From Acidobacteriaceae bacterium (lineage in GTDB: Bacteria > Acidobacteriota > Terriglobia > Terriglobales > Acidobacteriaceae): 64,000 nt of DNA. The stretch covers positions 1 through 64,000 of the forward strand of contig JASHNW010000062.1 of the NCBI GenBank assembly GCA_030041435.1, read 5' to 3'. The notes under the pieces were generated by a model. That model saw nothing but the letters and a program-made list of their open reading frames with translations, searched no databases and was not told the origin of the DNA. A program made the position numbers and the translations under genes. Shown here piece by piece: positions 1-64,000 of the stretch. Within the stretch, counting starts at the first letter, position 1. Every line of letters starts with the position of its first letter.

Positions 1-1240
1 CCGCGCCCTCTGCGGGAATCTCGCTCTCGGGAATGCCCCAGACCTGTGCAATCTCCTGCCGCTCCTCCAGCACATCGATGTGTCGATAGCCGGGGAGCTG
101 GTTCGCCTTCTGCCCGACTTCTCTGCCGCCCTGCCCGTTCCCCTGGCCGGTAAGCATCATGACGCCGCCGCCTCGCTTGCCCACCTGGCCGCGGGCCAGC
201 GCGAGGTTGATGCATGCCAGGCAGTTATTGACGCCATGCGTGCTGTGCTCGATGCCCCGCGCATGCATGATGATGGATCGCGGAGCGAGTCCGAACATTT
301 CCGCAGCCGCTACGATCCGTCTCGCCGGAACGCCCGAGATCCGTTCGGCCAGCTCCGGCGTGTACGCCTCCACCGTCTCCTTCACCTTGTTCCAGTCCCG
401 CGTGCGCGCCGCGATGTACCCCTCGTCCGCCAGTCCCTGGCGCACGACGTGCCGCAGCATCGCATTGAGAATCGAGATATCGGTGCCTGGACGGAGCGGT
501 AGCCACAGGTCCGCGGTTCTGGCCGTCGGAGTTTCGCGAGGATCGAGAACGATGAGTTTCGCGCCGTTGTCGCGCGCCCGCCACAGCCACTGCATCATGA
601 CCGGGAAGCACTCGGCGACGTTCGAGCCGGCGACCAGGATGCAGTTTGTCTCTGGAATATCCGTCATCGGCAACGGTGAGCGGTCAATTCCCAACGCTTT
701 CGCGTAAGCCGCTCCGGCCGACGACATGCAGAGCCGCCCGTTGTAATCGATGTGCCGCGTACCGAGCCCAACCCTCGCGAACTTGCCCATCAGATAACAC
801 TTTTCATTCGTCATCGAGGAGCCGCTGTACACGGCGATCGAATCTTTTCCGTGGGCCTTCTGCAGATTTTGCCAGCGCTTCACGATGAAATCGAACGCAT
901 CGTCCCATGACGCGCGCTCGAGCGGACTCCCTTTGCCATTCCGCCTAAGCAGCGGATAGCGCAGCCGGTCGGGATGGTTCACCTGCTGATATGCCACGAT
1001 GCCCTTGGGGCAAAGCGCGCCGCGATTGTGAGGATAGTCCCGCGGTTCCACCCCGGTGACCTGACCGTCAGACACCCGCAGATACATACCGCATTGCACG
1101 CCGCAGAAGCAGCAGTGGGTGGGAACCAGCGTTTCCGGCAACCGGTCGGACCTGACCCATCCCGACTCGGGTTTGCCCGCCGACTGGAAATCGTAATTGG
1201 GATCGCGCTCCGGCTCGAAGATGTCTTTGTTGACGGTCAT
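1..1240 (-). CDS. nasA: Molybdopterin nitrate reductase, NasA-type catalytic subunit (C-terminus beyond window)
   Basis: Predicted to reduce nitrate to nitrite at a Mo-bis-MGD centre. The visible 413 residues hold the N-terminal [4Fe-4S] ligand set Cys43-x2-Cys46-x3-Cys50 with Cys77 in LCPKG. Cys171 in RLCMSSA is the expected molybdenum ligand, and further on comes GQGNGQGGREVGQKANQLP, a signature of the assimilatory/NasA branch rather than NarG. No Tat signal is seen at the N-terminus (MTVNKDIFEP), so a cytoplasmic enzyme is likely. The ATG lies 2 bases after the stop of the upstream membrane-protein gene, so the two are probably co-translated. It is the last visible gene of the narK-nirK-P450-anchor set, and the left edge truncates its C-terminal part. 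Formate dehydrogenase of the same superfamily is the main alternative, but the GREVGQKANQLPGYR region favours nitrate reductase. Confidence 0.85.
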   Translation of the reverse strand, partial: MTVNKDIFEPERDPNYDFQSAGKPESGWVRSDRLPETLVPTHCCFCGVQCGMYLRVSDGQVTGVEPRDYPHNRGALCPKGIVAYQQVNHPDRLRYPLLRRNGKGSPLERASWDDAFDFIVKRWQNLQKAHGKDSIAVYSGSSMTNEKCYLMGKFARVGLGTRHIDYNGRLCMSSAGAAYAKALGIDRSPLPMTDIPETNCILVAGSNVAECFPVMMQWLWRARDNGAKLIVLDPRETPTARTADLWLPLRPGTDISILNAMLRHVVRQGLADEGYIAARTRDWNKVKETVEAYTPELAERISGVPARRIVAAAEMFGLAPRSIIMHARGIEHSTHGVNNCLACINLALARGQVGKRGGGVMMLTGQGNGQGGREVGQKANQLPGYRHIDVLEERQEIAQVWGIPESEIPAEGA

Positions 1241-1242
1241 GA

Positions 1243-2307
1243 CTATACGAACTCTCTTCCCACGCGTTCATAGTAAGACTGGCCGCGCACAACCCGCTTG
1301 CAGGTGGGGCAAAGATCCTGGAGTTCGAGATCCGGCCCCAGCTGGTATTGCTGCCCGAGGCTGGCAAGAGTGGCCTTGAGATCGCCGACGAACTGTGCCG
1401 AAGGCAATTCGCGGCCGCACCGCGCGCAAGCCGCGCCGGGAACAACCTGCCCAAGACCCGCCGCACTCGCATCGCGCTGCTGGTTCTCGTTGACGGTCTG
1501 GTACAGCGTAACGCCCACGCTCGCGGGCCGCTGGAAGATGTGGAAGAACTTTCCGAAGGGAATGGAGAGCAGCCAGGCCACAACCACGACCTGATGCGTA
1601 AGGGAGATGAACCAGTAATACCTGCCCTGCCACCAGGTCGTGGAAGCGGTCAGCGCCAGTCCGGTGACTGCAATCGCGAACAGAAGTACCAGAGGCACCA
1701 GATCGAAACCGCAACGCTGGGTTGTGCGCAATCCCACATCCTGCAGTCTTCGCTTGAGGGCAATGCCAAGCCCCACAATCAGAATCAAAGCGGTGAAATC
1801 CAGGCCGTGGAAGATCGAGAATCCGACGATGCCTTCGATCGCAAACCGAAACATCGGCAGGCCGAAGAACCACAGTTGGTAGCGGTCGTGCCCGACAAGT
1901 GTGAAGCGCAGCCAGCCGAAGGTCAGCGGAAAAGTGATGAGGCACGACAGGATCACGCCCCAGCAAATGCACATGTGCATCAGCCAGCGCTCGAAGCTGC
2001 GGTGCAGAAGAAATGTCTGGCCAAAAATGTCGCGCCACCAGGTTTTCGGAACCAGCAGGGTATAGCGCCGCAGGTTCCGCAGCGAGAGGAAGTTTACCCA
2101 GCCGGCGCGAAAATAGCGCCAGGTCGGCGGACGCGTGATCCAGAGGCTGTACCGGTAAACAATCGCGGCGCACGCAAAGAGGCTGGCCACCGCGTAGCCG
2201 ATCAGGGCGGGATCGAAATCGCGGAAGCCGCGCGAGCCAACATACATCAGCAGCAGAAGAATCCCCGCTGCCGCGGCGGCGAAGATTGCTGGCGAGTATC
2301 TGCGCAC
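1243..2307 (-). CDS. NarI-like integral membrane protein with C-terminal CxxC pairs, likely electron-donor subunit for the nitrate reductase
   Basis: A 354-residue protein with about six hydrophobic segments, several carrying histidines (YWFISLTHQVVV, FLLHRSFERWLMH), as in NarI-like cytochrome b anchors. The C-terminal 70 residues are soluble and hold CARCGRE and LCPTCKR, two CxxC pairs that could bind zinc or an Fe-S cluster. I chose the GTG start at 2307 because GGAGGG lies about ten bases upstream and the protein then begins just before its first membrane helix. A longer frame reaches 2529 but overlaps the P450 gene and has no sensible N-terminus. The gene sits 65 bases after the P450 and 2 bases before the molybdopterin enzyme, which suggests it delivers quinol electrons to that enzyme. 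The heme ligands are inferred, not shown. Confidence 0.72.
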   Translation of the reverse strand: MRRYSPAIFAAAAAGILLLLMYVGSRGFRDFDPALIGYAVASLFACAAIVYRYSLWITRPPTWRYFRAGWVNFLSLRNLRRYTLLVPKTWWRDIFGQTFLLHRSFERWLMHMCICWGVILSCLITFPLTFGWLRFTLVGHDRYQLWFFGLPMFRFAIEGIVGFSIFHGLDFTALILIVGLGIALKRRLQDVGLRTTQRCGFDLVPLVLLFAIAVTGLALTASTTWWQGRYYWFISLTHQVVVVAWLLSIPFGKFFHIFQRPASVGVTLYQTVNENQQRDASAAGLGQVVPGAACARCGRELPSAQFVGDLKATLASLGQQYQLGPDLELQDLCPTCKRVVRGQSYYERVGREFV

Positions 2308-2372
2308 CTCAGTCCACCCTCCGAATTCGATATCAGCCGAGACGGCCCATTCTGCTCGCCCTGGCGGTTGCG

Positions 2373-3581
2373 TCAATACAGCCTTACGGACACCCGCCGC
2401 CAGCCGCCGAGCGGGTAGGTTTCCCGGACGAGCGGCGCGTCGCCGGCAAGTTCGATGCGGGCCGTCATGCCGAGGAGCGTTTGTACAGCCACGACCAGTT
2501 CCAGGGTTGCCAGCGGACGGCCTGGGCAAACGTGGACCCCGGTGCCGTAAACCAGATTATGCGCCGCGTGTTCTTCAGGGCGCCAGGCATCGGGGTCCCC
2601 GAACACCGTCTCATCGCGATTCGCCGACGTCCAGTTCAGATAGATTCGCTTCCCTTGTTCGAGCTCGTAGTCGCCGACGCGCGTTTCGGCCGTCGTAACA
2701 CGACGGCTCACGAGAAACGGATCATCGATGCGCAGCATCTCGTCGACTGCGCCAGCCAGATTGCCGGGATCGCCTCGAAGCGACTCCTGCACATCGCCAT
2801 GCGTCGCAAGGAAACAGACCACCACACCCACCGCAGCGGCCATCGAACTGAGGTCGCCCGCCGTCCAGTTGCGAAGAATCGACACAATATCTGCATCCCT
2901 CAACAGCGCTCCGTTCACGGTGACCGAAAGCAATTCGGTCGTGGGATCCCTCGGAGCGGCGCCTCCCATCTGCCGCCGGCGCTGCACCTGCCTGAAGACG
3001 ATCGCGTCAAAGGCGTCGGCCACCGCGGCTGCTCGCGATCGGTCGTCCGATCGGGTGGCAGCATGGTTCTCGGTCATCCACGCGATTAGCTCGTCTTCAA
3101 CTCCCTGCCACCCCAGCCAGTCTGCCTGCGCGCGCACGGCCAGCGGATACCCGATCTCAGTGACGGCATCCACCGCAGTCCCGCGCGGCAATGCGCCAAC
3201 AATTTCCTGTGCGATGCCCCTCACGCGTGGCTCCAGCGCTCGCATGCGCTCGGGTGTGAAGAAACGATCGATGGCCGCCCGAAACGCGACGTGCTCCGGC
3301 GGGTCCAGCGAGTTGGGTACCTGACGATGCTCGGAAGCAGCCGAGGAGAACGTGGCCGGGTCGGCCGCCGCCGCGACCACGTCGGCATGCCTGAACAGAG
3401 TGACACCGCGCAGTGATTCGGCCACGGGACACGCGGCTCGCATCCGGTCGCAGGTCCCGCGCTGATCCGCAAGCACCGGCTCTGACAACGGTTCCCATCG
3501 GGGAATCGGTGCGTTCACGCCGCCATTTTCACAGGCATAACGAGCAGATGCAACGGCGGGATCGATGTGGCAGTGGCTCAT
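2373..3581 (-). CDS. Cytochrome P450 in a nitrogen-oxide operon
   Basis: A 402-residue soluble class-I-type bacterial P450. The heme loop is YGTGVHVCPGRP with the thiolate ligand Cys352. The K-helix ExxR motif is EMLR (281-284), and NWTSANRDETVFGDPD is the usual segment before the heme loop. The I-helix reads AGDLSSMA (241-248) instead of AGxET/DT: the acidic residue before the alcohol position is replaced by Leu244 and the threonine by Ser245, a change that argues against a standard O2-activating monooxygenase. It lies between nirK and the nitrate reductase genes on the same strand, with gaps of 68 and 65 bases. A role in NO chemistry, by analogy with fungal P450nor, is an inference from position and I-helix only. 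A biosynthetic P450 caught in the operon is the alternative. A GTG at 3518 is a possible later start. Confidence 0.85.
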   Translation of the reverse strand: MSHCHIDPAVASARYACENGGVNAPIPRWEPLSEPVLADQRGTCDRMRAACPVAESLRGVTLFRHADVVAAAADPATFSSAASEHRQVPNSLDPPEHVAFRAAIDRFFTPERMRALEPRVRGIAQEIVGALPRGTAVDAVTEIGYPLAVRAQADWLGWQGVEDELIAWMTENHAATRSDDRSRAAAVADAFDAIVFRQVQRRRQMGGAAPRDPTTELLSVTVNGALLRDADIVSILRNWTAGDLSSMAAAVGVVVCFLATHGDVQESLRGDPGNLAGAVDEMLRIDDPFLVSRRVTTAETRVGDYELEQGKRIYLNWTSANRDETVFGDPDAWRPEEHAAHNLVYGTGVHVCPGRPLATLELVVAVQTLLGMTARIELAGDAPLVRETYPLGGWRRVSVRLY

Positions 3582-3649
3582 GTCAGATGCAAAACTCCGA
3601 TCGTCTCTCCTGGAAAGAACTCAGTGCGCTGCGGAAGGGTGGTTATGGA

Positions 3650-5236
3650 TCACTGTCCCGAGGGATTTCCGGCCGGTGTCGAGGCGATCATTGGTCCCGG
3701 CTTAACGATCACGGTCCCCGTCATGCCGCCCGACTCGTGTAACACGCAAACGTAGTGGTAAATGCCTGGTTTGCCGAACACATAGGAGAATGTCGCGCCC
3801 GGCTCCATAAGTTGAGAAGAAAACGGTACGCTTCCTGATGGAAGACCCACATCGGTCATGTTCACTGCCTTGCTCGGATCGTCGACCACGTTGTGGTAAG
3901 TGTTTGAGGTGTTCTTCCATATCACCTGTTGTCCCGCGGCGATGGCGACCGTAGCAGGCGAGAACGACATCTCACCCATGCTCACCACGGCGCCGGCGGA
4001 AGCAGCCGGCATAACAGAGGTTTTGGAAGGAAGCACCGAAGCTGTACTGGGAGCCGTGCTGGACATTCCCGCCATCGCGCCGGCGTCGGTCGGAGCGTTT
4101 GCCGCTCGGGCATGAATCGCCGTCAGGGAAGGAGCTTGCGTTGCCGATTCCAAATCCGCGGCAGTCATTCCGTTGATCTGCGCCGCACCCGCTGGAGGAG
4201 CGCTGGGGCCGGCATGCATCAGAGCGGTGTTTTCCGGTCCTGTTACGTTCAACACCGCCAGCAGCCCTTTGTCCATCCGGGACATCGCGTGATCCATCAG
4301 GGTGAACTCGCCCGGCATCTCGGTTTTCAGTTCCAGAATGGCCGCACTGCCGGGCGGCACGCCGGCCGTCTGAACCCCCATCGATGGAGGAGAGGTCAGC
4401 GAGCCGAGAGTGTAGACCTTCGTGAAAATCTCGCCAATCATATGCTCCGAAGCGGTCGCGTTCGGTCCTGCATTGCCGAAGAAGATGCGTACGGTTTCCC
4501 CCACATTGGCCTGCAGCGCGAAACGGCTGCTTAGGGCATCCACAGCGCCGTTAAAGACAAAGTACTCAGGGCGTTCCTGCATCAGATTCGATTCGCTGAA
4601 TTGCTGCAGGCCGGGTTCGCCTTTAGCAGCACTCGTGTAAATCTCTCCCTGCATGACGTAGTACTCGTGATCCACATGCGGCAATCCTCCGGGAGGCTCG
4701 ACCAGAATCAGTCCGTACATGCCGTTGGCAATGTGATCCGACACCATCGGTGTGCCGCAGTGGTAGACATAGAGTCCGGGAGTTGCAGCCAGGAAGGAAA
4801 AGGTCTTTGCCTGGCCTGGTGGAACCTGCGAAAAGGCCGCGCCGCCGCCGGGGCCGAGTGCAGCATGGAGATCGATGGAATGGACCATCGTATCGTTTGC
4901 GTCATTTCGCAGGGTGACTTCAACGGTGTCCCCCTGCCGAACGCGAATGAATGGCCCCGGGACCTTGCCATTGAAGGTCCAGTAACGGTATGTCGTCCCG
5001 CTGGAGGCATCCAGTACACCCACCAGCTCATGGGCCGAAAGGACCACATGCACCACACCCGCCGCACGATCGCCCACAGATGGCGGCAAGTCGGATGGAT
5101 CGCGCACGATGTCGGCTGCTTGGGACGGCGATGACTGGGGACTGTCTGCCGTCCACGCAGGAATTGCTGTTGCCGCCGATGTTAAGAATGCCACGAGGGC
5201 GCACGAGATAAGCCCACGATTCCCGAGTGTTCCCAT
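3650..5236 (-). CDS. nirK: Copper nitrite reductase with C-terminal cupredoxin domain
   Basis: Reduces nitrite to nitric oxide, probably in the periplasm. The 528-residue precursor has an N-terminal signal peptide (about 1-30). Two cupredoxin domains form the NirK core and carry all the expected ligands: type-1 copper His119, Cys160, His168 and Met173; type-2 copper His124, His159 and His316; catalytic Asp122 (HSIDLH) and His265 (SEHMIG). An Ala/Ser/Met-rich linker (about 340-415) leads to a third, plastocyanin-like domain with its own type-1 set His448, Cys497, His500 and Met505, likely a built-in electron donor. I chose the ATG at 5236, preceded by an AGGAAGGG stretch; an in-frame ATG 33 bases upstream is also possible. 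The gene is 29 bases downstream of narK on the same strand. Multicopper oxidase is unlikely because the NirK ligand pattern is complete. Confidence 0.9.
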   Translation of the reverse strand: MGTLGNRGLISCALVAFLTSAATAIPAWTADSPQSSPSQAADIVRDPSDLPPSVGDRAAGVVHVVLSAHELVGVLDASSGTTYRYWTFNGKVPGPFIRVRQGDTVEVTLRNDANDTMVHSIDLHAALGPGGGAAFSQVPPGQAKTFSFLAATPGLYVYHCGTPMVSDHIANGMYGLILVEPPGGLPHVDHEYYVMQGEIYTSAAKGEPGLQQFSESNLMQERPEYFVFNGAVDALSSRFALQANVGETVRIFFGNAGPNATASEHMIGEIFTKVYTLGSLTSPPSMGVQTAGVPPGSAAILELKTEMPGEFTLMDHAMSRMDKGLLAVLNVTGPENTALMHAGPSAPPAGAAQINGMTAADLESATQAPSLTAIHARAANAPTDAGAMAGMSSTAPSTASVLPSKTSVMPAASAGAVVSMGEMSFSPATVAIAAGQQVIWKNTSNTYHNVVDDPSKAVNMTDVGLPSGSVPFSSQLMEPGATFSYVFGKPGIYHYVCVLHESGGMTGTVIVKPGPMIASTPAGNPSGQ

Positions 5237-5265
5237 GACTCGCTTTTCCCTTCCTTTTGTTTCCT

Positions 5266-6444
5266 TCATTGGGTTTCGCAAATCGCAAGGCCAGCCGGGA
5301 CAGCCTTCCGCGTGCTGATGAGGACACCCAGGCAAATCAGACAAAACACGGAGAGCATGATGAATCCCGCGACAAAGCTCCCGGTCTGCTGCCTGACAAC
5401 TCCGAGCACCAGCGGGGGAAAGAATCCGCCGAGGCCACCAGCCGCTCCTACCAGACCCGTCACACTTCCAACGGATTGCGGGAAATACTCCGGAACCAGC
5501 TTGAAGACAGCTCCGTTGCCCAGACCGATTGCCGCAGCCACTCCAAGCGCGCCTGCTGTGAAGGTGATCATCAGCGGCCATGCCATAAAGAGAGCCATGA
5601 TGCCGGCCAGAGGGAAGACCCAGTAGAGAATCCTGCTTCCGCCGAATTTGTCGGCAAGAACTCCGCCCACGGGACGCATGGCGGTTGCCAGCACAACAAA
5701 TCCAGCTGTCCTCAGGCCGGCGTCCTGCGGCGTCAGGTGGAACATCTCGGTGAAGAAAATCGGCAAATAGATCGCCATGGCTACGAAACCGCCAAAAGTC
5801 AGGAAATAGTAGAGGCTGAGAACCCAGCTGCGGAGCTCGCGCAGCGGGCGCAGGTTCTCGGAGAAGCTTTTGACGGTCCCACACCTCGGAGCATTGCGGG
5901 CTCCAACCACGAAGATCACCAGCCAGATCGCCAGCAGGACGCCAAACGTTCGAAATCCCCAGCGAAAACCAACTGCCGCCGCGATCACGGGCGCTCCGAA
6001 TGCAGCCAGCGACTGGCCTATGTTCCCCGCGCCGTAGACCCCCAGGGCGAATCCCTGCCGCGAAGCCGAATACCACCCGTTGACGAACCCGACTCCGACG
6101 GAGAAGCTTGCCAGGCCAATGCCGATGAGAAACCCGTACGCCAGGAGATGGGAGTAAGTGTGCACTCCGCCCATGAGGAAAGCCGGAATGATCGTGAGCG
6201 CCATGACAGCGGTAAAGACCGCTCGTCCACCCAGCCTGTCGGTCAGCATCCCGAGCGGAATTCTCCCGAGGCTTCCGAGCAGAACCGGAACCGCGACAGC
6301 GATGCTCTTTTCCACGGAGGTGAGGTGCATTTGCCGGCTCAGGATCGGCATCATCGCCGAGAGTGAGCCGAAAACCGCAAAGCACAGAGCGAACGCGCCT
6401 GTACCCAGAACAAGCTGAAATCTTGCAGAAGGTGATGATTCCAT
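5266..6444 (-). CDS. narK: NarK-type nitrate/nitrite MFS transporter
   Basis: A major facilitator protein of 392 residues with about 12 membrane helices. It carries both nitrate-signature regions: [20 protein letters not shown] in the first half, and [19 protein letters not shown] in the second. The loop [15 protein letters not shown] is the usual MFS helix 2-3 motif. It probably imports nitrate or exchanges nitrate for nitrite, feeding the reductase genes downstream. An ATG at 6492 lies in the same frame, but it sits about where transcription should start if the CRP-type dyad at 6523-6538 activates from the -41 position, so I prefer the ATG at 6444, which has GGAG upstream. It is the first gene of the minus-strand nitrogen-oxide set. 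Confidence 0.9.
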
Positions 6445-6522
6445 AGGTTGACCGGTCTCCTGTCTTCCTGAGGGACAAGAGACGCCTTTCATTCACTTTC
6501 GCGCGACGAGACCCTCCTGCGC

Positions 6523-6538
6523 TGTGATAAATGTCATA
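6523..6538 (-). promoter_or_regulatory. CRP/FNR-family dyad upstream of narK
   Basis: The plus strand reads TGTGA-TAAATG-TCATA, a near-perfect two-fold symmetric CRP/FNR-type site (TGTGA-N6-TCACA). Its centre is 86 bases upstream of the chosen narK ATG. I see no strong -10 at the expected spacing. Two similar dyads lie at 7058-7073 and 12844-12859. The half-site is more CRP-like than FNR-like (TTGAT). Confidence 0.6.
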
Positions 6539-7057
6539 GCAGCCTCATACGGCCATCGATATGGTTGAGCGGATGTGTCGGAATTTGCCGATCCCCGGAC
6601 TGCGACCTTGTCACTGCTGATACCTTGCGTATTCTCTTCTGCCTGCACGATCGCTTCATTTCGGAGTTCGCTCCGCGATCCATCGTTGTAGTCGATCGAC
6701 GATACCCGCCAGTCACCTGCATCAGCTCGACGGAGTTGCACGTGGCCGTTCCCGCTGCAGACGTAGCTTTTCCCTCAGCCTTCGAGGTATGCGTCGAGAA
6801 CTTCCCATCCGGGTGAAATGGATGCGCGGTCTTCGCCTGCGACACGCTGGTTGTGGAAGGCGCGCCACCGGCGGCCGAGTGCATGAACAGAGTCCGATTT
6901 TCGGCACGGACTCAGGAACGGTCAGCGTGTTCCGCTTCGGCCACGCCGTCGCAGGCAGTGCGGCCATCGAAATCGGCGAACGCACCGCATCGATAGTGGC
7001 TGCACGATTGCCATGAAACACGAAGGAGTCCTCTTTTGGTCCTCCTGACCGGGCACG
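6539..7057. other. Intergenic region with no confident gene; possible decayed minus-strand reading frame
   Basis: About 520 bases lie between two CRP-type dyads. No frame on either strand gives a protein with a recognisable motif and a ribosome-binding site. On the minus strand, open segments in three different frames follow each other head to tail (about 7018-6890, 6884-6775 and 6774-6493). This could be a gene broken by two frameshifts or mere chance. Codon use in these segments does not show the strong third-position GC of the neighbours, which argues for chance or decay. Confidence 0.4.
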
Positions 7058-7073
7058 GGTGATAAATCTCACA
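7058..7073 (+). promoter_or_regulatory. CRP/FNR-family dyad upstream of the gene at 7144
   Basis: GGTGA-TAAATC-TCACA matches the CRP-type consensus TGTGA-N6-TCACA at nine of ten arm positions. CATTGT at 7095-7100 is a weak -10 whose centre is 32 bases from the dyad centre, close to a class II activator arrangement. Its left half and spacer (GTGATAAAT) are the same as in the narK dyad at 6523-6538. Confidence 0.6.
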
Positions 7074-7143
7074 TCGTTCGCTCCGGACCTCTGGCATTGT
7101 GCGTGGTACAGGGTATTCAGCCCAGGCCGAAAGGAGAAAGCCC

Positions 7144-7542
7144 ATGGAAGACCTTTGCACACTCGCTCAATTTCATCCGGACGATCTCAGCAAGCATGCC
7201 GTTTCTTTTGCTATTCTGGCTCGGGCGCTGAATGAGGCTTACGAAAGCGGGAACCATCTGGATCAAAACGCCTTTCACCGGGCAGCGAATCTGGCGTTGA
7301 CGCTGTACGGCGAGGAGAAAAACCGATTCGCCTCAATCGATTGCTCCGCGCCTTTGCTCGACGCGCTGTATCTGAAGGCGTTTGTTGCCGAAGACGAAGC
7401 GGAAGACGTGGTGGATCCCGCATCCCATGCCATTGGCGAACGCTTTCACGCCGAGGTGATGCGCCTGCTGTACCTCCCGACGCAGGGCGTCGAACGGGCG
7501 ACTGCCGAGCGCCGTGAGGTGCGGCGTTCGATGGAAGCCTGA
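7144..7542 (+). CDS. Uncharacterised small helical protein
   Basis: A 132-residue protein that I do not recognise. The start is secure: AAAGGAG lies about eight bases before the ATG. It is acidic in the middle (FVAEDEAEDVVD), has no signal peptide, no membrane segment and no metal-binding cysteine pair (only single Cys residues near positions 5 and 61), and is predicted mostly helical. It points away from the narK operon and is preceded by its own CRP-type dyad at 7058-7073, so it may belong to the same regulon. The gap to the next gene is 138 bases. No function can be given. Confidence 0.65.
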   Translation: MEDLCTLAQFHPDDLSKHAVSFAILARALNEAYESGNHLDQNAFHRAANLALTLYGEEKNRFASIDCSAPLLDALYLKAFVAEDEAEDVVDPASHAIGERFHAEVMRLLYLPTQGVERATAERREVRRSMEA

Positions 7543-7680
7543 GCGGCCGCTAATCCTGACGGGCCGTGCGGTTGATGCGGCGGTGACCTTCCGCCTCCAT
7601 CCCAGCTCAGCCTGTAGACTCGATGCGCGCGACTTTTCCTCCGTGTGGAGCGCGCAAATCAAGACGATCGAGGTTCAGGA

Positions 7681-9210
7681 ATGCCCTCCATTCGGATCGC
7701 TGTACTGTCGCTGTGTTGTCTCCTTGTTCCCGGCGTGATGCGCGCGGAGGTGCGTCTGCCGCATGTGCTGAGCGACCACGCAGTACTCCAGCGCAACCGG
7801 CCTATCCATATTTGGGGATGGGCGACACCGGCGTCGCATCTGACGATCCACTTCCACGAGCAGACCGTGGCTGCCGTGACCGATGACCTCGGCGAGTGGA
7901 GCGCGTGGCTCAAACCGGAAACAGCGGGCGGCCCGTACTCGCTGACGGTGGTGGGCGATGGCCCGGATGTGACGGTTGCGGACCTGCTGGTCGGCGATGT
8001 GTGGATCGCTTCCGGGCAGTCGAATATGGAGATTCCTCTGGATGGATTTCCGGGCAGCGCGGTGATTAAGAATGCCGCTCAGGAGATCGCGGCAGCAACG
8101 AATCCCAGGCTGCGGCTGCTGCTCGTGGAGCGCAGCAGCTCCGATTTTCCGGTAGACGACGAGCCGGACACGTGGACGTTATGCACGCCGGAAACGGCAA
8201 GGAGATTCTCGGCAGTCGCGTACTTTTTTGGGCGCGAAATTGCGGCGAAAGAAAATATTCCGGTTGGTCTGATCGATTCCACCTGGGGTGGAACGCCGGC
8301 GGACTCCTGGGTTTCGATGGATACCCTGGGCACGAATCCGGATTTGCTGCCGGCGTTTGCAGCCCGCGCGCACTTTGGCGACGAACTGGGCGATGTGAAT
8401 GCGCGGATTGCAGCGGAGAAGGCAGCGACCGTGGCGGCGCTGGCGTCGGGCAAACCGCGGCCGCAGTTTCCGTGGCATCCCGACCCGGATTCGTGGATGC
8501 CGGCGGGCCTGTACAACGGGATGATCGCGCCGCTGACCCCGCTGTCGATTCGCGGGTTTCTTTGGTATCAGGGGGAAACGAATTCGGCGCGTGATCGCGC
8601 ACGTTATTACGAATCCCTGTTCTCGGCGCTGATCCTCGACTGGAGGATGCACTTCGCTCAGGGACCGCTGCCCTTCTTCTTCGTGCAGATCTCGAGCTTC
8701 AACTCGCCAGGCGAGGACTGGGGCATGGTGCGCGATGCGCAGCGGCGGACGCTGGCGCTCGAGAACACGGCGATGGCGGTGACGCTGGATGTGGGCGAGG
8801 CCGACAATGTGCATCCGCCGGACAAGCAGACGGTAGGCCACAGGCTGGCGTTGGCGGCAAGGCACATGGTGTATGGCGAGGATGTGGCCTATGCCTCGCC
8901 CCTTTTTCGCCAGGCAACGCCGGAACTGCAACCAGACGGCACACCGGCGATTCGGGTGTGGCTCGACAACGCGCAGGGGCTAACGGCGCGCGGGACGGCG
9001 ATTACGGCATTTGAGGTCGCCGGCCCGGATCACAAATTCGTAGCCGCGCAGGCAAAGATCGAGGGCGACACGGTGCTGGTATGGTCAACGGCACTGCCAA
9101 ATCCGACCTACGTGCGATACGGCTGGATGGGAGTGGTGCCAGTCAACCTGTACAACGCGGCGGGGCTGCCGATGTCGACATTCACTTCAGAGAGCCAGCC
9201 GCCGCAGTAG
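7681..9210 (+). CDS. Sialate O-acetylesterase-like SGNH hydrolase
   Basis: A 509-residue secreted enzyme predicted to remove O-acetyl groups from sialic acid or other acetylated sugars. It has an N-terminal signal peptide (about 1-22, ending near VMRAEVRLP). The early segment RLPHVLSDHAVLQRN is typical of this family. The block I motif IASGQSNME carries the nucleophile serine, GFLWYQGETNS is the oxyanion-hole segment, and DNVHPPDK carries the catalytic Asp/His pair. The ATG at 7681 is preceded by GAGG and begins the signal peptide. It converges with hypB, leaving only eight bases between stops. Actual substrate could be xylan or another glycan acetyl ester. Confidence 0.85.
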   Translation: MPSIRIAVLSLCCLLVPGVMRAEVRLPHVLSDHAVLQRNRPIHIWGWATPASHLTIHFHEQTVAAVTDDLGEWSAWLKPETAGGPYSLTVVGDGPDVTVADLLVGDVWIASGQSNMEIPLDGFPGSAVIKNAAQEIAAATNPRLRLLLVERSSSDFPVDDEPDTWTLCTPETARRFSAVAYFFGREIAAKENIPVGLIDSTWGGTPADSWVSMDTLGTNPDLLPAFAARAHFGDELGDVNARIAAEKAATVAALASGKPRPQFPWHPDPDSWMPAGLYNGMIAPLTPLSIRGFLWYQGETNSARDRARYYESLFSALILDWRMHFAQGPLPFFFVQISSFNSPGEDWGMVRDAQRRTLALENTAMAVTLDVGEADNVHPPDKQTVGHRLALAARHMVYGEDVAYASPLFRQATPELQPDGTPAIRVWLDNAQGLTARGTAITAFEVAGPDHKFVAAQAKIEGDTVLVWSTALPNPTYVRYGWMGVVPVNLYNAAGLPMSTFTSESQPPQ

Positions 9211-9218
9211 CGAGCAGA

Positions 9219-9875
9219 TCAGGCGGGGGCGAGGAGCGACTCGAAGAGGGCTTCGGTTTCGTCCATGCCTTCGCCCGTTTTCGCGGAGACTTCCAGCACC
9301 TTCATACCGGGGCGCACGCTGAGGATGCTGCGATGCGCGGCTTCGCGGTCGAATTCGGCAGCGGCAGCGAGGTCGATCTTGGTGATGAGGGCGACGTCGG
9401 CGGTGTTGAAGATGGTCGGGTATTTGAGCGGCTTGTCTTCCCCTTCCGTTGCCGAGAGGAGAACCACGCGCACCTGCTCGCCAAGGTCGTAGCCTGAGGG
9501 ACAGACGAGGTTGCCAACGTTCTCAATAAAAAGAAAATCGAGATCTTCGAGGCGCCAGCCTTCGAGGGCTTTGTCGATCATCTTCGCGTCCAGGTGGCAA
9601 ATGGTTCCGGTGGTGATTTGCCGAACTTGCGTGCAGGCGCGGGAGAGGCGGGCAGCGTCGTTCTCCGTGGCAAGATCGCCGACCAGGGCGGCGATGCGAT
9701 GACGCGGGCTGAGGCGGAACATCAGCTTTTCAAGAAAGGTAGTTTTGCCTGAGCCGGGGCTGGAGACGAAGCTGATGACGCAGACACCGGCCTGTTGAAA
9801 GCGGTCGCGCAGTCCGCGAGCCAGCACATCGTTCTCTTTCAGGATACGGGAGCGGACTTCGACGAGGCGCGTCAC
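9219..9875 (-). CDS. hypB: Hydrogenase nickel-insertion GTPase HypB
   Basis: A 218-residue G3E GTPase that works with HypA to insert nickel into the large subunit of [NiFe]-hydrogenase. The P-loop is SSPGSGKTT (38-46). CHLDAKMI carries the metal-site Cys and His, and ENVGNLVCPSGYDLGE follows. The histidine-rich nickel-storage tail found in some HypB proteins is absent. The start is GTG, overlapping the hypA stop as GTGA, which indicates translational coupling. It is the last gene of hypC-D-E-A-B. UreG, a relative, is less likely given the gene context. Confidence 0.93.
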   Translation of the reverse strand: MTRLVEVRSRILKENDVLARGLRDRFQQAGVCVISFVSSPGSGKTTFLEKLMFRLSPRHRIAALVGDLATENDAARLSRACTQVRQITTGTICHLDAKMIDKALEGWRLEDLDFLFIENVGNLVCPSGYDLGEQVRVVLLSATEGEDKPLKYPTIFNTADVALITKIDLAAAAEFDREAAHRSILSVRPGMKVLEVSAKTGEGMDETEALFESLLAPA

Positions 9876-10213
9876 GAATCGATCTCCAGGGAAACAAGCA
9901 TCAGTTCCCTACCCGCAAGAATATCCTGCTCCGGGGTGATGCAGCGCGGGCAAAGGATCGACTGGATATCGGGCGTGTGGGTGTTGCCGCAGGCGGGGCA
10001 ACGCACGAGCAGCGGGACCGACTCGATTTCCAGCAGAGTGGCGGCGAGATCGGTGCCCTCCCGAGCCAGCTCCCAGGCAAAGCGCAGCGCTTCGGCATCG
10101 ACCCCGGAGAGGACCCCGACCTTTACCTGCACAGAGCGAACAGTTCCGGGATGCTTCGCCGACTGTTCTTCGATCTGCTCGATCATGCTGAGCGCGATGG
10201 AGAGTTCATGCAT
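9872..10213 (-). CDS. hypA: Hydrogenase/nickel metallochaperone HypA
   Basis: A 113-residue protein that delivers nickel with HypB. It starts MHELSIALSM, with His2 the conserved nickel ligand. The zinc site is Cys72-x2-Cys75 and Cys88-x2-Cys91. Length and motif spacing match the family. It follows hypE by 15 bases and overlaps hypB by four. Confidence 0.94.
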   Translation of the reverse strand: MHELSIALSMIEQIEEQSAKHPGTVRSVQVKVGVLSGVDAEALRFAWELAREGTDLAATLLEIESVPLLVRCPACGNTHTPDIQSILCPRCITPEQDILAGRELMLVSLEIDS

Positions 10214-10228
10214 GGGCCGGGTCCCCGT

Positions 10229-11335
10229 TCAGCAGATACGCGGGAGCTGCTCCCCGAAGAGAACGTCGACAACGCGCGTGCCGCCGACGGAAGTCTTCAT
10301 GAGCACCATGCCGCGCGGCTGCTCGACGACTTCGCCGATGATGCAGCTGTCCGCGCCGAGGGGGTGGCGCTGCATGGCGGCGAGAACGCGATCGGCGATC
10401 TGCGGTGCGACGATTGCAACCAGTTTGCCTTCGTTGGCCACGTAGAGCGGATCGAGGCCGAGCATTTCGCAGGCGCCGCGGACGGCATCGCGCACGGGGA
10501 GCACGCTTTCGCGCAGGACCATGCCGGCATTGGAGCGGACGGCGATTTCGTTGAGGACGGTAGCCACGCCTCCGCGCGTTGGATCGCGCATGACGCGGAC
10601 TCCCTGCAGGTTGCCGGCGGCTTCGGCCTCGTCGAGCATCGCGCGGATAAGGTCGTGGAGCGCAGCGCAGTCGCTTGCAAGTGCGCTTTCGAACTCGAGA
10701 TTCTCGCGCTGCGACAGGATCGTGATGCCATGATCCCCGATGGTTCCGCTGAGCAGAATTTTGTCTCCGGGACGGGCACGATCGGCGGAGAGCTGTGTGG
10801 CGCGATCGATGAGGCCGATGCCGGTGGTGGTGATGAAGATCTTGTCGCCCTTGCCGCGATTGACGACTTTCGTGTCACCTGTGACGAGCTGGACGCCCGC
10901 ATTTTGTGCGGCGAAGGCCATGGAGTCGGCAATGCGGGCGAGGTCGGCCGCCGCCAGTCCTTCCTCCAGGATGAAGGCAGCGGCGAGATAAAGTGGCTTT
11001 GCTCCGCCGACAGCGAGGTCGTTGACGGTGCCGTTGATGGCGAGCGTGCCGATGTCTCCGCCGGGAAAGAAGATGGGGGTCACGACGAAAGAGTCTGTGG
11101 TGAAGGCGAGGCGCGAACCTGCGATTTCAAGGACCGCCTGGTCGTCCATCTTCTCGAGCGTGGGATTGCGAAACCTGCTGACGAAGACTTTCTCGATGAG
11201 TTCGGCAGAGAGCTTACCGCCGCTGCCGTGGCCGAGCACGATCTGCGGGTGGTCGAAGATGGGCAGTGGGCATGCGCCGAAGGGGCCGAGTGCAGCCGAC
11301 GTCTGTTCGCGGTCTTCGAGCTTGCCGGTGCTCAT
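10229..11335 (-). CDS. hypE: Hydrogenase maturation protein HypE
   Basis: A 368-residue PurM-like ATP-dependent enzyme that dehydrates a carbamoyl group on its C-terminal cysteine to the cyanide ligand of the NiFe site. The N-terminal region has [12 protein letters not shown], and the protein ends in PRIC with the essential terminal cysteine. [14 protein letters not shown] is a conserved nucleotide-site segment. The ATG at 11335 overlaps the hypD stop as ATGA, which favours it over a longer frame starting inside hypD. HypF, which loads the carbamoyl group, is not in the window. Confidence 0.94.
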
Positions 11336-12459
11336 CGGCGGCCGTCTCCGATGGTGATGAGGTCGGCATCTTTCAGATGACGGCCGTAGGCGTAGTAGGC
11401 GGCGCATGCGCCTTCGGCGGAAACCATCGTCGCGCCAAGGGGATGCTGCGGAGTGCACTCCGTTCCGAACGCCGGGCAGTCGTGCGGCTTTTTGATGCCC
11501 TGCAGAATTTGCCCGGAGATGCAGACGGCCGGCTCCCTGGTGTCGATGGCTTCGACGCTGAAGCGGTGCTCGGCGTCAAACTCGCGAAACTCGTCGCGGA
11601 GCTGGAATCCGCTGCCGGGAATGGTGCCAACACCGCGCCACTTGCGGTCGCTCACCTCAAAAACCCTGGCGATGAGCTCCTGCGCGGGGCGATTGCCGCC
11701 GCGGGCCAGGACCCGCGAATACTGGTTCTCGACTTCAGCGCGGCCTGACTCGAGCTGCTCGATGACCATGAGGACCCCCTCGAGGATGTCGAGCGGCTCA
11801 AACCCTGTTACGACGATGGGCACATGAAAGCGCGCGGCGAGCGGTTCGTACTCGGTGTAGCCGACGACGGCGCAGACGTGGCCGGGACCCAAAAAGCCCT
11901 GGACGCGATTTTCAGGCGAGCTGAGAATGGCTTCGATTGCCGGAGGAACGAGCACGTGCGAGACCAGCAGCGACACATTGTCAACCTTGCTCTGACGAGC
12001 CTGCCACGCGAGCATGGCGTTGGCGGGAGCCGTGGTTTCGAAGCCAATGGCGAAGAAGACCACCTGTTTGTCGGGATTGGCGCGTGCGATTTTGAGGCAG
12101 TCGAGCGGTGAATAGACCACGCGCACGTCGCCGCCCCGCGACTTGATGCTGAACAGATCGCCGTCTGAGCCAGGCACGCGCAGCATGTCGCCGAACGAGC
12201 AGAAAATAACGTCGGATCGACGCGCAATGGCATGCGCTTTGTCGATCATTTCGAGCGGTGTGACGCAGACTGGGCAGCCGGGGCCGTGGACGAGCTCGAC
12301 GCCACCGGGCAGCAGGTGGTCAATTCCGTTCTTCACGATGGAGTGAGTCTGGCCTCCGCAGACTTCCATGATGACCCAGGGTTTCGTCTGCACGCGGCGG
12401 ATGCGCTCCACCAGTTTGGCAGCGATATCGCCATCGCGATATTCGTCCAGATATTTCAT
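11332..12459 (-). CDS. hypD: Hydrogenase maturation protein HypD
   Basis: A 375-residue iron-sulfur scaffold that assembles Fe(CN)2CO with HypC. Conserved segments are [28 protein letters not shown], and the C-terminal cysteine regions [15 protein letters not shown] and [14 protein letters not shown], which hold the [4Fe-4S] and redox cysteines. It starts with ATG, overlapping the hypC stop by four bases, and overlaps hypE by four at its end, so hypC, hypD and hypE are tightly coupled. Confidence 0.95.
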
Positions 12460-12731
12460 AAAGCACCTCCGCGGCCGTCTTCCACGACTGGAGCATCGAG
12501 TTCCGAGAGCTGATCGAGTTCGGCGAGAGCTTCGAAGGTGCGCCGGGCTTCCTCCTCGTCAACGCGGCTGATGGCGAAGCCCACGTGGACGAGGACGTAG
12601 TCGCCTACGCGCGTTTCCGGCACGTAATTGAGGCAGGCCTCGCGCGTCACACCACCGAACTGTACCCGGGCCATGTGCATGCCCTCATTGCTGAAGGTTT
12701 CGACTACCTTGCCAGGAATTGCCAGACACAT
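12456..12731 (-). CDS. hypC: Hydrogenase assembly chaperone HypC
   Basis: A 91-residue chaperone starting [10 protein letters not shown], with the essential Cys2 that binds the Fe(CN)2CO group after Met removal. [20 protein letters not shown] is the usual C-terminal beta/helix segment. AAAGGAG lies upstream of the ATG. It is the first gene of the hyp set and has a CRP-type promoter about 80-130 bases upstream. Confidence 0.94.
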
Positions 12732-12814
12732 GGCGATGTTGCTCCTTTGCCGCAATTTGGAGATGAAGCACGCCCGGGCAAGGGGCGCCCGGCCACTGGG
12801 GCTGCCAACGCACC

Positions 12815-12860
12815 TATGATAGGCCGCCTGGCGAAAGTTGGCTGGTGACATCGATCACAG
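12815..12860 (-). promoter_or_regulatory. Predicted CRP-activated promoter of the hyp operon
   Basis: The dyad GTGA-CATCGA-TCAC (12845-12858) is perfectly symmetric in its arms and fits the CRP consensus. On the minus strand TATCAT at 12815-12820 is a five-of-six -10 match. Transcription would begin near 12808, placing the dyad centre at about -43, as in class II CRP/FNR promoters. The leader to hypC would be about 75 bases. Confidence 0.65.
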
Positions 12861-12903
12861 CGCAAATTACCGGGCGGGAGCGCCGCCGCCGGCGGGCATT
12901 CTC

Positions 12904-14388
12904 TCAGGCGTTCCAGCCTTTGGCGCGATCGACAGCGTTGCGCCAGCGGGCATAAGATCGGTCGACGCCGGAAGAGTCTGAATGCGGGTCAAAGACGGCA
13001 TCGGCGCGGGTCTGCGCAATCTCGTCCACGCTGGACCAGAATCCGCTTGCCAGGCCGGCCAGGTAGGCCGCGCCCTGGGCAGTTGATTCCAGCACGGCTG
13101 GACGGTGCACCGGGATGCCGAGCAAATCCGCCTGGAACTGCATGAGCAGGTTGTTGGCGGCAGCGCCGCCGTCGACGCGCAGCTCCCGGCAGGGGATGCC
13201 GGTGTCGGCGTCCATGGCTTGGAGCACGTCAGCTACCTGGAACGCGATGCTTTCGATGGCCGCGCGCGCGATGTGGCCGATCTCCGTGCCGCGGCGTATC
13301 CCTATGATCAGGCCCGCGGCGTGTGGATCCCAGTACGGCGCGCCAAGGCCGGTGAAGGCAGGCACGAAGACAACGCCGTCGGAATTGGGCACAGAGGCAG
13401 CGATGGCTTCCACGTCCGGGGCGGACGCAAAGAAGCGCATGTTGTCGCGCAGCCATTGCACCACCGCTCCGCCGATGAAGATGCTGCCCTCCAGGGCATA
13501 TTCGAGCTTCTTTGCCGGGCTGCAGGCGAGCGTGGTGACGAGGCGCTGCTCCGACAAGCGAAATCGATCGCCGATGTTCTGCAGCAGAAAACAGCCGGTG
13601 CCGTAGGTGCATTTCGCGTCGCCGGGTGCGACGCAGAGCTGTCCGAACAGCGCGGATTGCTGGTCGCCGGCGATGCCCGCGATTTCGACTCCCGCCGGCC
13701 CGAGCGGCGCGGTGACACGGCCGATAATTTCGCTCGACCAAACGACATCGGGCATCATGCTTCGCGGAATGCCGAAGATGCGCAGCAACTCGTCGTCCCA
13801 GCAGTCTTCGACGATGTTGTAGAGAAGGGTTCTCGACGCGTTCGTGCGGTCGGTGACGTGACGCTGGTGATTTGTCAGGTTCCAGATGAGCCACGAGTCG
13901 ACAGTGCCGAAGGCGAGCCGGCCCTGTTCGGCGCGGCGGCGGGCGCCTTCGACGTTGTCGAGAATCCAGGCGATTTTTGTGGCGGAAAAATAGGGATCGA
14001 GCAGGAGCCCCGTCTTTTGGCGGACAGCGTCTTCCACATCTTCCTCGCGCAGGCGCGCACACATCGGCGCGGTGCGGCGATCCTGCCAGACGATCCCGTG
14101 ACACACCGGCTTGCCGGTTTCTCGATCCCACACAATCGTGGTCTCGCGCTGGTTCGTGATGCCAAGCGCAACCACGTCGCCGGGACCGACGCCGGCCTTG
14201 CCGAGAACTTCGACGGCGGCCGAGAGCTGCGAGGTCAGAATATCGAGCGGGTCGTGCTCGACCCAGCCGGGAGCAGGGAAGAGCTGCGGAAACTCATGTT
14301 GCGCCACGCCCGCGATCTGACCCTGGCGGTCGAGCAGAATAGCGCGCGAACTGGTCGTGCCTTGATCGAGCGCGAGGATATAAGCCAT
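12904..14388 (-). CDS. glpK: Glycerol kinase
   Basis: Phosphorylates glycerol to glycerol-3-phosphate. The 494 residues match the usual family length. The N-terminal ATP-binding segment is ILALDQGTTSSRAILLD. VEIAGIAGDQQSALFGQLC and CTYGTGCFLL are FGGY-family signatures, and the substrate region around WDRETGKPVCHGIVWQDRR is intact. It lies 21 bases after the ester hydrolase gene on the same strand and may be co-transcribed with it. No glycerol facilitator or glycerol-3-phosphate dehydrogenase is adjacent. Confidence 0.95.
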   Translation of the reverse strand: MAYILALDQGTTSSRAILLDRQGQIAGVAQHEFPQLFPAPGWVEHDPLDILTSQLSAAVEVLGKAGVGPGDVVALGITNQRETTIVWDRETGKPVCHGIVWQDRRTAPMCARLREEDVEDAVRQKTGLLLDPYFSATKIAWILDNVEGARRRAEQGRLAFGTVDSWLIWNLTNHQRHVTDRTNASRTLLYNIVEDCWDDELLRIFGIPRSMMPDVVWSSEIIGRVTAPLGPAGVEIAGIAGDQQSALFGQLCVAPGDAKCTYGTGCFLLQNIGDRFRLSEQRLVTTLACSPAKKLEYALEGSIFIGGAVVQWLRDNMRFFASAPDVEAIAASVPNSDGVVFVPAFTGLGAPYWDPHAAGLIIGIRRGTEIGHIARAAIESIAFQVADVLQAMDADTGIPCRELRVDGGAAANNLLMQFQADLLGIPVHRPAVLESTAQGAAYLAGLASGFWSSVDEIAQTRADAVFDPHSDSSGVDRSYARWRNAVDRAKGWNA

Positions 14389-14409
14389 GGACGGTCACCC
14401 GCGCCGATT

Positions 14410-16332
14410 CTACTGCATGGGCACAACCGGCAAATCGACAAAGCTGGCCGTGGACGGCGTGTGCCACACGCGCTCGGTCGCTTTCCGGTAATCGCCGGGC
14501 TTCGCGTCGAAAATGTTGGGCACGAAGGTCTGGGGGTTGCGGTCATAGAGCGGGAAAAGTGTGGACTGCACCTGCACCATGATGCGATGGCCGGGCAGGA
14601 ACACGTGGTTCACAGTGGGCAGGCCGAATTGATAGAGCAGCGGCTGGTTGGGCGCGATGGCCTCGGGGTGCGCGAAGCTGGTGCGATAGCGCCCGCGGAA
14701 GATATCGAGCGAGATGGGCAGTTCGTATCCGCCCATGGTGGGGTCGTCGGGCATGGTGCCGGGATAGACGTCAATGAGCTTCACGACCCAGTCGCTGTCT
14801 GTGCCGCTGGTGGAGGCGTAAAGGTGGACGATGGGCGCTCCACTGACGCGAACCGGCGCGGTAAGGGGTTCGGTCTGCCAGGTGAGGACATCGGGGCGGC
14901 CATCGACGAAGCGCTGATCGTGGACGAGCCAGGTGGTCCAGGCCTCATGATCGGCCTCATAGAACGGCCGCGGGGTGAAAGGCACGGGATTGGCTGGGTC
15001 CGATTCGTACTGATCGTACTCGGGTGCATCCGATGCCGGCGCATCGAAGGACAGCTTGCTGCCGGCTTCGAGATAAAGAGGTTTCGAGGCATGGTCGCAA
15101 CCCTGCTCGCAGCTCAGCGGCCAGTGCGTCAGGCGGTCCCAGCGATTCTCGCCCGTGTTGTAGATCATGACGGGCGGCGTGTCGGCTTTGGGCGCGCCAT
15201 CGATGAGGTACTGGTTGAAGAAGGGGAGCAGCACATCGCGGCGCCACTGCAGCGTGGTATTGCCGTTCCAACGCAATGGGCCAAGACTCCAGCCCTCGCC
15301 ATTCACCTGACTGTGGCGCCACGGACCCATGACGAGATAATTCATGTCGTTGTGCGTGTCTTTCGGCTCCACGGCCTCATAGCAGTGGATGGCGCCCCAC
15401 ATGTCCTCCTGGTCCCACAGGCCCTGTTCCCACATGACCGGCACTTTGAGCGGGACCTTCGCGATCAGCTTGTCGAGCGCCTGGCCTTGCCAGAAGGCGT
15501 CGTAGGCGGGGTTCTCCTCGATCTTGCGCCAGAACGGAAACTGCTCGAGCCCGTTGGCGCGGGCGAAGTCGCCCGTCGATCCCGCCAGCAGGTTCGTGTA
15601 GTCGTCGTAATTGAGGCGAGGAATAGCTGGGCCGCTGCCGCGCACGCTGGTCTGTTCGGTGATGTAGTCGAGATTGATGTTGCGATAGGCGCCGTAGTGG
15701 AACCAGTCGTCGCCCATCCAGCCATCGACCATGGGGCTTTCCGGCGCGGCAACCCTGAGCGCGGGGTGCGGATCGAGAAGCGCCATGACAACGGTGAAAC
15801 CCTCATAGGAGGAACCGATCATGCCCACCCTGCCGTTCGACTCGGGAACGTTTTTCACGAGCCAGTCGATGGTGTCCCATGCGTCGGTGGTGTCGTTGGG
15901 ACCGTGGGGATTGAGCGGGCCGGTGGGCATGGGCGTCATGACGTAGTCGCCCTCGGAGCCGTACTTGCCGCGCACATCCTGCCAGACCCGGATGTAATTT
16001 CCGTTCGCAAAGACGTCATCGCCCTCCGGCAGCGTGTCGCGCAGGTACGGCGACAGTTCGCGCTCGGCGCGGCCCGCCGCGTCGTAGGGCGTGCGCGTCA
16101 GGACCATGGGCAGGTTCTTTGCGTCTTTCGGAATCAGGATAACGGTGTAGAGCTTGACGCCGTCGCGCATGGGAATCATGACCACGCGCTTCGTGTAATT
16201 GAAGAACGTCTGCGGCTGCTCGACGTGCGCGGGGATGTCCGGCGTCATGGGCGCGGTTTGCGCGAGCGCGGGAAAGGCGGCGAATGCAAGGCCGAGCAGT
16301 GCGGCGGGAGCAACGCGGCGAGCGAGGGTCAT
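14410..16332 (-). CDS. Alpha-amino-acid ester hydrolase-like enzyme (CocE/NonD, S15-type alpha/beta hydrolase)
   Basis: A 640-residue secreted hydrolase with signal peptide MTLARRVAPAALLGLAFAAF. The nucleophile is Ser175 in IGSSYEGFTVV. Asp307 lies in QGLWDQEDMW and His340 in GPWRHSQVN, and these positions are close to those I recall for the Xanthomonas alpha-amino-acid ester hydrolase. SPMVDGWMGDDWFHYGA is also typical of that enzyme group and supplies acidic residues for binding an alpha-amino group. The C-terminal jelly-roll (GRYRTSFAHPEAI, LPGHRIMVQVQS) is standard for the CocE family. The reaction would be hydrolysis or acyl transfer on alpha-amino acid esters and amides, which in known members includes beta-lactam side chains. 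AAGGAAA precedes the chosen ATG. A dipeptidase-like role is possible. Confidence 0.85.
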   Translation of the reverse strand: MTLARRVAPAALLGLAFAAFPALAQTAPMTPDIPAHVEQPQTFFNYTKRVVMIPMRDGVKLYTVILIPKDAKNLPMVLTRTPYDAAGRAERELSPYLRDTLPEGDDVFANGNYIRVWQDVRGKYGSEGDYVMTPMPTGPLNPHGPNDTTDAWDTIDWLVKNVPESNGRVGMIGSSYEGFTVVMALLDPHPALRVAAPESPMVDGWMGDDWFHYGAYRNINLDYITEQTSVRGSGPAIPRLNYDDYTNLLAGSTGDFARANGLEQFPFWRKIEENPAYDAFWQGQALDKLIAKVPLKVPVMWEQGLWDQEDMWGAIHCYEAVEPKDTHNDMNYLVMGPWRHSQVNGEGWSLGPLRWNGNTTLQWRRDVLLPFFNQYLIDGAPKADTPPVMIYNTGENRWDRLTHWPLSCEQGCDHASKPLYLEAGSKLSFDAPASDAPEYDQYESDPANPVPFTPRPFYEADHEAWTTWLVHDQRFVDGRPDVLTWQTEPLTAPVRVSGAPIVHLYASTSGTDSDWVVKLIDVYPGTMPDDPTMGGYELPISLDIFRGRYRTSFAHPEAIAPNQPLLYQFGLPTVNHVFLPGHRIMVQVQSTLFPLYDRNPQTFVPNIFDAKPGDYRKATERVWHTPSTASFVDLPVVPMQ

Positions 16333-16390
16333 CGGTGATTTCCTTGCGAGAGATTTGGGGATGCTACGTGGCCTGCGATCGACAGCAGAA

Positions 16391-19303
<2,913 letters not shown>

Positions 19304-19469
19304 ATCAGTCTGAGTTTACCGGAGCAGGAGATGCGGGGCTGCTGGTTCGCTGGTTCTGGTCCACGCGGTCCGGAGTTCAGGAGGCTGTGGCACGATGCTG
19401 ATACACTCGTGCGGCATTCAAAATGCTGCGTCCCAGCGCGGCGAAATCCCTTCGACGAGGAATGAGTTG

Positions 19470-20492
19470 ATGACGATGACGGCGACGCACGCCCAGGTAA
19501 CCCCGGAGCGCATTCTGCAAATGGCGTGGGGCTACGTTCCACCGCTGGTACTGGAGGCGGCGATCCGGCATCGCGTCTTCGACGTTCTGGATGGGGGCGC
19601 GATGACGGTGGATGAAGTTGCGCGGGTAACCGGAGCCTCCGTACGCGGGCTGACGGCGATCATGAACGCGCTCGTCGGGCTCGAATATCTCTCAAAGGAT
19701 GCTGAGAGCCGCTACGCGCTTACGCCGGAGAGCGCAGCCTTCCTGGTGAGCACCAGGCCCTCGTTCCAGGGTGGTCTGATCCGGCATTGCAGCGAACACC
19801 TGATTCCGCGGTGGCTCCATCTCAACGAAGTCGTGGCCACGGGCGATCCGGTCAGCGCGGTGAACGAAGAAAAGAGCGGCGGGGAGTTCTTTCACGACTT
19901 TGTGCTCGACATCTTCCCCATGAGCTATCCCGCAGCGCAGTTTCTTGCGCACGAGCGAAATTTCGGCACCTCGGGCTCGCCCGTGCGGGTGCTGGATCTG
20001 GCAGCCGGGTCGGGCGTCTGGGGCATCGCGCTGGCGCAGAGCTCGCCACGCGTGCAGGTAACGGCGGTGGACTGGCCGGAGGTGCTGCCGGTGACCAGGA
20101 AGACGGTGGCCAGATTCGGCCTGGCAGAGCGGTTTTCATTCGTCGAAGGCGACCTGCACGACGCTGACTTTGGATCGGGCTACCAGCTGGCGACACTGGG
20201 ACACATTCTGCACAGCGAAGGCGAGGCGCAGAGCCGCAACCTGCTGGCGAAGACCTTTGCCGCACTGGCCAGCGGCGGAACAATTGCGATCGCGGAGTTT
20301 CTGGTGAACCGGGACCGGACGGGGCCGCTGACGGGGTTGTTCTTCGCCGTCAACATGCTGGTAAACACCAGGAACGGGAATACGTGGTCTGTGGAGGAGA
20401 TCGGGGAATGGCTGCAGGAAACTGGATTTGTGAACGTGCGGACGATTCCTTCGCCAGGACATTCGCCGCTGCTTTTGGCGACGAAGGGGTAG
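19470..20492 (+). CDS. SAM-dependent O-methyltransferase-like protein
   Basis: A 340-residue class I methyltransferase. The N-terminal helical dimerisation and winged-helix part (about 15-90: VLEAAIRHRVFDVLDGG, VDEVARVTGASVRGLTAIMNAL) is typical of plant-type small-molecule O-methyltransferases. The SAM site is VRVLDLAAGSGVWGIALAQ, followed by the acidic residue in VTAVDWPEVL. TLGHILHSEGEAQSRNLLAKT matches the motif region that holds the catalytic His in this family. The ATG at 19470 is the first of two Met codons (MTM) and has GAGG upstream. It stands alone, divergent from alaS and convergent with ctaG. The substrate cannot be guessed. Confidence 0.82.
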   Translation: MTMTATHAQVTPERILQMAWGYVPPLVLEAAIRHRVFDVLDGGAMTVDEVARVTGASVRGLTAIMNALVGLEYLSKDAESRYALTPESAAFLVSTRPSFQGGLIRHCSEHLIPRWLHLNEVVATGDPVSAVNEEKSGGEFFHDFVLDIFPMSYPAAQFLAHERNFGTSGSPVRVLDLAAGSGVWGIALAQSSPRVQVTAVDWPEVLPVTRKTVARFGLAERFSFVEGDLHDADFGSGYQLATLGHILHSEGEAQSRNLLAKTFAALASGGTIAIAEFLVNRDRTGPLTGLFFAVNMLVNTRNGNTWSVEEIGEWLQETGFVNVRTIPSPGHSPLLLATKG

Positions 20493-20571
20493 CGTGCAGC
20501 GGACAGAAAAGCGCAACCGCAGAAAGAGAACGCTCGCGAGAGACGCGCGGTTCTCCTGTCAGATTGCTGAA

Positions 20572-21426
20572 TTAGCGGTGAGCTGTGAGGACGGGCTGGG
20601 CGGCGAAGCGGCGCCGCCGCGGCGGCGACAGCAGCTGCAGGGTGACGATCATGGCGGGGATAAGAAAAACCGTCGAGCCCATCACCCACATGAAGGCTCC
20701 GGCAGCGACCTGGTCGTTGAGTGCACTGAGGCCAAAAAGACGCGGTACAGCGCCGTAGCTGGGGTAGAGCAGCTTGCCGGAGAAGCACAGAAACGCAGAG
20801 AGACCGGTGTTGACGAAATCAGCAAGGACCAGGTAGGGCAGGAGTATCCAGCGGGAATAGTTCTGGCGAAAGGGCCACGGCGCGATGACCGGCCACCAGA
20901 ACATGAGACTGGTGAAGAAAAAGCAGGCGTGCTCGCAGTTGTGGACATTTTCCGACGAAAGGGCGAACTCATAGGCGCGAGGGATGTGCCAGCCTGCATA
21001 GGCCACGTTCATGGCAAGCCACGCGACGCGAGGTCGCGTGAGCCAGTCTCCGGCGTGGTGCAAAAAGCGCGAGGCAAAGAGCGGCCGAAGGGGGTGGCGG
21101 ATAACCCAGCGCGGCAGTCCACGCAGCATGGGAACGATGGGCGCGCCGAAGACGATGAGCGGTGGCGCGACGGACATGAGCACAAAATGCTGCCCCATGT
21201 GCATGAACAGCAGCGTTTCTGAGAAGGTGTCGAGCGGTGAGGCGACAGCGATGAAAATGGCGAGCAGGCCGCCGAGGAACGCGGCGAGGCGCCATTTCGG
21301 GAACTGCGCAGGCCGCGTACGGCGGATGCGGCGCCATCCACGAACATAAATGAGTGCAGTAACGATAAGAGCTGTGGTGACGGCCCAGGGAATATCCCAT
21401 GTGGTGACGAGAGCGTCAGGGTTCAT
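20572..21426 (-). CDS. ctaG: CtaG-family (caa3-type) cytochrome oxidase assembly membrane protein
   Basis: A 284-residue protein with about seven membrane helices. LLFMHMGQHFVLMSVAPPLIVFGAP and WHIPRAYEFALSSENVHNCEHACFF are hallmark segments of the caa3-type CtaG family, with conserved histidines that may bind copper. Its ATG is seven bases downstream of the cytochrome b/c stop, closing the respiratory operon, consistent with a role in building the oxidase encoded upstream. It is not related to Cox11, which is also called CtaG. Confidence 0.85.
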   Translation of the reverse strand: MNPDALVTTWDIPWAVTTALIVTALIYVRGWRRIRRTRPAQFPKWRLAAFLGGLLAIFIAVASPLDTFSETLLFMHMGQHFVLMSVAPPLIVFGAPIVPMLRGLPRWVIRHPLRPLFASRFLHHAGDWLTRPRVAWLAMNVAYAGWHIPRAYEFALSSENVHNCEHACFFFTSLMFWWPVIAPWPFRQNYSRWILLPYLVLADFVNTGLSAFLCFSGKLLYPSYGAVPRLFGLSALNDQVAAGAFMWVMGSTVFLIPAMIVTLQLLSPPRRRRFAAQPVLTAHR

Positions 21427-21433
21427 ACACGGC

Positions 21434-22927
21434 TCACGGAGTGCCGCCCTGGCTGCCAGGCGGAGAAGCGGCCGCGTTTTCGACGGCCTGTTGCGCCGCA
21501 TCGATGGCGGGACTTTGGCCTTTGGGGTGCAGCGTTTCGAGGAAGCTGACGAGGGCCTCGATCTCCGGCGGTGAGAGATTCTTGCCGTAGGCGGGCATGT
21601 TGCCTCCGCCGCTGACGACTTTGAAGCGCAGCTGATCGACAGTCATGCGCGTGGCCACATCGTCGAGAGCCGGCCCGCGCTGGCCGCCGTGTCCGCCCAC
21701 AGAATGGCAGTTGCGGCATTGCTTCGCCTGGAAGATGACCGCCCCCTGCCGCACGAGAGGTGTCGCCTCCTCAAGGTAGCGGACGGGCAGCGTGTCGCCG
21801 CTCCACGCGTTCATGTGCGGGCTCCACGGCGTGAAGGTCGCCAGATTCGTGAAAACTGCCCACGCCACGGCTACAGAGGCAAGCGCCAGGATGGCAACGG
21901 GCCGCCGGTGCCAGCTCTTCTCGCCTTCACCGGCGACGAAGGGCACGGCCAGCAGGCCCGCGATCATCAGGATGGGGGCGACGAGGATGAAGGGCGTCTC
22001 CATCGAGGGCGGCAGGTAGGAGAGCACCGCGTATATCCACAGGAAAGGGAAGTCAGGCTTGGGAACCGTCTGGATGATGGACGGATCGGGTTGCCCCCCG
22101 GGCCCGTAGGGTCCGAAGACGGCGGCGCAAACGGCGACGGCGGCGACAACGGCACCGGAGAAGATCAGGTCTTTCCAGAACGCACCGGGGACGAAGGGTA
22201 TACCGTCTTCGTGGGCAAGCTTGTTGTAATCGGCGATGTAGGTCGAGCGCCGGACGAGGCGGCCGGGCATGGGCCACTCGTTGATGCCCAGCTTGATCAC
22301 CATCCAGACGTGGACGAGCGCAAGCAGCAGCAGCGTGCCAGGGATTACAAACACGTGGAGCGTGAAGAAGCGAGACAGGGTGGCGCCGGCAATGACGGGA
22401 CCGCCGAGGAGCAGATGCACCAGCCCGCCGCCGATCCATGGCACGCGGCTCATGATGAAGACCCCGATACCGAGCCCCCAGTAGGCATCCTGATCGAACC
22501 GCAGCACCTGGCCGGTGAAGGCCATGCCCAGCGTCGCCAGCAACAGGAAAACGCCCACGGTCCAGGTGAGCTCTCGGGGATACTTGTACGCGCCGAAGAG
22601 GAAGACCTGGGCCATGTGGATGAAGACCACGGCAACCATGAAGTCCGATCCCCAGCCGTGCAGGGCGCGCAGATACCAGCCGAGAGGAATCTGATGATTG
22701 AGGATGTTGAGGCTGTTCCACGCCTGGGCGCCCGAGGGAACGTAGACCAGCGCCAGCAGGATGCCCGTGACAATCTGCAGCATGAGCAGCGTGAACGCAG
22801 CACTGCCGAAGACGTACCACCAGCTGGCGGTGTCGCGCGGGACCTTGTGCAGCACGACCTCCCCGACGGGGCCTTCGAGCTGCAGGCGCAGCTCGAACCA
22901 GTCGTAAATCCGTTTCAGCCGCGACAT
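21434..22927 (-). CDS. Cytochrome b (b6/subunit IV) fused to a C-terminal cytochrome c domain
   Basis: The quinol-oxidising core of a bc-type complex, 497 residues. The N-terminal b6-like half has paired heme histidines in RALHGWGSDFMVAVVFIHMAQ and FTLHVFVIPGTLLLLALVHVW. The subunit IV-like half follows (about 240-390). The segment where PEWY or PDWY is expected for the quinol site reads PKPDFPFLWIYA. The last 110 residues form a cytochrome c domain with CRNCHSVGGHGG and a likely Met ligand in GGGNMPAYGKNL. The ATG overlaps the Rieske stop by 13 bases. The fusion gives quinol oxidation and c-type electron delivery in one polypeptide. Confidence 0.92.
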   Translation of the reverse strand: MSRLKRIYDWFELRLQLEGPVGEVVLHKVPRDTASWWYVFGSAAFTLLMLQIVTGILLALVYVPSGAQAWNSLNILNHQIPLGWYLRALHGWGSDFMVAVVFIHMAQVFLFGAYKYPRELTWTVGVFLLLATLGMAFTGQVLRFDQDAYWGLGIGVFIMSRVPWIGGGLVHLLLGGPVIAGATLSRFFTLHVFVIPGTLLLLALVHVWMVIKLGINEWPMPGRLVRRSTYIADYNKLAHEDGIPFVPGAFWKDLIFSGAVVAAVAVCAAVFGPYGPGGQPDPSIIQTVPKPDFPFLWIYAVLSYLPPSMETPFILVAPILMIAGLLAVPFVAGEGEKSWHRRPVAILALASVAVAWAVFTNLATFTPWSPHMNAWSGDTLPVRYLEEATPLVRQGAVIFQAKQCRNCHSVGGHGGQRGPALDDVATRMTVDQLRFKVVSGGGNMPAYGKNLSPPEIEALVSFLETLHPKGQSPAIDAAQQAVENAAASPPGSQGGTP

Positions 22928-23550
22928 GAGGAGTCTCCATCTTTGCCGGGCGTGGCAATCTGCACCAGCTTCGCAGTATTCGAGAGGGTCGGCATCTGGC
23001 CGGCGTCAATCTGTAGCTCCCCGCCGACTATTTTGTAGGTGTAGGTAAACAGACCGCGCTCGGGCGGGCCGGAGGCGCGGGAGCCATCGGCATAGTAGAC
23101 ACCGCCGTGACACGGGCACATGAAAAGCTGCGATTGCGGAAACCAGCGGACGGGGCAGCCGAGGTGCGCGCAGTTGATGGCGAAAACTCTGAACTGGGCG
23201 CTGCCCTCGCGGCGGACGTAGCAGGCGATGTCATCGGTTTGGCCGTCCCACGAACGAGTAAAAGGATTCCTGTAAGACACGAGGCGCGTCTCGCCGATCG
23301 GAAAATTGTCAGCGGCTCCCAGCGAAACCCAGGAATTGTAGTACGAATCCCTGCGAACCGGTCCGAGCAGATAGCGGAAGATGGGGACGGCGAGAGCCAC
23401 TCCCACCAGACCGTTGAGGGCAATGCCGGCCTTGAGCAGGAGCCAGCGTCGGGAGACGACTGCCGGATTATCCTGGTCGGAGGTGTGTTCGCCGGCCGGT
23501 TTGATTTCGGTGCCGGCGCTGGGCGGGTTCGGGCTGTCGCTCTGGCTCAC
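22915..23550 (-). CDS. Rieske iron-sulfur protein of the bc complex
   Basis: A 211-residue membrane-anchored Rieske protein. The N-terminal VSRRWLLLKAGIALNG is a Tat-like signal anchor. The [2Fe-2S] ligands are Cys127, His129, Cys145 and His148, with the disulfide pair Cys132 and Cys147 (CAHLGCP, CPCHGG). I chose the GTG at 23550 because CGAGGAG lies eight bases upstream; an in-frame ATG at 23571 is possible but lacks such a site. It is followed with overlap by the cytochrome b/c gene and lies four bases downstream of the diheme cytochrome. Confidence 0.92.
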   Translation of the reverse strand: MSQSDSPNPPSAGTEIKPAGEHTSDQDNPAVVSRRWLLLKAGIALNGLVGVALAVPIFRYLLGPVRRDSYYNSWVSLGAADNFPIGETRLVSYRNPFTRSWDGQTDDIACYVRREGSAQFRVFAINCAHLGCPVRWFPQSQLFMCPCHGGVYYADGSRASGPPERGLFTYTYKIVGGELQIDAGQMPTLSNTAKLVQIATPGKDGDSSCRG

Positions 23551-23554
23551 AGGT

Positions 23555-24274
23555 TCATCTCCTCGGAGCATTGGAAAGGGGCGCGGCGGAAACCTCATCC
23601 GGGTTCCGCAATGCGTGCAGATACGCAACAATGTCGGTTACATCCTGCGCGGATAGCGGTTGCCCTGCGCCTCCGTTTGGGGTGTCGTGCCGCCAGTCTG
23701 GCTGGCGAATGTCCGGCCGGCCGGCGATGATTAGGGTCCGCAGCATCTGATCGCTGACCAGCGAAAGGTAGACAGGACTGGTCACCTGCTGATGGGCGGG
23801 TGTGTGATGACACGAGGCGCAGCGCGCCTGATACGTCTGCTGGCCGCGCTTCGCGTCGCCGGTTTGATTCTGCGCGTAGGGCGGTGGTGTTCCGCCGGCA
23901 AAGGCGTTCGGCCTTGCCCACTCTCGGCGCATGCCGGCAACCAGCGCGTTCACCTGGGCATCGGTGAGCATGCCTCCGGCGGACTGCGCCCAGGCCGGCA
24001 TCTCCGTGCCCGGCATGCCGTTGGCAACGATCCTGCGCAGCGTGGTGTCGTCGATCAGGGCTTCGTATTCCGGATTGGCCAGGTCGATGGCGGGACCGTT
24101 CCGGCCGTTGGCTCCGTGGCAGGCCTGGCAGTTTCTGTTGTAGAGGATGTGAAAGTCCGTGACCTGGTCGGGCGGAATGGGGGGTCCGCTGCGCGGGTCC
24201 CCGGGCATTGCATTGCACCCGGCCGTCAGCAACGCCAGTCCCAGAACAATCCCGTACAGCACGCCGAGCCTCAT
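23555..24274 (-). CDS. Diheme cytochrome c lipoprotein
   Basis: A 239-residue exported lipoprotein. The lipobox is LLTAGC with the lipidated Cys20. There are two c-type heme sites, Cys49-x2-Cys52-His53 (CQACH) and Cys152-x2-Cys155-His156 (CASCH), in two cytochrome c domains. Candidate axial Met residues are in GMPGTEMPAW and in the second domain. Its ATG overlaps the preceding membrane-protein stop by four bases. Placement between oxidase and bc genes suggests that it carries electrons between the bc complex and the caa3 oxidase. Confidence 0.9.
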   Translation of the reverse strand: MRLGVLYGIVLGLALLTAGCNAMPGDPRSGPPIPPDQVTDFHILYNRNCQACHGANGRNGPAIDLANPEYEALIDDTTLRRIVANGMPGTEMPAWAQSAGGMLTDAQVNALVAGMRREWARPNAFAGGTPPPYAQNQTGDAKRGQQTYQARCASCHHTPAHQQVTSPVYLSLVSDQMLRTLIIAGRPDIRQPDWRHDTPNGGAGQPLSAQDVTDIVAYLHALRNPDEVSAAPLSNAPRR

Positions 24275-25152
24275 CGGTGATTCTCCTTGCCGCGAGGCAG
24301 CGGCGGGCCGGCGTCGGGATTCGATTCCATCAGGCCAGGCGCCTCGATGCCCATGCGCGCGAAGAACGGCAGTCGGCCGGTGGTGCGAATGCGGCCTTCG
24401 CGGGCAACTACCAGGCCGGCGACAACTCCGAAGGTGACCTGCGAGATGACAAACCATCCCCAGTGGATGCGTGCGTCCAGCGCCGGATTGATGATGCCCA
24501 TGGAGGAATGCAACAGGCCGGTCCAGAGAAGCGGCGCGACTACGCCGCCGAGCAGCACGGGGCGCCTTGGCAGCATGGGCAGCATGGCGCCGTACAGCAG
24601 CCCTACCAGCAGGCAGGTGATGGAGTGGATGACGATGGCGATGAGCAGCCAGCTCCAGTGGAACGTCGCGATTTCGGCCGTCGTGATGCTGCTCGATGTG
24701 GCGCCTGCCCCGCCCAGAAGATTGACCGGGTACCAGATGCTGTGCTGCGCGATTAGTCCGTAGAGCAGCGCGGGCAGGATCATCGCGATGCCGCCGGCAA
24801 TGCCGCCCTTGATGCCGCTGAGCACAGGGTAGGTTTCGACAGGCAGGAGGGCCCGCTGCTCCGGCCCGATCTGCAGACGCTCGACAAGGCGCCGCGAGGT
24901 GGCAATGGTGACGGCGTGATCGACAACGGGAACAGATTCGTGCGCTTCGTGAGGCAGAACCTGGCGGAACCAGCCGACGCACCCGGAAACCATAAGCACT
25001 CCGCCGAAGACGCTTACCCAGACGCTCGTCACCAGGCCTGCCGCGGCCATCGTGCAGCCGAAGGCCAGGATGATGGGCCAGTGCGTCGGCGCCGGCAACT
25101 GGATCGTCCCGCCCTGCCCGTGTTCCGTCTTGTGCTGAGCCGTTTCCGTCAT
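24271..25152 (-). CDS. Uncharacterised multi-pass membrane protein inside the oxidase operon
   Basis: A 293-residue protein with a soluble N-terminus (TETAQHKTEHGQGG) and about seven hydrophobic segments. I do not recognise the family. A soluble stretch near residues 65-100 holds LPHEAHESVPVVDHAVTIATS, and several histidines lie in or near helices (TFHWSWLLIAIVIHS, LLHSSMG). It occupies the place after coxC where a small subunit IV is often found, but it is much larger. The ATG at 25152 lies 13 bases after the coxC stop, and it overlaps the diheme cytochrome gene by four bases. It may be an extra subunit or an assembly factor of this bc-caa3 complex. Confidence 0.75.
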   Translation of the reverse strand: MTETAQHKTEHGQGGTIQLPAPTHWPIILAFGCTMAAAGLVTSVWVSVFGGVLMVSGCVGWFRQVLPHEAHESVPVVDHAVTIATSRRLVERLQIGPEQRALLPVETYPVLSGIKGGIAGGIAMILPALLYGLIAQHSIWYPVNLLGGAGATSSSITTAEIATFHWSWLLIAIVIHSITCLLVGLLYGAMLPMLPRRPVLLGGVVAPLLWTGLLHSSMGIINPALDARIHWGWFVISQVTFGVVAGLVVAREGRIRTTGRLPFFARMGIEAPGLMESNPDAGPPLPRGKENHR

Positions 25153-25165
25153 AGCGATTACCGAT

Positions 25166-25756
25166 TCAACGCCCAAGGATGTACACCACCGTGAAAACCA
25201 CTACCCACACGCCATCCACAAAGTGCCAGTAGAGCGCCAGCACCTGAATGCGCTCGGAATTCGCCTCGGTCACATGGCCGGTAAGGGAAAAGATCAGCAC
25301 CAAACCCAGCATGCAGAGGCCCACCACGACGTGCGTGGCATGCAGGCCGACCAGGGAATAAAACGTCGTACCGAAGAGATTCGTATGGATGGTGAGGCCG
25401 TCAAGGTAAATGAGCTTGTGCCACTCCACGGCGGTCCCGGCAATGAAGATGCAGCCCAGCGCCATGGTCAGCGCCCACCATGCCGTAAACCGGCGCATGT
25501 TGCCGCGTTCGATCTGCCGTTCGGCCAGCCAGATGGTGATGCTGCTCGAGAGCAGGCAGACAGTGTTGAAGAGCGGTATCTCCAGCACCTGCTGCGGCGT
25601 GGGTCCGCTGAGGCTCTTGCCGATGTAATAGAGGTAGGCGACGACAAAGATGGTAAAGATTGCCGACTCGCCGATGATGAGCGAGAGCATGGCCACGCGC
25701 CCCCGCGAAGGCAGGATCCATGGTTCCGCGGCTGAGGAGAAAGGGATCGCGCTCAT
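25166..25756 (-). CDS. coxC: Cytochrome c oxidase subunit III
   Basis: A 196-residue protein with five membrane helices, the short form of subunit III found in many bacterial caa3 and related oxidases. WILPSRGRVAMLSLIIGES, LVGLHATHVVVGLCMLG and LYWHFVDGVWVVVFTVVYI are the family segments. The ATG follows the coxA stop with no gap. Confidence 0.92.
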   Translation of the reverse strand: MSAIPFSSAAEPWILPSRGRVAMLSLIIGESAIFTIFVVAYLYYIGKSLSGPTPQQVLEIPLFNTVCLLSSSITIWLAERQIERGNMRRFTAWWALTMALGCIFIAGTAVEWHKLIYLDGLTIHTNLFGTTFYSLVGLHATHVVVGLCMLGLVLIFSLTGHVTEANSERIQVLALYWHFVDGVWVVVFTVVYILGR

Positions 25757-27454
25757 TTACTCGTACTTCCAGTCCGGATCCTCCGGATGCTTGAGATCCC
25801 AGAGGGGCCGGCGGCTGTGCACCTCGGGATCGGTGGCGAAGTTATACGCGGGCGGCGGCGAGGGTGCGGACCACTCCAGCGTCCACGCATCCCACGGATC
25901 GTTGCCCGCGCGTTTGCCGCGCAGATACGAATGGATCAGGTTCCATGCAAAGATAAGCACGGCAATACCCTGGATCAGGCCTCCGAGCGAGATGATCAGG
26001 TTCAGGTGGTTCCATCCACGGTCCGGTTCGTAGGTGTAGATGGAACGCGGCATGCCCAGGAATCCGACATAGTGCATCGTGTCGAAGGTGATATGAAAGC
26101 CGATCAGGAAGAGCCAGAAATGCCACTTGCCAAGCGTCTCGCTCAGCATGCGGCCCGTGGCCTTGGGATACCAGTAATAAATACCCGCGAAAATATTGAA
26201 CACGATGGCGCCGACCAGCACGTAATGGAAGTGCGCGATGACGAAGTAGGAATTGTGCAGCTGCCAGTCCCACGGCGCGACAGACAGCATGATGCCGGTG
26301 AGCCCCGCGATGAGGAACTGGAAGACAAACGCCAGGGCGAAGAGCATGGGCGTTTTGAAGCGGATTTTGCCGCCCCACACGGTCGCTACCCAGTTGAAAA
26401 TCTTGATCCCGGTGGGAATGCCCACCAGCATGGTGGACAGGACGAAGAAAGTGTTGCCAACCGAGGTCATGCCCACGGTGAACATGTGGTGCGCCCACAC
26501 ACCCAGGCTGACAAAGGCGATGCCAACGGATGCCGCAACCATGGCGGGATAGCCGAAGATCGCCTTGCGCGAGAAAACAGGGATGACTTCGCTGGCGATG
26601 CCGAAGGCGGGCAGCACCAGCACGTAGACCTCCGGGTGGCCGAAGATCCAGAAGAAGTGCATCCACACTACGGCCGAGCCGCCGGCTTGCGTGTCGAAGA
26701 AATGGCCGCCCAGATAGCGGTCGATCGTGAGCATGATCTGCGCGGCCGTGAGCGGCGTGATGGTGACCAGGGTCAGCGCGCTGACCACCAGCATGAGCCA
26801 CACGAACAGTGGCATGCGCATAAGCGTCATGCCTTTGCAGCGCATAGAGAGCGTAGTGGCTATGACGTTGATGGCCGTGCCCAGCGTGCCGAAGCCCATC
26901 ACAATGAGCGACAGAGCCCAGTAGTCAGTGGCGTGGCCCGGAGAGAAAGCTTTTGCGGTCAGCGGAGCGTAGGCCCACCAGCCCACGTCCGGAGCCGCCC
27001 CCATGCCGTACAGGCCGAAGCCACCGATAAAGCTGTAGTAGAGCAGCAGCCCGCCGAACGCCGTCATCCAGAAGCTGAAAGCATTCAGGCGCGGAAATGC
27101 CATGTCGCGCGCGCCGATCATCAGCGGGACCAGATAATTCGCGAACCCGAAGACAATCGTCATGCCCACCAGAAACACCATCGTGGTGCCGTGCATGGTG
27201 AACATCTCGTTGTACAGCTCGGGCGAGAGAAAGTGATTGTCGGGCCAGGCAAGCTGCAGCCGGATAGCGAGAGCCTCCACGCCGCCAACCAGAAGGAACA
27301 CGATCCCATAGACGATGTAGAGAATCCCCAGCCGCTTATGATCGACCGTGACCACCCAGCCGTGCAGCCACTCCAGCAGCGCCGTCCGCGCTTCCGGCCG
27401 AGCCAGGGTAACATCGATCGATCCGCCAATTGGTAGGGTTTGATCTGCCATCAT
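25757..27454 (-). CDS. coxA: Cytochrome c oxidase subunit I
   Basis: The catalytic subunit of a heme-copper oxygen reductase, 565 residues and about 12 membrane helices. FGHPEVYVLVLPAFGI holds the CuB histidine, the proton-channel Glu and the cross-linked Tyr, marking an A1-type enzyme. AHHMFTVGMTSVGNTFF carries further CuB histidines, and HFHYVLVGAIVFNIFAG the heme ligands. It starts six bases after coxB (MMADQT; the second ATG is also possible) and runs directly into coxC. Confidence 0.95.
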   Translation of the reverse strand: MMADQTLPIGGSIDVTLARPEARTALLEWLHGWVVTVDHKRLGILYIVYGIVFLLVGGVEALAIRLQLAWPDNHFLSPELYNEMFTMHGTTMVFLVGMTIVFGFANYLVPLMIGARDMAFPRLNAFSFWMTAFGGLLLYYSFIGGFGLYGMGAAPDVGWWAYAPLTAKAFSPGHATDYWALSLIVMGFGTLGTAINVIATTLSMRCKGMTLMRMPLFVWLMLVVSALTLVTITPLTAAQIMLTIDRYLGGHFFDTQAGGSAVVWMHFFWIFGHPEVYVLVLPAFGIASEVIPVFSRKAIFGYPAMVAASVGIAFVSLGVWAHHMFTVGMTSVGNTFFVLSTMLVGIPTGIKIFNWVATVWGGKIRFKTPMLFALAFVFQFLIAGLTGIMLSVAPWDWQLHNSYFVIAHFHYVLVGAIVFNIFAGIYYWYPKATGRMLSETLGKWHFWLFLIGFHITFDTMHYVGFLGMPRSIYTYEPDRGWNHLNLIISLGGLIQGIAVLIFAWNLIHSYLRGKRAGNDPWDAWTLEWSAPSPPPAYNFATDPEVHSRRPLWDLKHPEDPDWKYE

Positions 27455-27460
27455 GTCGTC

Positions 27461-28504
27461 CTAGTGCAGTGTGTTCAGGTAAGCCACCAGCTGGTCGATT
27501 TGCGCGTCGCTCAGCTGCATGGCGGGCATCAGCACGCCGGGCTTCATGTGATCGGGGCTCTCAATCCAGGCGTAAAGGTTTTGCCGGGTGTTCAGCGTGG
27601 CTCCGGCAGCGAGGGTATCCCGGCTCATCAGGTGGGTCAGATCGGGCCCGAAAGTTCCCCTGGCCCCCGTACCGGTAATAGTGTGGCAGTTGGTACAGGC
27701 TTCGGTTTCAAATATGTGACGTCCTTCTGCAACGCTCGGATCCTGCACACCGGGTTGCTGCTGATTCTTCACCCACGCCGCAAACTGCTCCGGAGTATCC
27801 ACATAAACGCGCAGCAGCATCTTCGCGTGCTCCACGCCACAGAACTGCGCACACTGCCCGACATAGAGGCCTGGGCGATCCGGCTGAATCCAGGTATCGT
27901 TGGGATGATTCGGGATGAGGTCGGTCTTGCCGGCGAGTTGCGGCACCCAGAAGCTGTGATCGACATCGGCCGAGAGGAGATGCAGCCAGGTGGCTCTACC
28001 CACCGGAACGTGCAGTTCGTTGGCGGTCACAATGCCGAGCTTCGGATAGCGAAACTCCCACCAGAACTGGTGACCGACCACGGTGACATCGAGCGAGTCC
28101 TTCGGTTTCGGCGCGTCCTGGATGGCAAAAATGATGCGCGCGGTGGTCAGGAAGAGAACCACGACGATGAGAATCGGAATGACGGTCCAGGCCAGTTCCA
28201 CCTGGGTGCTGCCGTAGATTTGCGGGGGCTCGCTTGAATCGTTATCGCGGCCGCGAAAGCGCACGATCGCGAAGGCCAACAGGCCGCCGACAACCAGGAA
28301 GATGCCTCCCGTGATCGTCAGGACGAACATGGAGAGCCCGAAAATGCTGTGCGCGGGCGTCGACTCCGGGGCGAAGAGGCTGGGGATGCGATTCGATGTG
28401 TCGGCCCACAGCGCTGGCCCGATGAACGGAGCCGCAAGCGAGATAACTGACAGGAGCGTCTGCCGTATCTTGCGCGCGCCGTGGCATCGGATCGTAAGTC
28501 TCAT
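27461..28504 (-). CDS. coxB: Cytochrome c oxidase subunit II with fused cytochrome c (caa3 type)
   Basis: A 347-residue membrane-anchored subunit with two helices, a CuA domain and a cytochrome c domain. The CuA ligands are His183, Cys218, Cys222, His226 and Met229 (VGQCAQFCGVEHAKM), and VVGHQFWWEFRYP is the conserved electron-entry segment. The C-terminal heme site is Cys270-x2-Cys273-His274 with a likely Met in GVLMPAMQLSD, making this a caa3-type oxidase. I chose the ATG at 28504; the signal or first helix follows directly. It is the first gene of the eight-gene respiratory set. Confidence 0.93.
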   Translation of the reverse strand: MRLTIRCHGARKIRQTLLSVISLAAPFIGPALWADTSNRIPSLFAPESTPAHSIFGLSMFVLTITGGIFLVVGGLLAFAIVRFRGRDNDSSEPPQIYGSTQVELAWTVIPILIVVVLFLTTARIIFAIQDAPKPKDSLDVTVVGHQFWWEFRYPKLGIVTANELHVPVGRATWLHLLSADVDHSFWVPQLAGKTDLIPNHPNDTWIQPDRPGLYVGQCAQFCGVEHAKMLLRVYVDTPEQFAAWVKNQQQPGVQDPSVAEGRHIFETEACTNCHTITGTGARGTFGPDLTHLMSRDTLAAGATLNTRQNLYAWIESPDHMKPGVLMPAMQLSDAQIDQLVAYLNTLH

Positions 28505-28687
28505 CTGCTGTCGCGTCAAATCCTGCCCGTTGGATGCTGCTGCAGTTAAAGAGTGTCGGGAATATGGGCGCGAACCGAAGCCGGCCTGGGAACGCCCGGG
28601 GCTGTTGATGAAACTCGCGCAGGAATGCACGCTCTGGCGGCGAGTTTCCACGCGATTCAGACCTGAAGGTGATTCGTCCGAAACACA

Positions 28688-28696
28688 ATTTTAGCA
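28688..28696 (-). promoter_or_regulatory. Candidate extended -10 promoter for the coxB operon
   Basis: The minus strand reads TGC-TAAAAT, a TGn extended -10 with a five-of-six hexamer. No good -35 is seen. Transcription would begin near 28681, giving a leader of about 175 bases before coxB. Confidence 0.4.
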
Positions 28697-28782
28697 GCAA
28701 ATCGCAGGTGTCCGTGCTGCCGGAGAGCGCAATTCAAAATGGAACGCGATGTCCGGGATGCGGCCGGTATACGCGCTCAGAA

Positions 28783-28798
28783 AATCCCGATCGGGATT
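28783..28798 (-). terminator. Perfect 16-base palindrome, terminator-like on the minus strand
   Basis: AATCCCGATCGGGATT is a perfect palindrome. Read on the minus strand it can fold as a six-pair stem with a GATC loop and is followed by TTTT counting the end of the stem. It lies about 40 bases after the stop of the small protein gene at 28839. An operator is an alternative. Confidence 0.4.
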
Positions 28799-28838
28799 GA
28801 GAAGCCCGGACGCGCGCACCCCCGTATCTCCGGCAGGA

Positions 28839-29243
28839 TCAGGCAATGCGGAAACGATCGTTCGAATTGCCTGGCTCGCACGAAGAACCGCTGCGCGCAC
28901 AGCGTATGTTCAGGTCGACGCGAACAGGATCGCCGGCGGTCGCCTCCAGCGTTTCGCGCGTGCATTGGCAGAGCGTGGCCAGGCTGCGGTGCGATTCAGC
29001 GCTGAGCTGAAGACCGGCGGCAATGAGCACGCTGTACATTTCGACGCAACTGGCGCGCGCAAACTCGAATTCCATAGCGGCCGTCTGGCCGGGATCGAAA
29101 CGGCGCGACAGCACGTATCCACCGCAGGCCATGACGGCGCCGGTCAGAAATCGCACCGTGCGGGGCGCATCGTCTGCGCACAGGGCGGTGAGATTCAGAT
29201 CCCAGCTCCGGAGTGTTCGGTTCTGTTCTGCGAATTCGTGCAC
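28839..29243 (-). CDS. Uncharacterised small protein
   Basis: A 134-residue protein with GTG start (HEFAEQNRT follows). I do not recognise it. It is cysteine-containing, soluble, and has well-formed alternating helices and strands, for example RTVRFLTGAVMACGGYVLSRRF and EFEFARASCVEMYSVLIAAGLQL. Composition is protein-like and different from chance frames nearby, but no clear ribosome-binding site precedes the start. It is divergent from acpS and precedes the respiratory operon on the same strand. Confidence 0.5.
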   Translation of the reverse strand: MHEFAEQNRTLRSWDLNLTALCADDAPRTVRFLTGAVMACGGYVLSRRFDPGQTAAMEFEFARASCVEMYSVLIAAGLQLSAESHRSLATLCQCTRETLEATAGDPVRVDLNIRCARSGSSCEPGNSNDRFRIA

Positions 29244-29332
29244 AGTGTTTCCATCGGACGGGAGGGGCGGACCATCAGCGGGAAATCGTTGCCGGAAGGG
29301 CTAAAGGTTATCCCCTGTGCTACTGTGGCGTC

Positions 29333-29710
29333 ATGCTGGTTGGCACCGGAATCGATCTGGTCGAAGTGCCGCGTATCGCGCGCTCCATGGAGCGCTTTGG
29401 CGAGCGCTTCCTGCATCGCGTGTTTACCGATGAGGAAATCGAATATTGCCGGGCCAGAGCGACCGCCGCAGAAAGTTTTGCCGCCCGCTTTGCCGCCAAG
29501 GAAGCCGGCGCAAAGGCCCTGGGCACGGGCATCCAGCACGGGGTAACGTGGAAGGAACTGGAGGTGCGGCGGCAGCCGGGTCAGCGGCCCACGCTGCATT
29601 TCTCCGGGCGCGCGCGTGCTATTGCCGGACAGCTGGGCGTGACCCGTGTCTCACTTTCGCTCACGCATACCGCGGGCCTGGCGATGGCAACCGTACACCT
29701 GGAAGACTGA
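29333..29710 (+). CDS. acpS: Holo-[acyl-carrier-protein] synthase
   Basis: Transfers 4'-phosphopantetheine from CoA to acyl carrier protein. The 125 residues match the short AcpS type. GTGIDLVEVPRI holds the magnesium-binding Asp, and RFAAKEAGAKALGTG the catalytic Glu/Lys segment. SLSLTHTAGLAMATV is the usual C-terminal motif. The ATG at 29333 begins directly at the conserved N-terminus; a longer frame upstream adds unrelated sequence. Confidence 0.95.
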   Translation: MLVGTGIDLVEVPRIARSMERFGERFLHRVFTDEEIEYCRARATAAESFAARFAAKEAGAKALGTGIQHGVTWKELEVRRQPGQRPTLHFSGRARAIAGQLGVTRVSLSLTHTAGLAMATVHLED

Positions 29711-29724
29711 CCGCGGACGCCCGA

Positions 29725-30978
29725 TTATCGCTGCACCAATTCCGGCTCATCCTGCTCTGCATGGGATGCGGAGCCGCGGGGCTGCCTGCGGGCGAGATCA
29801 CGAAACGCCGAGTAGACAAACGATCCCAGCCACCAGCCGTCGAGAAATTTGTAGGGAGTTTCGCCGGTCGTGTAATGCCCGCAGGGCAGCACCTTCGAGA
29901 CAAAGTCGATGCCATGTTCGGAGAACGCCGCGAGCACCTGCTCGGAATACTCGGGGAGGAAGGTCAGGTCATAGCGGCCGTGGATGACCAGCACTCGTTT
30001 CGGGTGGTCCGCAAACGGCCGCATGTAAGAAACCGGACTGATACCTCTCCACAGCCGATAAAGCTGCTGCTGGCTCATGCCCGCCTGCTCAAAGGCGGTG
30101 CGGACGTGACGTGTGCTTTGCCCTGTCCACACCACGTCGCCAAAGGCCATGGATGCGTGGTTGAATGCATTCACGCGGAGGCGCGCATCGTGCGCGGCAG
30201 CGATGAAGGCATAGCAGGAGCCGAGGCTGGTCCCGAGGATGCCGAACTGCTCGTAGCCCTGCGCCTCCAGCCAGTCGAGGCAGCAGCGCACATCGACCAC
30301 GGCCTGGCGGCAGGCGGCAATCGTGCGGCCGATGTTGGAACTGACTGCGTAGTCGGAGCGCTCGAGTTCTGCGGGGCGGCGGACATCGTGGAAGGGCTTG
30401 CTGAGGCGCAGCGCGGAAATGCCGAAGCGATTAAACAGCGAGCAGAGAACGTTGTGGCTGAATGCGTCGGCATTCCACTGCGGCATTACGATCATGGCCT
30501 GCCGCGGCTTGTCGCGCCGCTTCGCCACAGGAGCCGGATACCAGCGCGCGTTGACCAGATCGTTTTCCGGATAGGGTGTGCGCACCGGCGACGTGAAGCG
30601 CAGAAACTGTGCCGCCTGCAGCTTTCCTAGGCGGGCGCGGCGCTTCAGCGCTGCATCGCGGCGCAGCGTTTCCGGGCGCACGTTGGTGGGAAACAACAGC
30701 GGAGACCGGGTTTCGAGGCGAAAATCGCCGGGCCGCCGGTAGCCGAAGAACGTCTCGCGGTTGCGGACGATGGCATCATTCAAGGCGAGCATGACCTGCT
30801 CGCAGGCAATGGGATCGTCTCCCGCACGCTCGACTGCGGCGTGCAGCTCCTCGCCGTCGATAAAATCGCTGAGCCAGTCGAAGCCCCATTCCATGGGCCG
30901 GACGACGCGGTTCTCGTCACGCGTGGTGAGCGCGGTCTCCCACCCAACCATCCAGCGGCGATAGAGGTTACTGAGCAT
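29725..30978 (-). CDS. Alpha/beta hydrolase (ABHD18-like)
   Basis: A 417-residue alpha/beta hydrolase. The nucleophile elbow is ILGTSLGSCYAF, the acid is likely Asp in VIHGRYDLTFLPEYS and the base His in LPCGHYTTGET. Length and the N-terminal region (MEWGFDWLSDFIDG) resemble the ABHD18/DUF2048 group. No signal peptide is visible, so it is probably cytoplasmic. It follows alr by seven bases on the same strand. The substrate is unknown; an ester or thioester is likely from the fold. Confidence 0.78.
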   Translation of the reverse strand: MLSNLYRRWMVGWETALTTRDENRVVRPMEWGFDWLSDFIDGEELHAAVERAGDDPIACEQVMLALNDAIVRNRETFFGYRRPGDFRLETRSPLLFPTNVRPETLRRDAALKRRARLGKLQAAQFLRFTSPVRTPYPENDLVNARWYPAPVAKRRDKPRQAMIVMPQWNADAFSHNVLCSLFNRFGISALRLSKPFHDVRRPAELERSDYAVSSNIGRTIAACRQAVVDVRCCLDWLEAQGYEQFGILGTSLGSCYAFIAAAHDARLRVNAFNHASMAFGDVVWTGQSTRHVRTAFEQAGMSQQQLYRLWRGISPVSYMRPFADHPKRVLVIHGRYDLTFLPEYSEQVLAAFSEHGIDFVSKVLPCGHYTTGETPYKFLDGWWLGSFVYSAFRDLARRQPRGSASHAEQDEPELVQR

Positions 30979-30985
30979 TGTTCGG

Positions 30986-32134
30986 CTAATCCACCATCAC
31001 CCGGGGCACGCGCGCCGCAATGCCGCACAGGACTTCGTAGGCGATCGTCCCGGTAAGCTGCGCCACGCCGGCTGCAGTGATCCGCTCGCCGTGCTGTTCG
31101 CCTATCAGCGCAACCTCGTCGCCCACCGTTACTCCGGGTATGTCCGTTACGTCCACCATCGTCTGATCCATGGAGATGCGGCCGGCAATGGGCGCGCGTT
31201 GCCCGCGCACCAGCACGCAGCCGCGATTCGAAAGCCCGCGATCGAGGCCATCCGCATAACCCACCGGCAGCAAAGCCAGCCGCGTCGGCCGCTGTGCCTG
31301 AAATGTTGCGCCGTAGCCGGCTGTCGTCCCCGCATCGATCGCACGCAAAGATGTCACGCGCGACTTCCACGCCAGCACCGGTTCCAGACTGCCGGGATCG
31401 GCGCTCTGCGGCGAATATCCGTACAGTGCAAGCCCGCTGCGAAACATGCGGCGCGCGCCATGCTTCTCGGCCAGGGCGGCCAGCTCCACGGTGCTTTGAT
31501 CGAGCAAATCGGCCGAACTGCCTGCGCTCAGATAAATCGGCCGCAGGCCGCGGCCGGCAATCGTCTCCACGGCGGCGGCAAAGCACTTCATCTGCTCCGC
31601 CGTCGGCGCCGCCCGTTCCGGCGAGTGGAAATGCGTCATCACCGCTTCGAGGCGCAGCGGCGACGCAGAGCCGAAGCGATCGAGGAGCGATGCCAGGTTC
31701 TTTAGCTGCACGCCCTGACGCGACATGCCGGTGTCGATCTCGAGATGCACGGGGATCTGGCCCGGGCCGGCGCCCCGGCGGACATCGGCTGCCATAAGCA
31801 GTTCGAGATGCATCGGGTCCCACACGACGGGGGTCACCCGGTGATCGAGGACGGCCTCACCTTCGCCGATCCACAGGCCGGACATCGCGAGAATGTTCGC
31901 GTCCGGGCAGACTCCGCGCAGTGCGGTGGCCTCTTCGACGCTGGTCACGCCGAACCAGCGCGCGCCTTCCCCCACCAGAGAGCGCGCACATCCCGTCCGG
32001 CCGTGCCCGTACGCGTCCGCCTTCACGACAGCCAGAAGCTCCGCGGCCGGACCGGCAAGGCGCTGGAGATGGCGGTAGTTGTGAAGCAGGCGGCTGCGCG
32101 AGATCTCAGCCCAGACAGGTCGGGTGTGGGTCAT
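30986..32134 (-). CDS. alr: Alanine racemase
   Basis: Makes D-alanine for peptidoglycan. 382 residues, normal for the family. The PLP lysine is Lys38 in AVVKADAYGHG. The catalytic Tyr is in TTAGYGATF, and RISMDQTMVDVTD is the C-terminal signature. I chose the ATG at 32134 because MTHTRPVWAEISRSRL aligns with family N-termini. An ATG at 32194 would overlap the upstream stop as TAATG, which could mean coupling, but would add 20 unusual residues. Confidence 0.93.
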   Translation of the reverse strand: MTHTRPVWAEISRSRLLHNYRHLQRLAGPAAELLAVVKADAYGHGRTGCARSLVGEGARWFGVTSVEEATALRGVCPDANILAMSGLWIGEGEAVLDHRVTPVVWDPMHLELLMAADVRRGAGPGQIPVHLEIDTGMSRQGVQLKNLASLLDRFGSASPLRLEAVMTHFHSPERAAPTAEQMKCFAAAVETIAGRGLRPIYLSAGSSADLLDQSTVELAALAEKHGARRMFRSGLALYGYSPQSADPGSLEPVLAWKSRVTSLRAIDAGTTAGYGATFQAQRPTRLALLPVGYADGLDRGLSNRGCVLVRGQRAPIAGRISMDQTMVDVTDIPGVTVGDEVALIGEQHGERITAAGVAQLTGTIAYEVLCGIAARVPRVMVD

Positions 32135-32193
32135 TGGCTCCGGGCCGTTGGGACGAAGCAGCGCGTGCGACGCAGGATCGAGACTCCGTGACA

Positions 32194-32799
32194 TTACTGG
32201 TTGGGGGGCACAGCCGTTTCCTGTGCCGAACTCGCGCGCTCTGCTCCCTTATGGAAAAACGGAATGTGGAAAGGCTCCTCCGCGTCACTTTTCTCCTGAG
32301 TCTTTTGCTTGTGCGGCGTCAGATCCACGACTGCAGTCCGCTGCGCGTTCACGCAAGCCCAGTGGTCGCGGTCGCGCGCGTAAACGTGCGTGAAGATACC
32401 GCGCTCCTCAGTAATCTTCCCGTTGTTCTTCCACTTAACGATATAAGTGCCGCTCACCACAGCCGTATCGCCGAAGGTGCGGACGCTTACCGCGCGCTGC
32501 TCCATGCTGACCAGCTCGGGACCGCCTTTCTGAAAAAGCTCCGCGATCTGCTGGTTGCGTGTGGTCACCTCTCCGGTGGACGAGATGTCGACATAGAGTG
32601 GCGACAGCAGATATTCCAGCTTGTACTGGTCGGCGTGGACGTCCGCGATGCTCCACTGGTCTTCGAGACCCTGGAATTCCTGCACCGCAGGCGGTTTGGT
32701 CTGGCCGGGCGCAACGGATACGGCCTGCTGGGCGCGAAGAGCCGCAGGACCGCAAAACAGGAGTGCAATCAGGCCAATCGGAAATGACTTCTTCGACAT
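32194..32799 (-). CDS. Exported NTF2/DUF4440-like protein
   Basis: A 201-residue protein with an N-terminal signal peptide (SFPIGLIALLFCGPAALRAQ). The middle (about 45-150) resembles the cone-shaped NTF2/SnoaL/DUF4440 fold: EDQWSIADVHADQYKLEYLLSPLYVDIS, then TFGDTAVVSGTYIVKWK and FTHVYARDRDHWACVNAQRT. Such proteins bind small ligands or act as accessory subunits; no catalytic residues can be named. It may be translationally coupled to alr. The C-terminal tail is charged and low in complexity. Confidence 0.7.
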   Translation of the reverse strand: MSKKSFPIGLIALLFCGPAALRAQQAVSVAPGQTKPPAVQEFQGLEDQWSIADVHADQYKLEYLLSPLYVDISSTGEVTTRNQQIAELFQKGGPELVSMEQRAVSVRTFGDTAVVSGTYIVKWKNNGKITEERGIFTHVYARDRDHWACVNAQRTAVVDLTPHKQKTQEKSDAEEPFHIPFFHKGAERASSAQETAVPPNQ

Positions 32800-32950
32800 A
32801 GGACATCCATTCGCAGGGGCTGCTTCCATGATAGTCGTTCGCGCGGCGGCGAACCATCGTGGGTGCAATTTCGGGAGGCTTTTTCACAGGAATTCCCGGA
32901 TATTCTCAGGGCACGCGAAGAGGTTTTCCGGCCTACACTCGTGAGAGGTT

Positions 32951-34348
32951 ATGGCAACCACCCCCGATATCGAATTTGAGCGCGGACTCCCCGCCTCGCT
33001 GGATGCCGAGCGCACCATTCTCGGCGCTGTTCTGCTCGACAACAACGCGTACAACGAGGCTTCCAGCACGATTCGCCCCGAGGACTTTGCCCTCACCGCG
33101 CACCAGCGGGTCTTCGCGCGCATGGGCGAGCTGATCGACACCGGCCACGTCGTCGACATCGTCACCCTCAGCGAAGAGCTGGCGCGCCGGAAGGAGATCG
33201 AATCGGTGGGCGGCGTGGCGTGGCTGGCGTCGCTGACCGAAGGATTGCCGCGGCGCCTCTCGATCGAGGAATACGTTCGCATCGTCAAGGATAAGTCACT
33301 GCTGCGCCAGCTCATCAACATCTGCTCCACGGCCATCACACGCGCGGCCGACCAGAGCGAAGGCGCGATCGATGTGCTGAACGACGCGGAAAGCCTGCTG
33401 CTCGAAGTCAGCGAGAAGGGGATCACCCGCGGCTTCTCCAGCGTGCATGAGATTGTCGCCGGCTCGTTCGGGACCATCGATAACCTCTATAAAGAAGGCC
33501 GCGAGGTCACCGGTTTGGCTACCCACTTCGACGAATTCGACCGCATGACCAGCGGCCTGCAGAAGTCGGAGCTCATCATCATCGCGGCCCGGCCTTCGAT
33601 GGGCAAGACCGCGCTGGCCATCAACATCGCCCAGAATGCGGCCATCCTGGGCGGCAAGGTGGTCGCCGTCTTCTCGCTGGAAATGTCGAAGGAGTCGCTG
33701 CTGCGCCGCATGCTCGCCTCGGAGGCGCTCGTCGATTCGCAGAAAATCCAGAAGGGCTTCCTGCTGCGCGAAGACCGCGACAAACTCACCAATGCGCTGG
33801 AGCGGCTGGTGGAAGCGCGTATGTTCGTTGACGACACGCCGGGCATTTCGCTGACCGAGATGCGCGCCAAAGCGCGGCGGCTGCGACAGTCGGCCGGAGG
33901 CCTCGATCTGGTGGTGATCGACTATCTGCAGCTGATGTCGGCGGGAACCATGGGGCCGGGCGCGAAGCGCTACGAGAACCGGACGCAGGAAGTCTCGGCC
34001 ATTTCGCGCGGTCTGAAAGCGCTGGCCAAAGAGCTGGAGATCCCTGTCGTCGCGCTCTCGCAGCTTTCCCGCGCCAGCGAGCAGCGCGGCGGCGACAAAA
34101 AGCCCATGCTCAGCGACCTGCGCGAATCGGGCTCCATCGAGCAGGATGCGGACGTGGTCGCGTTCATCCACCGCGAGAGCTACTACAACCGCGACAAAGA
34201 CGACGCCGACCCCAACGCCGACAACAAGGCGGAAATCATCATCGCCAAGCAGCGCAACGGCCCGACCGGATCGATTGAGCTGGCATGGGCGTCGCGCTGC
34301 ACACGGTTCGGGAATCTCTCTTACGGAAACGAGGGCGGAGGTTACTAA
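32951..34348 (+). CDS. dnaB: Replicative DNA helicase
   Basis: Hexameric helicase that unwinds DNA at the fork. 465 residues with the N-terminal helical domain (about 10-110) and the RecA-like domain. Walker A is ARPSMGKTALA (about residue 215). DLVVIDYLQLMSA is Walker B, and LSQLSRASEQR follows. No intein interrupts the P-loop, a common insertion point. AGAGG lies upstream of the ATG. It converges with mnmG over a large hairpin. Confidence 0.97.
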   Translation: MATTPDIEFERGLPASLDAERTILGAVLLDNNAYNEASSTIRPEDFALTAHQRVFARMGELIDTGHVVDIVTLSEELARRKEIESVGGVAWLASLTEGLPRRLSIEEYVRIVKDKSLLRQLINICSTAITRAADQSEGAIDVLNDAESLLLEVSEKGITRGFSSVHEIVAGSFGTIDNLYKEGREVTGLATHFDEFDRMTSGLQKSELIIIAARPSMGKTALAINIAQNAAILGGKVVAVFSLEMSKESLLRRMLASEALVDSQKIQKGFLLREDRDKLTNALERLVEARMFVDDTPGISLTEMRAKARRLRQSAGGLDLVVIDYLQLMSAGTMGPGAKRYENRTQEVSAISRGLKALAKELEIPVVALSQLSRASEQRGGDKKPMLSDLRESGSIEQDADVVAFIHRESYYNRDKDDADPNADNKAEIIIAKQRNGPTGSIELAWASRCTRFGNLSYGNEGGGY

Positions 34349-34371
34349 TCGAGTTGCGGAGGCAAGCCGCC

Positions 34372-34416
34372 GCAAGCGGCAGACGAGAGCCTATGCTGTG
34401 CTCGCCTGCCGCTTGC
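34372..34416. terminator. Long hairpin at the dnaB/mnmG convergent junction
   Basis: GCAAGCGGCAGACGAG (34372-34387) pairs with CTCGCCTGCCGCTTGC (34401-34416), 15 of 16 pairs with a 13-base loop. The right arm lies inside the 3' end of mnmG (stop at 34391). There is no T-run, so it would be an unusual or Rho-assisted bidirectional terminator, or an mRNA-stabilising stem. Confidence 0.55.
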
Positions 34417-36343
34417 CCTGGATTTCGATGTAAACATTGACAAGGCTCAGCGCCGCCGGCGTAACTCCGGGGATGCGGCTCGCCTGGCCCAGCGTCGACG
34501 GGCGGATGCGCGTCAGCTTCTCCTGCATTTCGCGCGACAGCCCGCTGACCTGCGTGTAGTCGAACCAGTCGGGAATCCCTCGCTCCTCGGCCTTCTTCAG
34601 CTTGTCGATAGCCTTCTTCTGCTGGCCGAGATAGCCCGCATACTTGATTTCCGTCTCGACGGTCCTGATCTCGTTGCGAGTATGCGCGGGAAGGTATCCG
34701 TGTTCTCCCTCCGCCAGCCACGGCACAAAAATAGGGTCGCGCAGCTGCTCGCGCAGGTTGGGCCAGAGGGCCTCGATGGTCACTTCCGGCCGGCGCAGAA
34801 CCTGCGCCCAGGTCTGTCCAGCCGGCCAATCCCCGGCCGCGGCTTTGCTCGTCGAAAGCAGCTTTTCAAGCGCCACAGCGCGCACTTGCTTCGCTTCGTA
34901 TTCTGCCCAGGCAGCATCGTCGATAAGTCCCAGGCGGCGTCCGTGCGGCGTCAGGCGCCGGTCGGCATTATCGATGCGCAGGTGCAGCCGGAACTCTGCG
35001 CGTGACGTGAACATCCGATATGGCTCATTCGTCCCCTTCGAGATGAGGTCGTCGATCAGGATGCCGGTGTACGCCTCCGTGCGGTCGAGGGTGAATGGTT
35101 CTGCCCCGCGCACGCTGAGCGCGGCGTTGATGCCGGCCATGATGCCCTGGCAGGCGGCCTCTTCATACCCCGACGTCCCGTTGATCTGCCCGGCCAGGTA
35201 GAGGCCCGGGAACTTCTTCACGCGCAGCGCGCGGTCCAGTTCCGTGGGGTCGATGGCGTCGTACTCGATGGCATAGCCGGGGCGCAGCATCTCCGCGTTT
35301 TCGAGTCCCGGAATCGACCGCACGATCTGCCACTGCACTTCCATGGGCAGCGACGTGGACATGCCGTTGACGTAGACCTCATGCGTGTTCAGGCCTTCAG
35401 GCTCGAGGAAAAACTGGTGCTGCTCCTTGTCCGGAAACTTCACCACTTTGTCTTCAATGGAAGGGCAGTAGCGCGGCCCAATGGCGTGAATCTGTCCCGA
35501 ATACATCGGCGAGCGGTGCACGTTTTCGCGGATGATGCGCAGCGTCTCCGGTGTGGTGAAGGCGATATGGCACGAAACCTGGCGCTGCGGGATCGTCCGG
35601 GTGCGAAAGCTGAAGGGCGTAGGATCGGCGTCGCCGGGCTGCTCGGCGAACTTGCCCCAGTCGATCGTGCGGCCGTCGAGACGTGGCGGCGTGCCCGTTT
35701 TCAGACGGCAGCCGCGCAGGCCCAGGCGCTTCAGCGCTTCGCCCAGCAGCACGGAGGGCGGCTCGCCGCTGCGGCCCGCCGGATAATGCTCTTCGCCGCA
35801 ATGGATGAGCCCGTTGAGAAAGGTCCCCGTGGTGATGACCGTCGCGCCGGCCAGAATCACCCGGCCGTCGCGCAGCCTGACGCCTGCGATTTTCGCCGCC
35901 TCCGCCCCTTCTCCAGCGCCGTTCTGAACGCTCAGCGCTGAACGCTGATCGGTGTGGACAAGGTCCACCACCTCGGCCTGCTTGATGAACAGATTCGACT
36001 GCGACTCCAGCACTTCGCGCATTTTCATACGGTACTGCTGCTTGTCGCACTGCGCGCGTGGCGACCAGACAGCGGGGCCGCGGGAGGTGTTAAGCAGGCG
36101 GAACTGGATTCCGACCGCATCGGCGACCTCGCCCATAATGCCGCCCAGGGCGTCCACTTCGCGGACAAGATGGCCCTTGGCAATGCCGCCGATGGCGGGG
36201 TTGCAGCTCATCTGCGCAATCAGGTCGAGGTTGAGCGTGAACAGCGCGGTGCGCAGGCCCATGCGCGCGGCCGCCATGGCGGCTTCGCAGCCCGCGTGGC
36301 CCGCGCCGACCACCACCACGTCGTATTGTTCGGTAAATGCCAT
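34391..36343 (-). CDS. mnmG: tRNA uridine-5-carboxymethylaminomethyl modification enzyme MnmG
   Basis: With MnmE it modifies the wobble uridine of tRNAs. 650 residues, usual length. The FAD site is [20 protein letters not shown] (from residue 10). [37 protein letters not shown] and [19 protein letters not shown] are family signatures, and the C-terminal MnmE/tRNA-binding helical domain is present. No mnmE is adjacent. Confidence 0.97.
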
Positions 36344-36424
36344 TCCGGGGACACAGATATTCTACCGGGACCGGTGGACTCAGACGGATAAAGCCGGAGC
36401 CACGCTGCGCCGCACAAAAGCGAA

Positions 36425-36445
36425 GGGCTCCCATGCCGGGAGCCC
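36425..36445 (-). terminator. Terminator-like hairpin after the first TonB-dependent receptor
   Basis: GGGCTCCC and GGGAGCCC form an eight-pair perfect stem with a five-base loop. On the minus strand it comes 22 bases after the receptor stop and is followed by TTCGCTTTTG, a weak T-rich tail. Confidence 0.6.
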
Positions 36446-36467
36446 CTCTCCATTCGAAGCGATGGAT

Positions 36468-39400
36468 CTAGAAAATCAGATGCAGCGACATCTCGATCAG
36501 CCGCTGGCTTCCGATGGAATGGGTCACCACCCCCAGCTCGTTATTGGTGTTCTGCGGCAGGTTATACATCTCGTAGGCGCAGTTTGCCGACGAGCCCTGG
36601 CAGGTTGCTGTCCCCTTCGGTGCTGAAGGAGTTGCAACGGTCGTTGAGGGATAGGGCTGCGCCTGGGTTCCGTTAGCATAGCCGCCCGGAGGGTTCGCTA
36701 TTTCCTCGTAAAGGGGGCTTAGCTGGATATCGTTCGTCGGCACGTCGAAGCTCGGTGTATTCGTCACGTTGAATACCTGGAACTGATACCGCAGGTTGTA
36801 GCGCTCCGTCACATGAACGTCCTTCTGCAGCGTCATGTCGGCGCGCTTCTGGAACGTCTGCCGGAAGATGTTGCGCTGCCCCGGGACAAACGTCGTCTCG
36901 TACACGTCGCACAGTGGCCCGCCCCCCGGTCCGGCATTGCCGCCTGCAGTGGTCGTATCGCAAGGTGGCACGCCGTTCTGGCCAGGGGCCAGCAACGGAA
37001 CATAAAAGTCCTGGGCCTTAAGCGCTGGATAGTAGACGGGCGTCACACTGCCGTCGCCGTTAGGCATTGCATAGGTGTAAGCACCGGAGTGGCCGGTTTT
37101 TACCGACTTCGGCGACAGCCCTGGCTGGATGGGAAGAATCGGGTTCATCAGCTCGATGTTCCCCCCGAAGTATTCGCTGCCGACTGACCCGGAATAGTCG
37201 TAAATGCTGTACGGCTCGCCGCTGGTCAGCACCGTGATGCCCAGTAACGACCAGTTGTTTGTCACCTTGCCCAGCCAGTTATGTTCGTTCTTCACCGCAT
37301 TCGGCAGGTCCAGAATGTAGTTGAACGTGAGAGTGTGGGTTTGGTCGTAGTCCGCATCGGCATACGAGGATCTCAGGTCGTCCGGATTGTCGCCGGTGAA
37401 GAATAGCCCGATGTCGCTCTGTTCATCCAGGGTATGCGCCCAGGTATACGACATCCCCAGCTGGATGTCGTGCGACATCCGCTTCGTCAGTTGCGCCTGC
37501 AGCGCATCGTAGGAAGAAATCCCCACCGTCTGGAAGCTGGCGGAGTTGGGGTCGTACCCCACGTAGGGCACGCGCAGGTCCACATTGCCGCCGCTGTACG
37601 AGTCGTACGGCTCGCTGGCCATGGCGTAAGGGTTCCCGTTCGCGTCGGTGTCATTGCTCAGCACCTGGACGCCGTACGAGTACGTCTGCCCGTGAATAGG
37701 ATGCGACGGCGTGGCGATGCCCGGTTCGTTGAAGGGAATCGGAATCACTTCGTGCTTGCCGCGATTTCCGACGTAGCCGATGTCGATCGACATATCCCGG
37801 CGCGGCTGCAACTGGATGTCCAGCGTCCAGTTCTCCGTGTATGGCAGCACATTGTTGATGCCGTAGTTGCCGATCACCAGCGGGCCATCGGGCGCGCCGT
37901 CGTTGCAGCTGTAGGGGATAAGGTCGTTGCCGTTGTAAACGTTGGCGGCGGTGCAGGTGGCCTCGATGGAGTCGACGGTCGGCATATAGGAAGCAAGGCT
38001 GGCTGGGGTCGTCGGCGAGACGAAGCTCGTGAAAGGATGGCTCAGGGTTCCATTGGCGCTTGTATAGGAGGCGAACGGGGCCTCCTGCGTCACGCCGAAC
38101 GGTCCGCTGATGCCCGAGCCGGCCGGCGGCGAAAGATACTGGAAGTATTCGCCGCGGTCATAGTACATGCCGGCGCCCGCGCGCACCACCACCTTGCTGT
38201 TGAACCTCTTCGGCGCCCAGGCCACACCCACACGCGGCGCGATGCCCCACTGCCGGCCCTTCAGCGTCGAATCGCTCACTCCCGGCGTCCCGTACTGCTT
38301 GTTGTTCCCGGCCACAATAAAGCCCGTATTGGTTACTGCGCTGTCCGTGGCCGAATAGAGTGAAGGGTCGAAGTTGAAAAGATCGCCGTTCTTCTCCCAG
38401 AACGGTCCAGTGTAGTCGTAGCGCAGCCCCGCCGTGATGCTCACATTCGGCAACACCTGCCATTTGTCCGCCACAAATGAGCCCACGTCATTCGAACGGT
38501 AATAACGGTTGGAACCGCCCTGTAACACCGTCCCTCCGTGCAGTTTGCCACTCAGAAAATTGTTAAACCCCTCGGTCGTCAGCTGCGAATGGTTTTCCGC
38601 ATCGTTCCTGATATTCAGCTGGTTGTAGTCGTAATCGAACCCGACGCTGATGGTGTGCTTGCCGAAGGTAAAGATCGCTGTGGATGAAGGTGAAAGACGA
38701 TTCTCGAAGTACCCCTGGTCGACAAAACCATCCGCGTTCGAGGGGCCGATTTTCGCGGTGCTGAAATCAGAGTAGGAGTCCACTCCAAAGTACTCGGCAT
38801 TGATGCCGGGCAGATTATTGCCCGGCGCATTGAAGTTCAGCGCGGAGGCAGAGTAGGCACTCGAAAAGCCGCTGTATACCTTCTGCCGCGAGAAGCCGAT
38901 CTGCTGTACCCAGTTGATGCGCGGCCCGAGGATGATGGAATTGGTGAGGGACGCGGTCTGCGCCCCTGTGTCTTCGTTCTCCGGGAATCCGACAGTATCG
39001 GAGGAGGCAAAGGGACTGACCGTCGGCGTGTGCTGGTAGAAGTACTTCGCGGAGAGATGGTCGCTGTCGGTGGCGTTGTAGTCCAGCGATCCGGTGACCC
39101 AGTCTCCCTTGAAGACGGAGGTGCCCTGGGTGCTCACATCCGGCAGCCCGCTTTGCAGCTGCGTTTGTGCGTTGGCGTCGGCCGACGGAATCAAATAGCT
39201 TCCATTCGGCAGCTTGGCCTGCAGCAGCGCCACGGCGGCGGGATCCCAGCTGGTGTTGGCTGGGCATTTGCCATAGCCCGAAGCAGCAACATAGCTGGCG
39301 CACGCCGTCTCGATACCCGTCGTGCTCCGGTCATTGGTAAGGCCGTACGGTACCTCGAACTGTGCCAGCGCCCCCGTCTGGTCGGAATCGTACAGGTGCT

Positions 39401-40460
39401 GATAACCCAGGAAGAAAAACAGCTTGTTCTTCCTGATGGGCCCGCCCAGCGTCCCGCCCGCAACCCATCGGTGCAGTTGCGGATTCTCCTCAGACGCGGG
39501 AAGCTCCTGCAGCGCGACATTCTGTTTGTAGAAGAACGGATCGGCGTTCAGTAGGTTGTTGCCCAACTCTCCGTAAACCTGCCCGTGAAGCTGGTTCGTT
39601 CCGGTGCTGGTGCTGATCGTCACATGCGCGCCGCTGGTCTGTCCCTGTTCCGCGCCGTACATCGACGTGGTCACGTTGATTTCCTGCATAAACTCCGGCG
39701 GCGGCGAGGCCAGCCCGTTCCCGTTCGACCCGTACACGGAAACGTTGTCCTGAGTTTGCCCCCCGGTTGTATTCCCTTCGCCGATGTTGAACTGGTACCG
39801 CTGCGAAACATCCTGGCTGGAGGTCTTGCCGTTGAACAGGTTGGTCACGCTGATGCCGTTCACCGTGATCGTATTGCTCGTGTCGCGCTGCCCGTTCGCC
39901 CAGATGGGCTGATTGCCCAGGCCGGAGTCGGTGCCCACCCCCGACAGCAGTTGCGAGCTCACGCCTGGCGCCAGCACTGCCAGCTGGGTGAAGCTGCCTG
40001 TCGCCAGCGGCGTCTCCATGATCTGCGTCTTATCCAGCGTGTATCCGTTGGTCGTGTCGGTGGCGTTCAGCAGCGGATTCGCCGTCACCGTCACCGACTG
40101 CGTTACCTTGCCGGGCTTGAGCGCAGCCTGGATCGTGGTCGCACGCATCTGCTCAACGGCGATGCCGGGAATGTTCTGTGTCTCGAAATTCGGTGCGGAA
40201 ACGGTGACGACGTAATTGCCGATGGGCAGGTTCAGAATTTCCCAGTAACCATCGCCCTTCGACGTGGTCGACCGCTTCAGGCCGGTCTGTTCGCTCACCA
40301 CAGTCACGGCGGCCCCGGAAACGGATGCTCCTGACGCGTCCGTGACCGTTCCGTTCAGACTGCCCAGTGTCTGCTGCGCGCCGGCGAACTGCGCCGTGAA
40401 AAGCGTTACCGCCAGCAGGCAAAACGCCGCCGGAAGATAAGAGCAAAAAAGCTTCTTCAT
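36468..40460 (-). CDS. TonB-dependent receptor, Oar-like, with carboxypeptidase-regulatory domain
   Basis: A 1330-residue outer-membrane protein. The signal peptide spans MKKLFCSYLPAAFCLLAVTL to about residue 27. A carboxypeptidase regulatory-like beta-sandwich follows (about 30-110: GSLNGTVTDASGASVSGAAV, YWEILNLPIGNYVVTVSAPN). The plug domain (about 120-260) and a long barrel end in RLIEMSLHLIF with the terminal aromatic residue expected for outer-membrane insertion. The ATG at 40460 is preceded by GAGG at six bases. The ligand is unknown; acidobacterial Oar-like receptors of this kind are usually linked to large carbohydrates or peptides, but nothing here identifies one. It lies next to a second receptor of the same type. 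Confidence 0.9.
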   Translation of the reverse strand: MKKLFCSYLPAAFCLLAVTLFTAQFAGAQQTLGSLNGTVTDASGASVSGAAVTVVSEQTGLKRSTTSKGDGYWEILNLPIGNYVVTVSAPNFETQNIPGIAVEQMRATTIQAALKPGKVTQSVTVTANPLLNATDTTNGYTLDKTQIMETPLATGSFTQLAVLAPGVSSQLLSGVGTDSGLGNQPIWANGQRDTSNTITVNGISVTNLFNGKTSSQDVSQRYQFNIGEGNTTGGQTQDNVSVYGSNGNGLASPPPEFMQEINVTTSMYGAEQGQTSGAHVTISTSTGTNQLHGQVYGELGNNLLNADPFFYKQNVALQELPASEENPQLHRWVAGGTLGGPIRKNKLFFFLGYQHLYDSDQTGALAQFEVPYGLTNDRSTTGIETACASYVAASGYGKCPANTSWDPAAVALLQAKLPNGSYLIPSADANAQTQLQSGLPDVSTQGTSVFKGDWVTGSLDYNATDSDHLSAKYFYQHTPTVSPFASSDTVGFPENEDTGAQTASLTNSIILGPRINWVQQIGFSRQKVYSGFSSAYSASALNFNAPGNNLPGINAEYFGVDSYSDFSTAKIGPSNADGFVDQGYFENRLSPSSTAIFTFGKHTISVGFDYDYNQLNIRNDAENHSQLTTEGFNNFLSGKLHGGTVLQGGSNRYYRSNDVGSFVADKWQVLPNVSITAGLRYDYTGPFWEKNGDLFNFDPSLYSATDSAVTNTGFIVAGNNKQYGTPGVSDSTLKGRQWGIAPRVGVAWAPKRFNSKVVVRAGAGMYYDRGEYFQYLSPPAGSGISGPFGVTQEAPFASYTSANGTLSHPFTSFVSPTTPASLASYMPTVDSIEATCTAANVYNGNDLIPYSCNDGAPDGPLVIGNYGINNVLPYTENWTLDIQLQPRRDMSIDIGYVGNRGKHEVIPIPFNEPGIATPSHPIHGQTYSYGVQVLSNDTDANGNPYAMASEPYDSYSGGNVDLRVPYVGYDPNSASFQTVGISSYDALQAQLTKRMSHDIQLGMSYTWAHTLDEQSDIGLFFTGDNPDDLRSSYADADYDQTHTLTFNYILDLPNAVKNEHNWLGKVTNNWSLLGITVLTSGEPYSIYDYSGSVGSEYFGGNIELMNPILPIQPGLSPKSVKTGHSGAYTYAMPNGDGSVTPVYYPALKAQDFYVPLLAPGQNGVPPCDTTTAGGNAGPGGGPLCDVYETTFVPGQRNIFRQTFQKRADMTLQKDVHVTERYNLRYQFQVFNVTNTPSFDVPTNDIQLSPLYEEIANPPGGYANGTQAQPYPSTTVATPSAPKGTATCQGSSANCAYEMYNLPQNTNNELGVVTHSIGSQRLIEMSLHLIF

Positions 40461-40666
40461 GGTTGGCCTCGAAAAGGTTTCCAGCTTGAACACAGGCTCA
40501 TTGCAGCCCGGTGGATTCCGCGGCGGGAGATCGTACGCGGACCCACCCTGCCAGCGTTCCACATCAAAGTAAATGTCGCATTAATTACAGCACGGTTTTG
40601 TGCGGACGCCGGTCACATATTTTCCGCTTTTCCGTGGAAAAGCAGGTGTAAAACTTCAGTTTTGCA
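40461..40666. other. Intergenic region between the two receptor genes
   Basis: About 200 bases. GCTTTTCC-GT-GGAAAAGC (40626-40643) is a perfect inverted repeat with a two-base centre, and GCAC-GGTTTT-GTGC (40590-40603) is a small hairpin. The first could be an operator or a weak terminator for the receptor gene ending at 40667; there is no T-run. I see no convincing promoter hexamers. Confidence 0.45.
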
Positions 40667-43600
40667 TCAAAAATTCAGCTTGACACCCGCCTGAATCTCA
40701 CGCTCTCGGCTGATGGCGCTGCTTTCAGCGTTGGTTCGATTGCCGAAGGCCGCAGTCGCGTCGTAAGCGTACTGCGGAACCGAAGTGCCGTTCACCAGCG
40801 CGGTCGTGGTTGCAGGCTTCTCTCCGCTTTGCCAGGTCAGGACCGCCATATTCGCGTGGGCCGTGTCGTTGCTCGTCCGGTAGCCGACGGTCTGGATGTC
40901 CGTGACGTTTTGGTGATTGAGGGCGTTGAACGCGTCGCCCAGAATCTCGAATGAGTAACGATCGCTGAGACGAATCTTTTTCGAGAAACGCAAGTCGAGA
41001 TTGGCCTCCGCCGGATAACGAAACGTATTCCGCCCGATCGGCGGAATCATGTCCTCGCCGCCGGAGCCGTTGAGGCTCGCTCCCAATCCGGCGATGTGCA
41101 CTCCGGTTTCGGGGTCGACGATCGCCGTGTCGGGCTGCTGCACTGCCTGCAGGCAATTCGCCCCGCCCCCGCCTGCGCCGCCGGCAATCAGCCAGTCCTG
41201 GTAGGAGCAGGATGGGGTCGGCACGGCGCCCAGCGTGCGCATGGAGTACGGCAGCCCCGTATGCCAGTCTCCGGCTGCAGCCAGCGAATAGTCCCCCAGC
41301 AGCGCTCCGGCCGCGCCGCGCACCCGCCAGGGTTCGCGCAGAACCACGCCGCCCGCTACGCGCTCGCGCACATCGTAGTTCGATGTGCCGTGCTCCAGGC
41401 GCAGATCGGCCGGGTCGTAAACGTCATCGCGATCGGCGAAGGTGGCCTCGTTCTGGTTGTCGTCGATTGCGTGTGCCCAGGTATAGCCCGCATTCACCGT
41501 GAGCGTGCGCGACATGCGCCGGATCAGCCGCACCATCGCGCCGCGATAGCTGGAGTTGCTCTCGCTGATGACGTCTGTGATCGATCCATAGGCCGGATTG
41601 AGCCGCCCATAGTAAAACCTCTGCGGCGTGTAGACCGGAAAGGACGAACCGGGCCGCAGCGTGGCCGCCCTCCCCAGCGGACCGGCGTTCCCATCGTTGC
41701 CAGGCGCTTTGACCGCGTAGAACACCTTCGCCACCGCATTCGGATCGATGTTTGTGTCGAGGAACTGGCTGAGGTCATGGCCGTTGGCTTCGAGGCCGGT
41801 CACGGTGAGCACGGCGCGCTGCCCCAGCGACTGTTCCAGAGTGATCTCGGCCTGATCGATCTGCGGGTGACGAAAGCGGCGGTCGAAATAGACGGCCTCC
41901 GGCGCGGTGGACGCCTGATCGGGTGCAGTGGGATCGGTGTACGGTATTTCATTGCTGCCGAAGACGTACGGGAATGGCGGCGCGCCCGCGTCCATCGGCC
42001 TCCAGAAGTACGTTCGCGGCGAGCGCGCAGTGCCAGTGGAAGTGAGAGCGCTGAAGACGGTCGCATTCGGCACGCGGCCGTAATAGATGCCGAATCCGCC
42101 GCGCAGGACGGTGCTGTCCCGCCCGAATATATTCCAGGCGAAGGCGGCGCGCGGGCCGAAATTGGTCCGATTGTGCGGCAATTTTGCCGTCTGGGGAATC
42201 GCCGCGTTCACCAGCGCGGAATTTGTATCCGGTAACCGCTCATATTCCCAGCGCAGCCCCAGCGTGAGGGTCAGCCCACGCCCTGGCTTCCACTCGTCCG
42301 CCGCAAACGCGGCATAGTCGGCGGTCCTGAACCACCAGTTCGAGTAGCCCAGCGCCTGCCGGTAGCGTGAATAACACGGAAACGGCCCGGTCGCCGTCGT
42401 TGTCCCGTCGCAGCTGTCCGGCGCAAGCATGTCGGAGATGAAGTCCAGCAGGCTTGCATAGGAATACGCGCCGTTCTCGCCATTCATGCCCTCGATCGCG
42501 TCGGTCACGTGGTTGTAGTTGTAGCCGAAGCGAACGATCTGCTGGCCGCGCATCCACGACGCCGCGTCGACCAGCTGCTGGCGCGTCTCCTCAGGATATT
42601 TGCGCTTGTTCACCGTCGCCAGCGTACCGAAACTAAAGCCGGCGCTGCGATCGATGGAGACTTCCGCGGGCAGCCCCCATGCATTGTCGGCGAACTGCTT
42701 TTCCAAGCCCGTTGGAGCCGCCGGCGTCTGCGCGAGCAGGTCGCGGCTGTACTGGCAGCGTGCGCTGTTGAGCAGGCGCGGTGTCGCGAAGGCATCCCAT
42801 CGCGCCACCGCTGTGTCGTCGCTGGTGGAGTTGTTGCCGAAGCTGCCCATGCCTTCGGTCTCCGAAGCGCCTCCCAGCACTCCGTGTAACGCCGTGCGGC
42901 GCATGGAGTTGTACTGGAAGACGAGTTGACTGCGCGCGTTCAGACGCCAGTCGATCCTGGGGAAGACAATCGTCTGCCGCGTCGAGCGCGGCACCCTGCC
43001 CAGCATCCCGTTGAGCTGGTCGAGCACGGTCGAATACGCGCACGCGGCCATCGCCGTCGAGCCGCCGCCGGGAACACCTGTTCCTGCGCAGTTTTTTGCA
43101 ATGGGGCTGGTGCTGGTTTGCAGGCGCGCTTCAAGAGTGGTCAGAGTCGGCGCCGACGGCGGAAAGAAGAACACCTGTGGCTCGGCGGCCCGTGCGACTG
43201 CGGGATCGTTGCGTTGGTGTTGCTGCCACGCGAAGAACCAGAAAACGCGATCCCTGCGGATGGGGCCGCCAGCGGAGACATCCCACTGCTGGCGCCGGTC
43301 GGGTGCGTGGTACGGAACGTCGACGTACGTGACGGGCTGGCCGTTCAGGTAGAGCACCGGCTGCCCCGCCGCCGTCACGGTCGTCCCCGCCGGCTCCTCC
43401 TGCATCACTTTGTCATACGCGTTGAAAGTTTGCCCGATGGCGCCGCGATCGTAAAACGTGGCCTGCCCGCGCATGCGGCTCGAACCGCTTTTCGTCACCG
43501 TGCTGAAGCCGCCGCCGGCGCGCCACGACTCCCCCGAGAACCCGCTGTCAGCCACCTGAAACGCGCCTACGCTCGACTGCGCTGTCGCGAATCCGCTGTC

Positions 43601-44236
43601 CCCGCCGCCTGTTCCGCGTTCCCGGCCGCGAAAGGCCAGGTTGTTATCCGTTCCGTCGACGGAGATGCTGTTCATCAGCGGGCTCAGCCCGCGAAAGCTA
43701 ACGGCTCCGTCGCCGCCCGGCGCTGACGCGCTAAACAGCGCCGCCAGGCTCGACCAATGCTGGCCGTTGTTTGGCAATGCATTCATGTCCGCCGCATCGA
43801 CATCGGCGCCTGGCGCGTCGCCACTCTTCGCTCGCGCGTCCACCAGGACTGTTCTGTGCAGCGAGAGGGGCGACAGCGACGCATTGATCCGTGCCGCCCT
43901 TCCCAGGCCCACGATGAGGTTGTCGGCCTCCCAGTCCGACAGCCCTCGCACGTAAACGCGCAGAAGGTAGGTGCCGGGTATGACGTCCGCAAACTGGAAG
44001 GTTCCCTCCACATCGGAGACGATGTCTGTGTGCTCGCCGGTCGCCGGGTCTTCCATGCGCACCAATGCGCCGCCGATGGCGCGGCCGTCAGGCCCCAATA
44101 CGCGTCCGCCAACCGAGCCGCCGGTGTCGGACTGCGCCCCGCACGGAATGCCGCCGGCTGCCAAAAAAAGCGCCAGCCATGCCGCATTCGCAACCCAACG
44201 GAGCCGCACGTCTCCCTCGCAAAGGCAGACTGCCAA
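40667..44236 (-). CDS. TonB-dependent receptor, Oar-like, second copy
   Basis: An 1189-residue outer-membrane receptor. The N-terminal hydrophobic signal is ANAAWLALFLAAGGIPCGAQ. The carboxypeptidase-regulatory domain follows (VGGRVLGPDGRAIGGALVR, GTFQFADVIPGTYLLRVYV). A plug segment with NNGQHWSSLAALFSASAPG and SFRGLSPLMNSISVDGTDN resembles Oar proteins. The barrel ends REREIQAGVKLNF, again with a terminal Phe. The start may be later than the ATG at 44236, since the first 12 residues precede the signal proper. It shares architecture but little direct sequence with the receptor at 36468-40460, so the pair looks like divergent paralogs rather than a recent duplication. Confidence 0.88.
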   Translation of the reverse strand: MAVCLCEGDVRLRWVANAAWLALFLAAGGIPCGAQSDTGGSVGGRVLGPDGRAIGGALVRMEDPATGEHTDIVSDVEGTFQFADVIPGTYLLRVYVRGLSDWEADNLIVGLGRAARINASLSPLSLHRTVLVDARAKSGDAPGADVDAADMNALPNNGQHWSSLAALFSASAPGGDGAVSFRGLSPLMNSISVDGTDNNLAFRGRERGTGGGDSGFATAQSSVGAFQVADSGFSGESWRAGGGFSTVTKSGSSRMRGQATFYDRGAIGQTFNAYDKVMQEEPAGTTVTAAGQPVLYLNGQPVTYVDVPYHAPDRRQQWDVSAGGPIRRDRVFWFFAWQQHQRNDPAVARAAEPQVFFFPPSAPTLTTLEARLQTSTSPIAKNCAGTGVPGGGSTAMAACAYSTVLDQLNGMLGRVPRSTRQTIVFPRIDWRLNARSQLVFQYNSMRRTALHGVLGGASETEGMGSFGNNSTSDDTAVARWDAFATPRLLNSARCQYSRDLLAQTPAAPTGLEKQFADNAWGLPAEVSIDRSAGFSFGTLATVNKRKYPEETRQQLVDAASWMRGQQIVRFGYNYNHVTDAIEGMNGENGAYSYASLLDFISDMLAPDSCDGTTTATGPFPCYSRYRQALGYSNWWFRTADYAAFAADEWKPGRGLTLTLGLRWEYERLPDTNSALVNAAIPQTAKLPHNRTNFGPRAAFAWNIFGRDSTVLRGGFGIYYGRVPNATVFSALTSTGTARSPRTYFWRPMDAGAPPFPYVFGSNEIPYTDPTAPDQASTAPEAVYFDRRFRHPQIDQAEITLEQSLGQRAVLTVTGLEANGHDLSQFLDTNIDPNAVAKVFYAVKAPGNDGNAGPLGRAATLRPGSSFPVYTPQRFYYGRLNPAYGSITDVISESNSSYRGAMVRLIRRMSRTLTVNAGYTWAHAIDDNQNEATFADRDDVYDPADLRLEHGTSNYDVRERVAGGVVLREPWRVRGAAGALLGDYSLAAAGDWHTGLPYSMRTLGAVPTPSCSYQDWLIAGGAGGGGANCLQAVQQPDTAIVDPETGVHIAGLGASLNGSGGEDMIPPIGRNTFRYPAEANLDLRFSKKIRLSDRYSFEILGDAFNALNHQNVTDIQTVGYRTSNDTAHANMAVLTWQSGEKPATTTALVNGTSVPQYAYDATAAFGNRTNAESSAISREREIQAGVKLNF

Positions 44237-44299
44237 CAGGGCCAGTCCGGAGGATGAAATCTGGAAGGTGAGTCCAGCCTAGTCAAACCGCTACACTAA

Positions 44300-45367
<1,068 letters not shown>

Positions 45368-45373
45368 GGGCCG

Positions 45374-46549
45374 CTACGACGTAATCCCCGGCAAACTCGC
45401 CAGGCATAACCCTGCCTGCGCAACCAGGACCACGCCCGTCGTCCAAAGAAAGGATCGACGGCCCCTGGTTTCCAGCGCATCGGCAAACACTCCGCCCACA
45501 AAAGCGATGAGAAACGGCAAAGCCCACAACCACGGCTCCGAAGGAACACCCGTTGTCGCCAGCAGCATCAGCAGCGCGCCCACCAGCAGCGGCGCCGTGT
45601 TGCCAAAATAGCGCGAGCGGCGTGAGGCCCCGTACAGCGCCACAGAACCGGCCAGCGCCACGCTGAACGCAGAGTTGGCGGGATCGGAGAAAAACCACCG
45701 CGCCCCATCGAACGAAACCCATATCCGCCCCGCCGCGCTGCGGAAGACATAGCTGAAGGCGTCCGGGTGAAACGCATAGGACGCAAACAGCAGAAAAAAT
45801 GCGCCCAGCACCCAAACGATCAGCAGCGTGGGAATATAGGCACGGCGGCCCTCCGCAACCCACGCTATGAAGGCCACCACGAAAAGCAGCGCCAGCACAA
45901 AGGCGGCAATGTGCGCTGCCGCGGTAAAGCCGAGCGCCAGAGTCAGCAGCGCGATGCGCGGCCGCCATTTTTCGCGCGGGCCCTGCAGTGCGTGCGAAAC
46001 GCCAATAGCCATGTAAATGACAGAAAAGATTCCGAAGGCCGCGAGGATCTCGTTGTTGGGATACGTCGCGGAACGCACCACGGCAGGCATGAAGCAGTAC
46101 AGCGCAAGGGAAATGTACCCGCCTTCGTTACCAAACAGCCGCCGCGTCACCCACCACAGGCACGCGCCCAGCGCCAGCGCCGCCAGCATGAACGGCAGGC
46201 GCAGCAGCAGCTTGATGGCACCCACTTCGTGCCGCATCTCCCAGGTGGACGTGGTCGACTTCTGGCCTGCCAGGATGCGTTCCAGTGTGAGCGGCAGACC
46301 GGCGGCGCGCCAGGCCAGAGTGCCGTCGTGAATATTTCCGCAAGTGGTGAAATACCCGGTCAGCGGCGACGGATGTTCCCACATTTCGCGCCCGCACCGC
46401 GCGAACTGATAGTCGGTTTCGGAAAGAGGCCGTGCCGCGCTGACCCAAAGGCACTGCCCGAACAGCATCAGCAGCAGCGCCGCCGCGATCTTCTGCGGGC
46501 GCTCGAATCGAAATTTGCGGAGGCGGTGCCGGCTTCGGGCTGTGGACAT
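45374..46549 (-). CDS. Multi-pass membrane protein, GT-C glycosyltransferase-like
   Basis: A 391-residue membrane protein with about nine or ten hydrophobic helices. The first periplasmic loop contains SETDYQFARCGREMWEHPSP, a place where GT-C enzymes carry an acidic catalytic motif. AWRAAGLPLTLER and ATYPNNEILAAFGIF resemble the ArnT/PMT-like family in position. Sequence similarity to known members is weak by eye, so the call is tentative. The ATG at 46549 is chosen over one 54 bases upstream. It could use a polyprenyl-phosphate sugar donor. Confidence 0.6.
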   Translation of the reverse strand: MSTARSRHRLRKFRFERPQKIAAALLLMLFGQCLWVSAARPLSETDYQFARCGREMWEHPSPLTGYFTTCGNIHDGTLAWRAAGLPLTLERILAGQKSTTSTWEMRHEVGAIKLLLRLPFMLAALALGACLWWVTRRLFGNEGGYISLALYCFMPAVVRSATYPNNEILAAFGIFSVIYMAIGVSHALQGPREKWRPRIALLTLALGFTAAAHIAAFVLALLFVVAFIAWVAEGRRAYIPTLLIVWVLGAFFLLFASYAFHPDAFSYVFRSAAGRIWVSFDGARWFFSDPANSAFSVALAGSVALYGASRRSRYFGNTAPLLVGALLMLLATTGVPSEPWLWALPFLIAFVGGVFADALETRGRRSFLWTTGVVLVAQAGLCLASLPGITS

Positions 46550-46772
46550 CGAGACGTTGTCAGTGTACCGGAGCCGCGCCGCCGGTATGCGTTCAGGCGC
46601 CACGGAGCCCCGATCCGGCTGGAAAAATGCACAGCGCCTCGAGTTTTTTTACGGCTATAACGGCAACGCCGACTGATGCCGCCTTCCGCCTGTGCCGATG
46701 AAACAGGGTGACCCGTCAAAACCACCGCGTTGCGCCTGGACGAGCATTACATTCAATCTCCCGGAGCTGGTT

Positions 46773-48083
46773 ATGACCTCCAGGGCAGACCGCGCATCTG
46801 TCGCGGAACAGGACAGCATGGTTCCCCGAACGGCAACCCCCGCCCGCTATCTCGGCCGCCAGCCGATTGTGGATGAAAAGTGCCGCCTCTACGGATACGA
46901 GCTTCTCTTCCGCGCCGGCGCCACGGACAGCTTCACCGGCGATCCCGAGGTGGCCACCAAAGACGTGGTCGACCACTGGCTGATGCTGATGCCGGATCCC
47001 GATGGAACCTTCACCTTTGTTAACTACACGCGCGCCGCGCTCATGGAGGGACTGGTCGGCATCTTGCCTCCGGCGAACACGGTGATTGAAATCCTCGAAA
47101 ACATTGCCCCCGATCCGGCTCTGCTCAGGACCTGCCAGGATCTTAAAAAGCAGGGCTATCGCTTCGCCCTCGATGATTTTTTTCCCGATCCCGCGCGCGC
47201 CCCGTTCGTCGAACTTGCCGATTTCGTCAAGATCGATTTCCGCGCATCGTCACCCGCCATCCGGCGCGACATCGACAAGATGCTGAACGGCAGCTGGGCC
47301 CTGCGTATCGCCGAAAAAATTGAATCCGAAGAAGAAAAACGCATCGCTCGATCCGAAGGATGCGTGCTCTTCCAGGGCTATTTCTTCTCTCGCCCCGTGC
47401 TGGTGTCGTCCCATACCATGCCGCAAAATCGCCTCGTCTACCTGCGCCTGCTCGCTGCGCTTCACGATGTTCCGTCCAACCTGCGGGAAGTGGAATCGCT
47501 GGTCATGTCCGACGCCAGCCTCTGCTATCGCGTGCTCCGCCTTGCCAACTCCGCCCTGCAGGGGCACGCCGGGGTCATCAGCAGTGTGCGTGAAGCGCTC
47601 CTCATGGTGGGAGACGATGCGGTGCGCAGAATGGTGACAGTCGCGCTGGCTGGGCTGCTCTCCGGCCATCGCCCGCCAACCCTGGTTTCCATGGCCCTTG
47701 CGCGCGCCCGCTTCTGCGAGCTGCTGGCGCCCTCCATCGGCCAGACTCCGCAGCAGATGTACCTGCTGGGCATGCTCTCGCTGCTGGATGCGCTCCTCGA
47801 GACCCCGATGGCCCGCATCCTGAAAACTCTCCCCCTCGGTTGCGATATGAACGCAGCTCTCATGGGCGAGCCATGCCCGCTCAGCCCCGCTCTCGATCTC
47901 GTCCGCGCTCTCGAATCCTGCGACTGGCAGCGGTGCGAGGCCCTCCGCGCCTCGATCGGCCCTGAGGAAAGCGAAGTCGCCGCCATGTACCTCGACTCGC
48001 TCCGCCGGGCCACACAGGCCATCCAGCCGCAAGACCGCTCGCTCCCACCCTCCCCCGCGCTTCTCTATAATCGGCAATCATGA
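46773..48083 (+). CDS. EAL/HDOD signalling protein
   Basis: A 436-residue cytoplasmic regulator. The N-terminal EAL-like domain (about 25-220) keeps ExLxR (YELLFR), EILEN, KID and FQGYFF, but the catalytic loop reads DDFFPDPARAP instead of DDFGTG, so cyclic-di-GMP hydrolysis is doubtful. The C-terminal HDOD domain (about 230-420) lacks the HD pair needed for catalysis, as normal for HDOD (MSDASLCYRVLRLANSALQG). Such proteins act as c-di-GMP or protein-interaction regulators. GGAG lies eight bases before the ATG. The stop overlaps the next gene by four bases, indicating coupling to a glycosyltransferase-like gene. Confidence 0.88.
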   Translation: MTSRADRASVAEQDSMVPRTATPARYLGRQPIVDEKCRLYGYELLFRAGATDSFTGDPEVATKDVVDHWLMLMPDPDGTFTFVNYTRAALMEGLVGILPPANTVIEILENIAPDPALLRTCQDLKKQGYRFALDDFFPDPARAPFVELADFVKIDFRASSPAIRRDIDKMLNGSWALRIAEKIESEEEKRIARSEGCVLFQGYFFSRPVLVSSHTMPQNRLVYLRLLAALHDVPSNLREVESLVMSDASLCYRVLRLANSALQGHAGVISSVREALLMVGDDAVRRMVTVALAGLLSGHRPPTLVSMALARARFCELLAPSIGQTPQQMYLLGMLSLLDALLETPMARILKTLPLGCDMNAALMGEPCPLSPALDLVRALESCDWQRCEALRASIGPEESEVAAMYLDSLRRATQAIQPQDRSLPPSPALLYNRQS

Positions 48084-49801
48084 CCAGCCTGCGCACGGCC
48101 AAGCGTTTCGTCTTTCCGCTGCTCGGGATCTGGGTGCTGCTCTACGCCTCCTTTTCCATGGTCAGGCCGCCCCTGCTCGACGGCGACGACGCTCTCAGCG
48201 CTGAGATTGCCCGCGAGATGATCACCGCTGGCCGCTGGGTCACTCCCTGCGCTAACGGCATCCGTTATGCAAAGCATCCTCCGCTGCTCTACTGGGCCAT
48301 CGCTGCCAGCTTCCACATCTTCGGCGTCAGCGACTGGGCCGCCCGCCTGCCGGTCGTCATGGCGACGCTCTTTCTCTTTATCGCCATCTTCTCCTTCGGT
48401 CGCCGTCTGTTTTGCTCTCCCCCGGCTGCCTTCTACGCTGCGCTCACCCTCATCACCTCCTACGGAGTCTTCCTTTTTGGGCATCTTCTCCTGCGCGATG
48501 TCTTCCTCTGCCTCTGGACCACGCTGGCCCTCAATTTTTTCTTCCGCTCCCTGAACCAGGAAAAGCACCGCCTGGGCACTGCGCTCGGCTTCGGTGCCTG
48601 CTGCGCGCTTGGCGTGCTCACTGAAGGACTGGCGGGTTTGGTCTTTCCGCTCGCCGTCGCATGCATCTATCTGCTCTGGACGCGCAATCTGCGCCACGTG
48701 CTGCGCTGGTATCCCTGGGCCGCCATCCTCATCTTCCTGGCCCTGTGGCTGCCCTGGCACATCGCTTCGAAAATCGCCTCTGGCCACGCCCGCCTCGAAA
48801 GCCTGATGCCCACCATGACCGGCGGCCGCGTCCCGTTGCTCGTTTTCTGGGCCCTGCTGCTCGTCGGCATCTTGCCGTGGTGCGCCTTCTCCATCCGCGC
48901 TTTGCTCATCGGCGCGTCGCCCAACCCCGAATGTCGTGGCCGGGCGCGCCTGCTTTGCCTCATTTGGATCGCGGTCGTCCTTGTGTGGTTCGGCTTTGCG
49001 GCGCGCCTTGAGTTCAACCTCCTGACCGCCCTGCCTCCCATGGCGCTGCTCGCCGGCGGCTGGCTCGCCGAAGATGAAGGTCTCCCGCACCACCAGGGAC
49101 GCATCACCGCGTGGATCCTCTTCTGCATCGGTATGGCCGCAGCCGCATGCGTCGCATACTTCCTGTTCACCGCGCCGCCGCCCGCGCCCGGCGTGGATAT
49201 TGCGACGCTGCTGCGTCCCCACCCCGGCCGCCGCCCCGTCTTCTTCGCTTACCTCTTTGACCTGTCACGCAACGCGATGGGGTTGTTCAAAATTCCGCTG
49301 GCCATCGTCCTGGCGGCGCTGCTCGCCGGCGTCTCCGGTGGCCTTTGGTATCGCCTGCGCGATAACGCCCGCATGGCCAACTTCTTCCTCGCGGGCATGA
49401 CGATTGCCATTCTCATTGCCGCCCACCTGGCGCTGAACACGTTTTCCCCGGTGCTCTCGTCCCAGATTCTCGCCGAGGCGATCAATCCTGAAGTCCACCC
49501 CTCCGACGTGATTGTCGTGAACGGCCCCTTTGAAAGCGCATCGTCTTTTGTCTTCTATCTCGAGCGGCAGGTGCTTATCCTGAACGGCAACAGCGCCAAC
49601 CGCAGGGCCGCCTCCGCAGATGCTTCCCTCTTCGTCGATGCCGCCGACGTAGCCACCCTCTGGTCCGGCCCCGGCCGCGTGTGGCTTTGGACCGCGCAGG
49701 ATACCGTGCCCTCTTTGCCCGGACAGGTCTACGTCATCGGCCGCAGCGGCGGAAAAGAAGTGATCAGCAATCAGCCGAATTCCGGCGGTGCCACTTTCTG
49801 A
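48080..49801 (+). CDS. ArnT/PMT-like glycosyltransferase (GT39-type)
   Basis: A 573-residue membrane enzyme with about 12 helices. The first extracytoplasmic loop has RPPLLDGDDALSAEIAREMI with the paired acidic residues used by GT-C enzymes, then NGIRYAKHPPLLYWAIAAS, the ArnT-family segment. It likely transfers a sugar from a polyprenyl-phosphate donor to lipid A, protein or another envelope target. The ATG overlaps the EAL/HDOD stop as ATGA. The C-terminal 150 residues form a soluble domain after the last helix. Target and sugar cannot be read from the sequence. Confidence 0.83.
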   Translation: MTSLRTAKRFVFPLLGIWVLLYASFSMVRPPLLDGDDALSAEIAREMITAGRWVTPCANGIRYAKHPPLLYWAIAASFHIFGVSDWAARLPVVMATLFLFIAIFSFGRRLFCSPPAAFYAALTLITSYGVFLFGHLLLRDVFLCLWTTLALNFFFRSLNQEKHRLGTALGFGACCALGVLTEGLAGLVFPLAVACIYLLWTRNLRHVLRWYPWAAILIFLALWLPWHIASKIASGHARLESLMPTMTGGRVPLLVFWALLLVGILPWCAFSIRALLIGASPNPECRGRARLLCLIWIAVVLVWFGFAARLEFNLLTALPPMALLAGGWLAEDEGLPHHQGRITAWILFCIGMAAAACVAYFLFTAPPPAPGVDIATLLRPHPGRRPVFFAYLFDLSRNAMGLFKIPLAIVLAALLAGVSGGLWYRLRDNARMANFFLAGMTIAILIAAHLALNTFSPVLSSQILAEAINPEVHPSDVIVVNGPFESASSFVFYLERQVLILNGNSANRRAASADASLFVDAADVATLWSGPGRVWLWTAQDTVPSLPGQVYVIGRSGGKEVISNQPNSGGATF

Positions 49802-49918
49802 ATCCCGCGCTGACCCTGCGCCCCATCTCGCACCGCGAGTATGCGCCTCATCTGGGCATAGCTTGCTTCGCACGCACCAGTCACGCCAATCCATAACAGT
49901 GGCGGTTCGCGTTGCAGG

Positions 49919-49924
49919 TATACT
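49919..49924 (+). promoter_or_regulatory. Candidate -10 box for the S9 peptidase gene
   Basis: TATACT is a five-of-six -10 match. Transcription would start near 49931, just ahead of the AGGAG at 49941. No clear -35 is seen at 16-18 bases. Confidence 0.4.
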
Positions 49925-49952
49925 GCGGGCACCCTTTTTCAGGAGAACGCCC

Positions 49953-52025
49953 GTGAAGCTGGCCAAGTCGTCCCTGCTGGTGACTCCTCTGCTCGTTTTC
50001 GCCCTTACCCACGCCCAGACCACCTTCAGCGCGCGAACCCCGACCATCGATCAGTCGCTGGAAATGCATACCGTCTCGTCTCCGCAAATATCCCCCGATG
50101 GCACGCGTGTCATCTACGAGCAGTCGCGCACAAACTGGGACGCCGACGAGTTCGATACCGATCTGTGGATTGCCGATATCGTGACCCACGAGAGTCATCT
50201 GCTGACCGCGCAGGCGAAGTCCTCGTCGGATGCCGCATGGTCGCCGGACGGCCGCTGGATTGCCTTCCTTTCGGACCGGCCGGGCATTCTGAACGGTTCG
50301 CCCGCCGGCAAGCAACAGCTCTACGTGATGCCCGCCGGCGGCGGCGAGGCGCAGCAGCTCACAAAGATGGACGACGGTGTCGAAGGATTTGACTGGGCGC
50401 CGGACTCCGCGCGGATTGCCATTGCCGCCGTCGCACCGGAGACCAAAGCAATGAAAGACCGCAAGGACACCTTCGGCGACTATCAGGTCATTCGCGCAGA
50501 CTATCGCATGGTGCATCTCTGGCTCATCGCGCTGCCGAAGGTGGATGCGGCCGGCCGCGTCACGCCGCCGCAGGAGCCGAAGCTGCTTACTTCCGGCGAT
50601 GCTTTCAGCGTAGGTGACTTTCGCTTCTCGCCAGACGGCACAATGATCGCCTTCAGCGCGCAGCGCGATCCCGACCTCATCTCCGGGTTCTCGAGCGACA
50701 TTTACACCGTGACTGTTGCCGATGGGGTGGTGAAGAAAATCGTCGCCACGCCCGGCCCGGATAATCATCCTGAGTGGTCACCGGACGGAAAACAAATTGC
50801 CTACGAAACCTCCGACGGCAGCAAATATTTCTTTTATACCAATCGCAGGATTGCCGTGGTCTCCAGCGAAGGCGGCACGCCGCGCGTGCTCACAGGTGGA
50901 TTCGACGAGGACGCGAGCCTGCTCCGCTGGGGTCCCGCGGGGATCTGCTTTTCGGCGCTCCAGAAGATGAAGGCCTCATTGTTCCTGCTCGACCCGCAAA
51001 GCGGAGCAGTTCGGCAGCTGGCGATGCCGGGTTCGGAGGTCGCGACGCAGTTCTCCTTCTCCCGGGACTTCCGGCACGCGGCGTACCGCGGAGCCGGACC
51101 GAATGAATTCACGGAGATCTATGCTGCCGATTTTCCTTCCGGAACGCCCACACAACTAACCCACGCGGGAGAACAGCTGGCTGCATTCGATACCGCCAAA
51201 CGCGAGGTAGATCGCTGGAAGTCCTCCGACGGGACGGAGATCGAAGGCGTTTTGTACAAACCCGCGAACTTCGACCCGGCGAAGAAGTATCCGCTGCTGG
51301 TTGTGATTCACGGCGGGCCCACCGGCATCGACATGCCCGTGATCAATCCGGATCGTTACTATCCCATCGAGCGCTTTGTGGCGCGCGGAGCGCTGGTGCT
51401 GCGTCCGAACTATCGCGGATCGGCCGGCTACGGCGAAAAATTCCGCTCGCTGAACGTCCGCAACCTCGGTGTCGGCGATTATGCCGACGTGATTTCCGGC
51501 GTCGATTCCCTCATCGCGAAGGGGTTCGTGGACAAGGACCGAGTAGGCGCGATGGGCTGGAGCGAGGGCGGCTATATATCGGCCTTCATCTCCACATCAA
51601 GCGATCGCTTCAAAGCGGTGTCGGTTGGCGCCGGTATCTCCGACTGGATGACCTACTACGTCAACACCGACATTACGCCCTTCACTCGCCAGTATCTGCA
51701 CGCAACGCCATGGGAGGACCCCGCGATTTACGCGAAGACCTCACCCATCACCTACATCGCGCACGCGCAAACACCCACGCTGATCCAGCAGGGCAGCGCC
51801 GACCACCGCGTCCCGGTGCCCGACTCTTTCGAACTCCGCCAGGCCCTCGAAGACCATGGCGTGCCGGTGAAGATGGTCCTCTACGATGGCTTCGGGCACC
51901 CCATCAACAAGCCGAAACAGCAGCGCGCCGTGATGGAAGAAAACGAAAACTGGTTCGCCCATTACATCTGGGGTGAGCCGCTGGCCGAGTCGCTGACACC
52001 GATCTCGAAACCGGCGAAACCCTGA
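49953..52025 (+). CDS. Prolyl oligopeptidase family (S9) peptidase
   Basis: A 690-residue exported serine peptidase, probably cleaving short peptides in the periplasm. A signal peptide (LAKSSLLVTPLLVFALTHAQ) is followed by a beta-propeller of PD40/WD-like repeats (about 30-410; repeated SPDGRWIAF and SPDGTMIAFSAQ) and the alpha/beta hydrolase domain. The triad is Ser537 (GWSEGGY), Asp617 (GSADHRVPVPDS) and His649 (DGFGHPINKP). The start is GTG with AGGAG ten bases upstream; longer frames lack the signal. It is alone on the plus strand, convergent with the FG-GAP cluster 13 bases away. Acylaminoacyl-peptidase and dipeptidyl-peptidase activities are both possible. Confidence 0.92.
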   Translation: MKLAKSSLLVTPLLVFALTHAQTTFSARTPTIDQSLEMHTVSSPQISPDGTRVIYEQSRTNWDADEFDTDLWIADIVTHESHLLTAQAKSSSDAAWSPDGRWIAFLSDRPGILNGSPAGKQQLYVMPAGGGEAQQLTKMDDGVEGFDWAPDSARIAIAAVAPETKAMKDRKDTFGDYQVIRADYRMVHLWLIALPKVDAAGRVTPPQEPKLLTSGDAFSVGDFRFSPDGTMIAFSAQRDPDLISGFSSDIYTVTVADGVVKKIVATPGPDNHPEWSPDGKQIAYETSDGSKYFFYTNRRIAVVSSEGGTPRVLTGGFDEDASLLRWGPAGICFSALQKMKASLFLLDPQSGAVRQLAMPGSEVATQFSFSRDFRHAAYRGAGPNEFTEIYAADFPSGTPTQLTHAGEQLAAFDTAKREVDRWKSSDGTEIEGVLYKPANFDPAKKYPLLVVIHGGPTGIDMPVINPDRYYPIERFVARGALVLRPNYRGSAGYGEKFRSLNVRNLGVGDYADVISGVDSLIAKGFVDKDRVGAMGWSEGGYISAFISTSSDRFKAVSVGAGISDWMTYYVNTDITPFTRQYLHATPWEDPAIYAKTSPITYIAHAQTPTLIQQGSADHRVPVPDSFELRQALEDHGVPVKMVLYDGFGHPINKPKQQRAVMEENENWFAHYIWGEPLAESLTPISKPAKP

Positions 52026-52038
52026 GCTCTTGCCGCCG

Positions 52039-53898
52039 TCAGCGCTCGAAGTTCGGCGAAAAATCGATCGGCCTCGCGCTGACGATGCCTTTGCCTTCAT
52101 CCACCGTGATGAACTGGTTCGCCGCCACCCGCCCCAGCGATTCCTTCCGCCCACTCGGCCAGGCAATCTCGACATCTGCCGTCTTTCCCGGTGCGGGCTT
52201 GCCGAGGCCGAACGTCAGCGGAAACTCGCTTTGCGACAAGTAGCTGGAGCCAGTCTTCACCCATTGCACCATCTTCGCGCCGCTCGCCGTCGTCACCGTC
52301 ACCCGCGCGCCAATCGCGTCCCGATTCGACTTCGTCCCCACCAGCTTCATGCGCAGCATATCGTTCTGATTCCCATTGTCGTTGCGCAGCAGCCGCGCCG
52401 GACCGTTGTTGACATTCACCACGATGTCCAGATCGCCGTCGTTGTCGTAATCCAGATACGTCGCTCCGCGCGCCACCATTGCCTCGCGCATCGCCGGGCC
52501 CACTCGGTCCGACATATTCTCGAATTTGCCGCCGCCTCGGTTACGAAACAGCAGCGGCGGCTCCGCATAATGCAGACTGGGCTGCAGTACGCTGATGTCG
52601 TCGGCCACATGGCCGTTGGCAGCGAAGATGTCGGGCAAACCGTCGAGGTCGTAATCGAAGAAAAACACGCCGAACGTGAGCACGCGCGCCGAGGGCTCGG
52701 CCAGACCCGACGGAATCGCCTGATCGAGAAACAGTCCGCCGCCCTGGTTTTGATACAGCGACAGGCTCTCGTTCGTGAAATTGCCGATCGCCAGGCTTTG
52801 CCGGCCTGAACCGTCGTAGTCCGCCGCGTCAGTGCCCATACCGGCGCGCGCTTTGCCCGCGTCGTTGTATGCCACGCCCGCCGCAAAGCCTATCTCCGTA
52901 AAGGTCCCGTTGCGATTGTTCTTCCACAGCTTGTTCGGCTGCGTATCGTTCGTCACGAACAAACTGAGCCAGCCATCCTGATCCAGATCGACGAGCGCAA
53001 CCCCCAGCGACTTGCTTGTCGGATCGTAGAGACCGGCCTTCTTCGTCACGTCCTCGAACCGCCCGTTGCCCAGATTGCGATAGAGCCGCGCACTTTCTCC
53101 TTTGTAGCGCTCGGGCGTGCAGTAGGACTTGTGCGTTCCGTCGAGCGTACAGAACTGATCGGTCGCAGCCGACCACTCCACGTAGTGCGCGACAAACAAA
53201 TCCAGCCTGCCGTCGTGGTCGTAGTCGAACCACACTGCACTGGCGGGGAAGCCGGAATCTGCCACGCCTGCCTTTGCTGTCACATCGGCAAATCGCCCGT
53301 TGCCCTGGTTATGAAACAGGTGGCTGCCGCCGATAGCCGTAATGTAGATGTCGTCGTAGCCATCGTTGTCATAGTCGCCGACAGCGCAGCCCATTCCGTA
53401 CATTTCCACATCCAGGCCCGCCTGCTTTGTCACATCGGTGAATGTGCCGTCGTGGTTGTTGTGGTAAAGCGCGGGGGTAGTGCGGCGCGTCTTATGCCCC
53501 GGCCAGTCGGTCCCGTTCACAAACAGAATGTCCGGCCATCCGTCGTTGTCGTAATCGATTACGCACACGCCCGAGCCCATCGTCTCCGGCAGATACTTTT
53601 TGCCGAACCCGCCGTTGTTATGCCGGAAGTGAATGCCGGCCTGCGCGGTAACGTCGGTGAAGGTAATGGGTCCCGAAGGCCGCGGGGCTGCAGAAGCCAC
53701 GGCTGTCGGGGCGCTGGAAATGCCCGGTTGTGCGGACGGCTCGGTCGCCGCGGAGTGCGCCGCCGGTGTGGCAGTCTCTGTTTTCGGAGCGGCGGAATTG
53801 GATTTGCACCCGGCAATCTCCAGCGCAAGCAAGGCCGCCACAGCCAGCCAGTGTCTTGAAAAGCGGATCCAGGATGAATTCGAGCGGCGGACCGGCAT
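52039..53898 (-). CDS. FG-GAP/ASPIC-UnbV (CRTAC1-type) lipoprotein
   Basis: A 619-residue exported lipoprotein. The signal ends in the lipobox LEIAGC. A run of FG-GAP/VCBS repeats fills most of the protein, each with a DxDxDGxxD calcium-type loop (YDNDGWPDILF, YDNDGYDDIYI, YDHDGRLDLFV, LDQDGWLSLFV), folding as a beta-propeller. The C-terminal ASPIC/UnbV domain (about 510-600) includes NRDAIGARVTV and DVEIAWPSGRKESLG. Function of this domain pair is not established. It is the last gene of a four-gene cluster, separated from the RnfD-like gene by two bases. Confidence 0.85.
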   Translation of the reverse strand: MPVRRSNSSWIRFSRHWLAVAALLALEIAGCKSNSAAPKTETATPAAHSAATEPSAQPGISSAPTAVASAAPRPSGPITFTDVTAQAGIHFRHNNGGFGKKYLPETMGSGVCVIDYDNDGWPDILFVNGTDWPGHKTRRTTPALYHNNHDGTFTDVTKQAGLDVEMYGMGCAVGDYDNDGYDDIYITAIGGSHLFHNQGNGRFADVTAKAGVADSGFPASAVWFDYDHDGRLDLFVAHYVEWSAATDQFCTLDGTHKSYCTPERYKGESARLYRNLGNGRFEDVTKKAGLYDPTSKSLGVALVDLDQDGWLSLFVTNDTQPNKLWKNNRNGTFTEIGFAAGVAYNDAGKARAGMGTDAADYDGSGRQSLAIGNFTNESLSLYQNQGGGLFLDQAIPSGLAEPSARVLTFGVFFFDYDLDGLPDIFAANGHVADDISVLQPSLHYAEPPLLFRNRGGGKFENMSDRVGPAMREAMVARGATYLDYDNDGDLDIVVNVNNGPARLLRNDNGNQNDMLRMKLVGTKSNRDAIGARVTVTTASGAKMVQWVKTGSSYLSQSEFPLTFGLGKPAPGKTADVEIAWPSGRKESLGRVAANQFITVDEGKGIVSARPIDFSPNFER

Positions 53899-53900
53899 CT

Positions 53901-54776
53901 CTATTGGGCCATCTCCGGACGAAGCTGCGGGACCGGGGCCAACCGGCGCTTACGCCGTGCGTCGATCCACATTTCGATCAGCAGCGCCGGCGGTCCCACC
54001 ACAAACAGCGCGTACAACGGAGCATACACACTCTGATCCAGACGCATCAGAAACTCCACCACAGCCACGGCGACCGCCACAGCGCACTGCCCTTTTCTGG
54101 ACTTCAGCGTCGTCTTCGGGTCGGTAATCATAAAGAACATAAACAGCTGATACATCGGCCCGGTAATCGGCGCGACTTCCGACTGCCACGGATCGCCGGT
54201 GATATGCGCGCGCAGCAGCGCCAGAAGAAAAAATGACACCACGTAGGTCGCGGTGATCTGGAAGCGCTTCGCCCGCCAAAGAATCAGCGAGCCCAGGATC
54301 CAGATGACAATGAGCGCAGCAAAGTTGTTGCCCCATTGAATGCTCAGCCCCGCCACCGACTCCGACGCCAGAAACAGCAGGGCGCAGATGCCGAAGTTCG
54401 ACGGATTGAAGAGATGGCGGCCGCGCAGGCGCACAGCGTATTTCGACGTGATGGAAAGCGCCGCGCACAGCGCAAAGGGCCAGAACGCCGGTGAACGCAG
54501 CAGAATCCCCACGCTGATGCCGGTGATGTAAGCACTGGAGGGATGCGGCCACTTCCCCAGGAAAATCCTGCCCAGCGCCATTTCTGCCACAATCGCGGTG
54601 ACAATTGCCAGCAGCGTCTTCTGATAGCTCTCCAGGATCCCGAACGACAGGTTGCCGGCAAGCAGAATCAGCGTGATGAACACCGGCGGCATGAAGCGGC
54701 TGTCCAGCACGCGCTTCCACAAAACCGGCCTCGGCGGCGCGCCGGCTGGCGGAGCGGTAATCGCCGGCAAATTCAT
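53901..54776 (-). CDS. RnfD/NqrB-like membrane protein, shortened
   Basis: A 291-residue protein with about nine membrane helices. PSSAYITGISVGILLRSP, RHLFNPSNFGICALLFL and LFMFFMITDPKTTLKSRKGQ match conserved positions of RnfD/NqrB, including the TDP segment (218-220). It is shorter than RnfD (about 350 residues), and the SGAT-type sequence where FMN is normally bound to threonine is not seen between residues 150 and 215. So it may not be flavinylated. The ATG at 54776 overlaps the upstream CRTAC1 stop by four bases. No rnfABCGE or nqr genes are near. It is flanked on both sides by FG-GAP proteins. Confidence 0.75.
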   Translation of the reverse strand: MNLPAITAPPAGAPPRPVLWKRVLDSRFMPPVFITLILLAGNLSFGILESYQKTLLAIVTAIVAEMALGRIFLGKWPHPSSAYITGISVGILLRSPAFWPFALCAALSITSKYAVRLRGRHLFNPSNFGICALLFLASESVAGLSIQWGNNFAALIVIWILGSLILWRAKRFQITATYVVSFFLLALLRAHITGDPWQSEVAPITGPMYQLFMFFMITDPKTTLKSRKGQCAVAVAVAVVEFLMRLDQSVYAPLYALFVVGPPALLIEMWIDARRKRRLAPVPQLRPEMAQ

Positions 54777-56563
54777 GATGGCTCCTTCACGCGGACGAGT
54801 TGGTTGGGCGTGAGATTCTCGAGCCTCTGCACGATACCCGACGGCCATCGAATCACCGCCTTCTCGATCTCTGGATTTTTGCCCAGCCCGAAGTGCAGCC
54901 GTCGCGCGTTTTCCGACGCAAATCCGCTGGCTCCCATCACCGCCTGCACCTGCTCCTTGCCGTCCCAATACAGCGTAACCTGCGCGCCGATGGCACTGCG
55001 ATTGCTTTTTGTTCCTTCCAGCAAAAACTCGATCCAGTCATTCTCCGGCGCCACTACGTTCTTATAGATCAGCAGCGGCCCGCCCTGGTTCGCCACGACC
55101 GCATCGAGCGCGCCGGTGTTCCACAGGTCGGCCAGTGCGATGGCTCGCCCGTCGTATCGATCCGTTACCCCAACCGCCTGTGCCACGTCGATGAATTTGC
55201 CCGCGCCATCGTTGATCCACACCTTCTTCTGCTGATAGCCCGACAGACTGCGTCCGTCGAATGCCGGCCAGTGCGACGCATCGCTGATGATCGAACTGTT
55301 GCCGCCCGCCACCTTCGAAAAGTCGTACCAGTAGCTGCGCGTCTTCGAGGCCGAAATGTACCCGTTCTCCAAAAACAGGTCCAGGTTGCCGTCGTTGTTC
55401 AGGTCGCCGAACTGCGCCCCGAAGCTCCAGCCACCCAGTTCCACGCCAAGGTCCCGGGCCAGGTTGTCGTAGTGCAGCGTCTTGCCGTCCTGCGGAACCC
55501 ACAAATTGTTTCCCTGAATCAGCACGCCTTCTTCGGAAATATTCGAAACGTAGATCGAATACTTCCCCTGATCGAAAATGTCACCGAAGGCCGCGTTCAT
55601 CCCGCTCTTCGGCGCAAAGCCAACTCCGGTTTCCTGTCCCGCCTCGTGGAAGTGGCCGTGATCGTTCAGATACAACTCCGACACGCCGTAATCGTTAGCC
55701 ACAAACAGATCGGGATAGCCCGTTCCCTCTAGGTCCGCGGCCGCGCAGGCCAACGCCCAGCGCCGACTCTTGATACCAGCCTTCTCGCTCACTTCCTCGA
55801 AGTGGCCGTTGCCCAGATTGTGGAACAGATATTTGCGCCCGCCGTTATCGGCATACTCGAAACTGTCCGGCATCATGCGCGTGTTCTTCAGATGCCACAG
55901 GTTCACGTCTTCCGGATAGTAGCCGCCAACAAAAAGATCGAGCTTGCCATCGTCGTCGTAGTCGAGCCACGTCGCCGTATTGGCGTTGATCCATGCCGGC
56001 AGCCCCGCCTGCGCGGTTACATCGGTAAATCCCTGGCCATGATCGTTGTGAAACAGCATCGGCTTGCCCCACTTGATCAGAAACAGATCTTCATAGCCGT
56101 CGTTGTCGTAGTCGCCCCACACCGCGCCCATGGAAACGCCTGTCCCCGGCTTGTTTACATCGGCGATGCCCATCTCAGGGGCCACGTCCGTGAATGTGCC
56201 ATCGTGGTTGTTACGATAAAGGTGGTTCATGCTGCCGGTGCGGCTGTTCGTCACATAAATATCCGGCCACCCATCCCGGTTGTAGTCCACAATGGACACC
56301 GACGCCCCCATCGATGCCACTTCCGGCATAATGCCGGCCAGTTTCGGATCGAGCACCGGCGCCTCATGGACAAAATGAATACCTGCCTGCTGCGACACTT
56401 CCTGGAAGCAGAAACCGTAACGCGCCAGTGCCGACTGGCAGCTCAGTTCGCCGGCCTGCGCGGTTCTCCGCTGCGATGAGAGCCGCCGCATGATCGCGGG
56501 CATTGCCAGCATGCCAAGGAAGAACACCCAAAGAACGATGTGAGCCACAGGGCCACGCTTCAT
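54773..56563 (-). CDS. FG-GAP/ASPIC-UnbV (CRTAC1-type) protein, membrane-anchored
   Basis: A 596-residue protein with an N-terminal hydrophobic anchor (VAHIVLWVFFLGMLAMPAIM) and no lipobox. FG-GAP loops (YNRDGWPDIYV, YDNDGYEDLFL, YDDDGKLDLFV, LNNDGNLDLFL) build the propeller. The C-terminal ASPIC/UnbV domain has SNRSAIGAQVTLY and AVIRWPSGIVQRLENLTPN. It overlaps the RnfD-like gene by four bases and the large lipoprotein gene upstream by four, so the three are translationally coupled. Architecture is close to the protein at 52039-53898, suggesting paralogs that flank the membrane protein. Confidence 0.85.
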   Translation of the reverse strand: MKRGPVAHIVLWVFFLGMLAMPAIMRRLSSQRRTAQAGELSCQSALARYGFCFQEVSQQAGIHFVHEAPVLDPKLAGIMPEVASMGASVSIVDYNRDGWPDIYVTNSRTGSMNHLYRNNHDGTFTDVAPEMGIADVNKPGTGVSMGAVWGDYDNDGYEDLFLIKWGKPMLFHNDHGQGFTDVTAQAGLPAWINANTATWLDYDDDGKLDLFVGGYYPEDVNLWHLKNTRMMPDSFEYADNGGRKYLFHNLGNGHFEEVSEKAGIKSRRWALACAAADLEGTGYPDLFVANDYGVSELYLNDHGHFHEAGQETGVGFAPKSGMNAAFGDIFDQGKYSIYVSNISEEGVLIQGNNLWVPQDGKTLHYDNLARDLGVELGGWSFGAQFGDLNNDGNLDLFLENGYISASKTRSYWYDFSKVAGGNSSIISDASHWPAFDGRSLSGYQQKKVWINDGAGKFIDVAQAVGVTDRYDGRAIALADLWNTGALDAVVANQGGPLLIYKNVVAPENDWIEFLLEGTKSNRSAIGAQVTLYWDGKEQVQAVMGASGFASENARRLHFGLGKNPEIEKAVIRWPSGIVQRLENLTPNQLVRVKEPS

Positions 56564-59500
56564 CGCTGCATCGCCCCCTGGCTCGCGCCATTCTCATCGT
56601 TCAGAGCATTGCGAAACGGATCCGGCGTCACGTAGCGCGTCTGCCACGTCAGCCAGTCATCCGGATGATGCCGATAAACCCATTCGTCCTCGAGCGGCGC
56701 AGGTGGCGTGTCGTACTCCGTCCGCGCGTGATATGGCAGCGGCAACACTGTGGCCGAATCCGTCGAGTTGTAGTCGCCGTCCTTGATCCATCCATCGCCG
56801 GCGATCACGAAATCGCGCACCCATCCCGCAGGCGGCGGAGCAGGAGCTGGGAACTCGAGCGCGAGTTCGTCCCCCGCATTCATAATCACGTACCGATCGT
56901 CCACCTTCCTGAGCAGCTCGCGCACGTCGCCGTAGCGCGTGTAGTAGCCTTCGAGATCCCGCCAGATCTGCGTAGTCGACGCAATTTGGTTGTAGTCCGG
57001 AATCTCAGGCGATGACGCATTGGGCTGATGAATGACGGAATATCCGCGATAGTGCAAATCGGCCAGCGACGGCGCAATGCGGGTGATCTTCAGTGGCGTC
57101 TCCGGCAGCCCCCGCGCCCACTGGATCTGATCCCAGTAGATTTCGAGGTTCGTCCGCAGCCGCACCTTGCGCGGCGTTCCTGGCCGGAAGATCCCGGTCA
57201 GATCGATCAGGCAAATTTTGTTGCGGCCCGCGGGGAATCCCAGATTCGGCCGCACCGTGACCCATCCGCCGCGGCCGTCGGGTACTTCGAGGCTCAGCGG
57301 CTGTGGCTGCTCGTGATGCCCCTGGCTCAGCGCCACATTGATCGACGAGTCCGACGGGTGCAGCCACCCGCGCGCAATCAGGTACAGCGGCCCTGTCGCC
57401 GGCACATCGTCGCCCAGGTCGATCTCCACATAGTGATCGCGCGTAATGCCCTGGTACTGCCCGCGCCCAAACGTGTCGAGATACTTCCCGTCGAGCGATC
57501 GCAGAATCCCTGTCACGTCGTTGCCGCGGTCGTCCACGGCGCGTGCAATCGCATGCGGCTCATCGGTCGCGGTAATGGCGAGCTTCACCGGCGGCACTAC
57601 AAAACGTTCATCGGTGAACACCTCGGTCCCCGCCGGATGATCCACCGTCATCATCTCCAGCCAGTCGTAGTAATACGTCTCCCACAGCTCGCCGGTGATG
57701 CGCAGATCGTACGCGCTGTCGCGCGCCACAAGATCGTTGCGCGGAATCTTGTACCACTCCTGCGTCGCCGCGATGCGCGCCGGCCCCAGCGCGTTGATGC
57801 GCAGCCCGATCGCCGATCCCCACGGCACCGTGTCCTTCACAAACTTGAATTCCTTGCCGTCCCACGTAAAGAGAAACGGACACGATCCCTTCAGCCGCTG
57901 CTGCGCCAGCACTTCCTGGTCGGCGTGCAGCTGGAACTCCGCGTTGACCGTCCCATTAGGCCACAGGATCCGCGCCACATCCGTCTCCGTCCACGTACCG
58001 AGGCCGAAGTGCTCTTCCGGCCCGGTGATCGCCTGCGCCTGCAGCAGCAGCCCCGAGCGAATCTCCACCACGCCGCCGACCCCGAACGAATTGATGCGCT
58101 GGTCCCCGGTCGCCTGCACTGCGCGCGTGCGAATCGTCTGCCAGTGGTAGTTCTTCGTTCCCTGATTGACGGCTTTCACGGGATGTCCGTTCGCGTCGAG
58201 GCCCAGCAAATCCAGGCGCCCCGTATCATCCACATCCGCCGCCGCAAACACCTGCTCCGGCTCTGCGGGATGCTCCATCGGGACGTACGAGCCGTTCGGT
58301 TTCTCCAGCCAGATCAGCGTGCCCACCTCCGGATGCGTTGTTCCGGCCTGTTCCAGAATGAAATCGACCCCGCCGTTATTGTCCAGGTCCGCCATCCCCA
58401 GTCGAACCGGTCCGTTGAGAGCCCGGGCAGGATAGGGAACCCGCGCCAGCACAGTCGTCGACCATGCGCCGTGATCGTCCACCATGCGTGCAATCGATCC
58501 ATCCGTCAGCACCGCCAGCAAATCGAGCCTGCCGCTGTGACGTGTGTCTGCCGCTGCAATGGCCTTCACCGCTCCGCCGCCAACCGGCTGCGCAATCTCA
58601 CGAAACACGCCCGCGCGCTCGTTGTGGAACACGTGCAGATGCCCCGCGGCATCGATCAGTGAAGCATCGGGATTGCCGTCGCCGTCGAGATCCGCCCACA
58701 CAAACTGTCGGACTCCCGAGACGCCGGCAAATGGATGGATCGGCGTAAACGTCCCGTCGCCGTTGTTGCGCAGCACCGTGGGCAGCCCGCTCTCCGCACC
58801 CAGAACGATGTCGAGGTCGCCATCCGCCTCGATGTCGACGCCCCACGCGCCCGTCCAGTCGCCGTGCAGGATTGACTGCGGCAGCTTCGTCTCCGCCGTC
58901 ACATCGGTGAATTTTTGCGGCGAGTCCTGGCGCAGGAAGCGCACCCCGCCGGCGCCGGCCAGCACCAAATCCGTCTTAAAGTCGTAATTGAAGTCCACCG
59001 GCAGCACAGATTCCGGACCCGGAGCAATCGCCTTCGCTCCCCCGGGAAAGGCAAACGACGGGCCACCTGCCAGCTGCACGGTCTTCGCATTCGCTGTCAT
59101 CACCACCGGCGCATGCGAATCGCCGAGCCACACCGCGCCGATCCAGTCCCACGTCTGATTCTGTGGATTCGCCAGCATCTCAGGCACGAACTTCATGGCC
59201 ATGTCCGGCGCGGACGGCTGCCGCCACGGCACAGCCATGGCCAGGAAAGTTACAAACGGCTCCGCCTCTTCGCCCGGCGCCGCATGGATCGCCGCCACCT
59301 CCTGGCGAAATGCCGGAAGCTGCATCAGCACGTTCTTGAGAAAGATGCTTCGCGTGGCTGCCATCTGCGGAGGTCCGCTCGCCGCAGCCGCCTGCAAATC
59401 CGCCAGCCGCTGCTTTGCATCCGCGGGCCAGTTCGCCGACTGCTCCGCGATCCGGGCCATCGCCTCATGCAGGGTCGCCGCATCGCCGCGTTTGGCTGCG

Positions 59501-60057
59501 ATCCGGCTCAACTCCAGCAGAGCTGCCAGGTTCGTGGGCTGCTCCGCCAGAATCTGTTGCATGATCTGCTCGAACTCAGCTGCGCTGTCCGCCGCGTCCT
59601 GCCGCTCGATCTCCTGCGCCAGGGAGTATTGCATGCGCGCATTGCGCGGTTCGAGCGCCAGCGCCCGGCGAAAATAGCCGATAGCTGCGGCGGAATTCCC
59701 GCGGTCGCTCTCCAGCAGGCCGAGCATATATTTGATGCGCGCATTGTCCTGCGCCAAAGTCTCTGCGCGATCCAGCCGCTGCTGCGCCAGGTCGTAGTTG
59801 CGTTGCCGCAGCGCCAGAATGCCCCAGTCTGCCCATGCCGCCGGCTCTCCCGGAGCCAGCTTCGCCGCCTCGCCAAGCGACACGTCGGCGAGCGCATCGT
59901 TGCCTACCTGCAGCGCCGCCAGCCCCACATAAAATGCCCGGATGAACTGCGTGTATTGCGGCGACCGCGCCGAGGGCAGATCGGAGTGGCAACCCACGGT
60001 CAGCAGCACGGCCAAAGCCAGCGCCGCACTCAGCCGCTGCCGAACCCTCGCCTGCAT
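56560..60057 (-). CDS. Large TPR/FG-GAP/ASPIC-UnbV lipoprotein
   Basis: A 1165-residue exported lipoprotein. MQARVRQRLSAALALAVLL precedes the lipobox LLTVGC. The next 250 residues are TPR-like helical repeats (AAWADWGILALRQRNYDLAQ, AIGYFRRALALEPRNARMQY). A propeller with FG-GAP loops follows (FNYDFKTDLVLA, IEADGDLDIVLG, LDGDGNPDASLI, VDDTGRLDLLGL). An ASPIC/UnbV region (INSFGVGGVVEIRSG, VARILWPNGTVNAEF) comes at about 660-760. A final domain of about 400 residues starts at GSCPFLFTWDGKEFKFVKDT and is rich in beta strand and aromatic residues; I do not recognise it. The ATG at 60057 gives the best signal length; a TTG 45 bases upstream has a ribosome-binding site but adds polar residues. It is first in the cluster. 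Confidence 0.82.
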   Translation of the reverse strand: MQARVRQRLSAALALAVLLTVGCHSDLPSARSPQYTQFIRAFYVGLAALQVGNDALADVSLGEAAKLAPGEPAAWADWGILALRQRNYDLAQQRLDRAETLAQDNARIKYMLGLLESDRGNSAAAIGYFRRALALEPRNARMQYSLAQEIERQDAADSAAEFEQIMQQILAEQPTNLAALLELSRIAAKRGDAATLHEAMARIAEQSANWPADAKQRLADLQAAAASGPPQMAATRSIFLKNVLMQLPAFRQEVAAIHAAPGEEAEPFVTFLAMAVPWRQPSAPDMAMKFVPEMLANPQNQTWDWIGAVWLGDSHAPVVMTANAKTVQLAGGPSFAFPGGAKAIAPGPESVLPVDFNYDFKTDLVLAGAGGVRFLRQDSPQKFTDVTAETKLPQSILHGDWTGAWGVDIEADGDLDIVLGAESGLPTVLRNNGDGTFTPIHPFAGVSGVRQFVWADLDGDGNPDASLIDAAGHLHVFHNERAGVFREIAQPVGGGAVKAIAAADTRHSGRLDLLAVLTDGSIARMVDDHGAWSTTVLARVPYPARALNGPVRLGMADLDNNGGVDFILEQAGTTHPEVGTLIWLEKPNGSYVPMEHPAEPEQVFAAADVDDTGRLDLLGLDANGHPVKAVNQGTKNYHWQTIRTRAVQATGDQRINSFGVGGVVEIRSGLLLQAQAITGPEEHFGLGTWTETDVARILWPNGTVNAEFQLHADQEVLAQQRLKGSCPFLFTWDGKEFKFVKDTVPWGSAIGLRINALGPARIAATQEWYKIPRNDLVARDSAYDLRITGELWETYYYDWLEMMTVDHPAGTEVFTDERFVVPPVKLAITATDEPHAIARAVDDRGNDVTGILRSLDGKYLDTFGRGQYQGITRDHYVEIDLGDDVPATGPLYLIARGWLHPSDSSINVALSQGHHEQPQPLSLEVPDGRGGWVTVRPNLGFPAGRNKICLIDLTGIFRPGTPRKVRLRTNLEIYWDQIQWARGLPETPLKITRIAPSLADLHYRGYSVIHQPNASSPEIPDYNQIASTTQIWRDLEGYYTRYGDVRELLRKVDDRYVIMNAGDELALEFPAPAPPPAGWVRDFVIAGDGWIKDGDYNSTDSATVLPLPYHARTEYDTPPAPLEDEWVYRHHPDDWLTWQTRYVTPDPFRNALNDENGASQGAMQR

Positions 60058-60341
60058 GGCGCGTCTCGTCTCTGCTTCAGTTCCGGAGTATTTCTTTTGC
60101 AAGATCTCCTGCCGCTCGCGTCGCGATGTTGTTCTATTGTAGAGACTCGCCGGCAGGCATTTCTCTTCCCGCGTGCAGAACGCTGCTCACTCTATCGCAT
60201 CCACAACTCCGCTGTCGTCCTGTCGGAGTTTGATCTCGCCCTCAATCTTCCGACGGAGGCATGGCCCGCCACGTATGCGCCTCGCCAGGAGGAGACAAAA
60301 ATCCATCTTTAGTTGGTTGACTCCGCCGGCACCGTCCCGGC
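60058..60341. other. Divergent intergenic region
   Basis: About 280 bases between the FG-GAP cluster and the plus-strand barrel gene. On the minus strand TACAAT at 60136-60141 is a five-of-six -10 for the cluster, giving a start near 60129, but no good -35 precedes it. Nothing else is recognised. Confidence 0.4.
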
Positions 60342-61190
60342 ATGCTTGCGAAACCCATGCTCAAAGCCTCCGCTACCTGGTTCCTTCTTCTGGCCGCTGC
60401 CGTTGCTGCTCCGGCCCAGAGTAACTTCTTCAATAAGTGGGAAGCTCGCACCGCCGCCACGCAGTCCAAACAGCCCCCATGGCCTCCGCCTCTCGCAACA
60501 ACCTATGTCGGGCTCATTCAGGTGTACCGCACGGACTTCAGCCGGCAGATCAGCCCCACCCACGTCACCACGTGGAACTACGACAGCAGCAAGGGACTGA
60601 ACCTGATTCCCTGGGCCAGGACCGAGTTCGACTTCAACCTGCCACCGTTTATCACACACAGTAGTCCGAAGACGATCGATGGCGCCGGCGATACGTCGTT
60701 CCTCGGTAAGTACCGGATTCTCAGCGGCAATAGCCAGCACGGAAATTACGTGGTCAGCGCCTTCGTCTCCAGCACCATCCCGACGGGCAGCTACAAGAAT
60801 GGCACTCCCGTCGCGACGGTCGGCCCCGGACTGGGCGTGGGCAAAGGCTTCGGACGCTTCGATGTGCAAACCACACTCAGCGCCACGCTGCCCACCGGCG
60901 AAACCCCCAAACTTGGACGCCCGGTTGCGTGGAATACGGCGGGACAGTATCACCTGGGCAAGTATTTGTGGCCCGAACTGGAGTTCAACGCGACCTACTA
61001 TCACGGCGGCCCGAATGACGGTAAGTCGCAGGCCTTTATGACGCCCGGTCTGCTGGGGGTCCACAAGCTGCGCCCCAGCGTTGAGTCCAGCCGCCTGGTC
61101 CTCTGCCTCGGAGGTGGCGTGCAGATCGCCACCAGCCAATTCCACACCTACAACCACGGGCTTCTCTTTACCGGGCGCCTGGTCTTCTGA
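60342..61190 (+). CDS. Outer-membrane beta-barrel-like protein
   Basis: A 282-residue exported protein. A signal peptide (KASATWFLLLAAAVAAPAQS) is followed by alternating strands typical of a small barrel: YVVSAFVSSTIPTGSY, VQTTLSATLPTGETP, LWPELEFNATYYHGG. It ends LLFTGRLVF with a terminal Phe, as barrels do. It resembles proteins annotated as MetA-pathway phenol degradation or transporter-like barrels, with the SFLGKYRILSGN segment matching. No substrate can be assigned. It lies divergent to the FG-GAP cluster and upstream of rplU with about 240 bases between. Confidence 0.7.
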   Translation: MLAKPMLKASATWFLLLAAAVAAPAQSNFFNKWEARTAATQSKQPPWPPPLATTYVGLIQVYRTDFSRQISPTHVTTWNYDSSKGLNLIPWARTEFDFNLPPFITHSSPKTIDGAGDTSFLGKYRILSGNSQHGNYVVSAFVSSTIPTGSYKNGTPVATVGPGLGVGKGFGRFDVQTTLSATLPTGETPKLGRPVAWNTAGQYHLGKYLWPELEFNATYYHGGPNDGKSQAFMTPGLLGVHKLRPSVESSRLVLCLGGGVQIATSQFHTYNHGLLFTGRLVF

Positions 61191-61250
61191 TCGAGCTGTG
61201 CGGCGGCGCTCAGCATCTCCCCTGCGGCTCCGGCGCCGCAGGCGCGCTGG

Positions 61251-61279
61251 TTGACCACCACCGCCGTTCCCGATAAACT
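61251..61279 (+). promoter_or_regulatory. Sigma-70-type promoter for rplU-rpmA
   Basis: TTGACC (61251-61256) and TAAACT (61274-61279) are separated by exactly 17 bases. Transcription should start near 61286, giving a leader of about 145 bases before rplU, long enough to hold regulatory structure, though no known leader RNA is recognised. Confidence 0.7.
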
Positions 61280-61430
61280 AAATTGGTTTGGCGATTCTGC
61301 CCGTCCCGTGTGTCCCCGGGGCTTCTCTGGCGGTTGGCAGGCTGGAGAGACGCAAGGTATCTGCCCAGCACAGTTTACTGCAGCGCGCCGCCGGTTTGCC
61401 GGTTTCAGCGTTTTGCGCGCCGGAGGGTTT

Positions 61431-61754
61431 ATGTACGCCGTCATTCGCACTGGTGGTAAGCAGTACCGGGTCGCTCCCGGCGATGTGGTCAGGGTCGAGT
61501 CCGTCTCGGCTGCCGAGAATGGCTCAGTCGAGTTCGCCGACGTTCTGGCCTTTTCCGGAGACTCCGGCTCGCTGGTGAAGCCGCAGTCGGCCAAAGTGCT
61601 CGGCACCGTGGTTGCCGAAGGCCGCGGCGATAAGATCCTGGTCTTCCATTTCAAGCGCAAGAAGCAGTACAAAAAGCTCCAGGGTCACCGCCAGGGCTTC
61701 ACCCAGGTGCGCATCAGCGAAATTCAGGTGGACGGCAACAGCTACACCGCCTAA
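61431..61754 (+). CDS. rplU: 50S ribosomal protein L21
   Basis: A 107-residue ribosomal protein. MYAVIRTGGKQYRV and the basic segment FKRKKQYKKLQGHRQGFTQV are the L21 signature. GGAGGG lies just upstream of the ATG. It forms an operon with rpmA 51 bases downstream, the usual order; obgE, often third, is elsewhere in the window. Confidence 0.97.
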   Translation: MYAVIRTGGKQYRVAPGDVVRVESVSAAENGSVEFADVLAFSGDSGSLVKPQSAKVLGTVVAEGRGDKILVFHFKRKKQYKKLQGHRQGFTQVRISEIQVDGNSYTA

Positions 61755-61805
61755 CCGGCGATCAAATTTTGTGTCCGCCGCACGCGGACCTCAGGAACAG
61801 CACAG

Positions 61806-62069
61806 ATGGCACACAAAAAAGGTTTAGGCAGCTCCAGGAATGGCCGCGATTCCAACGCACAGCGCCTCGGCGTCAAGATTTTCGCGGGCCAGATCGTCAC
61901 CGGCGGCTCCATCATCGTGCGCCAGCGCGGCACGAAGCTGAAGCCCGGCCTTAACGTCGGCCGCGGCAGCGACGATACGCTTTTCGCCAAAATCGATGGC
62001 CGCGTCAAGTTCATCGATCGTGGCCGCACCGGGCGCTTTGTCGCCGTCGAGCCGGCCGCAGCCGAATAG
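61806..62069 (+). CDS. rpmA: 50S ribosomal protein L27
   Basis: An 87-residue ribosomal protein near the peptidyl transferase centre. [20 protein letters not shown] is the L27 N-terminus, here without the Firmicute-type cleaved extension. [19 protein letters not shown] is the central signature. It follows rplU. Confidence 0.97.
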
Positions 62070-62195
62070 CCCCCGCTTCATCGCCTCACCAGGCTGGGCT
62101 CCAGTGAGTTCGGCGTTTTTCACTTCCTGAGAAAGGCTGCGGCAGCCCCGCCTCCGACACCTCGATTTCCATCGCAGGCCAGCCTCCGGGCCCCT

Positions 62196-63062
62196 TCAGG
62201 ATGCTCGCTGTGTCGGTCCTGGGCCGGCGCCCTCCGGTGGCTTCGATTCCAGCCTGTGCACGATGAGGGGCCGTGTCAGGGCGCTGTGAGCAATCCGATC
62301 CCACATCCGAAGTGTGTCGCTCCACCGAAAAGCCGTGGCCACCTCCTCCGGAAGGAAAGCATAGGCGGTCAGCAGGAGCAGGGCTCCGTACGTGGCCCCC
62401 TCCTGCGCCAGGTTCGTCCACCCGCTCACTCCGGCGACGTGAAACCACGACGTGATCAGCGTCATGGAGGGTTCGATGCAAAGTCCGGCCAGCAGAGCGA
62501 ACAGGCGGCTTCTCAGGGTAAGCCCCAGGCGCAGTCCGAGAGCCGTAACGAACCCGATCGGCAGCAACTGAGCCAGACCGATGGCGCCAGTGAAACGAAA
62601 AAGCGCAATCGGGACTCGGTGCGTCGAGAGCGTCAGTGGCACCCCGATGGCATCCGGAATGGTCAGGAGGATCCCCGCGGCAACGATCCAGCGGTAGCCC
62701 GTCTCGCCCAGCGTCAGGAGCCCGGAAAGCGGGCTCAGCAGATGCCTCAGCACCGCCCGGCCAACGCGGAACAGATACCCCATCACCACGAAGTAGCCCA
62801 GCCAATAGCCGCAAACATAGAGCCATGCCGAGTGCAACCACCTGACAGCGAAGAACTGCGGAGCATAGGTCAACACAAGGAACCAAAGTGCAAAACCGAA
62901 GCGCGCGATCAGGTAATCGCCAACTTCCGGGAGAAACTGCCTGCGGCTGCGTTTTCTGCAGGCGGCGAGAACCCCGAAGATGGCCGCCGGTTCACCTAAT
63001 TCGAGAGGGCGCAGGATCAGTTGAGAGTGTGTGAAGCGTCCGATACCGGGCAGAAGAAACAT
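62196..63062 (-). CDS. Uncharacterised multi-pass membrane protein
   Basis: A 288-residue protein with about seven membrane helices and a polar C-terminal tail. The family is not recognised. YLIARFGFALWFLVLTYAPQ, VCGYWLGYFVVMGYLFRVGR and LRLGLTLRSRLFALLAGLCIEPSMTL (shown in parts) correspond in order and spacing to segments of the protein at 63139-64000, so the two look like paralogs. The ATG at 63062 has no strong ribosome-binding site. A sensory or receptor-like role is possible from topology, but nothing shows it. Confidence 0.65.
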   Translation of the reverse strand: MFLLPGIGRFTHSQLILRPLELGEPAAIFGVLAACRKRSRRQFLPEVGDYLIARFGFALWFLVLTYAPQFFAVRWLHSAWLYVCGYWLGYFVVMGYLFRVGRAVLRHLLSPLSGLLTLGETGYRWIVAAGILLTIPDAIGVPLTLSTHRVPIALFRFTGAIGLAQLLPIGFVTALGLRLGLTLRSRLFALLAGLCIEPSMTLITSWFHVAGVSGWTNLAQEGATYGALLLLTAYAFLPEEVATAFRWSDTLRMWDRIAHSALTRPLIVHRLESKPPEGAGPGPTQRAS

Positions 63063-63092
63063 CGTCAAACAGTCGAGGCTGTCGTCAAAACG

Positions 63093-63117
63093 AAAAGCCC
63101 CGGATTCCGGGGCTTTT
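63093..63117 (-). terminator. Rho-independent terminator
   Basis: AAAAGCCCCGGA and TCCGGGGCTTTT form a perfect 12-base inverted repeat around one base, with A-run and T-run flanks, so it could act on both strands. On the minus strand it lies 22 bases after the stop of the gene at 63139. Confidence 0.85.
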
Positions 63118-63138
63118 CTGTCGGGAATTGCGCGGGCT

Positions 63139-64000
63139 TCAGTGCCCCACGACGATCGGGTTCTTCGCGAGGACTCGGTCCACCACGCCTTCGATGTCCT
63201 GCAGGAAGAAACCGCTCGGCTGCGCGGCCACGGCCACCTCCGGCGTTTGCCCGATTCCGCGGGCCAGCGCGTTCCAGCGCGCCATCGCCGAAGTAGGTGG
63301 CAACACGATCATGCTGCGCTCCGCTGACGGTTCCGGTACCAGGAAATACACCATCCAGGTCACCAGAACAAGAGTCGTCATGATCTGAAGAAAGCCGTTG
63401 ACCGGCGAATTCATCGCCGGGTACTTCGACAGCATGGCCGATGCGATCAGGTCCGCCGCTGCCTGCAGGCCAAAGCCGAGTCCAATGCCAAACAGCCGGC
63501 TGCGGAACGAGCGTCCGAGCGTGTGGATGGAAAGCGCGAGGAAGGCAAGCAGGCACAACTCCATGATGCTCACGCAGCGCATGAAGTGCGGCCCCAGCTG
63601 GCAGAGATAAAAGAGTGCGGCATCCTTAGTGCCCTGCGGCAGAGCAACTGCGCCCACTGAGATCACAACCGACACAATGCTGACCCAGCGAAATGCCACG
63701 AGACCAAGACGCCGCAACCCCGGTGCCGGCTCCATCACCCGCTTGAATACTTCCTGCACGACAAAGAAAATCGTGACAGCCATCACGATGTAGTTCAGCC
63801 AGTAACCATAGAAATAAATGGCGTACCGAACCGTACCCCACGATGGCATGCCGCCCCACAACACGCCGTCGAGCACAAGCAGCGTACTGCCGCGCACCAG
63901 GAAATACGTTCCCAAAGCGGGCAGGCGCCGCGCCGCGCCGGACTTCAAAAACGCAACGCCGACAATCAGCAGCAGAACCGGCTCCAGCTTGATCAAGAGC
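63139..64000 (-). CDS. Uncharacterised multi-pass membrane protein (N-terminus may lie beyond window)
   Basis: At least 285 residues with about seven membrane helices. YFLVRGSTLLVLDGVLWGG, FYGYWLNYIVMAVTIFFVVQ and SRLFGIGLGFGLQAAADLI (about two thirds along) parallel the neighbour at 62196-63062. A TTG at 63996 could be the start, but the frame stays open to the window edge, so the true start is probably outside. The soluble tail (PPTSAMARWNALARGIGQ) is short. A perfect terminator follows. Function is unknown. Confidence 0.65.
   Translation of the reverse strand, partial: LLIKLEPVLLLIVGVAFLKSGAARRLPALGTYFLVRGSTLLVLDGVLWGGMPSWGTVRYAIYFYGYWLNYIVMAVTIFFVVQEVFKRVMEPAPGLRRLGLVAFRWVSIVSVVISVGAVALPQGTKDAALFYLCQLGPHFMRCVSIMELCLLAFLALSIHTLGRSFRSRLFGIGLGFGLQAAADLIASAMLSKYPAMNSPVNGFLQIMTTLVLVTWMVYFLVPEPSAERSMIVLPPTSAMARWNALARGIGQTPEVAVAAQPSGFFLQDIEGVVDRVLAKNPIVVGH

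Follow-up and report, generated by a model that had tools for sequence, protein, structure and literature searches.

What is a small membrane protein of the RnfD/NqrB type doing amid exported propeller proteins? The question is raised by four minus-strand genes, G1–G4, on a contig of an Acidobacteriaceae bacterium, of which we analysed a 64,000-nt stretch (the window). An earlier note on this DNA had read the cluster as a candidate undescribed envelope system that moves electrons or a substrate across the envelope.

The coordinates and spacing given there for the four genes are borne out by four intact open reading frames (Table 1); 4 bases are shared at G1/G2 and again at G2/G3, and a gap of 2 bases lies between G3 and G4. 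Pfam searches identify TPR and FG-GAP_3 matches in G1 (the latter in three stretches) together with a sub-threshold UnbV_ASPIC match, whereas both FG-GAP_3 and UnbV_ASPIC exceed the cut-off in G2 and G4, which places these two proteins in the CRTAC1/ASPIC_UnbV family. The AlphaFold model of G1 (pLDDT 83.6) matches murine CRTAC1 with a Z score of 31.4 over 419 aligned residues (model range 285..1030), but G1 differs from the proteins of this family by its additional TPR and C-terminal parts. G3 matches PF03116 with 40.9 bits against a cut-off of 27.7.

Table 1. Genes of the cluster and features of their products
Feature	Position in window	Strand	Description
G1	56560..60057	−	1165 aa; intact ORF; lipoprotein-type signal LTVGC by eye
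G1 TPR array			residues ~33–257
G1 CRTAC1-type propeller and ASPIC-like part			residues ~285–720
G1 C-terminal beta-rich region			residues ~720–1145
G2	54773..56563	−	596 aa; intact ORF; one N-terminal hydrophobic helix by eye
G3	53901..54776	−	291 aa; intact ORF; small RnfD/NqrB-fold membrane protein
G3 HLFNPSN	54396..54416	−	residues 121–127; His121 aligns with NqrB Asn200, Asn124 with Asn203
G3 QWGN	54327..54338	−	residues 147–150; in the region that in RnfD/NqrB holds the long loop and its FMN-bearing Thr
G3 Asp219	54120..54122	−	invariant in 53/53; aligns with NqrB Asp346
G4	52039..53898	−	619 aa; intact ORF; CRTAC1-family; lipoprotein-type signal EIAGC by eye

The first three genes travel together. 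Among the best 80 of 301 G3 relatives in a GTDB scan, G2 adjoins G3 in 77/77 loci with room for it and G1 lies upstream of G2 in 69/69, counts that rest on these best 80, with more distant relatives outside them. A 4-base overlap is possible at G1/G2 in 51/69 and at G2/G3 in 65/76 of the same loci. In a survey of the phylum, which shares some genomes with the best 80 loci, 2 of the 14 close loci end at a contig edge, and G1–G2–G3 occur together in all 12 uncut ones, the window included. Because the three genes recur together in both samples, the arrangement is not a matter of chance. The tree distances of G1, G2 and G3 also correlate with one another (r 0.84–0.89, n = 53 of the 80 loci), to a degree reached by 0/500 permutations. 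G1–G2–G3 is a conserved cell-envelope unit that is kept together across several bacterial phyla. Its carriers with records other than MAGs include Silvibacterium bohemicum S15, Acidipila rosea DSM 103428 and Acidicapsa dinghuensis 4GSKX (loci L083, L120 and L127).

The remaining genes of the region behave differently. G4 adjoins in only 46 of the 67 loci that extend more than 2.5 kb downstream (best 80 of 301), its tree distances follow those of G1–G3 less well (r 0.51–0.73, n = 37 loci) and it is of mixed origin in the CRTAC1 tree. Since G4 is variable and of more than one origin across loci, we rejected it as a core member: the proposal of a conserved multi-gene envelope system stands, with a core of three genes instead of four. 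The barrel gene at 60342, put forward in the earlier note as the outer-membrane part, matches nothing in Pfam or NCBIfam, and we discarded it as a component because a homologue lies beside only 1/80 clusters (L105; best 80 of 301). The flanking peptidase gene was rejected as well, with partial matches in L134 and L145 only (best 80 of 301), and the two genes beyond it have no match among the matches listed. A small gene with heptad repeats also adjoins the cluster. Genes outside the window were called by simple home-made scripts; 20 distant G3 matches were viewed as loci L046–L065, where neighbours carry Pfam names in a few cases only.

The description of G3 as RnfD/NqrB-like holds at the level of fold. 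Its predicted model (pLDDT 82.5) compares with RnfD/NqrB at Z scores of 19.4–21.5, with urea transporters at 10.9–12.2 and with Amt/Rh proteins at about 10–11.6, in VIA-align comparisons that comprise Foldseek's own candidates, so that folds beyond that list are possible. A true Rnf or Nqr set can be rejected: in the genome of the window PF03116 is matched by G3 only and PF02508 (RnfA/E, NqrD/E) by 0 proteins, in a whole-genome search made up of these two families, with RnfB, RnfC, RnfG, NqrA, NqrC and NqrF outside it, and RsxA, B, C, G and E have no tblastn match at E 0.001 in any of the loci L033–L149. Within this scope, the claim that Rnf and Nqr partners are missing is upheld.

G3 also differs from RnfD/NqrB in its flavin chemistry, as far as alignments can tell. 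Filtering for stops and length kept 78/80 G3 translations, which an 88% filter reduced to 66; the alignment considered here (A5) consists of 52 of the latter and the window's own G3, and a parallel G1 alignment (A6) holds 36 of 55 usable sequences and the window's G1. The stretch that corresponds to the FMN loop spans 28 residues in G3 versus 102 in E. coli RsxD, so that the loop for covalent FMN–Thr attachment is missing. With no ApbE match in the genome of the window either (controls were positive in 7/14), we rejected covalent flavinylation of G3. The missing ApbE match also sets G3 apart from the NQR/RNF-like flavinylated clusters which, in the portion of the account we draw on, likewise tie an RnfD/NqrB-type membrane domain to extracytosolic proteins, but have a membrane protein that carries an NqrF-type domain inside a flavinylation cluster (PMC8238504); G3 has no such domain.

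Most of the riboflavin pocket is nevertheless kept in G3 as it is in RnfD/NqrB. According to the structural passages of one source, the NqrB side chains Thr162, Asn203 and Asp346 contact riboflavin, Asp346 through a hydrogen bond (PMC10643135). Aligned by way of RsxD, these residues correspond to T/S85, N124 and D219 of G3, of which the first is Thr in 33 and Ser in 20 sequences, and N124, like His121, is invariant in 53/53. The contact residues are largely kept across G3, the E5 proteins of enediyne cassettes and the other small relatives sampled. In every G3 and E5 protein sampled, His occupies the position of NqrB Asn200, and the E5 of locus L062 has lost the pocket Thr; another ligand is therefore possible. 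From the aligned residues we predict riboflavin or a related flavin, bound without a covalent link, as the most likely ligand of G3.

The same data bear on an alternative in which G3 is a channel or transporter for a product, a substrate or a halide and the propellers outside receive the cargo. The likeness of the G3 model to urea transporters and Amt/Rh proteins fits such a role, the RnfD/NqrB fold being related to urea and ammonium channels in the sections of two papers that we cite (PMC12174285, PMC10643135), and the loss of the FMN loop takes away the known electron route. In 19/80 loci (best 80 of 301), moreover, the cluster is accompanied by an ABC importer. The largely kept riboflavin contacts in G3, E5 and other small relatives count against a channel role, because a plain channel would not need them, and we regard this alternative as unlikely.

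A closer relative of the G2–G3 pair is found in enediyne cassettes, in which a CRTAC1/ASPIC gene is followed by a small RnfD-like gene (E4–E5, or UnbV–UnbU), the order seen for G2 and G3. G3 and enediyne E5/UnbU form a clade with a support of 0.998, and a bootstrap of 99 separates G2 and E4/UnbV from the other sampled CRTAC1 proteins in an unrooted tree of 29 sequences with a long E4 branch. Like G3, E5 has the NPSN and DPxT motifs, no FMN loop and the His in place of NqrB Asn200. Identities are only 26–30% for E4 with G2 and E5 with G3. We take the C-1027 pair to be SgcE4 and SgcE5. The order CRTAC1, RnfD-like, PKS occurs both on the C-1027 plasmid SGLP1 (NZ_CP013739.1) and at the acidobacterial locus L060; L065 likewise encodes an acidobacterial E5. 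On this evidence G2–G3 and E4–E5 seem to descend from one ancestral pair of genes.

The acidobacterial unit is nonetheless no enediyne cassette. It adds the TPR/propeller protein G1, and no PKS-sized reading frame lies beside G1–G4: there is no adjacent iterative PKS (E), the largest ORF overlapping positions 46000–64000 of the window being that of G1 (1180 aa), compared with PKS sizes of 1926 aa at L060 and 1921 aa at L065. E3 (DUF1702) is likewise unmatched in the genome of the window and in genomes G000, G217 and G139, with positive controls in G152 and G257. Among the results listed in a literature search with subscription journals mostly outside it, we found no paper describing this gene set, nor one joining UnbV/UnbU with enediynes. 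The label undescribed does not fully fit the proteins, given that G2–G3 group with E4–E5. An enediyne intermediate is reportedly di-iodinated, going by the title of Gui et al. 2024. In the comparison reported in part of a 2016 paper, E4 and E5 are among five genes common to ten enediyne clusters (PMC5181780), and a 2022 paper states, in the passage used here, that the steps to the enediyne core were mostly unknown (PMC8725005), a picture that later work may have changed.

What the unit might act on is suggested by its neighbours. Three recur: A, a halogenase-family flavoenzyme; B, an Asn-synthetase-like protein; and C, a radical-SAM protein. All three are present in 33/80 loci and in 31 of the 56 with 6.5 kb downstream (best 80 of 301). 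In the phylum sample, A (at E 1e-20) is found in 9/14 genomes with a close G3 and 19/283 without, and C (at the same threshold) in 9/14 and 21/283, respectively, although the Fisher tests of co-occurrence ignore shared ancestry. Within the family of the window, both A and C are found in the 5 genomes with a close G3 and neither is found in the 20 listed without G3. In genome G125, B, C, A, G1, G2 and G3 follow one another along a single strand, and the neighbours overlap by four bases at B/C, C/A, A/G1 and G2/G3. In the genome of the window the trio is present but unlinked to the cluster, as B-C-A with a G1 paralogue on contig C87. A close G3 does not require the trio: among its 14 carrier genomes, 5 (G075, G149, G181, G197 and G235) lack A and C. 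Conversely, A and C without a close G3 lie beside housekeeping-looking genes in 3/8 fetched loci (L158, L163 and L165), and in genome G199 a G1-like protein (45%) adjoins A-C-B with no G3 match, so that G1 can exist without G3.

Protein A, encoded outside the window, matches PltM and tetracycline 7-halogenase over most of its length (1e-37 to 1e-41) and retains the CGxKxGF Lys in 48/48 sequences, but differs from these flavin-dependent halogenases in the WxWxIP motif, whose Pro is lacking in all 45 sequences in which the stretch was found; halogenation is therefore not assured. Sequence searches of the PDB with B and C gave no match at E 0.001 and 0.01. Because these recurrent neighbours include cytosolic- and biosynthetic-looking enzymes, a biosynthetic role is indicated as much as electron export. 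The electron idea of the earlier note is partly supported.

Two types of supply module are found upstream of G1. The first combines an SsuA/NMT1-type ABC importer with proteins of the HMA and DUF169 types, and the second a NapH-type Fe–S protein with a YtkA protein. The genome of the window carries one supply module, again unlinked, on contig C105 (PERM-ATP-PERM-SBP-HMA-DUF169). A NapH/MauN-type Fe–S membrane protein is encoded near the cluster in 20/80 loci (best 80 of 301), in 18 of these 20 on the same strand and within 1.5 kb upstream of G1. Both modules are seen together in 0/80 of these loci (Fisher 0.001 on 53 loci), but we rejected a mutually exclusive relationship, which is not established because each module fills most of the ~4.7 kb visible upstream of G1. 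In the phylum sample, the co-occurrence of the NapH-type gene with G3 (2/14 versus 11/283) is not significant.

An Fe–S protein at this position would suit a second alternative, the electron idea of the earlier note in its pure form, in which G1–G3 would conduct electrons between exported proteins and either the quinone pool or the cytosol, and the biosynthetic neighbours would be incidental. The RnfD/NqrB fold and riboflavin-pocket residues of G3 would serve it too, and some G3 relatives adjoin an ApbE or redoxin gene. At E 1e-20, however, the NapH-type gene is unmatched in the genome of the window and in 12/14 carriers of a close G3, G1–G4 contain no CxxCH haem motif, ApbE is likewise unmatched in the genome, and the co-occurrence of A and C with close G3 clearly exceeds background; we consider a conduit of this kind doubtful. 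A non-catalytic role, in which G1–G3 would serve as a structural or chaperone platform for anchoring or maturing some other exported enzyme, would explain the TPR and propeller modules of G1, which are typical of scaffolds, and the presence of three CRTAC1-type proteins. No single conserved exported client stood out among the recurrent neighbours, however, and the absence of A and C from some carriers speaks against it as well, making this role quite improbable.

The reading that we prefer, at a probability of roughly 40%, is that G1–G3 serves a biosynthetic pathway as its membrane-side station for flavin redox chemistry or handling and works like E4/E5. Polytopic G3 would work with the anchored CRTAC1 propeller G2 and the TPR/propeller lipoprotein G1, with G4 as an accessory propeller, and together G1–G3 would perform or power, at the membrane side, a step in which a small product is handled or undergoes redox conversion. 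The cytosolic part of this putative pathway would consist of A, C and B, the last as a ligase, often accompanied by a supply module of the ABC importer or NapH type, and the mode of action would resemble that of the E4–E5 pair. A wider reading, which we consider unlikely, would make UnbV–UnbU pairs the common catalytic heart of a so far undescribed class of membrane machines, in which a small RnfD/NqrB-fold flavoprotein devoid of covalent FMN and CRTAC1 propellers act on halogenated or otherwise activated intermediates; one lineage would have been taken over by enediyne biosynthesis and the other would serve a halogenase-family pathway in Acidobacteriota, Planctomycetota and other phyla. If this shared-machine reading is true, E5 would act either as a redox protein that depends on flavin or as a channel that handles halide.

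These results outline a putative multi-module envelope pathway in soil bacteria and give the E4–E5 pair a wide non-enediyne sister system, found also in cultured bacteria. That both systems keep a riboflavin-type pocket and have no FMN loop leads to a direct test, whether flavin is bound by E5 or G3, and the sister system opens a new way to test the role of the poorly understood E4–E5 pair.

The four minus-strand genes G1–G4, described in the earlier note as a linked FG-GAP/RnfD-like cluster, are intact open reading frames with the spacing it described. G1 encodes a 1165-aa protein that by eye is a lipoprotein; in it Pfam finds TPR repeats, FG-GAP_3 in three stretches and ASPIC below threshold. 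G3 is a PF03116 membrane protein, and G2 and G4 are CRTAC1-type proteins above both Pfam cut-offs. Because FG-GAP proteins are frequent in this genome (138 FG-GAP_3 matches), a lone CRTAC1 gene adjoining G3 is unremarkable; it is the conserved gene order that stands out. Among 297 genomes of the phylum, 33 contain G3 matches (34 in all, E 1e-5). Fourteen of the matches are close, namely the window's own and 13 more with 57–73% identity, and 20 are distant (25–34%); G1, G2 and G3 occur together in all 12 of the 14 close loci that are uncut by contig ends. A GTDB scan with G3 gave 301 relatives, the best 80 of which, picked by similarity to G3, form our locus set, with genes outside the window called by home-made scripts. 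Going by record titles, these best 80 comprise 67 acidobacterial loci and others from Planctomycetes (Aquisphaera, Rhodopirellula), Latescibacteria, Armatimonadetes, Rhodothermia, Bacteroidetes and four Proteobacteria-labelled MAGs, among further groups. Within this set, G2 adjoins G3 in 77/77 loci with room and G1 adjoins in 69/69, whereas G4 lies downstream in 46/67; the survey of co-occurrence that the earlier note proposed upholds a three-gene unit, with G4 less tightly linked. Four-base overlaps are possible at G1/G2 in 51/69 loci and at G2/G3 in 65/76, lenient counts, as the start nearest the stop was picked. Tree distances of G1, G2 and G3 are correlated (r 0.84–0.89, n = 53; 0/500 permutations), and in the 37 loci with G4 the mutual r of G1–G3 is 0.76–0.84, against 0.51–0.73 for G4 with G1–G3. 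The neighbouring gene for a predicted barrel-type protein, proposed earlier as a possible outer-membrane part, does not belong to the cluster: a homologue adjoins only 1 of the 80 clusters (L105, 56%, upstream of G1), and the protein has no match in Pfam or NCBIfam.

The AlphaFold model of G1 (pLDDT 83.6) comprises a TPR array, a propeller with a following beta part and a beta-rich C-terminal region; the propeller and beta part resemble murine CRTAC1 (Z 31.4, rmsd 3.1, 419 aligned, range 285..1030). The G3 model (pLDDT 82.5) matches RnfD and NqrB with Z 19.4–21.5, well above its scores of about 10–12 against urea and ammonium transporters, whose fold kinship with RnfD/NqrB is described in PMC12174285 and PMC10643135. 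PMC12174285 places covalent FMN on a threonine near the periplasm, and riboflavin nearer the cytoplasm, in RnfD and NqrB. The FMN-loop stretch has 28 residues in G3 versus 102 in Escherichia coli RsxD, and no ApbE match was found in the window's genome (control genomes were positive in 7/14). The NqrB side chains contacting riboflavin, given in PMC10643135 as Thr162, Asn200, Asn203 and Asp346, align via RsxD with Thr/Ser85, His121, Asn124 and Asp219 of G3. In our 53-sequence alignment the last three are present in 53/53, and position 85 is Thr in 33 and Ser in 20; six sampled proteins of the E5 type (E5 is an enediyne cassette protein; the unassigned L063 is counted here) also keep His, Asn and Asp, but at the Thr position L062 has Gly and L063 has Pro. 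This alignment indicates a riboflavin pocket mostly kept with one consistent change, and we infer that it may bind riboflavin in G3.

Two distant G3 matches (L060, L065) sit within enediyne-type cassettes, and a third cassette is partial (L062); all three are in Acidobacteriota genomes. The L065 thioesterase matches 4i4j (an ACP-polyene thioesterase, SgcE10), DynE7 and CalE7 at 1e-38 to 1e-35. The L060 and L065 cassettes are of the same kind as the E3/E4/E5/E/E10 cassette, which is shared by all ten enediyne clusters in the comparison of PMC5181780; we assigned the E letters to proteins ourselves from the C-1027 record. On the C-1027 plasmid the order is two DUF1702 genes, CRTAC1, RnfD-like, PKS, and Streptomyces clavuligerus has DUF1702, VCBS-repeat protein, UnbU, PKS. 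G3 and E5 share one clade (0.998) in an RsxD-rooted FastTree tree, the unassigned L063 grouping with E5; RnfD-like relatives tied to DUF2330, ApbE or redoxin fall outside this clade. An IQ-TREE tree of 29 sequences separates G2 plus E4 (support 99) from G1, G4 and four further CRTAC1 proteins; lacking an outgroup and with a long E4 branch, it is weaker evidence than the G3 tree. From the groupings of both genes and their identical order, G2–G3 and E4–E5 (the UnbV–UnbU pair) appear to trace to a common gene pair. A DUF1702 search of the window's genome gave no match (controls G152 and G257 were positive), which rules out an enediyne cassette as the identity of its cluster.

Coordinates of the features discussed
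Feature	Locus	Coordinates	Remarks
Barrel-type gene	window	60342-61190	beside G1
Enediyne-type cassette	L060	5604-16724	DUF1702, CRTAC1, RnfD-like, type I PKS; thioesterase-like ORF ~0.9 kb on (by eye)
Enediyne-type cassette	L065	607-11350	CRTAC1, RnfD-like, DUF1702, PKS, thioesterase; space for another gene ahead of PKS
Enediyne-type cassette, partial	L062	1-6460	judged from an RnfD-like gene ahead of a long PKS-like ORF
G1 paralogue, full-length (29%)	L067	5883-9380	G000:C87; divergent beside B-C-A
Heptad-repeat protein gene	L171	9276-9461	
Heptad-repeat protein gene	L172	3840-4046	
Heptad-repeat protein gene	L121	4061-4567	
Heptad-repeat protein gene	L092	4003-4269	
Heptad-repeat protein gene	L113	580-852	
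Heptad-repeat protein gene	L125	931-1215	
Heptad-repeat protein gene	L139	781-1491	
Small RnfD-like gene	L048	7198-9379	beside DUF2330-type protein; Pfam-confirmed
Small RnfD-like gene	L049	8602-10805	beside DUF2330-type protein; Pfam-confirmed
Small RnfD-like gene	L050	8635-10791	next to DUF2330-type, or long ORF resembling a fusion
Small RnfD-like gene	L052	7139-9370	as L050
Small RnfD-like gene	L054	8543-10777	as L050
Small RnfD-like gene	L059	7658-9440	beside ApbE; Asn replaces His at pocket position
Small RnfD-like gene	L061	7731-9420	as L059
Redoxin-domain gene overlapping RnfD-like gene	L176	3300-4687	RnfD-like protein 35% identical to G3; Metabacillus plasmid

When the proteins flanking the 80 clusters (best 80 of 301 G3 relatives) were grouped by clustering, recurrent partners emerged. 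Of these, A, C and B lie downstream and are usually convergent. A belongs to the Trp_halogenase family, its nearest solved relatives being tetracycline 7-halogenase and PltM. Of two motifs with functional roles, CGxKxGF has its Lys in 48/48 sequences of A, but WxWxIP, a stretch found in 45/47, is altered, with Leu and then Arg, Gln or His in those 45. C is a radical-SAM protein with a RaSEA-like match under cut-off, and B has an Asn_synthase domain. A, B and C occur together in 33/80 loci, and in 31 of the 56 loci with at least 6.5 kb downstream; in L172 (genome G125) the order B, C, A, G1, G2, G3 runs on a single strand. H-YtkA-NapH-type-F genes occur near 20/80 loci, just upstream of G1 in 18, and an SsuA/NMT1-type ABC transporter near 19/80, often with HMA and DUF169 genes. 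In seven loci a gene close to the cluster, twice directly after G3, encodes a small protein of heptad repeats containing Asn-Gln (xNQxxIx); a precursor peptide or a coiled coil is possible.

Across the same 297 genomes (E 1e-20), A is found in 9/14 with close G3 versus 19/283 without (Fisher 2.3e-7), and C in 9/14 versus 21/283 (4.6e-7), tests inflated by ignoring genome relatedness; the NapH-type gene has no significant association (2/14 versus 11/283). In the window's family, A and C are present in 5/5 genomes with close G3 and were not found in the 20 listed genomes without a G3 match, nor in G257, which has an enediyne-type G3. In the window's genome, contig C87 carries A, B and C together with a G1 paralogue, and contig C105 the ABC-HMA-DUF169 genes, the window being on another contig; this retention of partners despite a split locus argues for a functional tie with G1–G3. 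G1-like matches also lie beyond B in L084, L088, L089 and L115. The G199 locus (L159, G199:C4) is a counterexample to strict G1–G3 linkage: a G1-like protein (45%) adjoins A-C-B and several CRTAC1 genes in a genome without a G3 match at E 1e-5.

We found no description of the G1-G2-G3 gene set among the open-access papers listed in our searches. Enediyne biosynthesis reportedly proceeds via a di-iodinated intermediate, in the words of a 2024 title by Gui et al.; as this comes from the title alone, the parallel with the halogenase-family partner A is a lead. The simplest reading covering all observations is that G1–G3 would be the membrane-side station of a biosynthetic pathway, acting like E4–E5, in which the propellers would be the outer partners of G3, itself either a flavoprotein that binds its flavin non-covalently or a channel. 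The earlier proposal that the cluster moves electrons across the envelope may describe one form of such a station.
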